From the NCBI RefSeq assembly GCF_029277445.1, contig NZ_CP119566.1:837001-901000 (forward strand): a stretch of 64,000 nt of DNA, written 5' to 3'. Position 1 is the stretch's first letter. Each line of letters begins with the position of its first letter. The position numbers were made by a program, and so were the translations under genes. This stretch comes from Pararhizobium qamdonense. GTDB lineage: Bacteria > Pseudomonadota > Alphaproteobacteria > Rhizobiales > Rhizobiaceae. The notes below the pieces were generated by a model. It did not search any database and was not told the origin of the DNA. It saw only the letters and a program-made list of their open reading frames with translations. This document shows, one piece after another, positions 1 through 64,000 of the stretch.

Positions 1-586
1 GTCGGGCCAGCGGCTTGATCTTGCGGCAGGCCCGGTGAAGCGCTGCGGCAGCCGGGCGGAACGTGCGATGCCATTCGAGGCTCTGGACGGGCAGGACCAA
101 TCCCCCCGCAGCGACCCAATGGTCGGCGCTGACAGGCGATGCATTGTCGGAAAAGCAGAAATCCTGGCGTGCGGCGCGCATCATGCGGGCAAGACGTGCG
201 GCACCCGCCGCACCGGATTTTCCCTCCGCCATGAAGGCGCAGAGAATCTTCGCGGTGACCGTGCGTCCGTGAACATTGAATTCCACCGGCATGGCCAGAA
301 TGGCGCTGTCGATCGCCGACGTTTCGTTGAGGTGGACGATGCTGCCGGCATCCGGCGTGTAAAAAGGGCTGCTGAAGAAAACCGTTTCGAGATAGCCCGC
401 CAATTGGCTGTCCGTCGCCCGGTTGTTCTTGCGGAAGGTCCGGGTGAAGAGATCGGCAATCGCGGGAAGGTCGGATCGCTCCATCGCGCGGACCGTGCCT
501 GCATGCGGCCTCGCGCGTTCCTCTACGGCGGGCGGGCCGGAAAGTTCGACGGGCTTTCTCAGTGCGCTTTCTGCAGCGGGGGTCAT
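1..586 (-). CDS. GNAT-like acyltransferase paralogue, C-terminus beyond the left edge
   Basis: Reading the minus strand from an ATG at 586 gives an uninterrupted frame of 195 codons that is still open at base 1, so the 3' end is missing. It begins 82 bp after the stop of the flippase gene, same strand, and is probably cotranscribed with it. The product resembles the complete protein at 2954-4069: RAMERSDLPAIADLFTRTFR here against RALQSSDIPALAGMFQRVFR there, and both go on to a 'SIVHL/SLVHL' segment, a GAARLARM/GARLLKAF helix and a 'CFSDNAS/SFSETAS' segment. The N-terminal part has the look of a GNAT acetyl/acyltransferase fold; the substrate is unknown. The paralogy is seen directly; the acyltransferase role is inference. 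Confidence 0.75.
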   Translation of the reverse strand, partial: MTPAAESALRKPVELSGPPAVEERARPHAGTVRAMERSDLPAIADLFTRTFRKNNRATDSQLAGYLETVFFSSPFYTPDAGSIVHLNETSAIDSAILAMPVEFNVHGRTVTAKILCAFMAEGKSGAAGAARLARMMRAARQDFCFSDNASPVSADHWVAAGGLVLPVQSLEWHRTFRPAAAALHRACRKIKPLAR

Positions 587-668
587 AATCCACTCTTCAA
601 ATCCGGCTCTTTCAGCCAGTGTATTTACAGTATGCGGGTCAGTATTTTCCAAGCAACCTGACGCGGCC

Positions 669-2006
669 TCATGCAAGGGTGGCACCGTCAGCATCTTTTG
701 CCTCATCCTTCTTTGCGTATCGAAAGAAGACCGCCCAGGCGACGGCCACCATTGCAATCTCGATAATGTAGAACGACACGACTGTGCCCATCGGCGGGGC
801 GTACCATGTTGCCCAGGCGGCCAAGGCCGCGCCCAGAATGCTGCCAAGGCCCATGACGCTGGCGCGCGCCGCGTGGTATCCGGCGGCCCCCAGCGCTTCG
901 ACCGCAATCGACCACATGCCGAGCGGCACGACGACCCAGCAGAGGCTGCGCACGAAGGAAACAAGCGTCAGATATTCGTGGCCGAACAGATAGGGCAGCA
1001 GCGGTGCCAGGAGAAATACGGTTGTTGCCGCTGCCAGGCTGATGCCGGTGGCGGCAAACAGCACCTTGCGGATACGGTCCATCGCCTTGTGCAGGCCATT
1101 GGCCGCCGCCCGCGCCGAACCCGGATACATCAGCCGGTTCAAGGCCTCGACGGAGAGATAGCTGCTTTCGAGAATACGGCGGGCGACGCTGTAGCTTGCG
1201 ACGATTTCGGCTGTGGTCACGAGGCTCAGCGTCAGGAGGTCGGCATTCTGGCGAATGGCGCGCAAAATGAAGGGAATGCTGAAATACATGCCGAGCGGAA
1301 GTTCTTCCCGGACGATCCGGTATTCGGGACGGCCGAGCTTAGCCAGGGCCCTGATGCAAAAAGCAGCGACCAGCACATGGCAGGCAAATTGCCAAAGCGC
1401 CCATTCGGCGACCGTCGAAACACCAAAGGCAAGGCACGCAAGTGCCGCAGCGACCGTGCGCGCAATCGCAAAGCCGACCACGGTCATATTGGCCGAGACG
1501 AAATTGGAATGGCCGATGAAGATCTGCTCGGTCAGGACAATCATACGCACGAAAATGATATTGGTGACCAGCATCACCGCCATATCGAGGAGGTTCAGGG
1601 ACGGATCGGGCGAAAGCGCGAAGAAGAACGGCAATATAGCCACGCCGAGCAGAACCAGCGCCACGCCGCTGATGGTTGTCAGGATGATATTGTGGCCGAG
1701 CATGACCGGATACATCGAGGGATCGCGTGCGACGCGCCTGACCAGGCACTCCATGCCGCCCAATCCGCAAAGATGGACGGCAATGTTGCAGACGGCGGTG
1801 ACGGCGACGAAGACGCTGAACTCATTGACGCCGAGCGAGCGGGCGAGAATGGCGAAGGTGAGCAACTGGGCAGCCGAACTCAAGATGAGGCTGCCGCCGG
1901 AAGCCATGTAAGACATGACCATCGACATCAGCGTTCGCTGCTTGGGCGCATGGAAAGCGTCCGTTGTCACCGCCGGTTTCTCCTCTTGCGGGCGTGCCTG
2001 TTTCAC
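669..2006 (-). CDS. Flippase-like polytopic membrane protein (MATE/MOP, polysaccharide export type)
   Basis: About 445 residues with some ten to twelve hydrophobic segments, beginning near residue 35, in the arrangement of Wzx-type lipid-linked oligosaccharide flippases and MATE exporters. It would act in the inner membrane, moving a lipid-linked or small amphiphilic product outwards. The first codon used here is GTG; an internal ATG (MSMVMSYMASGGS, near residue 27) is an alternative start just before the first helix. The GNAT-like gene at 1-586 follows on the same strand. Position beside ACP, ligase and amidotransferase genes suggests it exports the product of that locus. Specific substrate not deducible. 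Confidence 0.7.
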   Translation of the reverse strand: MKQARPQEEKPAVTTDAFHAPKQRTLMSMVMSYMASGGSLILSSAAQLLTFAILARSLGVNEFSVFVAVTAVCNIAVHLCGLGGMECLVRRVARDPSMYPVMLGHNIILTTISGVALVLLGVAILPFFFALSPDPSLNLLDMAVMLVTNIIFVRMIVLTEQIFIGHSNFVSANMTVVGFAIARTVAAALACLAFGVSTVAEWALWQFACHVLVAAFCIRALAKLGRPEYRIVREELPLGMYFSIPFILRAIRQNADLLTLSLVTTAEIVASYSVARRILESSYLSVEALNRLMYPGSARAAANGLHKAMDRIRKVLFAATGISLAAATTVFLLAPLLPYLFGHEYLTLVSFVRSLCWVVVPLGMWSIAVEALGAAGYHAARASVMGLGSILGAALAAWATWYAPPMGTVVSFYIIEIAMVAVAWAVFFRYAKKDEAKDADGATLA

Positions 2007-2201
2007 TTGATGACCCCGGCAACAATACTTTCATTCGCTGCAAAGGTCGTTAATTCAGCTGTGAAACACGGCGTTTGACGCCACAGAATTCATATTGAGG
2101 TTAACGGTTGGCATTAACAGACGGATTTCAGTTTATGTTTACTTCACTACGCTATTGATTGCAGAAGGTTTTGACGGTTGCAGGTTGGAGTTGCTGTTGT
2201 G

Positions 2202-2900
2202 ATGGACAAGGCAGATGTTGAGGACCGGACGGGAGCGGCGCTGCATCGTTTCATGGGCGTTGACCTGGAACTGGCTCCCGGCGTGCTCGTACCCAGGGAA
2301 GAAACCGAGCTTCTGGGCCGTACAGCGCTCCGCTTGATCGAGGGACTGCCCGATTATCCGGCCGAAGATCTGCGTGTCATCGACATGTGCTGCGGCTCTG
2401 GCAACCTGGCGCTGGCCATCGCGACGCATGTTCCCAAGGCACGGCTCCTCGCCTGCGATCTGACGGACGAGACCGTAAACCTTGCAAAGCGCAACGCAGA
2501 GCGCTGCGGGTTTTCCGATCGTATCACGGTCATCCAGGGCGACCTCTTCGGTGGCCTTGCCGGGCGTGATCTCGAGGGCAAGATCGATCTGATCGTCTGC
2601 AATCCGCCCTATATCTCCACCCAGCGTCTCGAAGGCGACAGCGCCCATCTTCTCGACAACGAGCCACGCGAAGCCTTCGATGGCGGACCCTATGGTATCT
2701 CCATCCATCAGCGTCTCGTGCGCGATGCGCTGGCGTTCCTGAAACCGGGCGGCTGGCTGGCCTTCGAATTCGGCGAGGGTCAGCACCGCCAGGCCGCAGC
2801 GCTTCTTGCCCGGGCACGCGGATACGAGCCTGCGGCCTTTGCCGAGGACGCGGCTGGCCTTCCGCGTGCCGCCTATGTTCAAAAACGCGCCGATGTTTAA
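2202..2900 (+). CDS. HemK/PrmC-like SAM-dependent methyltransferase, no N-terminal helical domain
   Basis: 232 residues. The Rossmann-type SAM site DMCCGSGNLALA lies near residues 61-72 and the NPPY signature (VCNPPYIST) near 134-140, as in N5-glutamine methyltransferases of the PrmC/HemK family that modify peptide release factors. Family members usually carry an extra N-terminal helical domain of about 80 residues that contacts the release factor; here the protein starts almost at the 'GVLVPREETELL' segment, so that domain is lacking. The ATG at 2202 (GGAG 11 bases upstream) is preferred over the TTG at 2178. The GNAT-like gene follows 53 bp later. A different substrate from release factors is likely, but that is inference. 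Confidence 0.7.
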   Translation: MDKADVEDRTGAALHRFMGVDLELAPGVLVPREETELLGRTALRLIEGLPDYPAEDLRVIDMCCGSGNLALAIATHVPKARLLACDLTDETVNLAKRNAERCGFSDRITVIQGDLFGGLAGRDLEGKIDLIVCNPPYISTQRLEGDSAHLLDNEPREAFDGGPYGISIHQRLVRDALAFLKPGGWLAFEFGEGQHRQAAALLARARGYEPAAFAEDAAGLPRAAYVQKRADV

Positions 2901-2953
2901 CCGATCTCAATCGGGACTGCTCGAAGAGCCCGTTGCCGGAAGCTAGAAAGCCG

Positions 2954-4069
2954 ATGAGTGAAATTCGCGCGTTGCAAAGCTCCGATATCCCGGCCCTTGC
3001 CGGGATGTTTCAACGCGTCTTCCGCGATAGCAAAATGCAGCCAAGCAAGGCGCTTTCGGACTATCTGCAAACTTTCTATCTCGATGCACCCGGCCAGGAC
3101 ATCGGTATTCACTCGCTTGTTCATCTCGATGACAGCGGCGAGATGACAGGCTTCGTCGGTGCAACGGGATTGCCTGTGACATTCGATGGCCGGCCGCTGC
3201 GCGCCGCCATTTGCGGCTCGCTGATGGTGGAGGGGCGGGAGGCCGATCCGCTGGCCGGTGCGCGCTTGCTTAAGGCATTTCTTGCCGGGCCCCAGGATAT
3301 CTCGTTCAGCGAGACGGCCAGCGAAGTCTCGGCTTCGATGTGGATGAAGCTGCGCGGGCTGGCCTTGCCGCAATACAGTCTCGACTGGCTGCGCATCATC
3401 CGGCCGGCCGGTTTTTTCACCGAGCTTGGATCGAGCCGCATCGGCGCTGCGCGGCTTTTGCGGCCGCTGGCCCGCAAGACCGACGATATCCTGCGCCGCC
3501 GCATGGGGGCTGATGACCTGCGGTGGTCCGGCATTCCGGCGTCGTGGAACGGGCAGGGGAGCTTCAAAACACGCGGTGTGTCCATCGAGGCGTTTGCTGC
3601 GCTGTTTGTCCGGCTGACAGCGCGCTACCGGCTCCGGCCTGATTTTCCGGAAGCGCAGCTCGCCTATATCCTGCAGGATGCCAGGCAGGCGCGGACGGAA
3701 GGCGAGGCGGTGTTCTGCCAGGTGGAGGCGCGCACCGGTGCCGTCATCGGGGCATTCGTCTATCACGGCGATGCAGGGCGCATCGGCCGGGTTCTGCAGA
3801 TCCTGTCCATCCCCGGGCAGGAACGCCAGGTCATCGATTGCCTGATCGCGCATGCCGCAGAGCGAGGCCTGGTCGCGCTGCGCGGCCGCACGCAGCCGGC
3901 ATTGCTTGAGGCCATGCTCGGCCGGCGCATCGCCTTCACCCATATCGCTTCAAGCGTCATTCATACCAAGGATCCGCAGATCCTGCAGGCCTTCCAGAAT
4001 GGCGAAGGGTTTTTCAACGGGCTGGCCGGTGAACATTGGAGCCGGCTTGCGGCGGGCGATATCGGCTGA
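2954..4069 (+). CDS. GNAT-like acyltransferase (371 aa)
   Basis: 371 residues from the ATG at 2954; a TTG seven codons upstream is a weaker alternative. The N-terminal half reads like a GNAT acetyltransferase core (MSEIRALQSSDIPALAGMF...). The C-terminal half (around residues 230-350) also has an acetyltransferase-like pattern, so the protein may hold two GNAT-type domains. It is a clear paralogue of the partial gene at the left edge. It follows the methyltransferase on the same strand and converges on the NadE-like gene (34 bp between the stops). A role in acylating an amine or amino sugar made by the neighbouring locus is plausible; no catalytic residue can be assigned by eye. Confidence 0.65.
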   Translation: MSEIRALQSSDIPALAGMFQRVFRDSKMQPSKALSDYLQTFYLDAPGQDIGIHSLVHLDDSGEMTGFVGATGLPVTFDGRPLRAAICGSLMVEGREADPLAGARLLKAFLAGPQDISFSETASEVSASMWMKLRGLALPQYSLDWLRIIRPAGFFTELGSSRIGAARLLRPLARKTDDILRRRMGADDLRWSGIPASWNGQGSFKTRGVSIEAFAALFVRLTARYRLRPDFPEAQLAYILQDARQARTEGEAVFCQVEARTGAVIGAFVYHGDAGRIGRVLQILSIPGQERQVIDCLIAHAAERGLVALRGRTQPALLEAMLGRRIAFTHIASSVIHTKDPQILQAFQNGEGFFNGLAGEHWSRLAAGDIG

Positions 4070-4103
4070 TACCCGCCCGCTGCCGTGTTCGCACGATCAT
4101 CTG

Positions 4104-5117
4104 TTATTTCGGCGCGATCTCACTGACCGGTTCGACGAGTTGCGGCGCCAGGTGCAGGTAGCGGGTTGCCTTGCGCTTGGCTGCGATGTCGGCCCAGACG
4201 CGTGACATCTGATCGGCCGTGAGGCCGGCTGCAGCCGCAACGCGATCAGCGGGGAGATTGTTGTTGAGGCCGTAGAGGCAGAGATCCATCCGGTCGTAGG
4301 GCAGGGAGAAGTAGAATTCCTCCTGCGTCTGCTGCAGCGAATAGGTGTCGGTCGTCGGCGGGCGTTTGCAGATCTCGTCGGGCACGCCGAGATAGGCTGC
4401 AAGCTGATAGACCTGGGTCTTGTAGAGATGGGCAATCGGTTTGACGTCGGCTGCGCCGTCGCCGTTCTTGACGAAGAAGCCCTGGTCATATTCCAGCCGG
4501 TTCGGCGTACCGATGACGGCAAAGTTCAGCCGGTCCGCATGGAAATATTCGAGCTGCTTGCGGGTGCGCTGCTTCATGTTGGTTGCCGCAACAATGCCGA
4601 GATAGACCGACGGGGTCATGCGCAGCTTGGTCTGCTTGCCATCCGGATCCTGCACGACAAGATAGGAAATATTGTAGCCGTCGCCTTCCAATGCGTTGGA
4701 AATGACGATCTTGGAGGCCCAGGCGCCGGTATAGTCTGGAACCAGTTCGCGGATGAAGGAATCGCGGCGATCGTAGCAGCCCATGGCCTGCAGCGACGGA
4801 CCGATATCCTCGACAACGCTGTCAATGCCGAAGGTTTCGGCGATGGTGCGGCCAAGCCGAAGGCTTTCCGGATCGGAATCGTTTTCCGGCATGAACAGGG
4901 CGTAGACGTTCTTTGCGCCAACTGCGCGGGCGGCAAGCGCTGCGCAGACGCTGCTGTCGATGCCGCCGGAAAGGCCGAGAACAAGGCCCCGTTTGCGTAA
5001 AGGACCGCGCAGCTGCTCGCGCAGCGCTGCGACAATCTTGTCGGTTTCCTTTGCCGGGTCGATTGAAAGCGTTGCCTTCGAGAACGCGGCGGATGTATCG
5101 GCATTGTGCATGTTCAT
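4104..5117 (-). CDS. nadE-like: Short NadE-like ammonia-dependent amidase (NAD+ synthase family)
   Basis: 337 residues of the ATP-pyrophosphatase (PP-loop) family. The loop LGLSGGIDSS is at residues 47-56, and the synthetase region has a Lys-rich 'FFVKNGDGAADVKPI' stretch followed by LYKTQVYQLAAYLGVP, as in NAD+ synthases. There is no N-terminal nitrilase/glutaminase domain, so ammonia must be supplied in trans. It is longer than the ~275-residue ammonia-dependent NadE, with an unusual PPTTDTYSLQQTQEE segment near residue 260. It overlaps the acyl ligase by 4 bp as the last gene of the operon asnB-like > acp > ligase > nadE-like. It may be housekeeping NadE or a specialised amidating enzyme; the context favours the latter. 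Confidence 0.75.
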   Translation of the reverse strand: MNMHNADTSAAFSKATLSIDPAKETDKIVAALREQLRGPLRKRGLVLGLSGGIDSSVCAALAARAVGAKNVYALFMPENDSDPESLRLGRTIAETFGIDSVVEDIGPSLQAMGCYDRRDSFIRELVPDYTGAWASKIVISNALEGDGYNISYLVVQDPDGKQTKLRMTPSVYLGIVAATNMKQRTRKQLEYFHADRLNFAVIGTPNRLEYDQGFFVKNGDGAADVKPIAHLYKTQVYQLAAYLGVPDEICKRPPTTDTYSLQQTQEEFYFSLPYDRMDLCLYGLNNNLPADRVAAAAGLTADQMSRVWADIAAKRKATRYLHLAPQLVEPVSEIAPK

Positions 5118-6658
5118 TCGGCAGCCTCCAATGTTTCAGCAGCGAGCCTGCGGCTGACCTTGCCGGTATCCGTCTTCGGCAGCTCATCACGAAACTCGAT
5201 GACACGCGGGACCATGAAGTCTTCCAGATGGGCGGCGCAATGCTTGATGATGTCGCGCTCGCTCAGAGCGGGATCGGAAAGAACGACCATGGCAACGATG
5301 GCCTGGCCAAGCACCGGATCGGGCAGGCCGATCACGACGGCCTCGGCAATGCCGGGATGGGCATGCAGCACCGTTTCCACTTCCTTGGGCGCAACCTTCT
5401 CGCCTCGGGTCTTGATGATGTCGTCCTTGCGGCCGACGAAATAGAGGAAGCCCTCGTCATCGCTGCGGAAGAGGTCGCCGGTATAGAGCACCTTTTCCCA
5501 CGGATTGGGGCCGGGGCGCAGCATCTTTGCGGTCGCCTCGTCGTTGCGCCAGTAGCCCTGCATGACATGCGGGCCACGGATCACCAGCTCGCCGGATATG
5601 CCGGGCGCCACACGCTCGCCGTTGTCATCGACCACGAAGGCTTCGGTATTGGGAATGGCGATGCCGACCGAGCCGGGGCGGCGATCGAGTTCGGCCGGCG
5701 GCAGGTAGGTGCAGCGCTTGCACTCCGTCAGGCCATACATCGAATAGACCGTTGCGCGCGGAAACAATTCGCGCAGGCGGGCGATATGGGCAGGCGGCAG
5801 AGCGGCTGCCGTATTGGTGATGTAGCGCAGGCTCGGCAGGAAATCCGGCTCGAGGTCGCGCATTTGCAGGATCATCGCCGCCATGGTCGGCACCAGCGGG
5901 AAGCCGGTGACGTTTTCTTCGCGGATGCGGTCGAAGATCGCCTGCGGAAAGGCGAAGGAGGCTTCGAGCACGATGGTTGCGCCAAGCTTGACCGCCATCA
6001 GCAGCTGGTAGAGGCCATAATCGAAGGCCAGCGGCAGCACGTTCAGGATGATGTCGTCAGCCGTGTTTTCCAGATAGGTGGTGATCGAAGTTGCAGCCGC
6101 CTCGACGTTCCGGTGCGTCATCATCACGCCCTTGGGGCGCCCGGTCGAGCCTGACGTATAGATCAACAGCGCCAGATCGACATCGATACCATGGTGTTGC
6201 ACGCCGGTTCCGGTTGCTGCCAGGCACGTTTCGAAATCGGCTATGCCGTCACCGGGACCTGCACCTCTGAATTTCGTCGCGGCGACGAACAGTGGCCGTG
6301 GCTCGATCCTGCGTGCTTCCGATAGGACAGGCAGCAGCTTGCCTTGTGTCAGAATGCCGGCCGCCTCGCAATTTCCGATCATATAGGCAAGCTTGTCGGC
6401 CTTGGTCGAGGGATTGACCGGCACGGCGGTCGCCCCGGCTTTCAGGATCGCAAAGAGCGAGACCGCCGCTTCCCAGCAATTGTTCATGAAGACGAGGACG
6501 CGGTCGCCGCGCACAATGCCGCCGGCGGCCAGCGACGATGCCAAACTTGCGGCTGCCGCATCGAACTGCGCATAGGTGAAGCGCTTGTCGCCCGCCACCA
6601 GGGCGGTCTTTGCGCCGTGGACGTGGGCACTGGCTTGCAGGAATTCCTCGACGCGCAT
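5114..6658 (-). CDS. AMP-forming acyl-CoA/acyl-ACP ligase (ANL superfamily)
   Basis: 514 residues with the full ANL adenylating-enzyme signature: P-loop YTSGSTGRPKG at about 167-177, MYGLTE near 316, YTGDLF with GRKDDIIKTRGEKV around 390-430, and the C-terminal catalytic lysine region TDTGKVSRR near residue 500. It should activate a carboxylic acid as acyl-AMP and pass it to a thiol. The acyl carrier protein encoded immediately upstream (23 bp away) is the obvious acceptor. Its stop overlaps the start of the NadE-like gene, so the two are translationally coupled. The substrate pocket cannot be read; it could take a fatty acid, an aromatic acid or an amino acid. Confidence 0.85.
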   Translation of the reverse strand: MRVEEFLQASAHVHGAKTALVAGDKRFTYAQFDAAAASLASSLAAGGIVRGDRVLVFMNNCWEAAVSLFAILKAGATAVPVNPSTKADKLAYMIGNCEAAGILTQGKLLPVLSEARRIEPRPLFVAATKFRGAGPGDGIADFETCLAATGTGVQHHGIDVDLALLIYTSGSTGRPKGVMMTHRNVEAAATSITTYLENTADDIILNVLPLAFDYGLYQLLMAVKLGATIVLEASFAFPQAIFDRIREENVTGFPLVPTMAAMILQMRDLEPDFLPSLRYITNTAAALPPAHIARLRELFPRATVYSMYGLTECKRCTYLPPAELDRRPGSVGIAIPNTEAFVVDDNGERVAPGISGELVIRGPHVMQGYWRNDEATAKMLRPGPNPWEKVLYTGDLFRSDDEGFLYFVGRKDDIIKTRGEKVAPKEVETVLHAHPGIAEAVVIGLPDPVLGQAIVAMVVLSDPALSERDIIKHCAAHLEDFMVPRVIEFRDELPKTDTGKVSRRLAAETLEAAE

Positions 6659-6681
6659 CGTCTGTCTCCCGTCGCCTCGTA

Positions 6682-6960
6682 TCAGGCCGACTTCTTGTTG
6701 AGGGCGTTTTCTCCGGCATGTCTGGCAACGAAGGCCGTGATGCGTGCCACCGAATCCAGATTGGCGGGCACGATATCCGCATCGGCCATGACGAAGGCGA
6801 ACTGGTCTTCGATGAAGGCGACCAGTTCGAGAACGCCGGTGGAGTCGATGACTTCGTTTTCAATCAGCGACGCGTCGTCCTGCAGGTCATAGGCGGTGTC
6901 GCCAAACAGGAAGTTCTCGATGATGAAGGCCTTGATGCTGTCTTTGATGGGCTGGGTCAT
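6682..6960 (-). CDS. Stand-alone acyl carrier protein
   Basis: 92 residues, predicted acidic four-helix carrier protein. The phosphopantetheine attachment serine is Ser40 in the motif VIDSTGVLELV, where the family usually has DSL or DST. It is not the housekeeping AcpP (about 78 residues, DSLDTVELV) and lies between an AsnB-like gene (21 bp upstream) and an AMP ligase (23 bp downstream) on the same strand. The likely role is to hold the acid activated by the ligase while it is amidated or transferred. Dedicated carrier proteins of this kind also occur with AMP ligases and AsnB proteins in exosortase-associated and lipid/sugar-modifying loci. Confidence 0.85.
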   Translation of the reverse strand: MTQPIKDSIKAFIIENFLFGDTAYDLQDDASLIENEVIDSTGVLELVAFIEDQFAFVMADADIVPANLDSVARITAFVARHAGENALNKKSA

Positions 6961-6981
6961 AGGTTTTTCCTCAGATGAAGC

Positions 6982-8928
6982 TCAAGCCGCCTGGGTGCTG
7001 AGCGTCTTGGTGGCTGAAAACGTGTTTTGCCAGAGCTGGGTTGATAGGATGCCGACGAAGGCGGCATTGTCGCGATAGCCGGACGCCGGCTTGTCGCTGC
7101 ATTTTTCATAAAGCTTGGAAACGGCCTTCGGATTGAAAAGGCCGGTTTCGGCAATGCTGCGCTCGCTGAAGGCGTCGCGGACATAATCGCGGTCATTTTT
7201 GCCGACGAAGGACTGGCTGTCGGGCGCGCGGTAGGGCTGCTTGGTGCGGCGGCCGATCGTGTCCGGAAGGAGGTCCTTCGTCGCCTCGCGCAGAATGTGT
7301 TTTTCAACCAGCCCCTTGAGTTTCATTCCAGGCGGCAGGCGGGTGGCGAACTCAACGAGGCGATGGTCGAGGAATGGGAAACGGCCTTCGACGCCATGCG
7401 CCATGGCCATCCGGTCGCCCTGGCTCGACAGGATATAGCCCGGCAGCAGGAAACGGCTTTCCAGATATTGCGCCTGATGCAGCGGATGCCAGCGGGAAAA
7501 GTCCTGCGGAAGCCGCGACACGAGTTCTGCCGCCGCGTCGTAGCCCGAAAGTGTCTGGCGCAGGTCTGCGGAGAAGAACAGCTTGGCGGCAGCGGTGCCG
7601 CGCAGGCGTGGCCGGTGCGAGAAGAGCGGATCGTCCATCGGGTCGTCACCGGCGCCGAAGAAGGCGGCGAGATATTCGGCCGATTGCTGCTTCAGGCCGG
7701 GCAAATAGGCATAGAGCTTGCGAAACAGGTGCGGCCTGATCCGCGAACCGGGCTGGCGGGCGCAGAAACGGCGCACCCGGGCCTCCTTGAAGATATCATA
7801 GCCGGCAAAAACCTCGTCGGCGCCTTCCCCGGTCAGGACCACTTTCAGCCCCTTTTCGCGAACAAGACCGGACAGTTGATAGAGCGGCGCCGGTGCCGTG
7901 CGCAGGATCGGGCGTTCGGTGAAGCGGATCACGTCCGGAAAAGCGCTGGCAATGTCGCCTTCGCCGCAGGCAACCGCGTAATGATGTGTGCCGAGCGCGG
8001 TCGCCATCTGTTCTTGGAACATGCTCTCGTCATGTTCGGCGCTGCCGAAGGTGACTGAAAATGTCGAGAGGCCGCCGGGTGCCATGGGGGCTGCCAGCGC
8101 CGAGACGATCGAGGAATCAAGGCCGCCGGACAGATAGGAGCCAACGGGAACATCGGCTCGCATCCGGATGCGTGTCGCATCGGTCAAAAGATCGCGCAAT
8201 TCTTCGGCGGCGTCGCGCTCGTCTTTATAGGCGGCGGGCTCGCCAATATCCGGATATTGCAGCTGCCAATAGGGTCTGATCGACATGCCGCTTTTGCCGG
8301 CGATCAAAAGATGCGCGGGCTCGAGCTCGAAAATGTCGCGGAACGCGGTGCGCGGTGCGATCGGCGCCCAGAGCGTGAAGATCTGATCCAGCGCCAGCGG
8401 ATCCATCTCGGCCCGCACACCCGGCACTTCAAGCAGCGCTTTCACTTCCGAGGCGAAATAGAGGGTCTGTCCAACTGTCGTATAGAACAGCGGCCGCACG
8501 CCCATCCGGTCGCGGGCAATCACCATTCTTTCTCTGGACGCATCCCAGATCGCAAAGGCAAAATCACCATTGAACAGGGACAGGCAATCCAGCCCCATGC
8601 GCTCATAAAGGTGCAGGATAACTTCTGTGTCGCTGCCGGTGCGGAACACATGACCCTGCGCCTTCAGCGTTTCGCGCAACTCGACATAGTTGAAGATTTC
8701 GCCATTGAAGGCGATGGTGAGATCGCCGCTGGAATGGGTCATCGGCTGCTGGCCATCGCCCAGGCCGACGATCGACAGGCGGGCATGGCCAAGTCCGGCG
8801 GAAGGGGCGGTGAAGATGCCCTGCTCGTCCGGCCCCCGGTGCGCAATCGCAGCAACCATGCGCTGCAGCAGCGGCTGCGCATCATGGGGCGCGACGCCAT
8901 CTCCGAAGTATCCGCCAAATCCGCACAT
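6982..8928 (-). CDS. AsnB-type glutamine-hydrolysing amidotransferase
   Basis: 648 residues from the ATG at 8928. This start leaves Cys2 (MCGFGGYF) as the N-terminal nucleophile of the class II glutaminase; a start 12 codons upstream would bury it. The glutaminase domain (1 to about 200) has HRGPDEQG and FNGEIFNY. The synthetase domain has the PP-loop SGGLDSS near 260 and GEGADEVFAGY near 370. Asparagine synthetase B makes asparagine, but many longer homologues in sugar, lipopeptide and exosortase loci amidate other carboxylates. Being first of four genes with an ACP, a ligase and a NadE-like amidase argues for the specialised role. A CtrA-type box lies about 110 bp upstream. Confidence 0.85.
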   Translation of the reverse strand: MCGFGGYFGDGVAPHDAQPLLQRMVAAIAHRGPDEQGIFTAPSAGLGHARLSIVGLGDGQQPMTHSSGDLTIAFNGEIFNYVELRETLKAQGHVFRTGSDTEVILHLYERMGLDCLSLFNGDFAFAIWDASRERMVIARDRMGVRPLFYTTVGQTLYFASEVKALLEVPGVRAEMDPLALDQIFTLWAPIAPRTAFRDIFELEPAHLLIAGKSGMSIRPYWQLQYPDIGEPAAYKDERDAAEELRDLLTDATRIRMRADVPVGSYLSGGLDSSIVSALAAPMAPGGLSTFSVTFGSAEHDESMFQEQMATALGTHHYAVACGEGDIASAFPDVIRFTERPILRTAPAPLYQLSGLVREKGLKVVLTGEGADEVFAGYDIFKEARVRRFCARQPGSRIRPHLFRKLYAYLPGLKQQSAEYLAAFFGAGDDPMDDPLFSHRPRLRGTAAAKLFFSADLRQTLSGYDAAAELVSRLPQDFSRWHPLHQAQYLESRFLLPGYILSSQGDRMAMAHGVEGRFPFLDHRLVEFATRLPPGMKLKGLVEKHILREATKDLLPDTIGRRTKQPYRAPDSQSFVGKNDRDYVRDAFSERSIAETGLFNPKAVSKLYEKCSDKPASGYRDNAAFVGILSTQLWQNTFSATKTLSTQAA

Positions 8929-9303
8929 GCAGCAAAATCCCTGACTTGCTCTTGGAGATTGCATAATGCCTGAAAAGTACCCGCTATGTGTTAATCTGGA
9001 CCAGAATTCAGAAGCAAATTCCGATATTTGATCTCACAGTTAAGATATCTTTAAGAATAAATTCCGCCTTTTATTAAAGATTTAATCAATGGAAAGCTGG
9101 TGTTTTTTCCTATTCGGATACGGTTGGAGCTTCGAACTTATGCCCGTTCCAGGCGATATGGTTCGACGGATGTCTGACGCCGCTTTCCAATGTTTTGCAA
9201 TCTTGGGTGGATTTTTGCGAATCTCAGGAGGACCTTGGGCAGACGCTTCCTCGCGCCGGCATGCTTAACCAATCCTGAAGATGGTGCCGGCCGGTGCGGC
9301 CGC
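8929..9303. other. AT-rich intergenic region upstream of the asnB-like operon
   Basis: This stretch separates the asnB-like start from the small membrane protein gene, both on the minus strand. Its 8,980-9,090 part is AT-rich and carries the TTAA-N7-TTAA box listed separately. A 59-codon plus-strand frame at 9089-9268 has no visible ribosome site and is not protein-like. No other feature is seen. Confidence 0.5.
9040..9054. promoter_or_regulatory. Candidate CtrA box upstream of the asnB-like operon
   Basis: TTAA-GATATCT-TTAA fits exactly the TTAA-N7-TTAA consensus bound by the cell-cycle regulator CtrA in alphaproteobacteria. It lies 112 bp upstream of the asnB-like ATG. The core AAGATATCTT is also a perfect palindrome. 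Binding is inferred from the consensus only. Confidence 0.45.
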
Positions 9304-9555
9304 TCAATCGCGAGGTGGGTTTGTGCGTATCGCCGCTGTGGGATCGACAAGTACGAATTCGGGCTTGGACGCGCCGGCCATGACCTTCAGGATGAAAACC
9401 AGTGTCAGCAGTGGCCAGACGAGGCAGAAGATCAGGCCGGCGATGCGGTGGGCCGACCATTGGCCGCCCGCCCTCTCGCCCTCGATATAGGTGGGGATGA
9501 GATAGACGAGGGTGACAGCACCGTAGGCAAGCGCCGCAATCTGCAGATTCGTCAC
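9304..9555 (-). CDS. Small two-helix membrane protein, unknown function
   Basis: The frame can be extended upstream to 9627, but a GTG at 9555 is preceded by GGGGGAG at a good distance, so the product is taken as 83 residues starting (V/M)TNLQIAALAYG. Two hydrophobic segments are visible (about 3-20 and 38-62), separated by a charged stretch with IEGERAGGQWSAHR, and the tail is hydrophilic. No family is recognised. A CtrA-type box sits about 90 bp upstream, the same signal as for the neighbouring operon, which suggests shared cell-cycle control. Confidence 0.55.
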   Translation of the reverse strand: MTNLQIAALAYGAVTLVYLIPTYIEGERAGGQWSAHRIAGLIFCLVWPLLTLVFILKVMAGASKPEFVLVDPTAAIRTNPPRD

Positions 9556-9644
9556 AATCGCGCTCCCCCATTTATCTTCGCACACTGTTCTGTCCTGCAA
9601 TTTGCGCTGAAGCCGCAGAGAAGTCACGGCTATAAGTGGTAAAA

Positions 9645-9659
9645 TTAACGATTTCTTAA
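9645..9659. promoter_or_regulatory. Candidate CtrA box upstream of the small membrane protein gene
   Basis: TTAA-CGATTTC-TTAA, followed by C, fits the TTAA-N7-TTAA(C) CtrA consensus exactly. It is 90 bp upstream of the GTG at 9555 and 605 bp from a second perfect match at 9040-9054. Inferred from sequence only. Confidence 0.45.
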
Positions 9660-9793
9660 CTTAAGGTAAATTTGCATTGCCTCCAGCGGTGGGCGTTTGA
9701 TCCTGGGATGTAGGCAATTCGGAGGTTTAGCGCCTGTGAGGCGGCGCGTGGCGCTGAAGAGTGCCGAATAGGATTTTTCCGGAGGAAATGACG

Positions 9794-9913
9794 ATGGTGG
9801 CAAGGGCAGACCATCAGCTAGAAACCAGGAAGACGTCGTTTTTCGCACCCGCTCCTGTGCCGCTGGTTGCAAAACATCTGCTGTTGCGGGCGGATCAAAA
9901 TGATGAAACCTAG
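9794..9913 (+). CDS. Possible small protein (39 aa)
   Basis: A short plus-strand frame, MVARADHQLETRKTSF..., ends with TAG at 9911-9913. GGAGG at 9781-9785 lies 8 bases before the ATG at 9794; an in-frame ATG at 9788 is too close to the ribosome site. The product is hydrophilic and basic, with no recognised family. The ribosome site is the only support. It could instead be the leader of an unrecognised transcript. Confidence 0.3.
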   Translation: MVARADHQLETRKTSFFAPAPVPLVAKHLLLRADQNDET

Positions 9914-10176
9914 AATCAATTAATGGTTGTATTTTCAATGTAGGTTGACCCAGTCGTCAGATTGCGTTGGCCGATACTGTGCGGCCTTTCAGTAAAAGGC
10001 ATCCGGTTTTTCCGATGCGCCCATGTGAAAATATCAATATAATCAAATTGATATGCCGCCGTTGAACCCAGAAATTTAGCATTGATCGCACTGATATTTA
10101 GAATTATATATGATCAAAAATTGCGCCAATTCTTAATCATTATTTTAGGTATTATACCAATAGTTGCATTGTGCAT

Positions 10177-10196
10177 TCGAACTTTTGAATGTTCGA
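10177..10196. repeat. Inverted repeat TCGAAC-N8-GTTCGA
   Basis: Two perfect 6-bp arms separated by 8 bases, about 230 bp upstream of the chemoreceptor start in an AT-rich stretch. It may be an operator or a hairpin. It is not the GTTC-N7-GTTC direct repeat of alphaproteobacterial LexA. Confidence 0.3.
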
Positions 10197-10422
10197 GCAT
10201 GATGCTGGATGCACAAGCCGGGAAGACCGGCATGGCCTTTTTCCAAAAAACCTGACCGGCTCGCCCACGTCCTTTCGGATGAGCGGCGCTCGCCAGAGCC
10301 AGGCTCCATGGTCAAGACAGATACGGACGTAAAACGTGACATCAGCGGCCCGGACCGGCCGGTGCGTGCGCCTATTGTTGCGCCGAAATGGCGCATGAAA
10401 CATTGCCTGAAGGAGGCGTTGT

Positions 10423-12210
10423 ATGAGCAGGCTTTTTCCGCGTTTTGGCGGTGACACCGCAGCTATTCTGGCTGCGATGCACAAGTCGCAGGCGATCATC
10501 GAATTCGACCTCAGCGGCAATATCCTCAACGCCAATGCCAATTTCTGCGCGGCGCTGGGCTATGAGCTGCCGGAGATCAAGGGCAAGCATCACCGGATTT
10601 TCGTTGAACCGGCGGAGGCCAACAGCGTCGAATACCGGGAGTTCTGGGCCCGGCTCGGCCGCGGCGAATTCGACCGGCAACAGTATAAGCGCTTCACCAA
10701 GAGCGGGCGGGAAATCTGGATCGAGGCCTCCTACAATCCGGTGTTGCGCGGCGGCAAGCCCTACAAGGTGGTGAAGTTTGCAACCGATATCACGGTGGTC
10801 CGGCAGAAAGCCATGGAGGACGCCGGAAAGCTGAATGCAGTCTCGCGTTCGCAGGCGGTGATCGAATTCACCCCCACAGGTGAGATTCTCACCGCCAACG
10901 AGAATTTCTGCGGGGCGCTGGGGTACCAGCTGCAGGAAATTCAGGGGCGGCATCACCGGATGTTCTGCGATCCGGCTTATGTGCAGACGGAGGAATACCG
11001 GCGGTTCTGGGAGCGGCTCGGACGTGGTGAGTTCACCGCCAATGAATTCCTGCGCTTCGGCAAGGGCGGCAAGGAGATCTGGATCCAGGCGGCCTATAAT
11101 CCGATCATCGATGACAAGGGAAAGGTCTGCAAGGTCGTCAAGTTTGCAACGGATGTGACGGAGCGCATGGGCGCTGTCGGCACACTGGCAAAGGCCCTGA
11201 AGGGTCTGTCGGATGGCGATCTCACCCAGAATCTCGACAAGCCCTTTGTGCCGACCATGGAAAAGGTGCGCCACGATTTCAATGATGCGGTGGAAAAGCT
11301 GCGGCTGGCCATGCACTCGGTCGGCACCAATGCCGAGGCGATTGCCGCCGGCTCGACGGAAATCCGGTCTGCTGCCGATGACCTGTCGAAGCGCACCGAA
11401 CAGCAGGCGGCATCCGTCGAGGAAACCGCTGCAGCGCTGGAACAGATCACCACGACCGTCGCCGATTCCAGCCGTAGGGCAGAGGAGGCCGGCCATCTGG
11501 TGGCCGCCACACGCGACAATGCCGAGCGCTCCGGAGCGGTGGTGCGCAATGCCATCACGGCCATGGGGCAGATCGAAAACTCGTCGCGCGAAATTTCCAA
11601 CATCATCGGCGTCATCGACGATATCGCCTTCCAGACCAATCTCCTGGCGCTGAACGCCGGCGTGGAGGCGGCGCGCGCGGGGGATGCCGGCAAGGGTTTT
11701 GCCGTCGTTGCCCAGGAAGTGCGTGAACTGGCGCAGCGTTCCGCTAAGGCGGCCAAGGAGATCAAGGCGCTGATCAATACATCCGGCGAGCAGGTCAAGA
11801 GCGGCGTCTCGCTGGTCGGGCAGACCGGCAAGGCGCTGGAAGAGATCGTCAAGCAAGTTCAGGAGATCAACAGCAACGTTGTCGCCATCGTGGAAGGCGC
11901 ACGAGAGCAGGCGACGGGTCTGAAAGAGATCAACCATGCGGTCAATGCCATGGATCAGGGCACGCAGCAAAATGCAGCCATGGTGGAACAGTCCACTGCG
12001 GCGAGCCATGGTCTTGCACGCGAAGCCGAGGCGCTGTTCCAGTTGCTCAGCCAGTTCCGCGTCGGGCAGCAGGCGAGCGGTGCCCGGCCGGTGGATGCGG
12101 GACATCATCATAGGCCGGTCGCGTCGCCGGCGCGCAGGATGGCAGGACAGGTGATCCGGGCCTTTTCCGGCAGCGCTGCCGCAGCACAGGATAATTGGGA
12201 AGAGTTTTAA
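10423..12210 (+). CDS. Soluble methyl-accepting chemotaxis protein with two PAS domains
   Basis: 595 residues with no membrane segment. Two tandem PAS domains (about 14-125 and 135-250) share repeated wording: [26 protein letters not shown] and [18 protein letters not shown]. The methyl-accepting signalling domain covers about 290-545, including the hairpin-tip region [21 protein letters not shown]. The last five residues, NWEEF, are the CheR/CheB-tethering pentapeptide of high-abundance receptors. Ribosome site AAGGAGG precedes the ATG. Such cytoplasmic receptors sense redox or metabolic state via PAS-bound cofactors and join the polar arrays. A ligand cannot be inferred; the PAS domains resemble those of Aer/BdlA-type receptors. 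Confidence 0.9.
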
Positions 12211-12233
12211 GCCGTCCGATACCGGATGAAATG

Positions 12234-12265
12234 AAAACGGCGCCGCTGGTTGCGGCGCCGTTTTT
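12234..12265 (+). terminator. Rho-independent terminator between the chemoreceptor and RND genes
   Basis: Nine-base-pair G+C-rich stem CGGCGCCGC / GCGGCGCCG with a 5-base loop, flanked by AAAA and TTTTT, so it can work in both directions. It serves the convergent chemoreceptor (plus) and efflux (minus) genes. Confidence 0.85.
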
Positions 12266-12295
12266 GCGTTGTTTGGACCGGTATGCCTGAGCCGT

Positions 12296-15526
<3,231 letters not shown>

Positions 15527-15566
15527 TGGCGTGATCCGCCCTTGTGCTGAGATGCCGGAAAAAGGC

Positions 15567-16787
15567 TTAGTTGGTTATCGAGGCTTGCTGCTGGGGATCG
15601 GCTTCCGGTTTCATGGAAACCATTTCCGGGGCCACCAGCGCGCCGGGACGGATGCGCTGCAGGCCGTTGACGACGATGCGTTCCTCAGCTTTCAGGCCGG
15701 CCGTCACCACCCGCAGGCCATCGGATTTCATGCCGACGGTGATTTCGCGGTATTCGGTGGTGTTGTCCGGCTTGACGACCATGACGTATTTCTTGTTCTG
15801 GTCGGTGCCGATGGCGCGTTCATGCACCAGGACTGCGTCCTCGGACTTGGCCTGGCCCATGCTCAGCCGGGCAAACTGACCCGGCATCAAGGCGCCATTG
15901 GCATTGTCGAACACGGCGCGCACACGGATCGTGCCGCTCTGCGGATCGACGCTGTTATCCACCAGCTGGAGCTTGCCGCTGACATCAGAGGAGCCTGCAA
16001 CATCCATGCGCACCGGCACGCGGTCGATGAAGTTGCGGGCGTTGACGCCTTCCGGCAGCTCGGCAAGGATGCTGGACACGATCCGCTCATCGGCTTCGAA
16101 GCTTGCATAGATCGGGCTCAGCGACACCAGCCGGGTCAGGATCGGCGAGGACGGGCCGGCGGCGATCAGGTTGCCGGCGGTGATCTCGATCTTGCCGACG
16201 CGGCCGGTGATCGGAGCGCGGATCTCGGTATATCCGAGATTGAGCGCTGCCGATTGCAGCACGGCGCGGGCAGCACCCACATCCGCTTCGGCACTGGCCA
16301 GACCGTTCATGCGCTGATCAACCTCGCTCTGCGATACCGCATTGGAGGCCAGCAATTGCTTGCCACGCTTCAGTTCGACGCGCGCCAGGGAGGCGCGGGC
16401 TTCGGCTGCGGTGACGCTCGCTTGCGCGCGGGCAACCTCGGCCTGGTAGGGGGCTGGATCGATCGTGACGAGCAGGTCGCCCTTATTGACGATCGCGCCT
16501 TCCTGGAAATGCACCGACTGGATGGCGCCTGCAACGCGCGAGCGCAGCTCGACATGATCGACGGCTTCGAGGCGGCCGGAGAATTCGCTCCACTGCGTGA
16601 CGGACTTTGCCTCGACGACTGCGACGGAGACAGGGATGGCAGGCGGCGCTGCGGTCGAGGCATCGGCCGCGTTGCCGCTGCCGGCCGGGCTTCCCAGCAG
16701 GTCGAAATAGATCGTCGGCGAAATGGTGGCGACGGCCAGCACGAGGCCGGTGGTGATGAGCTTGGTTTTGAAACTTCCGAATGACAT
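15567..16787 (-). CDS. RND efflux periplasmic adaptor (membrane fusion protein)
   Basis: 406 residues from the ATG at 16787 (MSFGSFKTKLITTGLVL); an upstream start would put a hydrophilic leader before the N-terminal membrane anchor. It has the typical AcrA/MexA order: barrel-sandwich lipoyl half-motifs around 45-85 (RVAGAIQSVHFQEG), a coiled-coil hairpin (90-150), the second lipoyl half (YTEIRAPITGRVGKI), then beta-barrel and membrane-proximal domains. It links the inner-membrane pump to an outer-membrane channel. First gene of the efflux operon, divergent from the TetR gene, with two TACCG-N2-CGGTA operators in the gap. Confidence 0.95.
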   Translation of the reverse strand: MSFGSFKTKLITTGLVLAVATISPTIYFDLLGSPAGSGNAADASTAAPPAIPVSVAVVEAKSVTQWSEFSGRLEAVDHVELRSRVAGAIQSVHFQEGAIVNKGDLLVTIDPAPYQAEVARAQASVTAAEARASLARVELKRGKQLLASNAVSQSEVDQRMNGLASAEADVGAARAVLQSAALNLGYTEIRAPITGRVGKIEITAGNLIAAGPSSPILTRLVSLSPIYASFEADERIVSSILAELPEGVNARNFIDRVPVRMDVAGSSDVSGKLQLVDNSVDPQSGTIRVRAVFDNANGALMPGQFARLSMGQAKSEDAVLVHERAIGTDQNKKYVMVVKPDNTTEYREITVGMKSDGLRVVTAGLKAEERIVVNGLQRIRPGALVAPEMVSMKPEADPQQQASITN

Positions 16788-16881
16788 GGCGGCTATCCTG
16801 AATTTCTGCCCCGGAGTGTGGGCTGCCTGTGGTCCATCGTGGGAGGCGAAGGATTTGGGCAAGGGTTGCATTGACGTTCAA

Positions 16882-16895
16882 TACCGTTCGGTATA
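16882..16895. promoter_or_regulatory. TetR operator 1 (palindrome) upstream of the adaptor gene
   Basis: ATACCGTTCGGTAT has perfect ATACCG/CGGTAT arms around a TT centre. It lies about 95 bp upstream of the adaptor ATG and is repeated almost exactly at 16936-16947, as expected for a local TetR-family repressor. Confidence 0.75.
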
Positions 16896-16935
16896 GAAAT
16901 AGGTTCTGAAACCGATCACTGTCAATCGAATTATG

Positions 16936-16947
16936 TACCGATCGGTA
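16936..16947. promoter_or_regulatory. TetR operator 2 (palindrome) upstream of the tetR gene
   Basis: TACCGATCGGTA is a perfect 12-bp palindrome 28 bp upstream of the tetR ATG. It shares TACCG-N2-CGGTA with operator 1, 54 bp away, giving one site for each divergent promoter. Confidence 0.75.
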
Positions 16948-16974
16948 TAAAAAAATTCGGGAGGGCCCCACCCC

Positions 16975-17574
16975 ATGGGACGGCCAAGAGAGTTTGATGT
17001 CGATGATGCCTTGGAAACGGCGATGGAGCTGTTCTGGCGAAAGGGCTACGAAGGCACGTCTCTCACCGACCTGACGGAAGGCATGGGCATTACCAAGCCG
17101 AGCCTCTACGGTGTCTTCGGCAATAAGGAAGGTCTTTTTCTCAAGGCGTTGGAGCGTTACGAGCGCACCAAGATGAATTTCTTCCACGAAGCCCTGAAGG
17201 AACCGAAGGCGCGCGATGTCGCCTGGAAAATCCTGAGAGGCTTTGCCGATTCACAGACCGCCGAAACCGGTCCGAGCGGCTGTCTCGGCATCAATGGCGC
17301 GCTCGCCTGCAGCGAGGCGGCCGCCGAAATCCAGAAATGCCTGATCGAAAACCGTCAGCGCGGCGAGCGCGATCTCGGCCGGCGGTTCGAGCGTGCGCTG
17401 AAAGAGGGCGATCTGCCCGCCGGGCACGAGCCCTATGACCTCGCCCGCTATATCATGACGATTTCGCAGGGGACCGCCATCCAGGCAGCATCCGGCGCCG
17501 ACCGTCAGGCGCTCTACCGTGTCATCGATATGGCCTTGCAGTTCTGGCCCGAAACGGTCGCGGCTGAGAGCTGA
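16975..17574 (+). CDS. TetR/AcrR-family repressor of the divergent efflux operon
   Basis: 199 residues. The N-terminal helix-turn-helix lies around residues 25-47 (GTSLTDLTEGMGITKPSLYGVFGNKEGLF) and the rest is an all-helical ligand/dimer domain, with a GPSGCLGINGALACSE segment as in the AcrR/YcdC-like group. Divergent transcription from the RND operon and two matching palindromes between the two starts support direct repression of both units. The ATG at 16975 follows GGGAGGGCC, a usable ribosome site. Confidence 0.9.
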   Translation: MGRPREFDVDDALETAMELFWRKGYEGTSLTDLTEGMGITKPSLYGVFGNKEGLFLKALERYERTKMNFFHEALKEPKARDVAWKILRGFADSQTAETGPSGCLGINGALACSEAAAEIQKCLIENRQRGERDLGRRFERALKEGDLPAGHEPYDLARYIMTISQGTAIQAASGADRQALYRVIDMALQFWPETVAAES

Positions 17575-17628
17575 ATCAAAAGCTTACCGAGTTCCATATA
17601 CAACTTTGCCAGTGTTGTGCCGGCGCGA

Positions 17629-18396
17629 TCACTCGTCGGTCATCTTTCCACTGCGCGATTCCAGCCGGTAGCGGTTGCCGGGATAGACCAGCCGGGCAAA
17701 GGAAACGACGCGTTTGGACGACCATGTGCGCCGCCGGATGAGCAGGCAGGGCTCTGTGCGCAGGATCACCAGAAGCTTGCATTCCCATGGCTGCGGCATG
17801 GCCGCTTCGACGATATGTTCGGAGCCGCTCAAAGGTGCTTCCGCCGTCAGATAGGCGTTCGGTGTCTGCACTGTAAAATCTTGCTCCAGGTAGCCGGGCG
17901 CTGCTTCCGGGTTGACGAAGCGGTCTTCGATCTGGACGGGAACGCCGTTTTCGCTGTGCACGATCAGCGAGTGAAACACGGGCGCGCCAATCGGTAACCC
18001 AAGCGCATCGGCAACGTCGGGTGCCGCTGTTTCCTGCGCCAGAACGACGACCGTGGCCTGGTGCGTATGGCCCCGCTCATCGATCTCCTCGGCGATGTTG
18101 CGCACTTCGAACAGTTCGGAATAGCCTTTGCGCTCGGCAACGAAGGAGCCGACGCCCTGGATGCGCACAAGTTCGCCTTCGCTTGCCAATTCCCGCAGCG
18201 CCCGGTTGGCCGTCATCTTGCTGACGCCCAGTTCCGCCACCAGTTCGTTTTCCGATGGGACCCGGTGTTTCGGCGGCCATTCGCCGCTCTGGATCCGGTC
18301 CAGGATCATCTGCTTGACGCCGGCATAAAGCGGCGATCCGTCATTGTCGCTGGTCACCCATTTTAACGGAGCGTTCTGGTCGTTGCTTCGTTTCAT
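17629..18396 (-). CDS. hutC-like: GntR/HutC-family transcriptional regulator (first of two)
   Basis: 255 residues. An N-terminal winged helix lies at about 20-85 (VPSENELVAELGVSKMTANRALREL), followed by the UTRA effector domain of the HutC subfamily. HutC repressors of histidine utilisation answer to urocanate. This gene is divergent from an amino-acid ABC importer and from the MIO-less lyase island, not from the main hut operon, which has its own HutC at 32968-33738. A 14-bp palindrome, ATATGGTACCATAT, lies between the two divergent starts. The two HutC proteins have different candidate operators, so they may answer to different ligands. Confidence 0.85.
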   Translation of the reverse strand: MKRSNDQNAPLKWVTSDNDGSPLYAGVKQMILDRIQSGEWPPKHRVPSENELVAELGVSKMTANRALRELASEGELVRIQGVGSFVAERKGYSELFEVRNIAEEIDERGHTHQATVVVLAQETAAPDVADALGLPIGAPVFHSLIVHSENGVPVQIEDRFVNPEAAPGYLEQDFTVQTPNAYLTAEAPLSGSEHIVEAAMPQPWECKLLVILRTEPCLLIRRRTWSSKRVVSFARLVYPGNRYRLESRSGKMTDE

Positions 18397-18468
18397 ATGC
18401 TTATTCCTTGGGCGGAATTAATTTTGCATTCAAATGCGGCCGCCCACTTGCATACCATAAAAATTAGC

Positions 18469-18482
18469 ATATGGTACCATAT
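18469..18482. promoter_or_regulatory. Candidate operator of the first HutC-like repressor
   Basis: ATATGGTACCATAT is a perfect 14-bp palindrome, 73 bp upstream of the regulator start and 111 bp upstream of the binding-protein start. A degenerate half copy (CATACCATA) is just to its left near 18451-18459. Confidence 0.65.
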
Positions 18483-18592
18483 ACAACGTGGATGTTTAGG
18501 GGCATTTTTCGCGTCTAGATTTCCATCAGTTATGTGTAAGCCGGCGCAGATCGGCGGACGTCGTTGAAGATAAACCTCAGAGGAACGTGAAC

Positions 18593-19432
18593 ATGAACCT
18601 GTCAAAATTTCTGATGGCTGGCGCCGTCGCATTTGCAACGCTTGCCGCTCCGATGGCTCAGGCCAAGGACTGGAAGACCGTGACCATCACGCTTGAAGGC
18701 GCCTATGCGCCGTGGAACCTCACGAATCCGGACGGCACGCTCGGCGGTTTCGAGCCGGAACTGGCGAAGTATCTCTGCGACCACATGAAGGTCGAATGCA
18801 CACTGGTTGCCTCCGACTGGGATGGCATGATCCCGGCGCTCAACGCCGGCAAGTTCGATGTGATCATGGACGCCCTGTCGATCACCGAAGAACGCAAGAA
18901 GATCATCGATTTCACCATTCCTTATGCCCATACGCATGCGGCTTTTGCGACGCTCAAGGATGGTCCGCTGGCCAATGCCGCAGGTACCGGCACGGTCGTG
19001 AAGCTCGATCCGGGCGCGACCGGCGTCAAGGAAGTCGAAGCGATGAAGGCCGCCTTTGCCGGCAAGACCATCGGTATCCAGGCCGCCACCGTCTATTCCA
19101 AGTTCGTCTATGACAATTTCGGCGATATCGCCACCGTTCGTGAATACAAGACCGGTGCGGAGCGCGATCTCGATCTGGAAACCGGCCGTATCGATCTCGT
19201 CTTCGACGACGCCGTCTACCTGATCTCGGCGTTTGACAAGTCCAACGGAACGCTCGGCTTCACCGGTCCTGAAATCGGCGGCACAATCTTCGGCAGCGGC
19301 GAAGGCCTTGGCGTGCGCCAGGCCGATACCGACCTGCGCGACATGCTGAGCAAGGCGATCCAGGCTGCTCTCGACGACGGCACGATCAAGACCCTGTCGA
19401 TGAAGTGGTTCAAGACCGACGTCACGCCCTGA
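18593..19432 (+). CDS. Polar amino-acid ABC transporter substrate-binding protein
   Basis: 279 residues from the ATG at 18593, which has AGAGGAA seven bases upstream. A cleavable signal peptide (MNLSKFLMAGAVAFATLAAPMAQA) precedes a type II periplasmic binding fold of the HisJ/LAO family: WNLTNPDGTLGGFEPELAKYL, then WDGMIPALNAGKFDVIMDALSIT. It should capture an amino acid or related cation in the periplasm for the two permeases and ATPase that follow. The context, a HutC repressor and a lyase of the histidine family, suggests histidine or a modified histidine. The exact ligand is not readable. Confidence 0.9.
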   Translation: MNLSKFLMAGAVAFATLAAPMAQAKDWKTVTITLEGAYAPWNLTNPDGTLGGFEPELAKYLCDHMKVECTLVASDWDGMIPALNAGKFDVIMDALSITEERKKIIDFTIPYAHTHAAFATLKDGPLANAAGTGTVVKLDPGATGVKEVEAMKAAFAGKTIGIQAATVYSKFVYDNFGDIATVREYKTGAERDLDLETGRIDLVFDDAVYLISAFDKSNGTLGFTGPEIGGTIFGSGEGLGVRQADTDLRDMLSKAIQAALDDGTIKTLSMKWFKTDVTP

Positions 19433-19441
19433 TCTCAAGTC

Positions 19442-19475
19442 TGTCCGCCGCTTGCTATTTTGCCTGCGGCGGGCA
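19442..19475 (+). promoter_or_regulatory. Intercistronic RNA hairpin after the binding-protein gene
   Basis: Ten-base-pair stem (TGTCCGCCGC / GCGGCGGGCA) directly after the binding-protein stop, with no T-run behind it. Hairpins at this place commonly stabilise the upstream mRNA and lower expression of the permease genes. Confidence 0.6.
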
Positions 19476-19576
19476 CACTTGCTGCGGCAGGTCGCTCTCT
19501 TCACGAGGCGCGGCCTTCCATATCCACCTGAAGATCGGGAATCCGGCCTTGCCGGGAACGACGGGATGCCTGCGGC

Positions 19577-20299
19577 ATGGCTTTACTTCAAATGATCGGT
19601 TTTGGCCCCACCGGCTGGGGCGGGCTGCTGCTCGTGGCGGCGCTCATGACGCTCTGCGTCACCGCCGTTGCTCTGTTGATCGGCGCTATCTTGGGCTCGC
19701 TCATTGCCTGGGCGAAGCTTTCGGGAAGCCGGATCATGCGCACGATCGGCGGCATCTACACCACGGTGTTCCGGGGCGTTCCCGAGCTGTTGATCATCTA
19801 TCTCGTCTATTTCGGCGGCTCGAGCGCCGTCACCGCCATCGGCACGGCCATGGGGTATGAGGGCTTCCTGGGGCTGCCCTCCTTTGCGGCCGGTGCGCTG
19901 GCGGTCGGAGTCATCTCCGGCGCCTACCAGGCGGAAGTGTTTCGCGGCGCCTATCTGGCCATCCCCAAGGGGGAACTGGAGGCGGCGCAGGCGATCGGCA
20001 TGAACCGCAGCCTGCGTTTTCGCCGCATCATCGGCCCGCAAGTCTTCCGTTTTGCCATTCCGGGTATCGGCAATGTCTGGCAGCTCAGCCTCAAGGACTC
20101 GGCGCTGGTCTCGGTCACCGGCCTTGCCGATTTGATGCGCACCAGCCAGGTCGCGGCCGGCTCCACCCGCCAGCACTTCCTGTTCTTCATTGTCGGCGGA
20201 TGCCTCTATCTGATCCTCACCAGCTTCTCGGACCGCATTTTCAACAGTGCCGAGAAGCGCGCCAATCGCAGCATGCCGACCAGCCTCGGCCAGGCCTGA
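19577..20299 (+). CDS. Amino-acid ABC transporter permease, HisQ type
   Basis: 240 residues with about five membrane helices. The loop contacting the ATPase reads GELEAAQAIGMNRSLRFRRII, matching the EAA motif of polar amino-acid permeases, preceded by FRGVPELLIIYLVYFG. It pairs with the next permease to form the channel. It lies 145 bp after the binding protein, with a hairpin in the gap, and 16 bp before the second permease. Confidence 0.9.
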   Translation: MALLQMIGFGPTGWGGLLLVAALMTLCVTAVALLIGAILGSLIAWAKLSGSRIMRTIGGIYTTVFRGVPELLIIYLVYFGGSSAVTAIGTAMGYEGFLGLPSFAAGALAVGVISGAYQAEVFRGAYLAIPKGELEAAQAIGMNRSLRFRRIIGPQVFRFAIPGIGNVWQLSLKDSALVSVTGLADLMRTSQVAAGSTRQHFLFFIVGGCLYLILTSFSDRIFNSAEKRANRSMPTSLGQA

Positions 20300-20314
20300 T
20301 CAAGGAGACGCGCG

Positions 20315-21025
20315 ATGGACATCGCCTTCATGTTCGAGACCATGAAAACGCTGCTGGCCGCTCTGCCGATGACGCTGGCGCTGTTTTCCCTTTCCGTCAT
20401 CTTCGGCGGGCTTCTGGCACTTCTGATCGTCTGGATGCGCGTCAGCGGCAATGCCGCCGCCCGCAATTTCGCCAAGGGCTATATCTTCGTGTTCCGCGGC
20501 TCGCCGCTTTTGATCCAGATGTTCCTGATCTTCTATGGCCTCGGCCAGTTCGGCTTCATCCGTTACAGTTTCCTGTGGCCGGCGCTGCGCGAGCCCTTCG
20601 TCTGCGCCGTCCTGTCGCTGGCGCTTTGCACCGCCGGTTATTCCGCCGAAATCTTCCGCTTCGGGCTTCGGGCCATTCCGGCCAAGGAGATCGAGGCGGC
20701 GCGCTCCATCGGCATGTCCGGCTTTCTGTTGACCCGCCGCATCCTTGCCCCGATCGCCTTCCGCCATGCGCTGCCGGCCTATTCGACGGAGGTGGTGATG
20801 ATGGTGAAATCGACAGCGCTTGCCAGCCTCGTCACCGTCTGGGAAGTAACCGGTGTAGCGCAGCGGCTGATCTCGCAGACCTACCGCACGATGGAAGTCT
20901 TCCTCTGTGCCGCCGCCATCTATCTCATCCTCAACTTCATCATCCTGCAGGCGATGGCGCTGCTTGAATACAAGCTGACCCCGCATCGCCGCGCTGCTCC
21001 TCTTTTCCCGGTGCCGCAACGATGA
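20315..21025 (+). CDS. Amino-acid ABC transporter permease, HisM type
   Basis: 236 residues, about five membrane helices, with the EAA loop [20 protein letters not shown] and [16 protein letters not shown]. Ribosome site AAGGAG precedes the ATG. Its stop overlaps the start of the ATPase gene by 4 bp, indicating translational coupling. It is the second half of the heterodimeric importer channel. Confidence 0.9.
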
Positions 21026-21828
21026 ACGCCGCGACCCTCAACCAGACTGGAACGACCATGGCAGGCACGACCCGGCTTTCCGTCCGCAACATCCGCAAGA
21101 GTTTCGGCACGCATGAAGTGCTGCGCGGCATCTCGCTCGAGGCCCGCGATGGCGATGTCATCTCGCTGCTCGGCGCCAGCGGCTCCGGCAAATCGACCTT
21201 CCTGCGCTGCATCAATCTTCTTGAAATTGCCGATCACGGCGAGATTTCCGTCGATGGCGAGCTGATCCAGATGCAGCAGCGCGGGGGAAAGAATGTCCCC
21301 GCCAACCGCCGGCAGGTGGACCGGATCCGCTCCGAACTCGGCATGGTGTTCCAGTCGTTCAATCTCTGGTCCCATATGACGATCCTTGAGAATGTCATCG
21401 AGGGGCCGGTTCATGTGCTGAAGCGCCCGCGCGCCGAATGTATTGCGGAAGCCGAGGCGCTTTTGGAAAAGGTGGGGATCGCGGAAAAGCGCCATGCCTA
21501 TCCAGCCCATCTTTCCGGCGGCCAGCAGCAGCGCGCGGCGATTGCCCGCTCATTGGCAATGCGGCCGAAGGTGATGCTTTTCGACGAGCCAACCTCGGCG
21601 CTTGATCCTGAACTGGTCGGCGAAGTGCTGCGCGTCATGCGTTCGCTGGCCGAAGAGGGCATGACCATGCTGGTCGTCACCCATGAAATGAGCTTTGCCC
21701 GCAACGTTTCCAACCGGGTGATCTTCATGAAATCCGGCGAGATCGACAGCGACGGCGCGCCGGAAGAGCTGTTCGGTTCCGGCGGTTCGCCGAGCTTCCG
21801 CCAGTTCATCGGCAATTTCGGAGGCTGA
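21022..21828 (+). CDS. Amino-acid ABC transporter ATP-binding protein, HisP type
   Basis: 268 residues with Walker [10 protein letters not shown], signature LSGGQQQR, Walker [16 protein letters not shown] and the H-loop THEMSFA. It energises the importer made of the two permeases upstream. An internal ATG ([12 protein letters not shown]) 12 codons in is a possible alternative start, but the ATGA overlap favours the one given. The lyase gene starts 2 bp after its stop, so importer and enzymes form one transcript. Confidence 0.95.
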
Positions 21829-21830
21829 AC

Positions 21831-23324
21831 GTGCAGGACATCGTACTCGACACGGCACCCGGCTGGCGTGCCGTGGCTGCGGTTGCCGATGGTGCAACGC
21901 TGTCGCTTTCCGACGCGGCCAGGACGCGGATCGGAACAGCAAGCCGCATCGTGTCGGCGATCGTCGAAAGCGGCGTGCGGGCCTATGGGGTGAATACCGG
22001 CGTCGGGGCGCTTGCCGATACGGTGGTCGATCGTCCCTCGCAGAGCCGCCTGTCGCGCAACATCATTTTGAGCCATGCCTGTGGCGTCGGCCCGTTGCTG
22101 GAGGCGCGGGAAGTTCGCGCCATCATCGCCGCCCAGATCGCCAATTTTTCCCACGGTCATTCCGGCGTGCGGCCAGTGATCGTGGACCTGCTGCAGGTCT
22201 TTCTGCGCGAAGATTGCATTCCCGACGTGCCGTCCAAGGGTTCGGCCGGCTATCTCAGCCATAATGCCCATATTGCGCTGGTATTGATCGGCGAGGGCAG
22301 GGCGCGGCTGAAGGGCGTTCCGGTATCCGGTGCGCAGGCTTTGCAGGCGCTTGGCGTTCCGCCGCTGGTTTTGCAGGCAAAGGAAGGCTTGAGCCTCGTC
22401 AATGGCACGGCCTGTTCTACCGGGCTCGGGGCCGTGGCGCTCGCGCGGGCTGAACGGCTTCTGGTCTGGGCCGATGCCATCGCAGCGTTGACGATCGAGG
22501 CGCTCGGCGGTCAGATGACCGCGTTTGACGCTGACGTGCTCGCGCTTCGCAAATCCAAGGGGATCGAGAAGGTCGGCAGCACTTTGCGCGCGCGTCTCGC
22601 CGGTAGTGGTCTGATCGAGGCGGCGAAAGGTGCGCGCACGCAGGATGCCTTAAGCCTTCGCTCGGTTCCGCACGCCCATGGCGCGGGATGGGATGTGTTT
22701 GATTTCGCCGGAATGGTCGTCGATCAGGAACTGGCCTCCGTGACGGACAATCCGGCAGTGTCCGGCACGCCGGAGACACCGGTGGTGTCCTCCGAGGCGC
22801 ATGCTGTGGCGCCGGCGCTCGGCCAGGCGCTGGATAGTCTCGCCATCGCCATTGCCCAGATTTCGATGATGAGCGAGCGCCGGATCGACCGTCTCGTCAA
22901 TCCGCTGGTGAGCGGTCTTCCGGCCTTTCTCGCCGCCGATCCGGGTGCCGGGTCCGGCTTCATGATCGCGCAATATACGGCAGCGGCTCTTGCGGCGGAA
23001 AACCGCCGTCTCGGGGCTCCGGCAAGCCTGGATGGCGGCATCACGTCGGCGCTGCAGGAGGATTTTCTTGGGCATCCGACGGCTGCGGCCAACAAGCTGC
23101 TTGCCGTGATCGATAATGCCGAGCAGATCCTCGGCATCGAATTTGCCGCTGCCGCGCAGGCGCAGGATTTCAAGGCCGATGTGGCGCCGCGCGCTGTGGG
23201 TACCGACGTGCTCTATCGCCATATCCGCGCGAATATGCCAACCTATGCCGACGACCGGCCGCTCGGCTGGGATCTGGAAAAGGCCCGCGACCTGCTCTTG
23301 CAATCGCCGCCTCCCCATATCTGA
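21831..23324 (+). CDS. Histidine/aromatic ammonia-lyase homologue lacking the MIO Ala-Ser-Gly triad
   Basis: 497 residues, aligned along its length with the HAL/PAL family: YGVNTGVG at 52-59, QAKEGLSLVNGT near 185, SVTDNPAVSG near 303. In the family the cofactor forms from Ala-Ser-Gly inside [15 protein letters not shown], as in HutH in this same window. Here the stretch reads KGSAGYLSHNAH (residues 136-147): three residues shorter, with no X-Ser-Gly triad. The frame continues normally on both sides, so it is not a frameshift. The start follows the ABC ATPase by 2 bp and a flavin oxidase follows. It may have another reaction (mutase, hydratase or binding role) or be inactive as a lyase; the substrate is probably histidine-like. 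Confidence 0.85.
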   Translation: MQDIVLDTAPGWRAVAAVADGATLSLSDAARTRIGTASRIVSAIVESGVRAYGVNTGVGALADTVVDRPSQSRLSRNIILSHACGVGPLLEAREVRAIIAAQIANFSHGHSGVRPVIVDLLQVFLREDCIPDVPSKGSAGYLSHNAHIALVLIGEGRARLKGVPVSGAQALQALGVPPLVLQAKEGLSLVNGTACSTGLGAVALARAERLLVWADAIAALTIEALGGQMTAFDADVLALRKSKGIEKVGSTLRARLAGSGLIEAAKGARTQDALSLRSVPHAHGAGWDVFDFAGMVVDQELASVTDNPAVSGTPETPVVSSEAHAVAPALGQALDSLAIAIAQISMMSERRIDRLVNPLVSGLPAFLAADPGAGSGFMIAQYTAAALAAENRRLGAPASLDGGITSALQEDFLGHPTAAANKLLAVIDNAEQILGIEFAAAAQAQDFKADVAPRAVGTDVLYRHIRANMPTYADDRPLGWDLEKARDLLLQSPPPHI

Positions 23325-23345
23325 AACTCCCGAAAGGATCGTGCC

Positions 23346-24503
23346 ATGACCGCCCATTTTGACGTTGCCGTTATCGGCCTTGGCGCCATGGGCAGTGCTG
23401 CGATCGCGCATCTGGCCGCCCGTGGTGCAAAGGTGATCGGCATAGACGCCTATTATCCGGCACACGCGCTAAGTTCGTCGCATGGCGATAGCCGGTTGAT
23501 TAGGCTTGGTTATTTCGAAGACCCATCCTATGTGCCGCTGCTGCAGCGTGCCTATGCCAACTGGCGCGCGCTCGAAGCGCGGCTGCGCGAGGATATTTTG
23601 ACGATCACCGGCGTGCTGCAGATCGGCAAACCCGACAGCAAGATCGTCAGCGGCACGAAGAAGAGCTGCGCGCTGCACAACCTGCCGCTCGAAACCCTTG
23701 ATCCCGGCGAAATGCGCCGCCGCTTCCCGGTGTTTTCTCTCGATGATGACGAGGTGGCACTGCTCGATCCGCAGGGTGGTTATCTCAAGCCCGAAGCGGC
23801 TGTGATGGGGCATCTGAAACTTGCGGCCGCCGATGGTGCCGCCTTGCATTTCGGCGAGAAGGTGACGGCGATCGAGCCGGGCGAGGGCGGGGTTGCCATC
23901 GTTTCGCAGACCGGGCGTTATCATGCGAGCAAGGTCATCGTTGCGACCGGCTCATGGATCGGCGAGCTGGTGCCTGATCTGCGCGACCATGCGGTGCCGA
24001 TCAAGCAGGTAGTCTCCTGGTATCAACCCACCGACGGTTTTGTCACGATGCCGCAACGCATGCCGGTGTTCATCCGTGACGAGGGCGACAACGGTTCATT
24101 CTTTGGCTTCCCGGCGATCGGCGTCGATGGCGTCAAGGTCGGCCGTCATGCGCATTTCCGCGAACCGATCGATCCGAACCAGCCCAATCCGGCCGTCAAC
24201 GGCAAGGACACGGATCTGCTCGACAGCTTCATCAAGCGCCGGCTGCCGGCCGCTGCCGGGCTGCGGGTACGCTCCACCACCTGCCGCTATACGATGCTGC
24301 CGAGCGAGGATTTTTTGCTCGATCTGTTACCGGGCGACAAACGCATCGTCGTGGCGTCGCCCTGCTCCGGCCATGGGTTCAAGTTCACCAGCGTCGTGGG
24401 CGAGATCCTTGCCGATCTGGCGCTGGAGGGCGGCACGGACTTGCCGATCGGGGCCTTCTCGTTTGCCGCGATGGACCGGTTTCTGGCAGCGCGGGCGGCT
24501 TGA
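23346..24503 (+). CDS. Monomeric sarcosine oxidase / N-methyltryptophan oxidase-like flavoprotein
   Basis: 385 residues of the DAO superfamily. The N-terminal FAD dinucleotide fold is FDVAVIGLGAMGSA, followed by SSSHGDSRLIRLGY as in MSOX/SolA. Cys313 in TTCRYTMLPSEDF occupies the place of the cysteine that binds FAD covalently in monomeric sarcosine oxidase, and PCSGHGFKF closes the active site. Such enzymes oxidise N-methyl or secondary amines to imines, releasing formaldehyde or an aldehyde plus H2O2. It lies between the MIO-less lyase (21 bp) and an arginase-family gene (2 bp), so it likely demethylates or deaminates the imported compound. Confidence 0.88.
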   Translation: MTAHFDVAVIGLGAMGSAAIAHLAARGAKVIGIDAYYPAHALSSSHGDSRLIRLGYFEDPSYVPLLQRAYANWRALEARLREDILTITGVLQIGKPDSKIVSGTKKSCALHNLPLETLDPGEMRRRFPVFSLDDDEVALLDPQGGYLKPEAAVMGHLKLAAADGAALHFGEKVTAIEPGEGGVAIVSQTGRYHASKVIVATGSWIGELVPDLRDHAVPIKQVVSWYQPTDGFVTMPQRMPVFIRDEGDNGSFFGFPAIGVDGVKVGRHAHFREPIDPNQPNPAVNGKDTDLLDSFIKRRLPAAAGLRVRSTTCRYTMLPSEDFLLDLLPGDKRIVVASPCSGHGFKFTSVVGEILADLALEGGTDLPIGAFSFAAMDRFLAARAA

Positions 24504-24505
24504 GC

Positions 24506-25438
24506 ATGACCTACACATTGAAACCTGCGACCGCGACCTTCCTTGGCCTGCCGGCCGCGCGCCAGGCCCGGCCGGGTTCGGCAGCGATTTTCGGCGCAGT
24601 GCATGGAACCGCCTATCCGAATGCCGTTCAGACTATATCCGGCATATCAGCGCCTGATGCTGTGCGCCGGGCGATCACGGAAGCATCCGTGCATGTGGAT
24701 CACTGGGATTTCGATTTTGACGGCCCTCTGTTGAACGATGGTGGGCTGGATGTGGTGGATCTCGGCGATATCGAGACGGAGCCAGAGGACAATGCCGGTA
24801 ATCGCGCGGCGATCGAGGCGGCAACACGGGATATCCGGGCGGCGGGCGCTGTTCCGATCCTGATCGGCGGCGACGATTCGGCCGCTATTCCTTTCATGCG
24901 CGGTCTTGCGGATGCCGTTGACCTGCATATCCTGCAGATCGATGCGCATATCGATTGGCGCGACAGGATCGGTGAAGAGACGCTCGGCTATTCCAGCACG
25001 ATGCGGCGGGCTTCCGAACTGCCGTTCGTGCGCTCCATGACCCAGGTCGGCATTCGCGCCGTCGGCAGTGCGCGCCGGGAAGAGGTCGAGGCGGCAAAAG
25101 CCTGGGGTTCGCGGGTGGTCACGGTGCGCCAGGTGCGGGCAAGCGGTGTCGCCGAAATCGCCGATGCCATCCCGCGTGACGGCGCGCTGCTGATCCATAT
25201 CGATGTCGATGCGCTCGATCCGTCGATCTGCCCCGGCATCAACGCCTTGTCGCCTGGAGGCCTGTGGTTTGAGGAAGTGACCGATCTGATTGCCGCAGCC
25301 ATGACCGGGCGCAGGCTTGCCGGCTTCTCCATCGTCGAGTTTCAGCCGGCAAACGACGTCAACTCCATGACCGCGACGGTCGTTGGCAGGTTGATCTGCC
25401 ATGTCCTGGGCAATCTGGCCCGCCAGACCGGGGGCTAG
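24506..25438 (+). CDS. Arginase/agmatinase-family hydrolase with an altered first metal motif
   Basis: 310 residues of the ureohydrolase fold. The dinuclear metal ligands are mostly kept: DAHID at 146-150 and IDVDALDP with Asp233 and Asp235. The first motif, usually GGDHS, reads GGDDS (121-125), replacing a metal-binding histidine by Asp124. The family includes arginase, agmatinase, guanidinobutyrase, formiminoglutamase and nickel guanidine hydrolase. A formimino or guanidino bond in a histidine-derived product would fit the neighbours. The ATG at 24506 follows the oxidase stop by 2 bp. It converges on hutD and is the last gene of the island. Confidence 0.82.
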   Translation: MTYTLKPATATFLGLPAARQARPGSAAIFGAVHGTAYPNAVQTISGISAPDAVRRAITEASVHVDHWDFDFDGPLLNDGGLDVVDLGDIETEPEDNAGNRAAIEAATRDIRAAGAVPILIGGDDSAAIPFMRGLADAVDLHILQIDAHIDWRDRIGEETLGYSSTMRRASELPFVRSMTQVGIRAVGSARREEVEAAKAWGSRVVTVRQVRASGVAEIADAIPRDGALLIHIDVDALDPSICPGINALSPGGLWFEEVTDLIAAAMTGRRLAGFSIVEFQPANDVNSMTATVVGRLICHVLGNLARQTGG

Positions 25439-25445
25439 AGTTGTT

Positions 25446-26012
25446 TTAAGCCGGGGTGATGCGGATCAGGTACGTCTCCGTTGGCATGTCGGACGTGATC
25501 AGCACGACGCCCTCAAGGATGGCGCAATCGAGACGTCCGAGTTCTTCGCCGTGGCTCTGGCTGTCGATCCGCATGTTGCCGAGCGAAAGAAGCATCGTGA
25601 CGCCGCCTTCGGCATCCAGATGATGCTGGCCTTCGACAACCCGCCTTTCGACCTGATGTGTCCATTGCCCCCGGCGCGTCATGACATTGAGATCGACGAT
25701 CGTTCCCGATACCAGCCGCGCGGATGTCTGGGCGTCGGCCGGGAAGGCCAGCGGGTGAGAGGCCTGCGTCAACAGGGTGGAGGGCCTTCCGGCGATGTCG
25801 AGCTCCATGCCTTTCCCCTCAAGGATCGACAGGGTGCGGTCTATTCCAGCGAAAACGGAAAACGGTCCATCGCTTGCCACCGTCGCCATGCTGACGCGCC
25901 AACCGAAACTTGCGAGATCGGCTTCCGGCGGAAACACCGCAATCTCCACCGTCTCGCCGCCGCCGTTTTTCCACGGCATGCGGCGATAATCTTTCGAGTG
26001 AAGAACGTGCAT
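25446..26012 (-). CDS. hutD: HutD family protein
   Basis: 188 residues from the second ATG (26012), which has AAGGGA 9 bases upstream; the ATG two codons earlier is too close to it. It has the HutD opening LHSKDYRRMPWKNGGGETVEI and a bicupin-like beta pattern (SMATVASDGPFSVFAGIDRTL). HutD accompanies hut operons; it is thought to modulate or protect hut expression, possibly by binding urocanate or formylglutamate, and is not catalytic in the known pathway. It is the last gene of the hutI-H-G-U-D run, 101 bp after hutU with a small hairpin in the gap. Confidence 0.88.
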   Translation of the reverse strand: MHVLHSKDYRRMPWKNGGGETVEIAVFPPEADLASFGWRVSMATVASDGPFSVFAGIDRTLSILEGKGMELDIAGRPSTLLTQASHPLAFPADAQTSARLVSGTIVDLNVMTRRGQWTHQVERRVVEGQHHLDAEGGVTMLLSLGNMRIDSQSHGEELGRLDCAILEGVVLITSDMPTETYLIRITPA

Positions 26013-26079
26013 AGCCATTGTCCCTTAAAGGTGGCGTGTCCGTTGGCATAGAAGCCAGCCTTGTTTTACAGGCGTCCTG

Positions 26080-26099
26080 GACCTCATAAACGAGAGGTC
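26080..26099. promoter_or_regulatory. Hairpin between hutU and hutD
   Basis: GACCTC and GAGGTC are perfect arms with an 8-base loop. No T-run follows on the minus strand, so it is more likely an mRNA-stability element than a terminator. Confidence 0.35.
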
Positions 26100-26113
26100 G
26101 AGGATCGCTGATT

Positions 26114-27787
26114 TTAGTTCCCCAGAATCCCCGGCAACCGCAGACCCTTTTCCTTGGCGCAATCGATGGCAATGTCGTAGCCCGCGTCGGCGTGGCGCAT
26201 GACGCCGGTGGCCGGGTCGTTCCAGAGCACGCGCTCCAGGCGGCGGGCCGCATCGTCGGTACCATCGGCGCAGATGACGACGCCGGAATGCTGCGAGAAG
26301 CCCATGCCGACGCCGCCGCCATGGTGCAACGACACCCAGGTGGCGCCCGATGCGGTGTTGAGCAACGCGTTGAGCAGCGGCCAGTCGGATACGGCGTCCG
26401 AGCCATCCTTCATCGCTTCGGTCTCGCGGTTTGGCGAGGCGACGGAGCCGGAATCGAGATGGTCGCGGCCGATGACGACCGGGGCGGAGAGTTCGCCTGT
26501 TCTGACCATCTCGTTGAAGGCGAGGCCCAGCCGGTGGCGGTCGCCGAGACCGACCCAGCAAATGCGCGCCGGCAAGCCCTGGAAGGCGATGCGTTCGGCG
26601 GCCATGTCGAGCCAGTTGTGCAGGTGCTTGTTGCCGGGGGTGAGTTCCTTCACCTTGGCATCCGTCTTGCGGATGTCTTCCGGATCACCGGAGAGTGCTG
26701 CCCAGCGGAAGGGGCCGATGCCGCGGCAAAACAGTGGGCGGATATAGGCGGGCACAAAGCCCGGAAAGGCAAAGGCGTTTTCGAGGCCCTCATCCTTGGC
26801 GACCTGGCGGATGTTGTTGCCATAGTCGAAGGTCGGGATGCCCATGTCCTGGAAGGCGATCATCGCCTCGACATGGTCGCGCATGGAGGCGCGGGCCGCC
26901 TTTTCGACGGCTTTCGGGTCGCTTTCGCGCTTTTCCTTCCACTCTCCCATCGTCCAGCCCTTCGGCAGATAGCCGTTGACCGGGTCATGGGCCGAGGTCT
27001 GGTCGGTGACCATGTCGGGGCGGATGCCGCGGCGGACCATTTCCGGCAGGATTTCGGCGGTATTGCCGAGCAGGCCGACGGATTTTGCCTCGCCGGCGGC
27101 GGTCCAGCGCGCGATCATTTCCATCGCCTCGTCCAGCGTTTCCGCCTTCTCATCGACATAGCGGGTGCGCAGGCGGAAATCGATCGAATCGGGATTGCAT
27201 TCCACGGCAAGGCAGCAGGCGCCGGCCATGACGGCGGCCAGCGGCTGGGCGCCGCCCATGCCGCCGAGACCGCCGGTCAGAACCCATTTGCCCTTGAGGT
27301 TATCGCCATAGTGCTGGCGTCCGGCCTCGACGAAGGTCTCGTAGGTGCCCTGAACGATACCCTGCGTGCCGATATAAATCCACGAACCGGCCGTCATCTG
27401 GCCGTACATGGCAAGGCCCTTCTTATCCAGTTCGTTGAAATGATCCCAGGTCGCCCAATGCGGAACGAGGTTGGAATTGGCGATGAGCACGCGCGGCGCA
27501 TCCTTGTGGGTGCGGAACACGCCGACCGGCTTGCCCGACTGCACCATCAGCGTCTCGTCTTCATTGAGGTCGCGCAGCGTTTCGACGATCTTGTCGAAAT
27601 CGGCCCAGGTGCGGGCGGCGCGGCCGATGCCGCCATAGACGACCAGTTCATGCGGGTTCTCGGCCACTTCGGGATCGAGATTGTTCATCAGCATGCGAAG
27701 CGGCGCTTCGGTCATCCAGGATTTTGCGGTCAGCTCGGTGCCACGGGCGGCGCGGACGTCGCGAATATTGTGACGAGGATTGGTCAT
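26114..27787 (-). CDS. hutU: Urocanate hydratase
   Basis: 557 residues, the family length. It uses tightly bound NAD+ as an electrophile to turn urocanate into imidazolonepropionate, the second step of histidine degradation. Recognisable stretches are [19 protein letters not shown] in the NAD-binding domain, [18 protein letters not shown] and [16 protein letters not shown]. The start overlaps the hutG stop by 4 bp (ATGA), so translation is coupled. Cytoplasmic enzyme in the hutI-H-G-U-D operon. Confidence 0.97.
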
Positions 27788-28602
27788 TTTGTTCCCCTTT
27801 TGGTGTGTGCCAGTGTCAGCGCTACTGTTTCGATGCGCGTGAGAATGTCTTTTAAGTGGATGCGGAGTTTGGCCGCCTTGACCTCGTCATAGGCGAAGGG
27901 CGGCGTTTCCGTGCTCAGGTGCGTGGCTTGCGCCAGTTCCATCTGTATCGTTTGGACGCCGTTTTCCTGATCGCTGTAATGGCGCGTCGTCCATCCGCCC
28001 TTGAAGCGGCCGTTGAGGATGCTGGTATAGCCCTCGGCATTCAAAACGACATCGACCGTTGCGTCCTGGATGGCTGGATCGCAGGTCTTGCCCATGTCGG
28101 TGCCGATGTTGAAGTCGGGCAATGTCCCTTCGAACAGGAACGGAATGTCCGACCGGATCGAATGGCAATCGTAAACGACGGCAATGCCGTGGATAGCCTT
28201 TACGCGCTTGATCTCGGCCAGGAGCGCGGCATGATAGGGCGTGTGGAAATCGGCAAGACGGGCGGCGATATCGGCTTCGGTCGGCTCTTCCCCGTCCTTC
28301 CAGATCGGGACGCCGTCGAAATCCGTTTCCGGAATGAGACCGGTGGTATTCTGGCCGGGATAAAGGCTGACGCCTTCCGGATCGCGGTTTGCGTCTAGGA
28401 CGTAGCGATGGAACGTGGCGCGCACCGTGGTCACATCCGGCAGCAGGCCGTCATAGAGGCGATGGATGTGCCAGTCGGTATCGGTCAGCAGCCGGCCTGT
28501 CTCGTTGAGCCGCTCCCAGATGTCCGGAGGAACGTCGGTGCCGGTATGGGGGAAGCCGAGGATGACCGGCGATGTGCCCTGTTTGATTTCAAAAACGCTC
28601 AT
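27784..28602 (-). CDS. hutG: N-formylglutamate deformylase
   Basis: 272 residues of the FGase family: [13 protein letters not shown] near residue 18, [14 protein letters not shown], and [16 protein letters not shown] near residue 143, which supply the metal and catalytic residues. It hydrolyses N-formylglutamate to glutamate and formate, the last step of the five-step hut pathway used when HutF is present. It starts 1 bp after the hutH stop and overlaps hutU by 4 bp. Confidence 0.93.
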
Positions 28603-28603
28603 A

Positions 28604-30139
28604 TCAAGCCTCCAGAACCGGCAGGATGCCGCTTGAAATCGCAGCGTTCAGCGCGCCGGTTGCGATGAGGTCGCTTGCCGCCTTGAGATCTGCCGCCATG
28701 TAGCGATCGACCTCCAGCGTCGCCACGACAGTGCGGATGGCGGTGATGGCGTTGGTCAGTTCCGGGCTGGTTATGAGAGGCGCGCGGAAGTCGATGCCCT
28801 GGGAGGCCGTCAGCGCCTCGATGCCGATAATGGCGAAGAGATTGTCGGTCATCTGCAGCAGGCGGCGGGCGCCGTGGCAGGCCATGGAGACATGGTCTTC
28901 CTGGTTGGCCGAGGTCGGGGTGGAATCGACCGAGGCCGGATGCGACATCTGCTTGTTTTCCGACATCAGCGCTGCCGATGTGACTTCGGCGATCATCAGG
29001 CCGGAATTGAGGCCCGGCGTCTTGGCGAGGAACGCTGGCAGGCCGTAGGAGAGGGCCGGATCGACCAGCAGCGCGATGCGGCGTTGCGAGATCGCGCCGA
29101 TTTCGCAGATCGCAAGCGCGATCTGGTCTGCCGCAAACGCCACCGGTTCGGCGTGGAAATTGCCGCCGGAGACGACGGAATTGTCCGACAGAACCAGCGG
29201 ATTGTCGGTGACGGCATTGGCTTCGATTTCGAGCGTGCGGGCAACCGAGCGCAGGAGATCGAGGCAGGCACCATCGACCTGGGGCTGGCAGCGGATGCAA
29301 TAGGGGTCCTGCACGCGCTCGTCGCCTTCGATATGGCTTTCACGGATGACAGAGCCCTTGAGCAGGCCGCGCAGGGCAGCTGCGGCATCGATCTGGCCCT
29401 TATGGCCGCGCAGGGTATGGATGTCTGGATGGAACGGTGCCGAGGAGCCCATGGCGGCATCGGTCGAAAGCGCGCCGGTGATCAGCGCGGATTGCGCGGC
29501 GCGATGGGCGCGGAAGAGACCGGCGAGTGCCAGAGCGGTCGAGACCTGCGTGCCGTTGATCAGCGCCAGGCCTTCCTTCGCGGCCAGAACGACCGGGGTC
29601 AGGCCGGCGCGTTCCAGCGCCGTGCGGCCGTCCAGCTGTTCGCCATTGAAGAAGGCCTCGCCTTCGCCCATCATCACGGCTGCCATATGGGCGAGCGGTG
29701 CGAGGTCGCCGGAGGCGCCGACCGAGCCCTTTTCCGGGATGACCGGGATGACACCTTTTTCGAGCATGCTCTCGATCAGGCGAACGAGTTCGATCCGCGT
29801 CCCGGAGGCGCCACGCCCGAGCGAGACGAGCTTCAATGCCATGATCAGGCGGACGATGTTTTCAGCCAACGGCTGGCCGACGCCGCAGCAATGGGAAAGA
29901 ATAAGGTTGCGCTGCAGGGTGGCGACATCCGCAGCATCGATCCTGATGCTCGCCAGTTTGCCGAAGCCGGTATTGATGCCGTAGACCGGCGCATTGCCGG
30001 CGGCGATTTCGGCGATGCGGGCGGCGGCCTTTTCGATGCCCTTGTCGAAGGCGGGATCGAGCCGGGCGGCTGCCCCGGTCCAGTAGATGGTTTCAAGCGT
30101 TGAAAGCGGGACGGAGCCCGGCTGAAGAATAAGCGTCAT
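28604..30139 (-). CDS. hutH: Histidine ammonia-lyase
   Basis: 511 residues, canonical. The MIO triad Ala142-Ser143-Gly144 lies in [25 protein letters not shown] is at 53-62, and [17 protein letters not shown] is the conserved C-terminal signature. It converts L-histidine to urocanate and ammonia. It stands in the hut operon between hutI (48 bp upstream) and hutG. It is the useful in-window control for the MIO-less homologue at 21831-23324. Confidence 0.97.
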
Positions 30140-30187
30140 GTATCAGTCCTCACCAATGCGCGGAGCCGGGCTCACGCGTCTTTACAT

Positions 30188-31438
30188 TCAGTGCCCGTTG
30201 CGCACACGCGCATGCAGCGGGTTGAAGCCCATGCGATAGACGAGCTCAGCCGGCCGCTCGATATTCCAGATGGCGAAATCGGCCCATTTTCCAGGTTCCA
30301 GCGTCCCCACTTCATCGACCAGACCCAAGGCGCGGGCAGCCTCTCGCGTCACGCCGGCAATGCATTCGGTGACTGTCATGCCAAACAGGGTGGCTGCCAT
30401 ATTCATGGTGAGAAGCAGCGATGTCAGCGGCGAGGTGCCCGGATTGTTGTCGGTGGCGATGGCCATGGCGACGCCCGCCTTGCGGAACAGATCGACCGGC
30501 GGCTTCTTCGTCTCACGGATGAAATAGAATGCGCCTGGTAGGATGACGGCAACGGTGCCGCTTTTCGCCATCGCTTCTGCGCCGGCCGCGTCGGTATATT
30601 CGAGGTGATCAGCCGAAAGCGCGCCATATTCGGCAGCAAGCGCTGCGCCATGCAGGTTGGACAGCTGGTCGGCATGCAGCTTGACCGGCAGGCCATGGGT
30701 TTTTGCAGCATTAAAGACCAGCCGCATTTCATCGGTCGAAAAGGCGATGCCTTCGCAGAAACCATCGACCGCATCCGCCAAGCCTTCGGCGGCGATGGCG
30801 GGCAGCATCTCGTCCACCACCTTGGCGATATAGCCGGCTTTGTCCCCCTTGAATTCCGGCGGCAGCGCGTGGGCGCCGAGGAAGGTCGTTCGGACCGCGA
30901 CATCGCGCTCATCGCTCAGGCGGCGTGCGGCGCGCAAGGCCTTGGCCTCGTTTTCGAGGTCGAGGCCATAGCCGGACTTGACTTCGACCGTGGTGACGCC
31001 CTCGGCAATCAGCGCGTCCAGACGGGGAAGCGTCTGCGCGACAAGCTCATCTTCGCTGGCTTCCCGGAGCGCGCGGACGGAGGAAACGATGCCGCCGCCG
31101 GCACGCGCGACCTCTTCGTATGTTGCGCCCGCGAGCCGCATTTCGAATTCGTTGGCGCGGTCACCGGCATGGACGAGATGGGTGTGGCAGTCGATCAGGC
31201 CGGGGGTGATCCAGCGGCCACCGCAATCGATGATTTCGGCGGCATGTTCGATCGGGAAGGGCAGGCTGGCTTCGGCGCCGGCATAGAGGATGCGCCCGTC
31301 CTGAACGGCGATGACGCCGTTTTCGATAAGGCCAAGACCCGGCAAAGCGGGGTTCAGCGTTGCCAGCCGGGCGTTTCGCCACAGACGGTCGCAGGCGGCG
31401 GGCTTTGTGCTGTCTGGTGCCGATTTTATGGAAGACAT
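30188..31438 (-). CDS. hutI: Imidazolonepropionase
   Basis: 416 residues, metal-dependent amidohydrolase. [19 protein letters not shown] carries the first metal His-X-His pair and the substrate-binding region, followed by [15 protein letters not shown] and [18 protein letters not shown] near the C-terminus. It opens imidazolonepropionate to N-formimidoylglutamate. First gene of the minus-strand hut operon and divergent from hutF; a TTATGTATAGACATAA operator is 29 bp upstream of its start. Confidence 0.96.
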
Positions 31439-31466
31439 CGTTTTCTAGCCTTTCCTTTTCGTGCTA

Positions 31467-31482
31467 TTATGTATAGACATAA
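31467..31482. promoter_or_regulatory. Candidate HutC operator between hutI and hutF
   Basis: TTATGTATAGACATAA has perfect TTATGT/ACATAA arms around ATAG. The core TGTATAGACA is like operators reported for HutC repressors of other proteobacteria. It is placed to control both hutI-H-G-U-D and hutF-hutC. The binding protein is inferred to be the HutC encoded at 32968-33738. Confidence 0.7.
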
Positions 31483-31538
31483 AGAAAATCAGCGCAAGTG
31501 GTTTTTTTCGAGCGGCGCAGTCAGGAAGGGATGAGGCC

Positions 31539-32879
31539 TTGACCAGCATTCATGTGAAATCGGCTCTGACGCCGGCGGGATGGCAGGCGGATGTGCGGCT
31601 GACGATCGAGGGCGGCAGGATCGCGACCGTCGCAGCGGGGGTGGCTGCAGAGGCTGGCGACGAGCGCCACGATATCCTAGTGCCCGGCATGCCGAACCTG
31701 CACAGCCACGCCTTTCAGCGCGGCATGGCGGGCCTTGCCGAAACCCGCGGTCCTGGCGCCGACAGCTTCTGGAGCTGGCGCACGATGATGTACCGTTTTG
31801 CGCTGACAATGACGCCGGATCATGCCGAAGCGGTCGCCAGTCAGCTCTATATGGAAATGCTGGAAGCCGGGTTTTCGCGCGTCGGCGAGTTTCATTATCT
31901 GCACCATGACATCGATGGCCGCGCGTATGCCGATATTTCTGAAATGGCGCAGCGTATCGCATCTGCTGCTTCACAGACGGGGATCGGTTTGACGCTGCTT
32001 CCGGTTTTCTACGCGCGTTCTACATTCGGCGGTGCTGCGCCGAACGAGGGGCAGCGCCGTTTTATCAACACGGCCGAGAGCTTCGAGCGGCTGCTCGATG
32101 GCTGCCGTTCCGTAGTCAAGGATTTGCCGGAGGGCCGCGCGGGCGTGGCGCCGCACAGCTTGCGGGCAGTGACGCCGGATGAGCTTGCCGCAGTCGTCGC
32201 AATGGCGAAGGATGGGCCGATCCATATCCACGTGGCCGAACAGGTCAAGGAAGTGGAGGATTGCGTCGCCTGGTCCGGCGCGCGTCCGGTCGAATGGCTG
32301 CTCGACAATGCAGGGCTTGATGACCGCTGGTGCCTGATCCACGCAACCCACATGACCGATGACGAAACCCGGCGGATGGCCGGGAGCAAGGCGATTGCCG
32401 GCCTCTGCCCGATCACCGAAGCCAATCTCGGCGATGGCACGTTTAATGCGGTCGTCTTTGCAGAAGCGGGCGGCAAGTTTGGTATCGGCTCGGATTCCAA
32501 CGTGCTGATCGGCCTGCCGGATGAACTGCGCCAACTCGAATATTCGCAGCGCCTGGCGCATCGCTCCCGTAACGTTCTGGCGGCACCCGGCCAATCGACC
32601 GGACGCGCTTTGTTTGACGGCGCCATCGACGGCGGCGGCATCGCCATGGCAATCAAGACCGGTATCGCTGCCGGCAATCCCGCCGATTTTGTCAGCCTGC
32701 GTGTGCCGGAGGGCGATCTTGCCGGTGATGCGGTTCTGGATTCCTGGCTGTTTGCCAATGGCACGAAGCCGGACAGCGTCTGGGTTGCGGGCCGCAAGCA
32801 GGTGGACGGCGGCCGCCATCGCAGGCGGGACGAGATATCGGCCAAATTCCGTAGCGTGATGCGCGAGCTTCTGGCCTGA
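31539..32879 (+). CDS. hutF: Formimidoylglutamate deiminase
   Basis: 446 residues from a TTG at 31539, chosen because AGGAAGG lies 9 bases upstream and because the family starts just there (TSIHVKSALTPAGWQADV). Amidohydrolase: NLHSHAFQRGMAGLAE supplies the first metal pair, HIHVAEQVKEVEDC the next, GSDSNVLIG the distal Asp. It deiminates N-formimidoylglutamate to N-formylglutamate plus ammonia, feeding HutG. HutF plus HutG show the five-step hut route. The in-frame extension upstream to 31461 would run through the operator and is rejected. Confidence 0.94.
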   Translation: MTSIHVKSALTPAGWQADVRLTIEGGRIATVAAGVAAEAGDERHDILVPGMPNLHSHAFQRGMAGLAETRGPGADSFWSWRTMMYRFALTMTPDHAEAVASQLYMEMLEAGFSRVGEFHYLHHDIDGRAYADISEMAQRIASAASQTGIGLTLLPVFYARSTFGGAAPNEGQRRFINTAESFERLLDGCRSVVKDLPEGRAGVAPHSLRAVTPDELAAVVAMAKDGPIHIHVAEQVKEVEDCVAWSGARPVEWLLDNAGLDDRWCLIHATHMTDDETRRMAGSKAIAGLCPITEANLGDGTFNAVVFAEAGGKFGIGSDSNVLIGLPDELRQLEYSQRLAHRSRNVLAAPGQSTGRALFDGAIDGGGIAMAIKTGIAAGNPADFVSLRVPEGDLAGDAVLDSWLFANGTKPDSVWVAGRKQVDGGRHRRRDEISAKFRSVMRELLA

Positions 32880-32967
32880 GCGCCTCTGTTTGCCATCCCG
32901 TCTTTTCCGGCAGGCGGCGCGGAAGAGTTTCTGCTAGGACCGAGCGGGATACATTGAAAGTGAGACC

Positions 32968-33738
32968 GTGGTAAAATCGCAGGATACGGACCGGGCCGTG
33001 GATGTGCCGCTTGCCGAAAGTGCAGGCGAGCTATCGCTGCATCAGCGTATCCTCGGCGATATCGAGGATCGTATTCTATCCGGCGAATGGCAGCCGGGCT
33101 TTCGCATTCCGTTCGAAGTCGATCTGGCCGAACAATATAAATGTTCGCGCATGACCGTGAACAAGGCGCTGACGCAGCTGGCAAAGACCGGGCTTATCGA
33201 GCGGCGCCGGAAATCAGGCAGCTATGTCACGCAGCCACGGGCGCAATCGGCAGTTCTGGAAATCCGCGACATCAAGCTGGAGGTCCAGTCGCTGGGCCTC
33301 GCCTATGATTACCGGCTGTTGAGCAAAACCCGCCGCCGCAGCACCGGCGACGACAAGCTCAGGCTCGGTCTGCCTGCGGCCGCTTCCATTCTGGAGGTGA
33401 ATTGCACGCATTTCGGGGGCGTAAGGCCATTTTGCTTCGAGCAGCGGCTGATCAACCTGACGGCTGTGCCGGACGCCGCAGAAGAAACATTCGAGGTCGA
33501 GGCGCCCGGTCCATGGCTTTTGAACCGTGTGCCCTGGAGTGCGGCAGAGCATACGATCCGCGCGATTGCTGCCGATGAGATGATTGCCACGGCTCTGGCC
33601 ATTCCGGGCGGAACGCCGTGCCTGACTGTTGAGCGCCGGACATGGAGCAACGGCTCCTATGTCACCCATGTTCGCCTGATCTATCCGGGCGAACGGCATG
33701 CGCTGATTGCCAATTTTACCCCGGCGCAGCCGAAATAA
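32968..33738 (+). CDS. hutC: HutC histidine-utilisation repressor
   Basis: 256 residues from a GTG, with a GntR winged helix (about 25-90: RIPFEVDLAEQYKCSRMTVNKAL) followed by a UTRA domain that in HutC binds urocanate. It lies 88 bp after hutF on the same strand and beside the hutI/hutF operator, so it is the likely repressor of the main hut genes. The ribosome site before the GTG is weak (GAAAGTGAG). It is clearly distinct in sequence from the first HutC-like protein at 17629-18396. Confidence 0.9.
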   Translation: MVKSQDTDRAVDVPLAESAGELSLHQRILGDIEDRILSGEWQPGFRIPFEVDLAEQYKCSRMTVNKALTQLAKTGLIERRRKSGSYVTQPRAQSAVLEIRDIKLEVQSLGLAYDYRLLSKTRRRSTGDDKLRLGLPAAASILEVNCTHFGGVRPFCFEQRLINLTAVPDAAEETFEVEAPGPWLLNRVPWSAAEHTIRAIAADEMIATALAIPGGTPCLTVERRTWSNGSYVTHVRLIYPGERHALIANFTPAQPK

Positions 33739-33791
33739 GGAAAAGGCGAAGAGGCCGCGCCGGATGCCGGCGCTGCCCCGTTGCCGGTGTG

Positions 33792-33932
33792 TTACTTCTT
33801 CGGCTTTGCGCCGGAGAGCTTGGGCACTTCCTTCTGGGTCGTCGCAGCGAAAGGCGTCGCCGTCTTGACGGCTTCCTTGTCCTTCTTCGGCTTCCTGACT
33901 TCCTTGTTGCTCTTTGCCTGTCCCTTGGCCAT
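33792..33932 (-). CDS. Small basic lysine-rich protein (46 aa)
   Basis: A 46-codon frame starts with ATG at 33932 after AAGGA (bases 33939-33943) and ends TAA at 33792. It reads MAKGQAKSNKEVRKPKK..., ending KLSGAKPKK: about a third Lys/Arg and no hydrophobic segment. Very short Lys-rich proteins of this look are common in rhizobia and are annotated as hypothetical; nucleic-acid binding is possible but unproven. The good ribosome site, the biased composition and its place between two convergent or unrelated units support it. Confidence 0.6.
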   Translation of the reverse strand: MAKGQAKSNKEVRKPKKDKEAVKTATPFAATTQKEVPKLSGAKPKK

Positions 33933-33976
33933 GTGCTGTCCTTCCTCGTTCAAATTATGGAGGGTGAGCACGGGCT

Positions 33977-34216
33977 CTACCCCTTGGCATCTTCCAGATT
34001 GTCTTCCGTCGCTACCCGTTCGTAGGTCTCGCCTTCGGTGCGAATCCGATATTGCGGCGAACCATCGCGAATGGGCAATGTTGCGAGAATGCGAAAAATC
34101 GTTTCGTCGCGCAATGACAAACCGACGGTACTTTTCATGCGGACCTTTTGCCCGACGGAAAAGCGGTGGAGCCGGGACTGTGACTGTCCTTTAGGCGGGG
34201 CGGAGTTGGTAGGCAT
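33977..34216 (-). CDS. Conserved-looking small protein of unknown function (79 aa)
   Basis: 79 residues from the ATG at 34216, preceded by AAGGAGA at a proper distance; an ATG seven codons upstream lacks one. After a short Pro/Ser/Gln-rich head comes a compact beta-rich part: FSVGQKVRMKSTVGLSLRDE, then PQYRIRTEGETYERV. The 'G-Q-K-V ... Y-R-I-R' pattern looks like a small SH3-type barrel, but no family is claimed. A strong bidirectional terminator separates it from the sox operon upstream. Confidence 0.6.
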   Translation of the reverse strand: MPTNSAPPKGQSQSRLHRFSVGQKVRMKSTVGLSLRDETIFRILATLPIRDGSPQYRIRTEGETYERVATEDNLEDAKG

Positions 34217-34247
34217 GGCCGTTCTCCTTGACGTCAAAAATGGAAAT

Positions 34248-34293
34248 GAAAAAAGCGGAGCCTGGCCCCGTTTTGGTCATATCCGCTTTTTTC
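34248..34293. terminator. Bidirectional terminator after the sox operon
   Basis: GAAAAAAGCGGA and TCCGCTTTTTTC are perfect 12-base arms, giving a stem flanked by A and T runs with a 22-base loop. It lies 130 bp beyond the soxG stop on the minus strand and is effective in either direction. Confidence 0.8.
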
Positions 34294-34423
34294 AAGGAGC
34301 GTCTGCCGGGTCGGGAGCTGCCAGTCCATCCATGGTCAATCCCTGCCGAGTGCCGGCCGGAAGTGTTCATCCCGAATATAATAGTCTTTCCTAATCTCTA
34401 TGGCGATACCAGGAGCGTTACTA

Positions 34424-34996
34424 TCAGCTGCCAAAGTTGGCATCGACGCCGAATTCGAGGCTCATCTCGATCAGTTCATCCCAAAGGCTTGCCGCAAAAC
34501 CGCGCAGCACCAGAAGCTCGAAGCTGTCTTCGCCCGTGCGCGAAATCAGCGCCGAAATATGGCCGATCAGGGTCATGGCGGAATGGCCAACCGGAAAATT
34601 CGAAACTGCGAGATCGACTGCCGTACCCTTGGCAAGCACCGCCTCGACAGACGCGCCGCTGATGCCGATCCGGACGCGGCCGTGGCCCTGATCGGAAATC
34701 GATGCCTTACCATCCAGAAGCGGCGTCTTGCCGAAAATCTCCGCGGCCGAAAGCGGGGCATCACCGATGACAAACCATTGCCCGGGACCATAGGGCCGCA
34801 CGGCATGCGGCGTGCCGTCGCCGATCTGCGGGATCAGGTTTTGCAGGTCGCCGCTGCCACGGGCGCTGAGAACGTGCAGCACATGGCCTTCCGGCAGCGC
34901 CGTCAGCCTGATCCGCTGAGCGTTTGAAGGCGCGCCGAACGGACCGGACTTGGCATCGGCAAGGGCAGGGCGGTGGAGGAGCGCAAAATCAGCCAT
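34424..34996 (-). CDS. soxG: Sarcosine oxidase gamma subunit-like (SoxG / MgdD)
   Basis: 190 residues of the SoxG family, last gene of soxBDAG; its start overlaps the soxA stop by 8 bp. It has YGPGQWFVIG and GRVRIGISGASVEAVLAKGTAVDL, the family's conserved middle. In heterotetrameric sarcosine oxidase the gamma subunit packs against alpha. In methylamine users the same family forms a subunit of N-methylglutamate dehydrogenase (MgdABCD). The substrate cannot be told from this subunit. Confidence 0.88.
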   Translation of the reverse strand: MADFALLHRPALADAKSGPFGAPSNAQRIRLTALPEGHVLHVLSARGSGDLQNLIPQIGDGTPHAVRPYGPGQWFVIGDAPLSAAEIFGKTPLLDGKASISDQGHGRVRIGISGASVEAVLAKGTAVDLAVSNFPVGHSAMTLIGHISALISRTGEDSFELLVLRGFAASLWDELIEMSLEFGVDANFGS

Positions 34997-37946
34997 GGAG
35001 CTTTCCGTTTTCCGGATCGAAGAAGACCGGGCTGCACAGCACGGCTTTGGTATATTCGTTTTTCAGGTCGTTCCACACAGTCACATGTTCGCCGTGGCGC
35101 TTCGGGCCGTGCTTGACGAGCGCCAGGCCGATGGTCGAGCCGAGGTTCGGCGAGTAGCAGCTGGACGAGACATAGCCCTGGTCGTTTTCGAGCGAGGGAA
35201 CAGCGCCGTCGGAGAGAATATGCGAGCCTGTCTTGAAGGTGGTTGCCGGATTGACCGGTTTGACGCCGACCAGCGAGAGCCTGTCGTCGGCCAGCAGGCC
35301 CTCGCGGGAGAGCATTGCCTTGCCGATGAAATCCGGCTTGGCTGCGGAAACCATCTTGGCAAAGCCGAGGTCGGACGGGATGACGGTGCCGTTGATCTCG
35401 GAATGGGTGACATGGCCTTTTTCGATGCGCATGACGCCGAGCGCCTCGACGCCATAGGGGCAGATGCCATGCGGCGCGCCCGCTTCCATGATGGCATCGG
35501 CAATCGCCTCGCCATAGCCGGCTGGCACTGCGAGTTCGTAGGCCAGTTCGCCGGAAAAAGAGATGCGGAACAGACGGCCTGTCAGCTTGCCGCCGCAGAG
35601 CGATACTTCCTTGGCGCCGAGGAAGGGGAAGGCGGCGTCGGAAATATCCTCGTCCACCAGTGCTTGCAGGATCATCCGGGATTTTGGCCCGGCAACGGCG
35701 ATCTGCGCCCATTGATCGGTCGAGGATGCAAACTGCACGTCGAGATCGGGCCACAGCGCCTGGGCGCAGAATTCCAGATGGTTCATGACACCGGCCGCAT
35801 AGGCCGTGGTGGTCGTCATGAAGAAATGGGTTTCGCCCAGACGGCTCGTGGTGCCGTCGTCATAGATCATTCCGTCTTCGCGTAGCATCAGGCCGTAGCG
35901 CGCCTTGCCGACCGGCAGCTTCAGGAACGCATTGCAATAGATACGGTTAAGGAACTCGGCGGCGTCCGTGCCGAAGATCTCAATCTTGCCGAGGGTGGAG
36001 ACGTCGCAGATCCCGGCATTCCTGCGGACATTCAGCACTTCGCGATCGACGCTTTCGCGCCAGGTCGTTTCGCCGGATTTCGGGAACCAGGAGGAGCGGT
36101 ACCAGAGACCGGTCTCGACGAAGACCGCGCCGTTCTTCTTAGCCCAGTCGTGCAGCGGCGATTTGCGGACCGGCTGGAAATGCTTGCCCTTGGAAGCGCC
36201 GGTCAGCGCGCCGAAAGAGAGCGGCGTGTAGAATGGGCGGAACGTCGTCGTGCCGACATCGGCCGGCGAGACCTTCCGTGCTTCGGCGAGAATGCCGATG
36301 GCGTTGATGTTGGACAGCTTGCCCTGGTCGGTCGCCATGCCATTGGTGGTGTAGCGCTTGGCAAGCTCGACATGGCCATAGCCCTCGCTGACCGCCAGGC
36401 CCAGGTCCTTCAGGTGTACGTCGTTCTGATAATCGACAAAGGCCTTGCCCTTCGATCCGTGGATGCGCCAGAGCGGCTTGGACACGGTCGCCGTGTCAGC
36501 TTTCGCAGCGAAGGCCGCAATGGTGTTTGAGAAGCCGAGTGTCTGCAGCGCGAACGCGGCTTTTGCAGCACCGTCTGCAAGGCAGGCTTCCAGGCTGCCA
36601 ATGCCGGCGGCAGCACCGGCGACGGTCAGTCCGTCCAGCCGTTCCGGGGCGAGGAATGCGGCCTTGGCATCCGACCAGACCGGTTTTGCACCGCGATGGC
36701 AGGCCAGATGGATGATCGGGCTCCAGCCGCCGGACATGGCGAGCGCGTCCGCCGCAATGGTTTCCGGGCGGCCGTTGTTGAGGACCGTCACACCCTTGAG
36801 GCTCTTGCCGCCGCTGGCATCGACAACCACCGCGCCAGGAAGAATGCGTGCCTTGCCGGACCATGTGCGGGCCGCATCCGGACGGCTGTCGATGATGGCA
36901 GCAACCTCCAGGCCTGCCGCTTCCAGGTCGGCCGCAGTTGCATAACCCGACGCGTCGTTGGTGAAGATGACAGTGCTTTTTCCGGGCGCAACAGCCTGCC
37001 GGTTGAGATAGGATCGCATGGCGCTGGCCATCATGACGCCGGGTATATCGTTGCCACCGAACACCAGCGGCCGCTCCTCAGTGCCGGATGCAAGGATCGC
37101 CTGCTTGGCGGCGATGCGCCAGATGCGCTCGACCGGGCGGTTCGGGTCTATTGTGGCCGTGTTCTTCTGCACGCTTTCCACAGCGCCAAAGACATTGCCG
37201 TCGTACCAGCCAAAGACGGTCGTACGGGAAAACAGCCGGACATTGGGCATATCGGCGAGCTCGGCCAGCGTCTGCGCCAGAAGGTCGGCTGCGGATGTCC
37301 CACCGGCAGGCGCCGTCTCGGCCAGAAGTGAGCCGCCAAGCTCAAACCCTTCGTCTGCGAGAATAACGCGGGCACCGGCACGGCCTGCCGTCAGCGCCGC
37401 CGCGAGGCCGGCAGGTCCGGCGCCAATCACCAGCAGATCGCAATGGGCCCAGCATTTCTCGTAGGCGTCCGGATCAGGCTGATAGGTAGCACGGCCAAGG
37501 CCTGCTGCCTTGCGGATGATCGGCTCATAGACCTTTTCCCAGAAGGCAGCGGGCCACATGAAGGTCTTGTAGTAGAAGCCGGCACCGAGGAAGGGCGAGA
37601 GCAGGCTGTTGACGGCACCGAGGTCGAAATCGACCGAAGGCCAGCGGTTCTGGCTTTTTGCAGTCAGGCCGCTGTAGAGCTCGACCAGCGTGGCGCGGGT
37701 ATTGGCTTCCGTGCGGCCGCCTTCGCCAATGGTCACAAGCGCATTCGGTTCGGCTGCACCGGCCGTCAGGATGCCGCGTGGGCGGTGATATTTGAAACTG
37801 CGGCCGACTAGCTGGCGGCCGTTGGCAAGAAGCGCTGACGCCAGCGTGTCGCCGGAAAAGCCCTGCATCGGCTTGCCGTCGAAGGTGAAATCGAGCGGCT
37901 TTGCGCGGTTGAGGCGTCCGCCCTTGGAAAGACGATAGGATGTCAT
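34989..37946 (-). CDS. soxA: Sarcosine oxidase alpha subunit-like (SoxA / MgdC)
   Basis: 985 residues from the ATG at 37946 (MTSYRLSKGGRLNR), which overlaps the soxD stop as ATGA; the frame extends 35 codons further upstream but that is not used. Order of parts: 2Fe-2S-like or thin N-terminal domain, NAD-binding fold near 160-190 (LLVIGAGPAGLAAALTAGRAGA), then a C-terminal folate-binding aminomethyltransferase (GcvT-like) domain from about 600. It takes part in oxidative N-demethylation with transfer of the one-carbon unit to tetrahydrofolate. Could be sarcosine oxidase or N-methylglutamate dehydrogenase; the glx/glnT neighbours favour considering the latter. Confidence 0.93.
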   Translation of the reverse strand: MTSYRLSKGGRLNRAKPLDFTFDGKPMQGFSGDTLASALLANGRQLVGRSFKYHRPRGILTAGAAEPNALVTIGEGGRTEANTRATLVELYSGLTAKSQNRWPSVDFDLGAVNSLLSPFLGAGFYYKTFMWPAAFWEKVYEPIIRKAAGLGRATYQPDPDAYEKCWAHCDLLVIGAGPAGLAAALTAGRAGARVILADEGFELGGSLLAETAPAGGTSAADLLAQTLAELADMPNVRLFSRTTVFGWYDGNVFGAVESVQKNTATIDPNRPVERIWRIAAKQAILASGTEERPLVFGGNDIPGVMMASAMRSYLNRQAVAPGKSTVIFTNDASGYATAADLEAAGLEVAAIIDSRPDAARTWSGKARILPGAVVVDASGGKSLKGVTVLNNGRPETIAADALAMSGGWSPIIHLACHRGAKPVWSDAKAAFLAPERLDGLTVAGAAAGIGSLEACLADGAAKAAFALQTLGFSNTIAAFAAKADTATVSKPLWRIHGSKGKAFVDYQNDVHLKDLGLAVSEGYGHVELAKRYTTNGMATDQGKLSNINAIGILAEARKVSPADVGTTTFRPFYTPLSFGALTGASKGKHFQPVRKSPLHDWAKKNGAVFVETGLWYRSSWFPKSGETTWRESVDREVLNVRRNAGICDVSTLGKIEIFGTDAAEFLNRIYCNAFLKLPVGKARYGLMLREDGMIYDDGTTSRLGETHFFMTTTTAYAAGVMNHLEFCAQALWPDLDVQFASSTDQWAQIAVAGPKSRMILQALVDEDISDAAFPFLGAKEVSLCGGKLTGRLFRISFSGELAYELAVPAGYGEAIADAIMEAGAPHGICPYGVEALGVMRIEKGHVTHSEINGTVIPSDLGFAKMVSAAKPDFIGKAMLSREGLLADDRLSLVGVKPVNPATTFKTGSHILSDGAVPSLENDQGYVSSSCYSPNLGSTIGLALVKHGPKRHGEHVTVWNDLKNEYTKAVLCSPVFFDPENGKLHG

Positions 37947-38215
37947 GCGGTCTCTCCCTTCGCGCTGGCATCCGTGACCGCATAGATCGCGTGGGTCATC
38001 GTATCGCGCTCGACCACCAGCCAGCGGCGGCAGCCGGATGTGTGGTGCCAATGTTCGCTATGGCGGCCGCGCGGATTGTCGCGCAGGTAGACATAGGCGT
38101 ACCAGGCATCCTCACCGGCATCGGGTGCCGGGCGGATTAGGCCCGCGTCGCCGCGAACGGTGAATTCTTCTTTGGGGCGCGGCCCGCAATGGGGGCAGGC
38201 GATCAGGCTGGCCAT
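37943..38215 (-). CDS. soxD: Sarcosine oxidase delta subunit-like (SoxD / MgdB)
   Basis: 90 residues. Cys7 and Cys10 (ACPHCGPR), His59 and Cys63 (HHTSGC) provide the zinc ligands of SoxD, and the WYAYVYLRDNPRGRHSEHW signature is complete. It is a small structural subunit that holds zinc and binds the alpha subunit. It lies 9 bp after soxB and overlaps soxA by 4 bp. Confidence 0.92.
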   Translation of the reverse strand: MASLIACPHCGPRPKEEFTVRGDAGLIRPAPDAGEDAWYAYVYLRDNPRGRHSEHWHHTSGCRRWLVVERDTMTHAIYAVTDASAKGETA

Positions 38216-38224
38216 GACATGTCC

Positions 38225-39475
38225 TCAGTGCAGATTGGGTTGCGAGCCAACGCCCTTTTCATCGATCATCCGGCCGCGTGCGAAGCGGTCGAGCCTGAAG
38301 GCGCGGCCAGTCTCATGCGGTTCGTTCCTGGCGATCAGATGGGCGTAGCAGAAGCCGGAAGCGGGCGTGGCCTTGAAGCCGCCGTAACACCAGCCGGCAT
38401 TCAGGTAGAGATTGTCGATAGGGGTGCGGTCGATGATCGGCGAGCCATCCATGCTCATGTCCATCACCCCGCCCCAGCACCGCAGAACCCGCACCCGCGA
38501 CAAGGCGGGGATCATCGCGACGCCGGCCTCGGCGACATGTTCGACGGTCGCCAAATTGCCGCGTTGGGCATAGGAATTGTAGCCGTCGATATCGCCACCG
38601 AAGACGAGGCCGCCCTTGTCCGACTGCGAGACATAGAAGTGTCCGGCGCCGAAGGTGACGACATTGTCGATGAAAGGCTTCAACCCTTCCGAGACGAAGG
38701 CCTGCAGCACATGGCTTTCGATCGGCAGTTTCATATCGACCATGTCGGCCACGGTGGTGGAATTGCCGGCCGCCGCCAGCGCCAGCTTGCCGCAGCCGAT
38801 AAAGCCCTGACTGGTTTCGACACCCACGACGCGGCCGTTTTCGCGGCGAATTCCAGTGACTTCGCAATTCTGGATGATATCGACGCCGCGCATATCGGCG
38901 CCCCGTGCATAGCCCCAGGCCACGGCGTCATGGCGCACCGTGCCGCCGCGCTTTTGCATCAGCGCGCCCTGGATCGGAAAGCGGGCATTGTCGTAATCGA
39001 GGAAGGGCAGCATCTGGCGCACCGCGTTGCGGTCGAGCAGATCGGCATCGACGCCGTGCAGGCGCATAGCATTGCCGCGCCGGGTATAGGCATCGCGCTG
39101 GGCGTCAGAATGATAAAGGTTCAGCACGCCGCGCTGCGAGACCATGGCGTTGAAGTTGAAATCCTGCTCCAGCCCTTCCCAGAGCTTCATCGACAGTTCG
39201 TAGAACGGGTTGTTGCCCTCAAGCAGGTAGTTGGAGCGGATGATCGTCGTGTTGCGGCCGACATTGCCGGAGCCGATATAGTTCTTTTCCAAAACGGCGA
39301 CGTTGGTGACGCCGAATTCCTTGGCGAGATAATAGGCCGTGGCCAGACCATGCCCGCCGCCGCCAATGATGATGACATCATAGTGGTTCTTCGGAACCGG
39401 GCTGCGCCATGCCGGCTTCCAGCCCTTGTTGCCACGCAGGGCATTCAGAAAAACGGAAAAGGCGGAGTAGCGCAT
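38225..39475 (-). CDS. soxB: Sarcosine oxidase beta subunit-like (SoxB / MgdA)
   Basis: 416 residues from the ATG at 39475 (MRYSAFSVFLNALRGNKGW, the usual family opening); an in-frame start 11 codons upstream is less likely. FAD-binding fold VIIIGGGGHGLATAYYLAKE at about 30-50, and GWCYGGFKATPASGF near the C-terminus. This is the subunit that oxidises the N-methyl amine and holds covalent FMN and FAD. First gene of soxBDAG, divergent from a GlxA/AraC-type regulator, with a TGCAATC-N7-GATTGCA inverted repeat in the 90-bp gap. Confidence 0.94.
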   Translation of the reverse strand: MRYSAFSVFLNALRGNKGWKPAWRSPVPKNHYDVIIIGGGGHGLATAYYLAKEFGVTNVAVLEKNYIGSGNVGRNTTIIRSNYLLEGNNPFYELSMKLWEGLEQDFNFNAMVSQRGVLNLYHSDAQRDAYTRRGNAMRLHGVDADLLDRNAVRQMLPFLDYDNARFPIQGALMQKRGGTVRHDAVAWGYARGADMRGVDIIQNCEVTGIRRENGRVVGVETSQGFIGCGKLALAAAGNSTTVADMVDMKLPIESHVLQAFVSEGLKPFIDNVVTFGAGHFYVSQSDKGGLVFGGDIDGYNSYAQRGNLATVEHVAEAGVAMIPALSRVRVLRCWGGVMDMSMDGSPIIDRTPIDNLYLNAGWCYGGFKATPASGFCYAHLIARNEPHETGRAFRLDRFARGRMIDEKGVGSQPNLH

Positions 39476-39499
39476 GGCAATCGAATCCCGGTGAACCGC

Positions 39500-39520
39500 T
39501 GCAATCATGACAGGATTGCA
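39500..39520. promoter_or_regulatory. Inverted repeat between soxB and the AraC-type regulator
   Basis: TGCAATC-N7-GATTGCA, perfect 7-bp arms, centred about 35 bp upstream of soxB and 55 bp upstream of the regulator ATG. It is a candidate binding site for the adjacent GlxA/AraC-type regulator. Confidence 0.6.
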
Positions 39521-39565
39521 TTTCCAGACTTGCAGGAAAAGGACGTTTTAAGTCATAATCGGGAC

Positions 39566-40543
39566 ATGGTGTCAGATGATCTGAAAAACGTCCAGAAGAT
39601 CGGCTTCATCCTCATTCCGGAATTTGCGCTGATGTCCTATGCCTCTGCGGTAGAACCGTTGCGGGCTGCCAATCTTCTCGCGGGCCGGGACATCTATGCG
39701 CTTTCTGCACATACAGTCGAAGGCGCTGCCGGCATGACCTCTTCCGGCATTCCGGTGCCTGCCACGCCGCTGCCGGTTCGGGGCTCCGGATTTCACACCG
39801 TTTTCGTCTGCGCCGGCGGCACGCCGGTCAATTGGAATGTTCCGCCGGTGCTTGCCTGCCTGCGCCAGATTGCCCGCGACGGCGTGCGCATCGGCGGCAT
39901 TTCCGGCGGACCCTATCTGATGGCGGCGGCGGGACTTTTGGAGGATCGCGATTTTACCATCCACTGGGAGCATGCGCCGGCGCTGATGGAGGCATTTCCC
40001 GGTCTTCCTCCACGCCAGGCGCGCTATGTCCTCGACGGCAACCGCATCACCTGCGGTGGCGGCGTGGCGCCGCTTGACATGATGCATGCGCTGATTTCCG
40101 AGCGCATGGGATCGGATTTCGCCCGGCGGGTCAGCGACTGGTATCTGCATACCCATGTGGAGAGTTCCGGAGCCCCGCAGCGGGCCTCGCTGGCGCAGCG
40201 CTATGGCATCAACCATCCGGGCCTGCTGACCGTGCTCGAGAAAATGGAGGCGACGATCGAAGCGCCGCTTGACCGCCAGACGATGGCGGCTTTGGCGGGG
40301 CTTTCCCCGCGTCATCTCGACCGGCTGTTTTCCAGCCTAATGGGGTCGTCCTTTCTTCTCGAATACCGCAAGCTGCGGCTCGACCATGCCCGCCGGCTGC
40401 TGCAGCAAAGTCCGCTTTCCATCTCGGAAATCGCCTTTGCCACCGGCTTTTCCAGTGCCGGTCATTTCTCCCGCAGCTATCGCACCGCATTTGGCGAAGC
40501 GCCGCGGTCGCAGCGGCAAATTGGCACTGCCGCAAGCCGCTGA
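39566..40543 (+). CDS. GlxA/AraC-family transcriptional regulator (DJ-1-like domain plus HTH)
   Basis: 325 residues from the ATG at 39566. The frame is open far upstream, but that part is antisense to soxB and is discarded. Residues 10-185 form a DJ-1/PfpI-like domain (KIGFILIPEFALMSYASAVEPLRAAN), the usual sensor in the GbdR/CdhR/SouR group controlling glycine betaine, carnitine and sarcosine catabolism. Residues 215-320 carry two helix-turn-helix motifs (MAALAGLSPRHLDRLFSSLMG and ISEIAFATGFSSAGHFSRSYR). Divergence from soxBDAG suggests it activates that operon in response to an N-methylated compound. Confidence 0.9.
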   Translation: MVSDDLKNVQKIGFILIPEFALMSYASAVEPLRAANLLAGRDIYALSAHTVEGAAGMTSSGIPVPATPLPVRGSGFHTVFVCAGGTPVNWNVPPVLACLRQIARDGVRIGGISGGPYLMAAAGLLEDRDFTIHWEHAPALMEAFPGLPPRQARYVLDGNRITCGGGVAPLDMMHALISERMGSDFARRVSDWYLHTHVESSGAPQRASLAQRYGINHPGLLTVLEKMEATIEAPLDRQTMAALAGLSPRHLDRLFSSLMGSSFLLEYRKLRLDHARRLLQQSPLSISEIAFATGFSSAGHFSRSYRTAFGEAPRSQRQIGTAASR

Positions 40544-40560
40544 TCAATATTCTTCCCGGT

Positions 40561-40579
40561 TGAGAAAATTTCACTCTCA
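40561..40579. promoter_or_regulatory. Inverted repeat upstream of the XRE-cupin regulator gene
   Basis: TGAGA-N9-TCTCA lies 39 bp before the regulator ATG; a possible autoregulatory site. A loosely similar CTGAGAAGAAA (on the minus strand) is found about 60 bp upstream of glxB. The match is weak. Confidence 0.35.
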
Positions 40580-40617
40580 GGATAAATTGGTGGCCTGGGA
40601 AGCAGGGGCGACACCGC

Positions 40618-41313
40618 ATGGCGAAAAAGCAGCCAATCATCGATATCGGCCGGACCACGGATGACGAGCGGCCGGCCCTAAAGGCTGCCTTTCTGCAGGA
40701 TCCGCACGCGCTGCGCGAGCCCAAGGAAAACAATTTGGAAATTGCTATCGGCCATGAGGTGCGTGCGTTTCGCAAGAAGCTCGGCATCACCGTCACAGAC
40801 CTTGCCACCGCCACCGGCATTTCGCTCGGCATGCTGTCGAAGATCGAGAACGGCAATATCTCGCCGTCGCTCACAACACTTCAATCCCTGTCGCGGGCGC
40901 TGGGCGTCCCGGTTACCGCCTTCTTCCGGCGCTACGAGGAGCCGCGCAACGCCGTATTCGTCAAGGCCGGCGAAGGCGTGGAGCTGGAGCGGCGCGGCAC
41001 CCGCGCGGGCCATCAGTATAATCTGCTCGGCCATATCGACAACAACACGGCCGGAGTGGTCGTCGAACCCTATCTGATCACGCTGACGGCGGATTCCGAT
41101 ACCTTTCCGGCCTTCCAGCACGAGGGCATGGAATTTCTCTACATGCTGGAGGGCGAGGTGGTCTACCGCCACGGCGACCGGCTGTTCAGCATGCAACCGG
41201 GCGACAGCCTGTTCTTCGACGCCGACGCCCGCCACGGCCCGGAGCAACTGGTGAAGCTGCCGATCCGATATCTGTCGATCATTTCCTATCCGCAGACGCG
41301 CGGGGGGATTTAA
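40618..41313 (+). CDS. XRE-family regulator with C-terminal cupin sensor
   Basis: 231 residues. The helix-turn-helix spans about 45-95 (RKKLGITVTDLATATGISLGMLSKIENGNISPSL). A cupin_2 beta-barrel spans about 150-225 (EGMEFLYMLEGEVVYRHGDRLF...PGDSLFFDADARHGPE), as in MppS/PuuR-type sensors of small amines or amino acids. It lies between the sox and glx sets on the plus strand and is a candidate regulator of glxBCD-glnT. The effector is unknown. Confidence 0.88.
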   Translation: MAKKQPIIDIGRTTDDERPALKAAFLQDPHALREPKENNLEIAIGHEVRAFRKKLGITVTDLATATGISLGMLSKIENGNISPSLTTLQSLSRALGVPVTAFFRRYEEPRNAVFVKAGEGVELERRGTRAGHQYNLLGHIDNNTAGVVVEPYLITLTADSDTFPAFQHEGMEFLYMLEGEVVYRHGDRLFSMQPGDSLFFDADARHGPEQLVKLPIRYLSIISYPQTRGGI

Positions 41314-41321
41314 GGGAAAAG

Positions 41322-41396
41322 CTATAATAAGTTCGTCGACATTCCGAGGAGCGATCCCGCACGCGCCATCTTTTTGTCAAGGGTGCACATGGTCAT
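41322..41396 (-). pseudogene. Remnant of a PIN-domain (VapC-like) toxin C-terminus
   Basis: Downstream of the antitoxin, a 24-codon minus-strand frame reads MTMCTLDKKMARAGSLLGM..., close to the end of PIN toxins ('T-L-D-K-K-L-A-R-A-A...L-G'). Only this tail remains; there is no room for the catalytic Asp residues before it. This is taken as a deletion remnant. The frame is short, so chance similarity cannot be excluded. Confidence 0.4.
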
Positions 41397-41409
41397 GTCA
41401 TGGTTGATT

Positions 41410-41652
41410 TCAATAGCGGTCGCTATCACGCATGGCGCGAATGAATTCGCCTGCACTGGTTTCCTGATAAGGCATGCCTTCAGTCACGCGGTTGAGTGCT
41501 TCGATGTCGATGGGTTTCTTGGCGGGTTTGGCCGGCGTCAACTGAGCAACCATCCGGTCTTCGTTTGAAATTTGGATCGTTTCGCCCGCCTCGGCACGGC
41601 TTACGAGGTCACCGAGATGTTCCTGGGCATAGGTCAGCGTGACAATGGTCAT
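41410..41652 (-). CDS. Phd/YefM-family antitoxin, probably orphan
   Basis: 80 residues. The N-terminal Phd/YefM fold is plain: VTLTYAQEHLGDLVSRAEAGETIQIS, then EDRMVAQLTP. The C-terminal tail (KPIDIEALNRVTEGMPYQ...) would wrap its toxin. Antitoxins of this type are normally followed by a PIN or RelE toxin gene; here only about 70 bp of a PIN-like tail follows before a stop. The protein may serve as a free antitoxin or autorepressor, or be decaying. Confidence 0.8.
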   Translation of the reverse strand: MTIVTLTYAQEHLGDLVSRAEAGETIQISNEDRMVAQLTPAKPAKKPIDIEALNRVTEGMPYQETSAGEFIRAMRDSDRY

Positions 41653-41826
41653 GTGCAGTTCCTTCAGTGCAGCTGACTATAGTCTTGAGCAGGGAGCAAG
41701 ACAAGGAGTTCACTCAAATGAGCAAATGCGAATCTTGCTTTAAAAGAAAATAACTTTCTTCTCAGTTGAAATCCGAAACGGCAGCTGCTATCCCTCTTTT
41801 CATCAACGAAACGAAGGATCGTCCCC

Positions 41827-42732
41827 ATGTGCGGAATTGTCGGATTGTTTTTGAAGGACAAGAGCCTGGAGCCGCAATTGGGTGCCATGCTGTCCGATAT
41901 GCTTGTCATCATGACCGACCGCGGGCCTGACAGCGCAGGCATCGCCATCTATGGCGCGCCTTCGGAAGGCCGCGCCAAAATCACGGTTCAATCGGCTGAT
42001 CCCAAACAGGATTTTGCTGGGCTCGACGCGCTGTTGAAGCCGGTCGATTCGAGCGCGACAGTGGAGCTGAAAAGCACGCATGCCGTCATCGAAACCAGCG
42101 CCGGCAAGGCTCAGGCCGTGCGCGATCTGCTGGCGCAGGAGCGGGCCGGTATCCGGGTCATGGGTTCGGGCGACAGTGTCGAAATCTACAAGGAAGTCGG
42201 TCTGCCGAAGGACGTGGTATCGCGGTTCGGTATTCGCTCTATGGGCGGAACGCATGGCATCGGCCATACACGCATGGCAACGGAATCGGCCGTGACTACG
42301 CTTGGCGCCCATCCGTTCTCCACCGGTGCCGACCAGTGCCTGGTGCACAATGGCTCGCTCTCCAACCACAACAACCTGCGCCGCGAACTGGTGCGTGAAG
42401 GCATGACCTTCGAGACGCAGAACGACTCGGAAGTTGCCGCTGCCTACCTGACGGCCGAGATGGCCAAGGGCAAGGATCTGGGGCAGGCGCTGACCAGCGC
42501 GCTCGACGATCTCGACGGCTTCTTCACCTTTGTGGTCGGCACAAAGTCCGGCTTCGGCGTCGTGCGCGATCCGATCGCCTGCAAGCCGGCCGTGATGGCC
42601 GAAACCGATCAGTATATTGCCTTCGGCTCTGAATACCGTGCGCTCGTCAACCTGCCGGGTATCGAGAATGCCCGCGTCTGGGAGCCGGAGCCTGCCACAG
42701 TCTATTTCTGGGATCATGAGAAGGCGGCCTAA
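41827..42732 (+). CDS. glxB: Class II glutamine amidotransferase subunit (GlxB / MgsA)
   Basis: 301 residues. Cys2 in MCGIVGLF is the glutaminase nucleophile; GPDSAGIAIYG and GIGHTRMATESAVTTLGAHPF are the remaining hallmarks. The protein corresponds to the glutaminase domain of the glutamate synthase large subunit as a separate chain. With GlxC and GlxD it forms a split glutamate-synthase-like enzyme; in methylamine users the equivalent MgsABC is N-methylglutamate synthase. GlxC starts 2 bp after the stop. The AT-rich 130 bp upstream should hold the promoter. Confidence 0.92.
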   Translation: MCGIVGLFLKDKSLEPQLGAMLSDMLVIMTDRGPDSAGIAIYGAPSEGRAKITVQSADPKQDFAGLDALLKPVDSSATVELKSTHAVIETSAGKAQAVRDLLAQERAGIRVMGSGDSVEIYKEVGLPKDVVSRFGIRSMGGTHGIGHTRMATESAVTTLGAHPFSTGADQCLVHNGSLSNHNNLRRELVREGMTFETQNDSEVAAAYLTAEMAKGKDLGQALTSALDDLDGFFTFVVGTKSGFGVVRDPIACKPAVMAETDQYIAFGSEYRALVNLPGIENARVWEPEPATVYFWDHEKAA

Positions 42733-42734
42733 CC

Positions 42735-43457
42735 GTGGATGTCAGCGTAAAACGAGAAAGTCTGGAAGCGATGCGCGTATTCGATCTAGCCACCACGCCG
42801 CTGCGCGAACTGAACAGCGCGCTTCACACCATTGCCCCCGGCGCCAATGACACCAATTTCGAGGTCGTCAATCCGCGCGGCAGCCATGCCGTTGCCGTCG
42901 GCATCGATCAGCCTGTCACCGTCGAGGTGCGCGGCAGCGTCGGGTATTATTGTGCCGGGATGAACGATGGTGGTGCTGTTACCGTGCATGGTTCCGCAGG
43001 CCCCGGTGTGGCCGAGAACATGATGTCGGGAACGGTTGTCATCGAAGGCGATGCGAGCCAGTATGCAGGGGCGACAGGCCGTGGCGGCCTGCTGGTCATC
43101 AAGGGCAATGCCGCCTCGCGTTGCGGGATCTCGATGAAGGGCATCGATATCGTCGTCCAGGGCAATATCGGCCATATGTCGGCCTTCATGGGCCAGTCCG
43201 GTCATCTGGTCGTGCTTGGCAATGCCGGCGATGCGCTGGGCGATTCGCTCTATGAGGCCAAGCTGTTCGTGCGCGGCGAGGTCAAGAGCCTCGGCGCCGA
43301 TTGCATCGAGAAGGAACTGCGCCCCGAGCATATCGAAAAGCTCACCGAGTTGCTGGAAAAGGCGGGCATTACCGACGTCAAGCCGCAGGAATTCAAGCGC
43401 TACGGCTCGGCCCGCACGCTGTACAATTTCAACATCGATAACGCTGATGCGTACTAA
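42735..43457 (+). CDS. glxC: Glutamate synthase GXGXG-domain subunit (GlxC / MgsB)
   Basis: 240 residues forming the right-handed beta-helix (GXGXG) of the GltB C-terminus. The repeats are visible as GSVGYYCAGMNDGGAVTVHG, ASQYAGATGRGGLLVIKG, and NIGHMSAFMGQSGHLVVLGNAGDALGD. It is structural, bridging the amidotransferase and FMN subunits. It begins 2 bp after glxB and ends 15 bp before glxD, in one operon. Confidence 0.92.
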   Translation: MDVSVKRESLEAMRVFDLATTPLRELNSALHTIAPGANDTNFEVVNPRGSHAVAVGIDQPVTVEVRGSVGYYCAGMNDGGAVTVHGSAGPGVAENMMSGTVVIEGDASQYAGATGRGGLLVIKGNAASRCGISMKGIDIVVQGNIGHMSAFMGQSGHLVVLGNAGDALGDSLYEAKLFVRGEVKSLGADCIEKELRPEHIEKLTELLEKAGITDVKPQEFKRYGSARTLYNFNIDNADAY

Positions 43458-43472
43458 GGCAGGGAACCCTTC

Positions 43473-44801
43473 ATGAGCTATCACAACCCCTATACCCCGC
43501 CGCGCAAGTCAGCGACTTTCGACGATTATACGCTGGCTGAAATCCGCCGTGCGGCGGCAACCGGCATCTATGATATCAGAGGCGCCGGCACCAAGCGCAA
43601 GGTTCCGCATTTTGACGACCTCTTGTTCCTTGGCGCCTCGATCTCGCGCTATCCTCTCGAAGGCTACCGCGAGAAATGCGACACGTCCGTCGTGCTTGGC
43701 GCACGCCACGCCAAGAAGCCGATCGTGCTGAAGACCCCGATTACCATTGCCGGCATGAGCTTCGGTGCGCTGTCGGGCAATGCCAAGGAAGCACTCGGGC
43801 GCGGCGCGACGATCGCCGGCACCTCGACCACCACCGGGGACGGCGGCATGACAGACGAAGAGCGGGGCCATTCTCAGACGCTGGTCTATCAGTATCTGCC
43901 ATCGCGCTACGGCATGAACCCGAAGGACCTGCGCCGGGCCGATGCGATCGAGATCGTCGTCGGTCAGGGCGCCAAGCCCGGCGGCGGCGGCATGCTGCTT
44001 GGCCAGAAGATTTCCGATCGCGTCGCCAATATGCGCAACCTGCCCAAGGGCATCGACCAGCGCTCCGCCTGCCGTCATCCCGACTGGACAGGCCCGGACG
44101 ATCTTGAAATCAAGATCATGGAACTGCGCGAAATTACCGATTGGGAAAAGCCGATCTATGTGAAGGTCGGTGGCGCGCGTCCCTATTACGATACGGCACT
44201 TGCCGTCAAAGCCGGTGCCGACGTTGTCGTGCTTGATGGCATGCAGGGCGGTACGGCAGCAACGCAGGATGTCTTCATCGAGAATGTCGGCATGCCGACG
44301 CTGGCCTGTATCCGCCCTGCCGTCCAGGCGCTGCAGGATCTCGGTATGCACCGCAAGGTGCAGCTGGTCATCTCCGGCGGCGTCCGCTCGGGCGCAGACG
44401 TGGCGAAAGCCTTGGCGCTCGGCGCTGACGCTGTTGCCATCGGCACGGCCGCGCTGGTCGCGATCGGCGATAATGATCCGCACTGGGAAGAGGAATACCA
44501 GAAGCTCGGAACGACGGCCGGTGCCTATGACGACTGGCACGAAGGCAAGGATCCGGCCGGCATCACCACGCAGGACCCGGAGCTTTCCAAGCGCCTCGAC
44601 CCCGTCGCTGCCGGCCGCCGCCTTGCTAACTATCTCAAGGTGATGACGCTGGAAGCCCAGACGATCGCCAGGGCCTGCGGCAAGAACCATCTGCACAATC
44701 TGGAGCCGGAAGATCTCGTCGCCCTGACGCTCGAAGCTTCCGCCATGGCGCAGGTGCCGCTCGCCGGCACCAGCTGGATCCCGGGCAAGGGAGGCTTCTG
44801 A
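43473..44801 (+). CDS. glxD: FMN-binding glutamate-synthase-like subunit (GlxD / MgsC)
   Basis: 442 residues corresponding to the FMN domain of glutamate synthase. ITIAGMSFGALSGNAKEALGRGA opens the barrel; VKVGGARPYYDTALAVKAGADVVVLDGMQGGTAA and SGGVRSGADVAKALALGADAVAIGTAAL are the FMN-phosphate binding parts. The classic 3Fe-4S cysteine triplet of GltB (C-x5-C-x4-C) is not visible at the equivalent C-terminal place (RACGKNHLHNLEPEDL). Third gene of glxBCD; a terminator-like hairpin follows immediately. Confidence 0.92.
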   Translation: MSYHNPYTPPRKSATFDDYTLAEIRRAAATGIYDIRGAGTKRKVPHFDDLLFLGASISRYPLEGYREKCDTSVVLGARHAKKPIVLKTPITIAGMSFGALSGNAKEALGRGATIAGTSTTTGDGGMTDEERGHSQTLVYQYLPSRYGMNPKDLRRADAIEIVVGQGAKPGGGGMLLGQKISDRVANMRNLPKGIDQRSACRHPDWTGPDDLEIKIMELREITDWEKPIYVKVGGARPYYDTALAVKAGADVVVLDGMQGGTAATQDVFIENVGMPTLACIRPAVQALQDLGMHRKVQLVISGGVRSGADVAKALALGADAVAIGTAALVAIGDNDPHWEEEYQKLGTTAGAYDDWHEGKDPAGITTQDPELSKRLDPVAAGRRLANYLKVMTLEAQTIARACGKNHLHNLEPEDLVALTLEASAMAQVPLAGTSWIPGKGGF

Positions 44802-44815
44802 CCCGAACATAGCTT

Positions 44816-44857
44816 AGGCCGTTGCACGATCTTACAAAGATAGGCAGCGGCCTTTTT
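44816..44857 (+). terminator. Terminator-like hairpin between glxD and glnT
   Basis: Long stem AGGCCGTTGC / GCAGCGGCCT with an inner ATCTT-ACA-AAGAT hairpin, followed directly by a T-run (44853-44857). It ends 37 bp before the glnT start codon. It looks like a full intrinsic terminator, so it may be an attenuator setting glnT expression relative to glxBCD. Confidence 0.75.
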
Positions 44858-44893
44858 ACGAAAAAGTGTCTGAATAATCCAAAGGGGAACACA

Positions 44894-46201
44894 GTGACAC
44901 TCGATCTTGCCAGCTTTGCCAAAGACCGTGGCATCAAATATTTCATGATCAGCTATACCGACCTGTTCGGTGGCCAACGGGCCAAGCTCGTTCCGGCCGA
45001 GGCGATCGCCGACATGCAGAAGAACGGCGCTGGGTTTGCCGGGTTTGCCACCTGGCTTGACCTGACGCCCGCCCATCCCGACCTGTTTGCGCTTCCGGAC
45101 GCGTCGTCCGTCATCCAGCTTCCCTGGAAGAAGGATGTCGCCTGGGTCGCTGCCGATTGCGTCATGGAGGACCAGCCGGTGGACCAGGCGCCGCGCGTCA
45201 TGCTGAAACGGCTGATCGCCGAAGCCGCCAAGGAAGGCCTTCGCGTCAAGACCGGCGTCGAGCCGGAATTCTTCCTGATTTCGGCGGACGGATCAAAGAT
45301 TTCCGACGAATTCGATACGGCTGAAAAGCCCTGCTACGACCAGCAGGCCGTCATGCGCCGCTATGATGTGATCGCCGAAATCTGCGATTACATGCTCGAA
45401 CTCGGCTGGAAGCCCTACCAGAACGACCATGAGGATGCGAACGGCCAGTTCGAGATGAACTGGGAATATGACGACGCGCTGCAGACGGCCGATAAACACT
45501 CGTTCTTCAAGTTCATGGTGAAGACGGTCGCCGAAAAGCACGGCCTTCGCGCCACCTTCATGCCGAAACCGTTCAAGGGGCTGACCGGCAACGGCTGCCA
45601 TGCCCATATTTCCGTGTGGGATGTGGACGGCAAGACCAATGCCTTTGCCGACAAGGACATGCCGTTTGGTCTTTCGGCCAAGGGCAAGACCTTCCTTGGC
45701 GGCATCATGCAGCACGCCTCGGCACTCGCCGCCGTGACCAATCCGACGGTCAATTCCTACAAGCGCATCAACGCGCCGCGCACGATTTCCGGCGCCACCT
45801 GGGCACCGAATACGGTGACGTGGACCGGCAACAACCGCACCCATATGGTCCGCGTTCCGGGCCCCGGCCGGTTCGAGCTGCGGCTTCCAGATGGCGCTGT
45901 CAATCCGTATCTGTTGCAGGCAATCATCATTGCGGCCGGCCTGAACGGCATCCGCAACAATGCCGATCCCGGCCGCCACTGGGATATCGATATGTACAAG
46001 GAAGGTCACACCGTCACTGGGGCGCCGCGCCTGCCGCTGAACCTGCTCGATGCACTCAGGGAATATGACAAGGACGAGGAACTGAAGGCCACGCTCGGCC
46101 AGAGTTTCTCCACGGCCTACCTGAAGCTCAAGCATCAGGAGTGGAATGCCTACGCCTCGCATTTCACCGATTGGGAGCGGCAAACGACGCTCGATATCTG
46201 A
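44894..46201 (+). CDS. glnT: GlnT-type glutamine synthetase / gamma-glutamylmethylamide synthetase family
   Basis: 435 residues from a GTG at 44894 with AAAGGGGA six bases upstream; the frame extends further upstream through the terminator and is cut back. Glutamine-synthetase fold: VEPEFFLIS and DANGQFEMNW (metal-binding Glu residues), GNGCHAHISVW, and NRTHMVRVPGPGRFELRLPDG (ATP and glutamate site). The GlnT/GSIII-like group of rhizobia includes GmaS, which joins methylamine to glutamate. Position next to glxBCD (mgsABC-like) and near soxBDAG (mgdABCD-like) makes GmaS a serious option. Separating GmaS from GlnT needs a tree. Confidence 0.9.
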   Translation: MTLDLASFAKDRGIKYFMISYTDLFGGQRAKLVPAEAIADMQKNGAGFAGFATWLDLTPAHPDLFALPDASSVIQLPWKKDVAWVAADCVMEDQPVDQAPRVMLKRLIAEAAKEGLRVKTGVEPEFFLISADGSKISDEFDTAEKPCYDQQAVMRRYDVIAEICDYMLELGWKPYQNDHEDANGQFEMNWEYDDALQTADKHSFFKFMVKTVAEKHGLRATFMPKPFKGLTGNGCHAHISVWDVDGKTNAFADKDMPFGLSAKGKTFLGGIMQHASALAAVTNPTVNSYKRINAPRTISGATWAPNTVTWTGNNRTHMVRVPGPGRFELRLPDGAVNPYLLQAIIIAAGLNGIRNNADPGRHWDIDMYKEGHTVTGAPRLPLNLLDALREYDKDEELKATLGQSFSTAYLKLKHQEWNAYASHFTDWERQTTLDI

Positions 46202-46362
46202 GCGCCACGCCCAGTTCCAACACCAGAAGAGACGGCATGGCCTGTTCCTGCTATCCGATGTCGCGAAACGGATGGACGGGCAGGCCAGCGCCGCGCTAGC
46301 TTCCGTTCCACGATGCTGGGCCGGGAGGGCCAGCCAAGACCCAAAGCGAGAGACTGAAACCG

Positions 46363-47247
46363 ATGAAGAGCTACGTTCTGACCGTATCGTGCAAATCCAC
46401 CCGTGGCATTGTCGCGGCGATTACCGGCTATCTCGCCGACGAGGGTTGTTACATCACCGACAGCTCGCAGTTCGACGACCTGGAAACCGGCCTGTTCTTC
46501 ATGCGCCTCACCTTCATCAGCCAGGAAGGTGCAAGCCTCGACAAGCTGAAAGCCGGTTTCGAGGCGGTGAAGACCCGCTTCGGCATGGAAGCCGATATCC
46601 TCGATTCAGAGCACCGGATGAAGGTGCTGTTGATGGTATCGCGCTTTGGCCATTGCCTGAACGACCTGCTCTATCGCTGGAAGATCGGGGCACTGCCGAT
46701 CGAGATCGTCGGCGTCGTCTCCAACCATTTCGAATATCAGAAGGTGGTCGTCAATCACGACATCCCGTTCCACCATATCCCCGTCACCAAGGCCAACAAG
46801 CCGCAGGCCGAAGCCCGGATCATGGATGTGGTCGAGCAGACCGGCACGGAGCTGATCGTGCTGGCCCGCTATATGCAGATCCTGTCGGACCAGATGTGCC
46901 AGAAGATGTCGGGCAAGATCATCAATATCCACCATTCGTTCCTGCCATCGTTCAAGGGCGCCAATCCCTACAAGCAGGCCTATGAGCGCGGCGTGAAGCT
47001 GATCGGTGCGACGGCGCATTACGTCACCGCCGATCTCGACGAAGGCCCGATCATCGAGCAGGACATTGCCCGCATCACCCATGCGCAGTCGGCCGAGGAT
47101 TATGTCTCGATCGGCCGCGATGTGGAAAGCCAGGTTCTGGCACGCGCCGTGCACGCCCATATCCACCACCGCACCTTCATCAACGGCAACCGCACCGTGG
47201 TGTTTCCGGCAAGCCCCGGAAGCTATGCGTCAGAGCGCATGGGCTAA
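46363..47247 (+). CDS. purU: Formyltetrahydrofolate deformylase
   Basis: 294 residues. N-terminal ACT domain (about 3-80: YVLTVSCKSTRGIVAAITGYL), then a formyltransferase-fold domain with SNHFEYQ, INIHHSFLPSFKG and GATAHYVTADLDEGPIIEQD, which hold the catalytic Asn, His and Asp. It hydrolyses 10-formyl-THF to formate and THF, recycling folate loaded by sarcosine or methylamine demethylation. Paralogues often travel with sox/mgd genes. It starts 161 bp after glnT and is followed by a strong terminator. Confidence 0.95.
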   Translation: MKSYVLTVSCKSTRGIVAAITGYLADEGCYITDSSQFDDLETGLFFMRLTFISQEGASLDKLKAGFEAVKTRFGMEADILDSEHRMKVLLMVSRFGHCLNDLLYRWKIGALPIEIVGVVSNHFEYQKVVVNHDIPFHHIPVTKANKPQAEARIMDVVEQTGTELIVLARYMQILSDQMCQKMSGKIINIHHSFLPSFKGANPYKQAYERGVKLIGATAHYVTADLDEGPIIEQDIARITHAQSAEDYVSIGRDVESQVLARAVHAHIHHRTFINGNRTVVFPASPGSYASERMG

Positions 47248-47274
47248 CGCTCAGCTACCATCGAATGCCTTCGC

Positions 47275-47307
47275 ATCCCCGGAAGCCCTGTGCTTTCGGG
47301 GATTTTT
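47275..47307 (+). terminator. Rho-independent terminator after purU
   Basis: ATCCCCGGAAGC and GCTTTCGGGGAT form a 12-bp stem (one G-T pair) with a CCTGT loop, followed by TTTTT. It begins 28 bp after the purU stop. Confidence 0.85.
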
Positions 47308-47514
47308 GTATCTGGCGGTATACCGTGCGGTGGAAATCGGCGCCGCGATATAGATCGGGAATCCTCTTCAGGAGACGGCTAACCGGATGCCCTCTCGGAT
47401 CAATTGTGGTGGCACCATCAACGAAAAACAGGTCCCTTAAAATTGATCTGGACAACAGGCCCCTGTGTGAATTATGCATAAAATAGCAATTTTTAGTTGT
47501 GCAGGGTAGTTGAT

Positions 47515-48003
47515 ATGACGTTTGCCGGAAATGCGATCTGGTTTGTATTTGGCGGGGCGCTTCTATCGCTAATTTGGTTGGCCGGGGCAGCTTTGTTTGC
47601 TGTCAGTTTAATCGGTCTCCCTGTCTCAAGAGCAGCATTTGAAATCGCGAAAATTTCAGCTTTTCCCTTTGGCAAAGATGTTGTTCATGTTCGGGAGCTA
47701 GACGGCAAAGGTTTGAATCCGGTCACAGCTGTCACTGGTACCATCGGCTTTATTGCCAACATAATCTGGCTCATAACTTTTGGATGGGTGCTATTTTTGG
47801 GTCACCTTATTGCCGGTGTCCTAAACTGCTTCACGATTATCGGAATTCCATTCGGTCTGCAGTCCTTTAAACTAGCCGGTATTTCACTTTGGCCTGTTGG
47901 TCGGCGTGTCGTGACGGTTGAGCTTGCTCGACGAGCGAGGCAACAAAAGGCGCAAAAGCAGTTGGATAAACTTCGAGGAATCAAAGCGAACGCTATTGCT
48001 TAA
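47515..48003 (+). CDS. YccF-like inner membrane protein
   Basis: 162 residues from the ATG at 47515 (MTFAGNAIWFVFGG). Two similar halves each have a pair of membrane helices: FAGNAIWFVFGG...LIGLPVSRAAFEIAKISAFPFG and IANIIWLITFG...IIGIPFGLQSFKLAGISLWPVG. This is the duplicated YccF domain (I-W-x(6)-G ... I-G-I-P-F-G). The function of YccF proteins is not established. The gene is visibly less GC-rich than its neighbours, with many T/A third positions, hinting at a different origin. It stands alone between a terminator and a convergent gene. Confidence 0.85.
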   Translation: MTFAGNAIWFVFGGALLSLIWLAGAALFAVSLIGLPVSRAAFEIAKISAFPFGKDVVHVRELDGKGLNPVTAVTGTIGFIANIIWLITFGWVLFLGHLIAGVLNCFTIIGIPFGLQSFKLAGISLWPVGRRVVTVELARRARQQKAQKQLDKLRGIKANAIA

Positions 48004-48029
48004 GGAAGCGGTAGAACTGCGGTCGAATT

Positions 48030-49361
48030 TCAAACTGGCGGCGCGATCTCAATCGGTGTGCCGTCCGAAAAGCGGCTGAAGCGGAACGGGGCGGGATCGA
48101 CGATCGGCGTTGCTCCCATGACCAGGTCGGCGGCAAGGTGTCCTGCAGCTGGTCCGATGCCAAAGCCATGGCCGGAAAATCCTGTCGCGATGGTCAGGCC
48201 AGGAACGGCTTCCAGCGTCGAGATAACGGGCACCGCGTCCGGTGTCACGTCGATCAGGCCGGCCCAGATCTGTTCGACTTTTGCATTGCGCAGCAAAGGC
48301 ATGGCTTCCGCTGCGGCTGCCAGTGCTTTCAAGGTGGATCTTGCGTCCGGTTTCGGGTCGAGAATCCGGTGTCGTTCGAATGCACCCGGGCGTTCCAGGG
48401 AGACTGCCGGAATTTCGAACAGTTCGTTCCAGCTTTGGGCGCTCAAACCCAGCTGTACGGCATCGCCCTCCGCCTTTCTGGCCGGCTGGAAATCCCGGAA
48501 GAAGACAAAACTGTCTGGCACAAGCGCATGCATGTTGATGCCGCCATTGGCGATGGTGTAGCCGCCGTCCAGGCGTTTGCGATAGGCAAAGGCTGCGGTG
48601 GCGCCGGCGCCATCCGGGCCGCCGCTGACCGGGCTTGTTCGCAGCACGGAGTTGCGCACTTTCAGTTGCGGCAGCCGGATATCCAGTCCTTTGCAGAAAA
48701 GGCGCGACCAGGCGCCGCCGGCAAGCACCACGGCTGATGTCTCGATGCGGCCTTTCTCAGTGATCACGGCGCTGATGCGTCCGGCACTTTTCTCGATGCC
48801 GCGCACCGCGCATCCGGTCAGGATGCGGGCGCCGGCGCGGCGCGCACCGGCTGAAATCGCAGGCACTGCCTTTTGCGGCTCGGCCCTAGCATCGCTGGGT
48901 GTATAGAGTGCGCCTTTGTAGCGCTGCACGGCTCCGGGCATCAGGGCTGCCGTCTCATCCGTGCCGGTCTGGCGTGTGTCGAGCCCGTGCGCCTTAGCCA
49001 GTTTCAGCCAGGTATCGCGATTGGCAATGTCGGTCTCTGTTTCGGAAATGTAGCGGATGCCGGAGCGGCGAAAGCCGGTCTCACCGCCGACGCGCGCGTC
49101 CAGCCCGTCCCAGATTTTCAGGGCTTCGATGGCAAGCGGAATTTCGCGGCGGTCGCGGCCCATGACCCGGACCCAGCCCCAATTGCGGCTGGACTGCTCG
49201 CCGCCGAGCACGCCTTTTTCGCAGAGCACGACATCGACGCCGCGTTCGGCCAGAAACAGCGCGGTGCTCACCCCGATAATGCCGCCGCCGATGATGACGA
49301 CATCGGCCTTTTCCGGCAGGGTCTGGTCTGTTTCGCTGTGGTCGAGGATAGGGCCGGGCAT
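48030..49361 (-). CDS. DadA-like FAD-dependent oxidoreductase
   Basis: 443 residues from the ATG at 49361 (MPGPILDHSETDQ); the frame continues 24 codons upstream without a better start. FAD fold VVIIGGGIIGVSTALFLAERG near residues 22-42, then GEQSSRNWGWVRVMGRD. The C-terminus has GLTIATGFSGHGFGIGPAAGHLAADLV, as in D-amino-acid dehydrogenase and glycine/sarcosine oxidase relatives. It oxidises a primary or secondary amine, substrate unknown. It converges on the YccF-like gene and is divergent from the ModE-like gene. Confidence 0.82.
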   Translation of the reverse strand: MPGPILDHSETDQTLPEKADVVIIGGGIIGVSTALFLAERGVDVVLCEKGVLGGEQSSRNWGWVRVMGRDRREIPLAIEALKIWDGLDARVGGETGFRRSGIRYISETETDIANRDTWLKLAKAHGLDTRQTGTDETAALMPGAVQRYKGALYTPSDARAEPQKAVPAISAGARRAGARILTGCAVRGIEKSAGRISAVITEKGRIETSAVVLAGGAWSRLFCKGLDIRLPQLKVRNSVLRTSPVSGGPDGAGATAAFAYRKRLDGGYTIANGGINMHALVPDSFVFFRDFQPARKAEGDAVQLGLSAQSWNELFEIPAVSLERPGAFERHRILDPKPDARSTLKALAAAAEAMPLLRNAKVEQIWAGLIDVTPDAVPVISTLEAVPGLTIATGFSGHGFGIGPAAGHLAADLVMGATPIVDPAPFRFSRFSDGTPIEIAPPV

Positions 49362-49590
49362 CGAGAGGGTTCCGAACGACGAGAGGAGGAGACATCCGGT
49401 GTGCACGCTATTGCGGCATTGTTCAAGCCGCAAAGACTGGCCGTTTACCGGGCGTTTTCGCGCTCGTCAGCCGGGGAGGGAAAAGCATCGCTCTCGCCTT
49501 CAGCGGCTGTTTTCGGGCGACGGCGTGGCTATACATTGGCGGGGGCGCGCGATAGTCTTTTGCCGATCCAGCCAGGGCACGCAGAACCGC

Positions 49591-49986
49591 ATGACACAGA
49601 CAGATCCCAGCAGTCTCCACCCCGTCCTGCGGGTGGATTTTCCCCATTCTGAAAGGCTGGGGCGGGGCAAGATCGAGCTGCTCGAACATATCCGCGAGAC
49701 CGGATCGATCTCGGCTGCGGGCCGTGCCATGGATATGTCCTATCGCCGGGCCTGGCTTCTGGTCAGTGCGCTCAACAGTATGTTCAAAGAAGAGGCGGTG
49801 GAATCGCAGCGCGGCGGAAAGCAGGGCGGCGGTGCGATGCTGACGCCTTTCGGCGAGGCGTTGATCCGCCAGTTCCGCGCGATGGAGGAAAAGGCGCAAG
49901 TTGCGCTGGCCTCCGAACTTGCCTGGCTGCAGGACAATCTGAATTCCGGCGCGGCGGTGATCAGAGATCCAGAGCCACGCTCTTGA
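49591..49986 (+). CDS. ModE-type winged-helix regulator without a molybdate-binding domain
   Basis: 131 residues. It is the LysR-like winged helix of ModE only: [36 protein letters not shown] at about 27-62, then [20 protein letters not shown]. The two molybdate-binding (TOBE/Mop) domains of full ModE (about 260 residues) are absent. Single-domain forms like this occur next to mod genes. It converges on modC, the last 26 bp overlapping. It may regulate modABC with molybdate sensing done elsewhere. Confidence 0.88.
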
Positions 49987-51028
49987 TGATCGCGTAAACC
50001 GGCTTACCGGCATGCAGTTGAAGCATGCCGCGCGACAGAAGCGTGATGCGCGAAACGATCGTCACACCGCCGCAATCCAGCCGCACATCCACCATGCCCT
50101 GCGCCGGTTCGCCGATCTCGATGATCGTGGCAGTGAGGATGTTGAGCGCGCTCAGTCCTTCCGGCCGGCTGGTGGCGAGCATGACGTCGCGGGCGGCGAT
50201 CTGCAGGCGCACCGCCTTGCCGTTGGGCGCGTTCAGGTGCGGCACGCGGATTTCCGCCTGTCCGGCACGGATGACGGTGATCTGATGCTCTGTATCTGTT
50301 TCCCCGACGATACCATCGATGACCGCGCCGGCCTCGCGGCGGCTGATGGTCGACGAGGGCTGGCTGAGGATGGTTGCCGCATCGCCCGATGCGCTGACGC
50401 GGCCATTTTCCAGGATGATCACCTTTGTGGCGAGCCGCGCGACTTCCGCCACCGAATGGCTGACATAGACGATCGGAATATCCGCCTCGTCGCGCAGCCG
50501 CTCCAGATAGGGCAGGATTTCGGCCTTGCGCTCCTCGTCAAGCGCGGCCATCGGCTCGTCCATCAACAGCAGGCGCGGATTGGACAAAAGCGCCCGGCCG
50601 ATGGCGATGCGCTGTTTTTCACCGCCCGACAGATGCGCCGGTGCGCGATCCAGAAGCGCGCCGACGCCGAGCAGATCGACGATCCGGTCGAAATCCGCGC
50701 CGCCATGGCCGCGAGGGGCAAACCAGCGGCCATAGACGAGATTGCGCCGCACGCTCAGATGCGGAAAGAGCCTGGCCTCCTGAAAGACATAGCCGAAACG
50801 GCGCCTGTGTGCGGGCACGAAACTATGGCTGGCGCCGTCGAAAAGCACATCGCCGTTGAAGCTGAGGGAGCCGCTTTCAGGCCGCATCAGCCCGGCGATG
50901 ATGTTGATCAGCGAGGTCTTGCCGGAGCCCGAGCGGCCGAACAGGGCGGTGACGCCCTTTTGCGCGGTGAAGGCCGCTTCGACGGAGAAAGCGCCGAGCC
51001 GGTGGCGGATATCGACCTTGAGGCTCAT
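49961..51028 (-). CDS. modC: Molybdate ABC transporter ATP-binding protein
   Basis: 355 residues. Walker [14 protein letters not shown], signature [16 protein letters not shown], Walker [18 protein letters not shown]-terminal TOBE/Mop domain follows from about residue 285 ([32 protein letters not shown]), the molybdate-binding regulatory domain of ModC. It overlaps modB by 4 bp (ATGA). Last gene of modABC. Confidence 0.95.
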
Positions 51029-51726
51029 GCGGCATCCATTTTCTTGGCCGCAAGATTTGCGAGGATTTCCGAGAGAATCAGGGCGGCCATGGAAATGACG
51101 ATGGAAATGAGTGTCAGGCGAAACGCACCGGCGTCGCCGCCGGGAACCTGGGTAAACGTATAGATCGCCGCAGACAACGTCTGGGTCTCGCCGGGAATGT
51201 TGGAGACGAAAGTGATCGTTGCGCCGAATTCGCCCATCGCCTTGGCAAAGGCAAGCACCATGCCGGCTATGACACCGGGCAAGACCAGCGGCAGAGTAAC
51301 GGTGAGGAAGACCCAGAACGGCGCGGCGCCCAGCGTCGAAGCCGCCTGTTCCAGCCGGCGATCGACCGCTTCGATCGACAGTCGGATGCTGCGCACCATC
51401 AGCGGAAAGGCCATGACGGCGCAGGCAAGGGCGGCACCGGTCCAGCGGAAGGAAAAGACGATGCCGGTATATTCGGCCAGAAATGCGCCGATCGGGCCGC
51501 GCTTGCCAAACAGGATCAAAAGCAGAAAGCCGGTCACGACAGGCGGCAGGATCAGCGGCAGGTGGACGAGGCCGTTAAGGATGGATTTCCCCCAGAACCG
51601 CCCGCGCGCCAGAAGCATGGCGATGGCAATGGCAAAGGGCAGGCTGACGATCATGGCGACAAAGGATACGCGCAGGCTGAGGCGGATCGCCGTCCATTCC
51701 GCGTCGCTTAACGTCAACCAGTCCAA
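51025..51726 (-). CDS. modB: Molybdate ABC transporter permease
   Basis: 233 residues, about five to six membrane helices, with the family motif [16 protein letters not shown] and the EAA loop [21 protein letters not shown]. It forms the homodimeric channel of the molybdate importer. It lies 102 bp after modA on the same strand and is translationally coupled to modC. Confidence 0.95.
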
Positions 51727-51828
51727 ATGCTCATGCTCCGTCTCCGATAGCCAAACGATATGCGCTCCATCCCTTTGCGGATAGAGCGCATCGCCGTCTT
51801 ATTATCGGGTGATCTCTTTCAGGTGTGC

Positions 51829-52623
51829 TTACTTCAAAACCGTAAAGCCCTGGGCTTCGAACAGGGCGGCAGCCTTGGCAGATTTGACGAAGTCGACATA
51901 GGCGGCTGCGTCCGGGTTCTTGTTGTCAGCGGTGATGGCGATCGGGTAGACGATCGGCGGATGGCTGTCTTCCGGGAAAGTGCCGGCAATGGTCACATCC
52001 TTGTCGGCAGCGGCATCCGTCTGGTAGACGATGCCGTAGGGGGCTTCACCCTTGGAGACGAGCAGAAGCGCAGCCCGGACGTTTTCAGCGCCTGCAACGT
52101 TCTTTTCGACGGACGACCAAATGCCGAGCTTTTCCAGTGCGGCCTTGCCGTATTTGCCGGCGGGAACGGAATCGACTGCGCCCATGGCGAGCTTCTCGTC
52201 GCCCAGCAATGCCTTCAGATCAAGTCCCTGCTTGATATCGACGGGGCCTGCATCCTTTTTGCCGGTGACCAGAACGATGCGGTTACCGAGGAGGTTGGCG
52301 CGGCTGTCGTCCTTGATCAGTTTCTTCTCAGAAACATAATCCATCCAGGCAAGGTCAGCGGAGATGAAGACGTCGGCCGGTGCGCCGGATTCGATCTGCT
52401 TGGCGAGTGCCGAGCTTGCAGCGTAGGAAACGGTGGTTTCCTTGCCACTTTCCTTCTTCCATTCGGCATCAACGGCATCGAGCGCGTTCTTCAGGCTTGC
52501 CGCAGCAAAGACGGTAACCTTTTCGGCTGCAAGCGCAGGCTGGACGAGCGACGCGCCACCGATCCAGAGTGCGACGGCGGCAGTTCCGAGAAATTTCAGC
52601 AAGGTTCGACGTTCAGTGCGCAT
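51829..52623 (-). CDS. modA: Molybdate-binding periplasmic protein
   Basis: 264 residues from the ATG at 52623, chosen over 52635 because GGGGGA lies directly upstream. The signal region MRTERRTLLKFLGTAAVAL carries a twin-arginine-like RRTLLKFLG. The mature part begins AEKVTVFAAASLKNALDAVD, and the oxyanion-binding serines are in AAASLKN and YAASSALAKQ. It captures molybdate (or tungstate). First gene of modABC; paired ATATAACG/CGTTATAT half-sites lie just upstream. Confidence 0.95.
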   Translation of the reverse strand: MRTERRTLLKFLGTAAVALWIGGASLVQPALAAEKVTVFAAASLKNALDAVDAEWKKESGKETTVSYAASSALAKQIESGAPADVFISADLAWMDYVSEKKLIKDDSRANLLGNRIVLVTGKKDAGPVDIKQGLDLKALLGDEKLAMGAVDSVPAGKYGKAALEKLGIWSSVEKNVAGAENVRAALLLVSKGEAPYGIVYQTDAAADKDVTIAGTFPEDSHPPIVYPIAITADNKNPDAAAYVDFVKSAKAAALFEAQGFTVLK

Positions 52624-52658
52624 GCGGTCCCCCATTTGGTTTCGAGATATTCCTTTAG

Positions 52659-52693
52659 ATATAACGGCGTAGTGAGATTGACCAGCGTTATAT
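52659..52693. promoter_or_regulatory. Candidate ModE-type operator upstream of modA
   Basis: ATATAACG and CGTTATAT are perfect inverted 8-bp arms 19 bases apart, like the TATAACG half-sites of ModE boxes. They lie 36-70 bp upstream of modA. The order and spacing differ from the E. coli box (CGTTATAT first, shorter gap), so this is tentative. A TTGACC-17-AATATA promoter for ung overlaps the right arm. Confidence 0.5.
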
Positions 52694-52811
52694 TAATCAA
52701 AATATATTGAAACTCATTCGGACCGGCCTGTTGCTTGCTGCTTGCCATCGGCGGCGCTGACGTTAAGTTCTGCGCCGCAGGGTGGACGGAACTGGCAAGG
52801 TTGGGAACGTG

Positions 52812-53513
52812 ATGGAATCGAGTGTGAAGATCGAGGAGAGCTGGAAAGCAGCTTTGAGCGCAGAATTCGCCAGCCCCTACATGGCCGTCTTGAAAAAATT
52901 CCTGCTGGAGGAAAAAAACAGCGGCAAGCAGATTTTTCCAAAGGGGACGGAGTATTTTCGCGCTTTGGATCTGACGCCGCTCGACAAGGTGCGGGTCGTC
53001 ATTCTCGGGCAGGACCCCTATCATGGCGAGGGGCAGGCGCATGGGCTGTCCTTCAGCGTCAAGCCCGGCGTGCGCTCGCCGCCATCGCTGGTGAATATCT
53101 ACAAGGAACTGCATGGCGATCTCGGCATCCTGCCTGCCCGGCACGGCTTTCTGGAACATTGGGCGCGGCAGGGTGTGCTTTTGCTCAACAGCGTGCTGAC
53201 GGTGGAGCGCGCGATGGCGGCGTCCCATCAGGGCAAGGGCTGGGAAAAGTTCACCGATGCGATCATCCGGGCGGTCAACGATCAGGAGCATCCGGTCGTC
53301 TTCATTCTCTGGGGATCCTATGCGCAGAAAAAGGCAGCGTTCGTCGATCCGTCGCGTCATCTGGTGATCCGCTCGCCGCATCCCTCGCCACTGTCGGCTC
53401 ATAACGGCTTTTTCGGCACCAAGCCCTTTTCCAAAGCCAATGATTTCCTCGTCTCTAAGGGCCGCGAGCCGATCGATTGGGAATTGCCTGCCAATCCGGA
53501 AATTCAGGCTTAG
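52812..53513 (+). CDS. ung: Uracil-DNA glycosylase
   Basis: 233 residues of family 1 UDG from the ATG at 52812. Active-site motif A is [21 protein letters not shown] with the catalytic Asp, followed by LLLNSVLTV, and the DNA-intercalation loop is HPSPLSA. It removes uracil from DNA in base-excision repair. It is divergent from modA; a sigma70-like TTGACC-N17-AATATA lies at about 52678-52706. Its stop overlaps the convergent DMT transporter gene by 4 bp. Confidence 0.96.
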
Positions 53514-54418
53514 GTCAGTGTCTGGGAGGATGGCGGTTCGGGCTGCTTGGCGTTGCGGCGGGCGACGATGCTTTCGCGCCAGACGGTGAAAATGCCGGCG
53601 CAGACGACGATCACCGAGCCGAAGATCATGTTGAGGTTCAGCGTTTCGCCGAAAATGGAGACGCCGATGATCGAGGCGAAGACCAGTTGCAGATAGGTCA
53701 GCGGCTGCACCTCGGCAGCATCCAGCAATTCATAGGCCTTGATCAGGAAGAAATGGCTGCTCGTTCCGGTGATGCAGAGCAGCAGCATCCAGGCCCAGTC
53801 CTGTGGCGCCAGCGCCGTCCAGTAGAACGGGCCGACAAGGGTGATCGCGACCGCGCCGGCAACGCCTGTATAAAAGAAGCTGGTCATCGCACTGTCATCG
53901 CGGCTGACGAGCCGCGTCGAGATGACATAGATGGCAAAGATCAGCGCCGAAGAGATCGGGATCAGGAAATTGATGTCGAAGCTGCTGTCATCCGGCTTCA
54001 AGATCAGCAAAACGCCGAGCAACCCGACGATGATCGCCGTCCAGCGCCGCCAGCCGACGCGCTCGCCGAGCAGCGGCATGGAGAGCAGCGCCACGAAAAG
54101 CGGGCCGGAGGAAAAGATCGCCTGCGAATGGGCAAGGCCGACCCTTGAGAACGAATAGATGACGATGACGATCTGGGCGACCAGCAGCATGCCGCGCAGG
54201 ATCTGCAGCACCGGACGTTTCGTTTGGGCCGTGACGGAAAGACCGCCGCGCGAGCGCGATGCCAGCAGGATGGCGAAGGCCGCAAACGCCCAGTAGCGGA
54301 TCATCGTGATGAAGACCGGCGGGTAGAGGCTGCCCAGATGCTTGGAAATCGCGTCCTGTATCGAAAAGATTACAAGGGCAAGCAGGACGAAAATATAGCC
54401 GGTGCGCTTCGAGGTCAT
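53510..54418 (-). CDS. DMT-superfamily (EamA) exporter
   Basis: 302 residues from the ATG at 54418 ([19 protein letters not shown]); two upstream ATGs would only lengthen the hydrophilic head. Ten hydrophobic segments form two EamA repeats; conserved pieces are [25 protein letters not shown] and [18 protein letters not shown]. Such proteins export metabolites such as amino acids or nucleobases; the substrate is not deducible. It lies downstream of prsE on the same strand, separated by a strong hairpin. Confidence 0.85.
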
Positions 54419-54502
54419 GACACCGGTCATACACCGGCTGTGCCGCAAGCAGCCACGCGATTTTGGCGATGCTGCCTTGTTTGTTTGAAACAGGCGTTTT
54501 CC

Positions 54503-54537
54503 GGCAACACGGCCATGCGGAACATGGCCGTGTTGCC
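54503..54537. terminator. Perfect 15-bp hairpin after prsE
   Basis: GGCAACACGGCCATG and its exact complement are separated by CGGAA, 10 bp beyond the prsE stop. There is no T-run on the minus strand (GGAAAA follows), so its strength as a terminator is uncertain; it may instead protect the prsDE mRNA 3' end. Confidence 0.6.
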
Positions 54538-54547
54538 TATTTTAACT

Positions 54548-55867
54548 TTAGTCTTCGCGGAACGTATGCTGGATCTGTTCCGTCAGCGGTTTTGCGAGAT
54601 AGGAGATCACCGTGCGATCGGCGATCTTGATGAAGACCTCGGCGGGCATGCCGGGATAAAGGGTCAGCCCCTTCAGCCCTGCCAGGCTGTCCGCCTTCGG
54701 CTTGATGCGCAGCGGATAGTAGGTCATGCCGGTGCGCTGGTCGGTCACGAGGTCCGGGGCGATGGTGACCACTTCCGCATCGACGATCGGCGTGGTGCGC
54801 TGGTTAAAGGCGCTGAAGCGGACTTCCACCGGCTGGCCGAGGCGGATCTGGTCGATATCATGCGTGGCGATCTTCGCCTCGACCGTCAGGCCATCAGCGC
54901 CGGGAACGACAAGCATCAGCACTTCGCCGGGATTGATGACACCGTTCACGGTATGCACCGCCAGCTGATAGATACGGCCATCGAGCGGCGCACGAATGTC
55001 GATGCGCTTCAGCTGGTCCATGGCGGCGATGCGGCGATCCTCATATTCGGCGATCTTGCCTTCGACATCGGTCAGTTCCTTGGCGATCTCGGTGCGGCGG
55101 TCTTCATCGAGCTGCAGGATCTGCAGGTCGATTTCGCTGGATTTTCCGGCCGCCTGCGCACGGGCAGCAAGACGGGCACCGCGATCACCTTCCAGCTGGG
55201 CGCGGTCGCGCTTCAGCTCGGTCAGCCGCTGCATGGAAACGAGGCCCTTGCCATAGAGCTTGTCGAGGCCGCCCAGTTCCTCGCCGATCAGTTTCAGCGC
55301 ATCCTCGATCGCCGCCAGCTGAACCGTCAGGCCCTTGGTCTCGTCGACGAGCTGATCCTTGCGGGATGCAAGCTGGCTCTTCATGCCGACGAGTGCACTT
55401 TTGCGGCTGACGAACAGCTTGCGCTCGCTCTGTTCCAGCACGCTCGCCGGAGTGCTTGTTCCGGAGGTCAGTTCGTTCAGGTTTTCCGGAATGCTGAAAT
55501 CGCTGGAGCCGAGCTGTTCTGCCAAAAGGCGAGCCCTGCGGGCATAAAGCTGTGCCAGCGTGTTCTGCACGATCGACAGGTTGGCGCGCACGGTGGTGCC
55601 ATCGAGCTTGATCAGGATCTGGCCGGCCTTGACGCTATCGCCTTCCTTGACCAGCACCTCTTCAACGATGCCGCCGGTCAGGTGCTGGATCTTCTTGACA
55701 TTGTTTTCGACCACGACGGTGCCGCTCGCGACGATCGCGCTCGACAATTCTGTGGTCATCGCCCAGCCGCCAACACCAACGACGAGGGCAATGCCGAGAA
55801 GAGAAACCGCCGCGATATGCCGGCCCAGCGACCGGTGCGAGCTGATGGGTTTGACTGTACCGGTCAT
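54548..55867 (-). CDS. prsE: Type I secretion membrane fusion protein, PrsE/HlyD family
   Basis: 439 residues. One N-terminal membrane helix (AAVSLLGIALVVGVGGWAMTTEL), then a lipoyl half-motif (VKKIQHLTGGIVEEVLVKEGDSV), a long coiled coil (about 100-280), the second lipoyl half (IDIRAPLDGRIYQLAVHTVNG), and the HlyD C-terminal PGMPAEVFI. It bridges the ABC exporter to an outer-membrane TolC. Its start overlaps prsD by 4 bp. In rhizobia PrsDE exports glycanases and other RTX-type proteins that shape exopolysaccharide; no substrate gene is in this window. Confidence 0.92.
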   Translation of the reverse strand: MTGTVKPISSHRSLGRHIAAVSLLGIALVVGVGGWAMTTELSSAIVASGTVVVENNVKKIQHLTGGIVEEVLVKEGDSVKAGQILIKLDGTTVRANLSIVQNTLAQLYARRARLLAEQLGSSDFSIPENLNELTSGTSTPASVLEQSERKLFVSRKSALVGMKSQLASRKDQLVDETKGLTVQLAAIEDALKLIGEELGGLDKLYGKGLVSMQRLTELKRDRAQLEGDRGARLAARAQAAGKSSEIDLQILQLDEDRRTEIAKELTDVEGKIAEYEDRRIAAMDQLKRIDIRAPLDGRIYQLAVHTVNGVINPGEVLMLVVPGADGLTVEAKIATHDIDQIRLGQPVEVRFSAFNQRTTPIVDAEVVTIAPDLVTDQRTGMTYYPLRIKPKADSLAGLKGLTLYPGMPAEVFIKIADRTVISYLAKPLTEQIQHTFRED

Positions 55868-57633
55868 GATGCGGAATCCTGTCCTTCGCCCACGACTTTC
55901 AGCGATGCGTGGCTTGCAATTTGCGGCTGGCGATTGTCCTTGCGCAGAATCTGGGCCAGCACTTCGTCCTTCGGCCCGAAGGCCTGCATCCGCCCTTCGT
56001 TCATCATCAGCACCATGTCGGTTGCCGCGAGCGCGCTTGGCCTATGGGCGATGACGACGACGATGCCGCCGCGGGCCCGCACGCTCATGATGGCTTCACT
56101 CAGGGCCTGCTCGCCCTCCGCATCCAGATTGGAGTTGGGTTCGTCAAGGACGATCAGGAAGGGCTCTCCATAGAGGGCGCGGGCAAGGGCGACGCGCTGG
56201 CGCTGGCCGGCAGACAGCGCTGCCCCGCCATCGCCGATCTCGGTCTCGTAGCCATTGGGCAGTTTGAGGATGAGATCATGGACGCGGGCGGCCCTGGCCG
56301 CAGAGACGATGGCGTCCGGCGACGGATTGTCGGAGAGGCGGGCAATATTCTGCGCCACGGTGCCGGAGAACAGTTCGACATCCTGCGGCAGATAGCCGAT
56401 GTGACGGCCGAGCCTGTCAGCGTCCCACTGGTCGAGTGCTGCACCATCCAGACGGACCGAGCCGCGAAATGCCGGCCAGATGCCGATAAGGGCGCGGGCG
56501 AGCGACGACTTGCCCGAGGCGCTCGGGCCGATGACGCCGAGCGCACTGCCGGCCTTCACGGTGAAGTTCACCTCTGCAAAAGTCAGGCGCTGCGCGCCGG
56601 GAGGGCCGCCGGCCAGGCCTTCGGCGCTCAGTTTTTCCTTGGGCTCGGGCAGTTCCAGCGGCGCTTCGCGTTCCGGCAAGGCCTTGAGCAATTCGTTGAG
56701 GCGTGCCCAGCTCTGGCGGCAGGACACATAGCCGCGCCAGTTGCCGATCGCCAGTTCCACCGGCGCCAGCGCGCGGGCGGTCAGGATGGAGCCTGCGATG
56801 ATGATGCCGGGCGACGCCATGCCTTCGATGACGAGAACGGCGCCTGTTGCTAGAACGGCCGATTGCAGCGCCATGCGGAACACCTTGGACAGGGCCCCAT
56901 AGCCGTTACCGACATCGGACGTCTCGCGGTTTTGCTCCCGGTAGGTGTTGTTGCGCTGTTCCCAAAGCTGCGACATCCGGCCCATCATGCCCATAGCCTG
57001 CATGACTTCGGCATTGCGCTGCGAGGCCTGTGCGAAGGCATTGCGATGGTTGCCGGCTTCCGAGGCCTTTTTCGACGGGCCCTGCGTGCCGCGATTGGTG
57101 AGGAATGTCAGGGCGATGAGGATGATCGAGCCGACGATCGCGACGATGCCGATCATTGGGTGGAAGAGGAAGCAGATGCCGATATAGAACGGCAGCCAGG
57201 GCAGATCGAAGAAGGCGGCCGGGCCGGTTCCCGACAGGAACGAGCGGACCTGATCGAAATCGCGCAACGCCTGCAGGCCGTCGCCCTGGGTGCGCAGCTT
57301 CAAGGGTGCCTGAACCACGGCGCGGTAGATCCGTGCGCTCATGGCTTCATCGAGAGCGCCTGCAATGCGCACGAGCATGCGGCCGCGCACCATCTCGAAG
57401 GCGCCCTGGAAGGCATAGAGCAGTAGCGCGAGCAGGCAGAGCGCGATCAGTGTCGGGATGCTGCGGCTCGGCAGAACTCGGTCATAGACTTCCAGCATGA
57501 AGAAGGAGCCGGTCAGATACAGGATATTGACCAGCGCACTGGCGACAAAGATGCCGATAAAGCCCGCCTTGCAATTCCACAGGGCTTCGGCCGGATCGGA
57601 TGCGCTGACTTTGGTCTTCGATGCATTCATCAC
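55864..57633 (-). CDS. prsD: Type I secretion ABC exporter, PrsD family
   Basis: 589 residues: an N-terminal six-helix membrane domain (about 20-310) fused to an ATPase domain with Walker A GPSASGKSSLARAL, signature LSAGQRQRVALARAL and Walker B LIVLDEPNSNLD. The N-terminal C39 peptidase domain of bacteriocin exporters is absent, as expected for RTX-protein exporters. First gene of the prsDE pair. The 350 bp upstream is AT-rich and shared with the divergent cobF promoter region. Confidence 0.93.
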   Translation of the reverse strand: MMNASKTKVSASDPAEALWNCKAGFIGIFVASALVNILYLTGSFFMLEVYDRVLPSRSIPTLIALCLLALLLYAFQGAFEMVRGRMLVRIAGALDEAMSARIYRAVVQAPLKLRTQGDGLQALRDFDQVRSFLSGTGPAAFFDLPWLPFYIGICFLFHPMIGIVAIVGSIILIALTFLTNRGTQGPSKKASEAGNHRNAFAQASQRNAEVMQAMGMMGRMSQLWEQRNNTYREQNRETSDVGNGYGALSKVFRMALQSAVLATGAVLVIEGMASPGIIIAGSILTARALAPVELAIGNWRGYVSCRQSWARLNELLKALPEREAPLELPEPKEKLSAEGLAGGPPGAQRLTFAEVNFTVKAGSALGVIGPSASGKSSLARALIGIWPAFRGSVRLDGAALDQWDADRLGRHIGYLPQDVELFSGTVAQNIARLSDNPSPDAIVSAARAARVHDLILKLPNGYETEIGDGGAALSAGQRQRVALARALYGEPFLIVLDEPNSNLDAEGEQALSEAIMSVRARGGIVVVIAHRPSALAATDMVLMMNEGRMQAFGPKDEVLAQILRKDNRQPQIASHASLKVVGEGQDSAS

Positions 57634-57785
57634 TGTTGAGGTCCTCGCGAGACGTTCGCCGTCTCAAATGGTGTGCACAATGTGCCACAATTTCTCTAAG
57701 GCCGCATTACCTGGGATTCTTTGTCCTGGGGAGCATGCGAACTGCACCGGCATATCGTGTCGCCGGCAGCGGGATTTGCGCGCCT

Positions 57786-57825
57786 ATGTAAATGATTTAT
57801 CGCTAATGTAAACGTATTTATCGCT
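57786..57825. repeat. Tandem 19-20-bp direct repeat
   Basis: ATGTAAATGATTTATCGCT (57786-57804) is followed one base later by ATGTAAACGTATTTATCGCT (57806-57825), which differs by an inserted base and one substitution. Period about 20 bp, two helical turns, as for tandem regulator sites. Confidence 0.6.
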
Positions 57826-57870
57826 TTTATAGTGCAAATATCGGCCAGTGACCATGGCGGTTGTATTATC

Positions 57871-57899
57871 CTGGTAAAGTATTTTTGGTGTTTTACCAG
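57871..57899. promoter_or_regulatory. Inverted repeat upstream of cobF
   Basis: CTGGTAAA-N13-TTTACCAG, perfect 8-bp arms, ends 86 bp before the cobF start. It may be an operator or a leader hairpin; there is no T-run. Confidence 0.5.
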
Positions 57900-57985
57900 A
57901 TGCTTATCTTGATGCGGGACGCCTCCGTCTTGCGCTCGTTTCATCCATGCGCCAAACACACCGATATGTTGAAAAAGGTTACGGC

Positions 57986-58756
57986 ATGAAAAATGTTCTG
58001 GTCGTGGGTATAGGTGCGGGAAACCCTGAACACATGACGGTGCAGGCGATCAATGCGCTCAATCAGGCGGACGTCCTGTTCATCCCCACCAAGGGTGACG
58101 CCAAGGCGCAGCTGGCCGATATCCGCCGCGATATCGTCTCGCGTTATGTCACCAATCCAAAGAACCGGGTGGTGGAATTCGAAGTTCCCGTGCGCCAGGT
58201 GGCGGATCGCTCCTATCATCGCAGCGTCGATGACTGGCACGCCGCCATCGCAAGCGCCTATGAGCGCCTGCTGATCGAGGAACTCGCCGAAGGCCAGACC
58301 GGCGCCTTTCTCGTCTGGGGCGATCCGATGCTCTATGACAGCACGATCCGGATTATCGAACGGGTGCGCGCGCTGGCGGCGGTTGCGTTCGACTACGCGG
58401 TGATTCCCGGCATTACCAGCATACAGGCGCTGGCCGCCAGCCACAGGATACCGCTCAATCTCGTCGGCAAGCCGGTAGAGATCACCACCGGGCGGCGGCT
58501 GGTGGAGAGTTTTCCGCACAGAAACGAGACGGCCGTCGTGATGCTGGATGGCGAACAGGCGTTCATGAAGATCGAGGATCCGGACGCGCGGATCTACTGG
58601 GGCGCCTATCTCGGCACCGACCAGGAGATCATCCTGTCCGGCCGCCTTGCCGACGTGAAAGACGAAATCCTCAAGACACGGGCTGCGGCGCGGGCACAGC
58701 ATGGCTGGATCATGGATATCTACCTTCTGCAAAAGGGCGCCGATTTCGAGGAATAG
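57986..58756 (+). CDS. cobF: Precorrin-6A synthase (deacetylating)
   Basis: 256 residues from the ATG at 57986, after AAAGG; an upstream in-frame stretch is not needed. Tetrapyrrole methylase fold: VLVVGIGAGNPEHMTVQAINAL at the start, VWGDPMLYDS near residue 112 and VIPGITSIQALAA near 140, which bind SAM. It methylates C-1 of precorrin-5 and releases acetate, a step unique to the aerobic cobalamin pathway. Head of the cob gene run. Confidence 0.93.
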   Translation: MKNVLVVGIGAGNPEHMTVQAINALNQADVLFIPTKGDAKAQLADIRRDIVSRYVTNPKNRVVEFEVPVRQVADRSYHRSVDDWHAAIASAYERLLIEELAEGQTGAFLVWGDPMLYDSTIRIIERVRALAAVAFDYAVIPGITSIQALAASHRIPLNLVGKPVEITTGRRLVESFPHRNETAVVMLDGEQAFMKIEDPDARIYWGAYLGTDQEIILSGRLADVKDEILKTRAAARAQHGWIMDIYLLQKGADFEE

Positions 58757-58894
58757 CGGCTAAAGCGGTGCTTCGTTTTGACGTGGTACTCGGCATGGCG
58801 GCGGGATTGTCTGTGTTGTAGAGTGCTTTTTCAGCCGGCGTTCGCTGGCCCGTTTGGATTGTTTGTAAAGACTGGAGATGGCCACGCGCCTGTC

Positions 58895-60268
58895 ATGACG
58901 TTTCATGCCGCACCATCCGATGGGCCAATAGAAGCCGCGCAGCGCTCGCCGATGCGCCGTGGCGCGTGCCCGTCGCTGTCGGCACCGATGATGACCGGCG
59001 ACGGTCTTTTGGCGCGCCTGCGGCCTGAAAAGCCCGGATTTGCGCTTCGTGAACTGATGGAGATCGCGGATGCCGCTGCAGTCTGCGGCAATGGCATCCT
59101 GGAAATCACGGCGCGCGGCAACCTGCAGATCCGGGGCCTGACGGCACAGAGCGTCCCCGTCTTGTCGCAGAAAATTGCCGATGCCGGCATCGCAATCGCG
59201 CAAGGGCTGGCCATCGAGACGCCGCCTCTGGCGGGGCTCGACCCGGCGGATATCGCCGATGCAGTTTCAATGGCCGAGCGGTTGCACATGGCGGTGTCTG
59301 CGCATCAGCCGCCATTGGCGCTGGCCCCGAAACTGTCGGTGATCGTGGATGGCGGCGGGCAGGTCAATCTGGGAGCGGTTACCGCCGATATCCGGTTGCG
59401 CGCTGTGCGGATCAACGATGAGGTTTACTGGCTGCTGTCGCTTGCCGGTACGGAAATAACCGCAAGCCGGATCGCGGTGCTGGAAGACGCGGCCGTCGTG
59501 CCCGCCGCCATGGACATCCTCAAAAATCTAGCTGCGATCGGCAGGGATGCCCGCGCCCGCGATATTGTCGGGGCCGTTGCGACCCGCTGGGCCAGCGCAT
59601 TCGATCTCGATGCGATCCCGCCCCAGATGGCCGCGCCGAGTTCCGCCGGCATTCATGATCTTGGCAATGAATGCTGCATTCTGGGCATCGGCCTGCCCTT
59701 CGGCCAAATCCATGCGCGGGCTCTTTGCACCTTGCTGGAAGCCCTGGACATAGTCGGAGCCACGGAAATCCGCCTGGCGCCCGGTCACGCACTAATGGTG
59801 CTGGGGATTGCGCAGGACCGGATCGCCGCTGCACAGGCTCTGGCGCTTGGCCATGGTTTGCGGGCTTTCCCGCGCGATCCGCGCAATCATATTGCCGCCT
59901 GCGCCGGTCTTGGCGCCTGCGCATCGGCGCGGATCGATACGAGAGCCGTCGCGCAGATGCTGGCCGACACGGCGCCCACACTGCTTGACGGGTCGTTGAC
60001 GGTGCATGTGTCGGGCTGCGCCAAGGGCTGTGCCAAGCCGTCTGCCTCGGGCTTGACGATCACGGCTGCGCCAACAGGCTATGGGCTTGTCGTAAATGGC
60101 TCCGCATCGGCGCAACCAACCGCTTATATCGATGAAAACAACATAAGAACCGCGCTTGCACATCTCGACAAGCTGGTGTCTGAGCGGAAACAGGGTGGCG
60201 AATCGGCCCGGTCCTGCCTTACACGGCTCGGAGCGGATGGGATCAGAGCCGCGGTTCAACAGGGATAG
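58895..60268 (+). CDS. cobG: Precorrin-3B synthase
   Basis: 457 residues from the ATG at 58895; the frame is open 39 codons upstream but that part is not family-like. Nitrite/sulfite-reductase-like half-repeats begin at RRGACPSLSAPMMTGDGLLARL. The 4Fe-4S/sirohaem-type cysteines are seen late in the protein: ACAGLGACASARIDT and VSGCAKGCAKPSASG. It is the oxygen-dependent monooxygenase that makes the gamma-lactone of precorrin-3B, so the organism makes B12 aerobically. 138 bp after cobF and 2 bp before cobH. Confidence 0.92.
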   Translation: MTFHAAPSDGPIEAAQRSPMRRGACPSLSAPMMTGDGLLARLRPEKPGFALRELMEIADAAAVCGNGILEITARGNLQIRGLTAQSVPVLSQKIADAGIAIAQGLAIETPPLAGLDPADIADAVSMAERLHMAVSAHQPPLALAPKLSVIVDGGGQVNLGAVTADIRLRAVRINDEVYWLLSLAGTEITASRIAVLEDAAVVPAAMDILKNLAAIGRDARARDIVGAVATRWASAFDLDAIPPQMAAPSSAGIHDLGNECCILGIGLPFGQIHARALCTLLEALDIVGATEIRLAPGHALMVLGIAQDRIAAAQALALGHGLRAFPRDPRNHIAACAGLGACASARIDTRAVAQMLADTAPTLLDGSLTVHVSGCAKGCAKPSASGLTITAAPTGYGLVVNGSASAQPTAYIDENNIRTALAHLDKLVSERKQGGESARSCLTRLGADGIRAAVQQG

Positions 60269-60270
60269 AG

Positions 60271-60903
60271 ATGCCTGATTACGATTATATCCGGGATGGC
60301 GATGCCATCTACGAGCGCTCGTTTGCCATCATTCGCAGCGAAACCGATCTCTCCCGTTTTACCGAGGAAGAGGCCGATCTGGCCGTTCGCATGGTGCATG
60401 CCTGCGGGCTGGTGGATGCCGCGCAATATTTCGAATTTTCGCCGGGCTTCGTCCCGGCTGCCCGCCAAGCCCTGAAAAATGGCGCGCCGATTTTCTGCGA
60501 TGCTTTCATGGTTTCCCACGGCATCACCCGTGCCCGCCTGCCGGCCAATAATGAAGTGATCTGCACGTTGCGCGAACCGCAGACCATCGAGATTGCCCGC
60601 GAGATCGGCAATACCCGGTCTGCCGCTGCCCTGAAGCTCTGGGTCGATCGCCTTGCCGGGGCCGTGGTTGCCATCGGCAATGCGCCGACGGCACTGTTCT
60701 TCCTTTTGGAACTGCTGCGCGACGGCGCGCCAAAACCGGCTGCCATCATCGGCATGCCGGTGGGCTTCGTCGGGGCTGCGGAATCAAAGGACGCATTGGC
60801 GGAGCACTCCTACGGCGTGCCCTATGCGATCGTGCGCGGCCGTCTCGGCGGCAGCGCCATGACGGCTGCTGCGGTCAATTCGCTGGCGAGGCCGGGACTG
60901 TGA
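60271..60903 (+). CDS. cobH: Precorrin-8X methylmutase
   Basis: 210 residues. MPDYDYIRDGDAIYERSFAIIRSE is the usual opening; MVHACGLVDAAQYFEFSPG contains the active-site histidine (about residue 43) that protonates the ring, and MPVGFVGAAESKDAL closes the site. It moves the C-11 methyl to C-12, giving hydrogenobyrinate. Overlaps cobI by 4 bp. Confidence 0.95.
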   Translation: MPDYDYIRDGDAIYERSFAIIRSETDLSRFTEEEADLAVRMVHACGLVDAAQYFEFSPGFVPAARQALKNGAPIFCDAFMVSHGITRARLPANNEVICTLREPQTIEIAREIGNTRSAAALKLWVDRLAGAVVAIGNAPTALFFLLELLRDGAPKPAAIIGMPVGFVGAAESKDALAEHSYGVPYAIVRGRLGGSAMTAAAVNSLARPGL

Positions 60904-61637
60904 GCGCGCCGTCTCAAGGCAGACTGATCGGTGTTGGAACAGGCCCCGGCGATCCGGAGCTTCTGACCCTCAAGGCGATCAAGGCATTGGAAGCCGCTGA
61001 CGTGCTCGCCTATTTCGCCAAGCAAGGGCGGCGCGGCAATGGGCGCGCTGTGGTCGATGGGCTGCTGAAGCCCGGTCTCCTCGAATTGCCACTTTACTAT
61101 CCCGTGACCGTCGAGATCGAGAAGGATCACGACGACTACAAGAGCCAGATCACCGGCTTTTACGATGCCTCGGCGGCAGCCGTTGCCGAACATCTGAACG
61201 CCGGCAAGACCGTCGCCATCCTCAGCGAAGGCGATCCGATGTTCTACGGCTCCTACATGCATCTGCATGTGCGTCTGGCCGGGCGTTTTCCGGTCGAGGT
61301 CATTCCGGGGATCACCGCCATGTCCGGCTGCTGGTCGCTGGCGGGCCTGCCGATCGTGCAGGGCGACGATGTGCTGTCCGTGCTTCCGGGCACGATGGGC
61401 GAGGACCAATTGATCCGCCGTCTTGCCGATACGCAGGCAGCCGTGATCATGAAGGTCGGCCGCAATCTGCCGAAGATCCGGCGGGCCTTGACGGCAGCCG
61501 GCAAGCTTGGCCAGGCGGTTTATGTCGAGCGCGGCACGATGGCGAATTCCGCGATGATCCCCCTGGCTGAAAAGGCCGATGATACCGCGCCCTATTTTTC
61601 GCTGGTGCTGGTTCCCGGCTGGAGCGGCAGATCATGA
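60900..61637 (+). CDS. cobI: Precorrin-2 C20-methyltransferase
   Basis: 245 residues, starting with GTG in the 4-bp overlap with cobH. Tetrapyrrole methylase motifs: LIGVGTGPGDPELLTLKAIKAL, AILSEGDPMFYGS and VIPGITAMSGCWSLAG. It methylates C-20 of precorrin-2 to precorrin-3A, drawing from the haem/sirohaem branch. It also overlaps cobJ by 4 bp. Confidence 0.95.
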   Translation: MSAPSQGRLIGVGTGPGDPELLTLKAIKALEAADVLAYFAKQGRRGNGRAVVDGLLKPGLLELPLYYPVTVEIEKDHDDYKSQITGFYDASAAAVAEHLNAGKTVAILSEGDPMFYGSYMHLHVRLAGRFPVEVIPGITAMSGCWSLAGLPIVQGDDVLSVLPGTMGEDQLIRRLADTQAAVIMKVGRNLPKIRRALTAAGKLGQAVYVERGTMANSAMIPLAEKADDTAPYFSLVLVPGWSGRS

Positions 61638-62398
61638 GCGGCACGCTGTATGTGATCGGCACGGGTCCGGGCGGTCCGCAGCAGATGACGCCCGAGGCGC
61701 TCGATGCGGTCTCGAAATCAACCGATTTCCTCGGCTACGGCCCCTATCTCGACCGGCTTTCCCTGCGCCCGGATCAGAACCGGATCGCGTCCGACAATCG
61801 CGAGGAACTGGACCGGGCACAGGCGGCCATCATGCGCGCCGTGGCTGGCGCCGATGTCTGTGTCGTTTCCGGCGGTGATCCCGGCGTCTTTGCCATGGCT
61901 GCCGCTGTCTGCGAGGCAATCGATAACGGGCCGGAGGAATGGCGCTCGATCGATCTCGTCATCGTGCCCGGTGTCACCGCGATGCTCGCGGTTGCCGCCC
62001 GCATTGGTGCTCCGCTCGGCCATGATTTCTGTGCCATTTCGCTGTCGGACAATCTGAAGCCCTGGGATGTGATTACCAGCCGTTTGAAGCTGGTGGCGCA
62101 AGCGGGCCTGGTGATCGCGCTCTACAATCCGATCAGCAAGGCGCGGCCCTGGCAGCTCGGCGAAGCCTTCGATATCCTGCGCACCGTGCTGCCTGCGCAA
62201 ACGCCGGTGATTTTCGGCCGCGCGGCCGGACGGCCGGATGAGCGCATGCTGGTCATGAATCTGGCGAAAGCCGATGCCGGGAAGGCGGATATGGCGACCT
62301 GCGTGATCATCGGCTCGCCCGAGACCCGCATCATCCCGCGTCCGGGCAGGGCTGACCTCGTTTACACGCCGCGTTTCATCGCCGGGGAGAGAAGGTGA
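61634..62398 (+). CDS. cobJ: Precorrin-3B C17-methyltransferase
   Basis: 254 residues. LYVIGTGPGGPQQMTPEALDAV, VVSGGDPGVFAMAAAV and VPGVTAMLAVAARIGAPLGHDF are the SAM-site motifs, and IALYNPISKARPW is characteristic of CobJ. It methylates C-17 and contracts the ring. Its last 37 bp overlap antisense cobK, so the two transcripts run tail to tail. Confidence 0.95.
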   Translation: MSGTLYVIGTGPGGPQQMTPEALDAVSKSTDFLGYGPYLDRLSLRPDQNRIASDNREELDRAQAAIMRAVAGADVCVVSGGDPGVFAMAAAVCEAIDNGPEEWRSIDLVIVPGVTAMLAVAARIGAPLGHDFCAISLSDNLKPWDVITSRLKLVAQAGLVIALYNPISKARPWQLGEAFDILRTVLPAQTPVIFGRAAGRPDERMLVMNLAKADAGKADMATCVIIGSPETRIIPRPGRADLVYTPRFIAGERR

Positions 62399-63132
62399 TC
62401 GACAAGGCCGAGCGCGTCTTTGACAGTCTCCACCGTGCGGACATCGTCCGGTTGCTGCCGCTCGACCATGATCACCGGGATCCCCAGCGCACGGGCGGCG
62501 GCGATCTTGCCATAGGTGGCCGTGCCGCCGCTGTTCTTGGCGACGATGACGTCGATCCGGTTGCCGGTGAGAAGGGCGCGCTCGGCGGCTTCCTCAAAGG
62601 GGCCGGTCGCCAGAAGGTAGCGCGCATCGGGTACGCCGAGCTGCGGCAGGACGGGATCGACGCTGCGGATCAGATATTGGTGCTGCGGCGCATGTTCGAA
62701 ATGGAAGACCTCCTGCCTGCCAATGGCGAGAAACACGCGTTTTGGCGCCGCGCCAAGCGCCGTAACCGCCTCCGGAATGGAACGGACGCAGGTCCAGAGA
62801 TCGCCGGGTTGCTGTTTCCAGGCGGAGCGGCGGAGCGCAAAAAATGCAATACCGGTGCTGCCTGCCGCAATCTCCGCATTGTGCGAGATGCGCGCCGCAA
62901 AGGGATGGGTGGCGTCGATCAAAAGGTCGAAATTTTCAGCCTCCAGGAAACCGGCAAGCCCGTCGCTGCCGCCGAAACCGCCGCTGCGGCTCGGCACCGG
63001 TTGAGCGATGGGTTCCGCCGTTCGCCCGGCGAGCGACAGGAGAATGTCGCAGTCCGTGCGGAGAGCCAGCGCGGCTGCCAGCTGCCGTGCTTCGGTCGTG
63101 CCGCCAAGGATCAGGATACGGTGTTTGCCCAT
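62362..63132 (-). CDS. cobK: Precorrin-6A reductase
   Basis: 256 residues on the minus strand inside the plus-strand cob run. ILILGGTTEARQLAAAL opens the NADPH-binding fold, followed by DATHPFAARISHNA and NSGGTATYGKIAAARALGIPVIMV. It reduces precorrin-6A to 6B. The 3' end overlaps cobJ by 37 bp, and its ATG shares two bases with the divergent cobL ATG within CATG (63130-63133), so its promoter must lie inside cobL. Confidence 0.94.
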   Translation of the reverse strand: MGKHRILILGGTTEARQLAAALALRTDCDILLSLAGRTAEPIAQPVPSRSGGFGGSDGLAGFLEAENFDLLIDATHPFAARISHNAEIAAGSTGIAFFALRRSAWKQQPGDLWTCVRSIPEAVTALGAAPKRVFLAIGRQEVFHFEHAPQHQYLIRSVDPVLPQLGVPDARYLLATGPFEEAAERALLTGNRIDVIVAKNSGGTATYGKIAAARALGIPVIMVERQQPDDVRTVETVKDALGLVDHLLSPAMKRGV

Positions 63133-64000
63133 GGGTGACGGTCAGGCCTCTTCTGGCGGCAATAATCTGCCCTGGCTGACGATCATCGGCCTGGGTGAAG
63201 ACGGTTTAGCCGGTCTCGGCGACGAGGCCAAGCGCTGCATCGCCGCTGCTTCGGTGGTTTTCGGTGGCGCCCGTCATCTTGAGCTCACCGCAACCTTGAT
63301 CTCCGGCGAGCGCCATCCGTGGCTGAGCCCTTTCGAGCGTTCCGTCGAGGCGGTGGTTGCGCTGCGCGGACAGCCTGTTGTGGTGCTCGCATCCGGCGAT
63401 CCCTTCTTCTTCGGCGCCGGGGTGACGCTGTCGCGCCGGATCGCCCGCGCCGAAATGCGGGTTTTCCCCGCTCCGTCCTCGTTCAGCTTAGCAGCCTCCC
63501 GCCTCGGTTGGGCGTTGCAGGATACAGTGATCGTGTCCCTGCATGGCCGTCCGCTCGATCTGATCCGGCCGCATCTGCAGCCGGGATCGCGCATTCTGGC
63601 GCTGACATCCGATGAACATGGTCCAGCTCAGCTTGCGGTGCTGCTTGTTTCAAGCGGGTTCGGGCAATCGCGTTTGACGGTGCTTGAGGCGCTGGGCGGT
63701 GCTCGGGAGCAGATGACTTCGCAGATTGCTGCGGATTTCTCGCTGGCGGATATCAACACGCTCAATATCTGTGCTGTTGAGGTTGTGGCTGACACTGACG
63801 CGCGCATCCTGCCGCTCGCCGCCGGCCTTCAAGACGGGCTTTTCGAACATGATGGTCAGATCACCAAGCGTGAGGTCCGCGCACTGACGCTGTCAGCACT
63901 TGCGCCCCGGCGCGGCGAACTGCTTTGGGATGTCGGCGCAGGTTCCGGATCGATCGGGATCGAGTGGATGCTGTCCGATCCGGCAATGCGCGCGATTGCC
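63131..64000 (+). CDS. cobL: Precorrin-6Y C5,15-methyltransferase (decarboxylating), cut by the right edge
   Basis: Read by hand from the ATG at 63131: 290 codons open to the last base, so the C-terminal part is missing (family about 400-420 residues). N-terminal CbiE-like methylase: LTIIGLGEDGLAGL, VVFGGARHLEL, VLASGDPFFFGAGVTL. The CbiT-like second domain starts near residue 245 with KREVRALTLSALAP and DVGAGSGSIGIEW (267-279). It methylates C-5 and C-15 and decarboxylates the acetate side chain. Its start overlaps that of cobK. Confidence 0.93.
   Translation, partial: MGDGQASSGGNNLPWLTIIGLGEDGLAGLGDEAKRCIAAASVVFGGARHLELTATLISGERHPWLSPFERSVEAVVALRGQPVVVLASGDPFFFGAGVTLSRRIARAEMRVFPAPSSFSLAASRLGWALQDTVIVSLHGRPLDLIRPHLQPGSRILALTSDEHGPAQLAVLLVSSGFGQSRLTVLEALGGAREQMTSQIAADFSLADINTLNICAVEVVADTDARILPLAAGLQDGLFEHDGQITKREVRALTLSALAPRRGELLWDVGAGSGSIGIEWMLSDPAMRAIA

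Follow-up and report, generated by a model that had tools for sequence, protein, structure and literature searches.

A MIO-less histidase homologue in a transporter operon of Pararhizobium qamdonense, a candidate lyase for histidine betaine

Introduction

What reaction, if any, is carried out by a histidase homologue which lacks the residues forming the catalytic MIO group, and is encoded close to a normal hutH gene? The question is raised by a gene, called HAL2 in this work, found in the window, that is the whole stretch of 64,000 nucleotides of the Pararhizobium qamdonense genome analysed here. Databases file proteins of this type as second histidases, under names such as hutH1, hutH2 or HAL/PAL/TAL family. 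A sequence-only reading of the locus had assumed that HAL, PAL, TAL and the aminomutases all need MIO, and took this to suggest that HAL2 serves a different reaction, rather than being in simple decay. The assumption has to be dropped, since ergothionase, a MIO-less member of the HAL family, eliminates trimethylamine from a histidine betaine (passages of PMC13405746; PDB 6s7j). The suggestion is the best reading of the purifying selection and of the conserved clade described below. On balance, HAL2 is probably a MIO-independent lyase acting on a histidine betaine, most likely hercynine, with formation of urocanate and trimethylamine. A substrate of this kind is suggested by the analogy with ergothionase, by the operon hosting an Agrobacterium relative, and by the ordinary type of the urocanate hydratase (HutU) encoded nearby. 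The absence of the MIO motif, the conservation of the loop and of specific residues, the gene context and the ordinary HutU are computed observations.

HAL2 has the histidase fold and lacks the MIO triad

The HAL2 gene, its altered loop and the control hutH gene of the window are the following:

21831..23324, plus strand: MIO-less HAL-family lyase (HAL2), 497 aa, GTG start; PF00221 464.8 bits; TIGR01225 (hutH) 453.6 bits, below the cut-off of 539.15; AlphaFold2 pLDDT 90.9
22236..22271, plus strand: KGSAGYLSHNAH loop, codons and residues 136-147, replacing the MIO-forming Ala-Ser-Gly loop
28604..30139, minus strand: canonical HutH with Ala-Ser-Gly (control); TIGR01225 725.8 bits, over the cut-off of 539

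The HAL2 frame is open, and the PF00221 match spans residues 14-466, hence the full-length fold, as the earlier reading had it. Aligned to the HutH of the window, HAL2 reads GSAGY---LSHNAH; three columns are gaps and YLS falls at the MIO site, in agreement with the loss of three residues and the replacement of the loop proposed before at 22236-22271. Ala-Ser-Gly was not found at the MIO site in this alignment. The claim that no X-Ser-Gly triad exists thus holds for that site, but seven x-Ser-Gly triplets occur in HAL2, all outside it. Judging from the protein sequence, MIO cannot be expected to form.

HAL2 resembles HutH (P. putida 1b8f and the HutH of the window; 36-37% identity) in the fold, in the equivalents of Y53, H83, Q277, R283 and E414, and in the Ser-His switch, but differs in lacking Ala-Ser-Gly and Tyr280, and in remaining below the TIGR01225 equivalog cut-off. 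The AlphaFold2 model (mean pLDDT 90.9, pTM 0.92) has TM-scores of 0.93 to P. putida HAL (1b8f) and 0.91 to ergothionase 6s7j, and HAL2 is placed nearer to MIO histidases than to 6s7j by both phmmer and Foldseek, which speaks against the betaine reading. Entries below rank 39 in one list of matches are unrelated helical or fumarase-like proteins.

Conservation and spread of the loop

The GSAGYL loop is found in each of the 120 best homologues out of 5097 retrieved at E<=1e-30; among these 120, the sequence KGSAGYLxHNAH occurs in 103, and the loop has other neighbours in 17. Such sharing is more than chance. When five close relatives were compared, dN/dS ranged from 0.080 to 0.131 for HAL2, and from 0.046 to 0.060 for hutH. 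The view that HAL2 is a decaying hutH duplicate has the lost catalytic triad in its favor, but hardly deserves credit, and simple decay was rejected: the frame is open, dN/dS is low, the same loop is kept in the best 120 homologues, and the modelled structure is close to that of the P. putida enzyme.

We call GYL clade, a name of our own, the HutH1/HutH2-type paralogues marked by a G-[ST]-x-G-Y-L loop and by Leu at the position of histidase Tyr280; HAL2 has both marks. The loop recurs in rhizobia, Pseudomonas, Enterobacterales, Burkholderia, actinobacteria (Rathayibacter) and Priestia. It is found in rhizobial relatives 54-59% identical to HAL2 (L138, L139), in a Priestia plasmid protein (L140, 41%) and in a Klebsiella plasmid protein (L141, 38%). 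Of the 120 best homologues of the latter, 117 carry the loop, which was not found in three shorter ones (306-418 aa). In six of the 117 an Ala-Ser-Gly lies just before the loop (PASGSVGY), off the MIO position, and in others 27 residues upstream. Two MIO-less members (L140:5941-7479 and L195:1456-2982) pass the curated TIGR01225 cut-off (592 and 547 versus 539), and automated annotation is therefore misled. By similarity alone, 191 Klebsiella plasmid records have some match to the query lyase.

Within Rhizobiaceae, 31 of 199 sampled genomes, that of the window included, match L138 at E<=1e-100, and the loop, read in 20 of the matching loci (L175-L194), is of the GYL type in all 20. A search of 199 Rhizobiaceae genomes for the Klebsiella-type lyase (query P0163, E<=1e-100) returned none, a result which, lacking a positive control, shows nothing.

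Trees were computed without the loop columns. HAL2, the rhizobial type linked to betaine importers and a Pseudomonas-like type fall in a branch of 21 rows, supported by an SH-aLRT value of 99, and by 100/99 in a second tree; the Klebsiella type and Priestia lie outside. GYL proteins group with MIO histidases, and 6s7j with L114 and L120, though the program warns of long branches. The notion of a separate conserved clade, raised by the sequence-only reading, fits the loop shared by the best 120 of 5097 homologues and the support for the branch of the window. A single branch sets all GYL proteins apart in only 19% of the 200 bootstrap trees, too few to show one origin for them all.

Active site residues

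Residues were compared in 107 GYL and 58 MIO proteins. The set included every third of 240 search proteins, if longer than 470 aa, along with the tree rows and the MIO HutH ORFs, so that the presence of the loop Tyr in 100% of the GYL proteins reflects the choice of the set; Leu at the position of Tyr280, found in 107 of 107 GYL proteins and also in 6s7j, does not. In histidase a Tyr and a Glu are catalytic, Asn, Gln and Arg residues position the substrate, and a Ser-His pair acts as a histidine switch (passages of PMC11432326). Y53, H83, Q277, R283 and E414 are kept in more than 90% of the proteins of either group. Val386 of HutH is replaced by Tyr in 98% of the GYL proteins, and the equivalent of Asn195 is kept in only 58%, which counts against the proposed reaction. 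HAL2 itself keeps the switch (S81-H82), Y52, R277 and E410. The other family motifs, said to be intact, are so for these residues, but not throughout, as Tyr280 is replaced by Leu274, and the GGNFHAEP segment is altered. The pattern suggests that imidazole and carboxylate binding and the catalytic base persist in GYL proteins, and that the electrophile has been lost together with its helper; retention of the former and loss of the latter would suit the elimination of a better leaving group.

Organization of the HAL2 operon

The remaining genes of the HAL2 region are listed in order:

17629..18396, minus strand: HutC-like repressor (GntR/UTRA), transcribed divergently from the transporter-lyase genes; TIGR02018 (HutC) 300.7 bits, cut-off 220
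18467..18484, no strand: near-perfect palindrome GCATATGGTACCATATAC in the gap between the hutC-like gene and the operon, found by palindrome scan; putative operator
18587..19432, plus strand: solute-binding protein, SBP_bac_3 (basic amino acid/opine type); PF00497 3.4e-34; TIGR01096 213.8 bits, below the cut-off of 256
19577..20299, plus strand: ABC permease, HisQ/ArtQ-like; PF00528; HisQ model below cut-off
20315..21025, plus strand: ABC permease, ArtM/HisM-like; PF00528; models below cut-off
21022..21828, plus strand: ABC ATPase, HisP-like; PF00005; HisP model 331 bits, below the cut-off of 466
23346..24503, plus strand: SolA/MTOX-like FAD N-methyl amino acid oxidase; NF008425 (N-methyl-L-tryptophan oxidase) 423 bits, cut-off 257
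24500..25438, plus strand: arginase/ureohydrolase-family protein; PF00491; scores far short of the cut-offs for the agmatinase and HutG models
25446..26018, minus strand: HutD of the convergent hut operon; named after the orthologue annotated on R. johnstonii pRL11
26114..27787, minus strand: HutU urocanate hydratase, ordinary type; TIGR01228 973 bits, over the cut-off of 375
27784..28602, minus strand: HutG N-formylglutamate deformylase; TIGR02017 379.6 bits, over the cut-off of 279
30188..31438, minus strand: HutI imidazolonepropionase; named from annotated orthologues
31461..32879, plus strand: HutF formimidoylglutamate deiminase; named from annotated orthologues

HAL2 is the fifth gene in a plus-strand run encoding the solute-binding protein, two permeases, the ATPase, HAL2, the SolA-like oxidase and the ureohydrolase, and thus lies downstream of a dedicated ABC importer (18587-21828). 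The run is preceded by the divergent HutC-like gene, which occupies the same place in most rhizobial loci, and is followed by the convergent hutD-U-G-H-I operon. That HAL2 is embedded in an operon, with a canonical hutH nearby, had been rightly noticed, but hutH sits in the separate, convergent operon. The palindrome scan picked one palindrome before the transporter-lyase operon and one near hutF, and no operator motif shared by the two emerged. The HutU of the window scores below the cut-offs for thiourocanate and S-methyl-thiourocanate hydratases (NF058530, NF058531).

Among the loci L001-L080, SolA is matched in 38 of 80, and the ureohydrolase in 7 of 80, which are the closest relatives (L001-L007); on these counts, neither was retained as an obligatory partner of HAL2. 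A single PF11927 (oxidative demethylase-like) match is found far from the window.

Importers and hut genes linked to GYL lyases

Importer genes were called upstream if on the same strand and within 5.5 kb, and were counted in 123 GYL loci, L134-L136 having been dropped beforehand. The loci are not independent, as most are from Rhizobiaceae and at least six (L186-L190, L193) repeat genomes of L001-L080. One of two importer types precedes 107 of the 123 GYL genes, OpuAC/betaine-type in 32 and window-type in 75, and 16 genes have neither type upstream; an OpuAC gene resides anywhere in the fetched stretch in 35 of 123. By comparison, OpuAC is found in none of 20 control loci, hand-chosen from genomes with one PF00221 match and all carrying a MIO hutH; in one of these (L209) window-type permease and ATPase genes lie nearby, without a match for the solute-binding protein. 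OpuAC genes are located upstream of 6 of 52 MIO hutH genes, but all six reside in loci also holding a GYL gene. In turn, OpuAC occurs in 1 of 44 GYL-free loci, L123, whose lyase is MIO-less and of the GCAD (ergothionase-like) type, like that of L114; since the sole exception is of this kind, the betaine-type importer seems to go with lyases that lack MIO rather than with histidases.

The opuAC-W-V genes lie directly upstream of the lyase in 10 of 11 rhizobial loci of the L138 type, and in the eleventh an OpuAC gene is nearby on the other strand; Pfam confirms OpuAC in L138, L139 and L141. Copies of HAL2 67-71% identical, found in Agrobacterium and kin (L048, L050 and L072, for example), are associated with an OpuAC importer. 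The type of importer switches, therefore, even among close relatives of HAL2. A caveat is that proline betaine, choline and other compounds are also transported by OpuAC importers. That the branch of the window relies on a histidine/arginine-like SBP_bac_3 importer, not on OpuAC, speaks against a betaine as substrate, as do the 16 of 123 genes preceded by neither type.

Some hut gene, HutC-like ones included, is found in the fetched stretch of 113 of the 123 GYL loci, hutU, hutI or hutF in 57, a SolA match in 43, and a MIO hutH in 29. In the Klebsiella plasmid pKP12 (L141:455-10328) a hut-like cluster comprises the MIO-less lyase, an OpuC-like importer, hutU, hutD, hutC and hutF; no MIO hutH was found in the fetched stretch. 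The window, pRL11 and the Klebsiella plasmid all encode a HutU of the ordinary urocanate type, below the thiourocanate cut-offs; urocanate is therefore the expected product of the lyase there, which points to hercynine as the parent betaine.

These counts bear on the idea that HAL2 is a pseudoenzyme tuning histidase or HutC, either as a urocanate- or histidine-binding protein or as a partner of HutH in mixed tetramers. With three subunits contributing to each active site of histidase (passages of PMC11432326), a MIO-less subunit could modulate HutH. A HutH match, called by similarity alone (62-96% identity), is moreover present in all the 30 other Rhizobiaceae genomes hosting such a lyase; GYL lyases thus add to histidase and do not replace it. 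Yet GYL proteins retain the equivalents of catalytic Y53 and E414, the commonest upstream partner is an importer, a MIO hutH lies within the fetched stretch of only 29 of the 123 loci, and L139 has the lyase in a catabolic operon, its fetched stretch containing no MIO hutH. All this makes a purely regulatory HAL2 quite improbable.

Relationship to hutH1 and hutH2

In five loci (L223, L225, L226, L230, L231) the GYL lyase is located directly behind opuAC-opuW-opuV and before MIO hutH. The order in L226 is hutC, hutD, hutU, a purine-type (Transp_cyt_pur) permease gene, opuAC, opuW, opuV, the GYL gene, MIO hutH, an amino acid permease gene and hutI, and is the same as in the hutTu-hutXWV-hutH1-hutH module of SBW25 (passages of PMC8871633). 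By position, not by name, the GYL gene of L226 is the counterpart of SBW25 hutH1. Passages of PMC8871633 call hutH1 a histidase, with no mention of MIO, and report that it can be dispensed with on histidine. They also give HutXWV of P. fluorescens a part in the uptake of histidine, which counts against a betaine as substrate. The window operon differs from the hutXWV-hutH1 module in having an SBP_bac_3 importer, and adds the SolA and ureohydrolase genes.

The hutXWV-hutH2 arrangement of S. meliloti is presumably the same. It is reportedly induced by histidine, and hutH2 mutants are said to grow about 30% slower on histidine. If so, these mutants would either argue against betaine cleavage, or reflect polar effects.

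One could regard HAL2 as a second histidase served by a histidine importer, still deaminating histidine with another electrophile, or slowly without any. The importer resembles His/Arg-type systems, public records annotate hutH or histidine ammonia-lyase, and the growth effect of S. meliloti hutH2 goes in the same direction. The loss of the MIO triad, and of Tyr280 in 107 of 107 proteins, as the presence of a normal HutH next door, render this very unlikely.

HAL2 and ergothionase

Ergothionase is the only MIO-less family member whose reaction was found described. As the Treponema denticola enzyme (6s7j/6s7q), HAL2 has a PF00221-type fold, no MIO, Leu in place of Tyr280, and the E414 equivalent. 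In contrast, the loop of 6s7j (SSIGEGDITTLSHI, SSIGEGD type) is one residue shorter than in histidase, that of HAL2 three residues shorter, hence the GSAGYL loop is two residues shorter than its 6s7j counterpart; the two proteins are 28% identical, and in the tree, where branches are long, 6s7j groups with L114/L120, away from GYL. No thiourocanate-pathway gene was recognised beside HAL2 among the window proteins scanned, at variance with the context of ergothionase. In genomes of the same order as that of the window, further proteins have an altered MIO site which is shorter by one residue (GASD, GAAD, GAGD, GCAD); the first three variants are found in HAL-family proteins of L121, L125-L127 and L129-L132. 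In L123 (2417-8054) the GCAD-type lyase gene is adjoined by OpuAC-type importer genes on the same strand. Given ergothionase and these altered sites, loss of MIO in this fold is already known, and what seems new here is the apparently separate GYL clade, along with the context in which it is found and the substrate it probably uses. Among the open-licence papers searched, no title or opening of an abstract dealt with a hercynine lyase or with a MIO-less hutH1 or hutH2.

The genome of the window hosts another MIO-less lyase (GSIGCADIGLMGQ) at L114 (G000:C1:2037000-2049000), whose best PDB match is ergothionase 6s7j. ORFs of the locus span 4882-6432, 6344-7819, 7819-9087, 9084-10175 and 10370 onward, and matches to ErtD, ErtE, thiohydantoin desulfurase and thiourocanate hydratase exceed the cut-offs, so L114 is likely a complete locus for ergothioneine degradation. 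Because this locus has its own lyase, HAL2 is not needed for ergothioneine breakdown, and was rejected as the ergothionase of the genome. The Ert proteins of ergothioneine utilisation, covered by NCBIfam families (ErtD, ErtE, thiourocanate hydratase, thiohydantoin desulfurase), would share with the HAL2 region a logic in which a betaine lyase is followed by a hydratase and by ring opening, but ordinary hut enzymes are encoded in the window, and no Ert match was found among the ten window proteins scanned with profiles.

A GYL relative 54% identical to HAL2 is encoded by the Agrobacterium plasmid pAt15955 (L139, 1-10482), behind an OpuAC importer. Its neighbours include a hydratase over the S-methyl-thiourocanate hydratase cut-off (975.8 versus 880) and ErtD (782.8 versus 600). 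L139 is probably an S-methyl-ergothioneine operon, and the importer, the hydratase and ErtD together make a setting which calls for a trimethylamine-lyase. Genes annotated as Mo S/N-oxide reductase and Zn hydrolase are also found there.

The same locus lends some weight to the notion that HAL2 uses unchanged chemistry on another alpha-N-substituted or ring-modified histidine betaine, such as ergothioneine, S-methyl-ergothioneine or ring-methylated hercynine; ergothionase, which has in common with HAL2 the loss of MIO and the Leu at Tyr280, does the same. Were the ring methylated, the downstream steps would require an oxidase for N-methylglutamate and an uncommon type of formimino hydrolase, roles that the SolA-like protein and the ureohydrolase could fit. 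Still, we consider such substrates unlikely for HAL2: the HutU of the window is ordinary and below both thiourocanate cut-offs, the scan of operon proteins revealed no Ert gene, and ergothioneine has its own locus and lyase in the genome. By analogy, HAL2 plausibly works like ergothionase, and is better filed in a new clade of MIO-less proteins with this fold than as an ergothionase proper.

Proposed role of HAL2 and of the GYL clade

In the model proposed HAL2 would be a catalytically active, MIO-independent C-N lyase with the histidase fold, binding an imidazole amino acid as HutH does. A quaternary alpha-amine on the substrate would itself be a good leaving group, so that an electrophilic cofactor would not be needed. 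The likeliest candidate is hercynine (N-alpha,N-alpha,N-alpha-trimethyl-L-histidine, or histidine betaine), which the ABC transporter of the window would import. A base, presumably Y52 and/or E410, would take the beta-proton, trimethylamine would depart, and the urocanate formed would be converted to glutamate by the adjacent ordinary HutU-HutI-HutF-HutG pathway. The HutC-like repressor would switch the operon on, probably through urocanate, and the SolA-like oxidase may demethylate mono- and dimethylhistidine for entry via HutH.

Extending the model to the whole GYL clade is tempting, though we would put the extension somewhat short of probable. GYL proteins may be widespread cofactor-free histidine-betaine lyases, which arose separately from ergothionase. 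Combined with hutXWV or SBP_bac_3 importers, they may turn the hut pathway into a route for methylated histidines, hercynine entering via the lyase, mono- and dimethylhistidine via SolA and HutH, with release of trimethylamine in soils and around roots; the route would also be carried by Klebsiella and other plasmids. If this is true, the second histidases of Rhizobium, Pseudomonas, Klebsiella plasmids and other bacteria have been wrongly named, and there would be a testable answer to why hutH1, dispensable on histidine, stays beside a betaine-type importer. Hercynine is the precursor of ergothioneine, and is made by fungi and actinobacteria; GYL lyases would define a microbial sink for this compound, and a source of trimethylamine.
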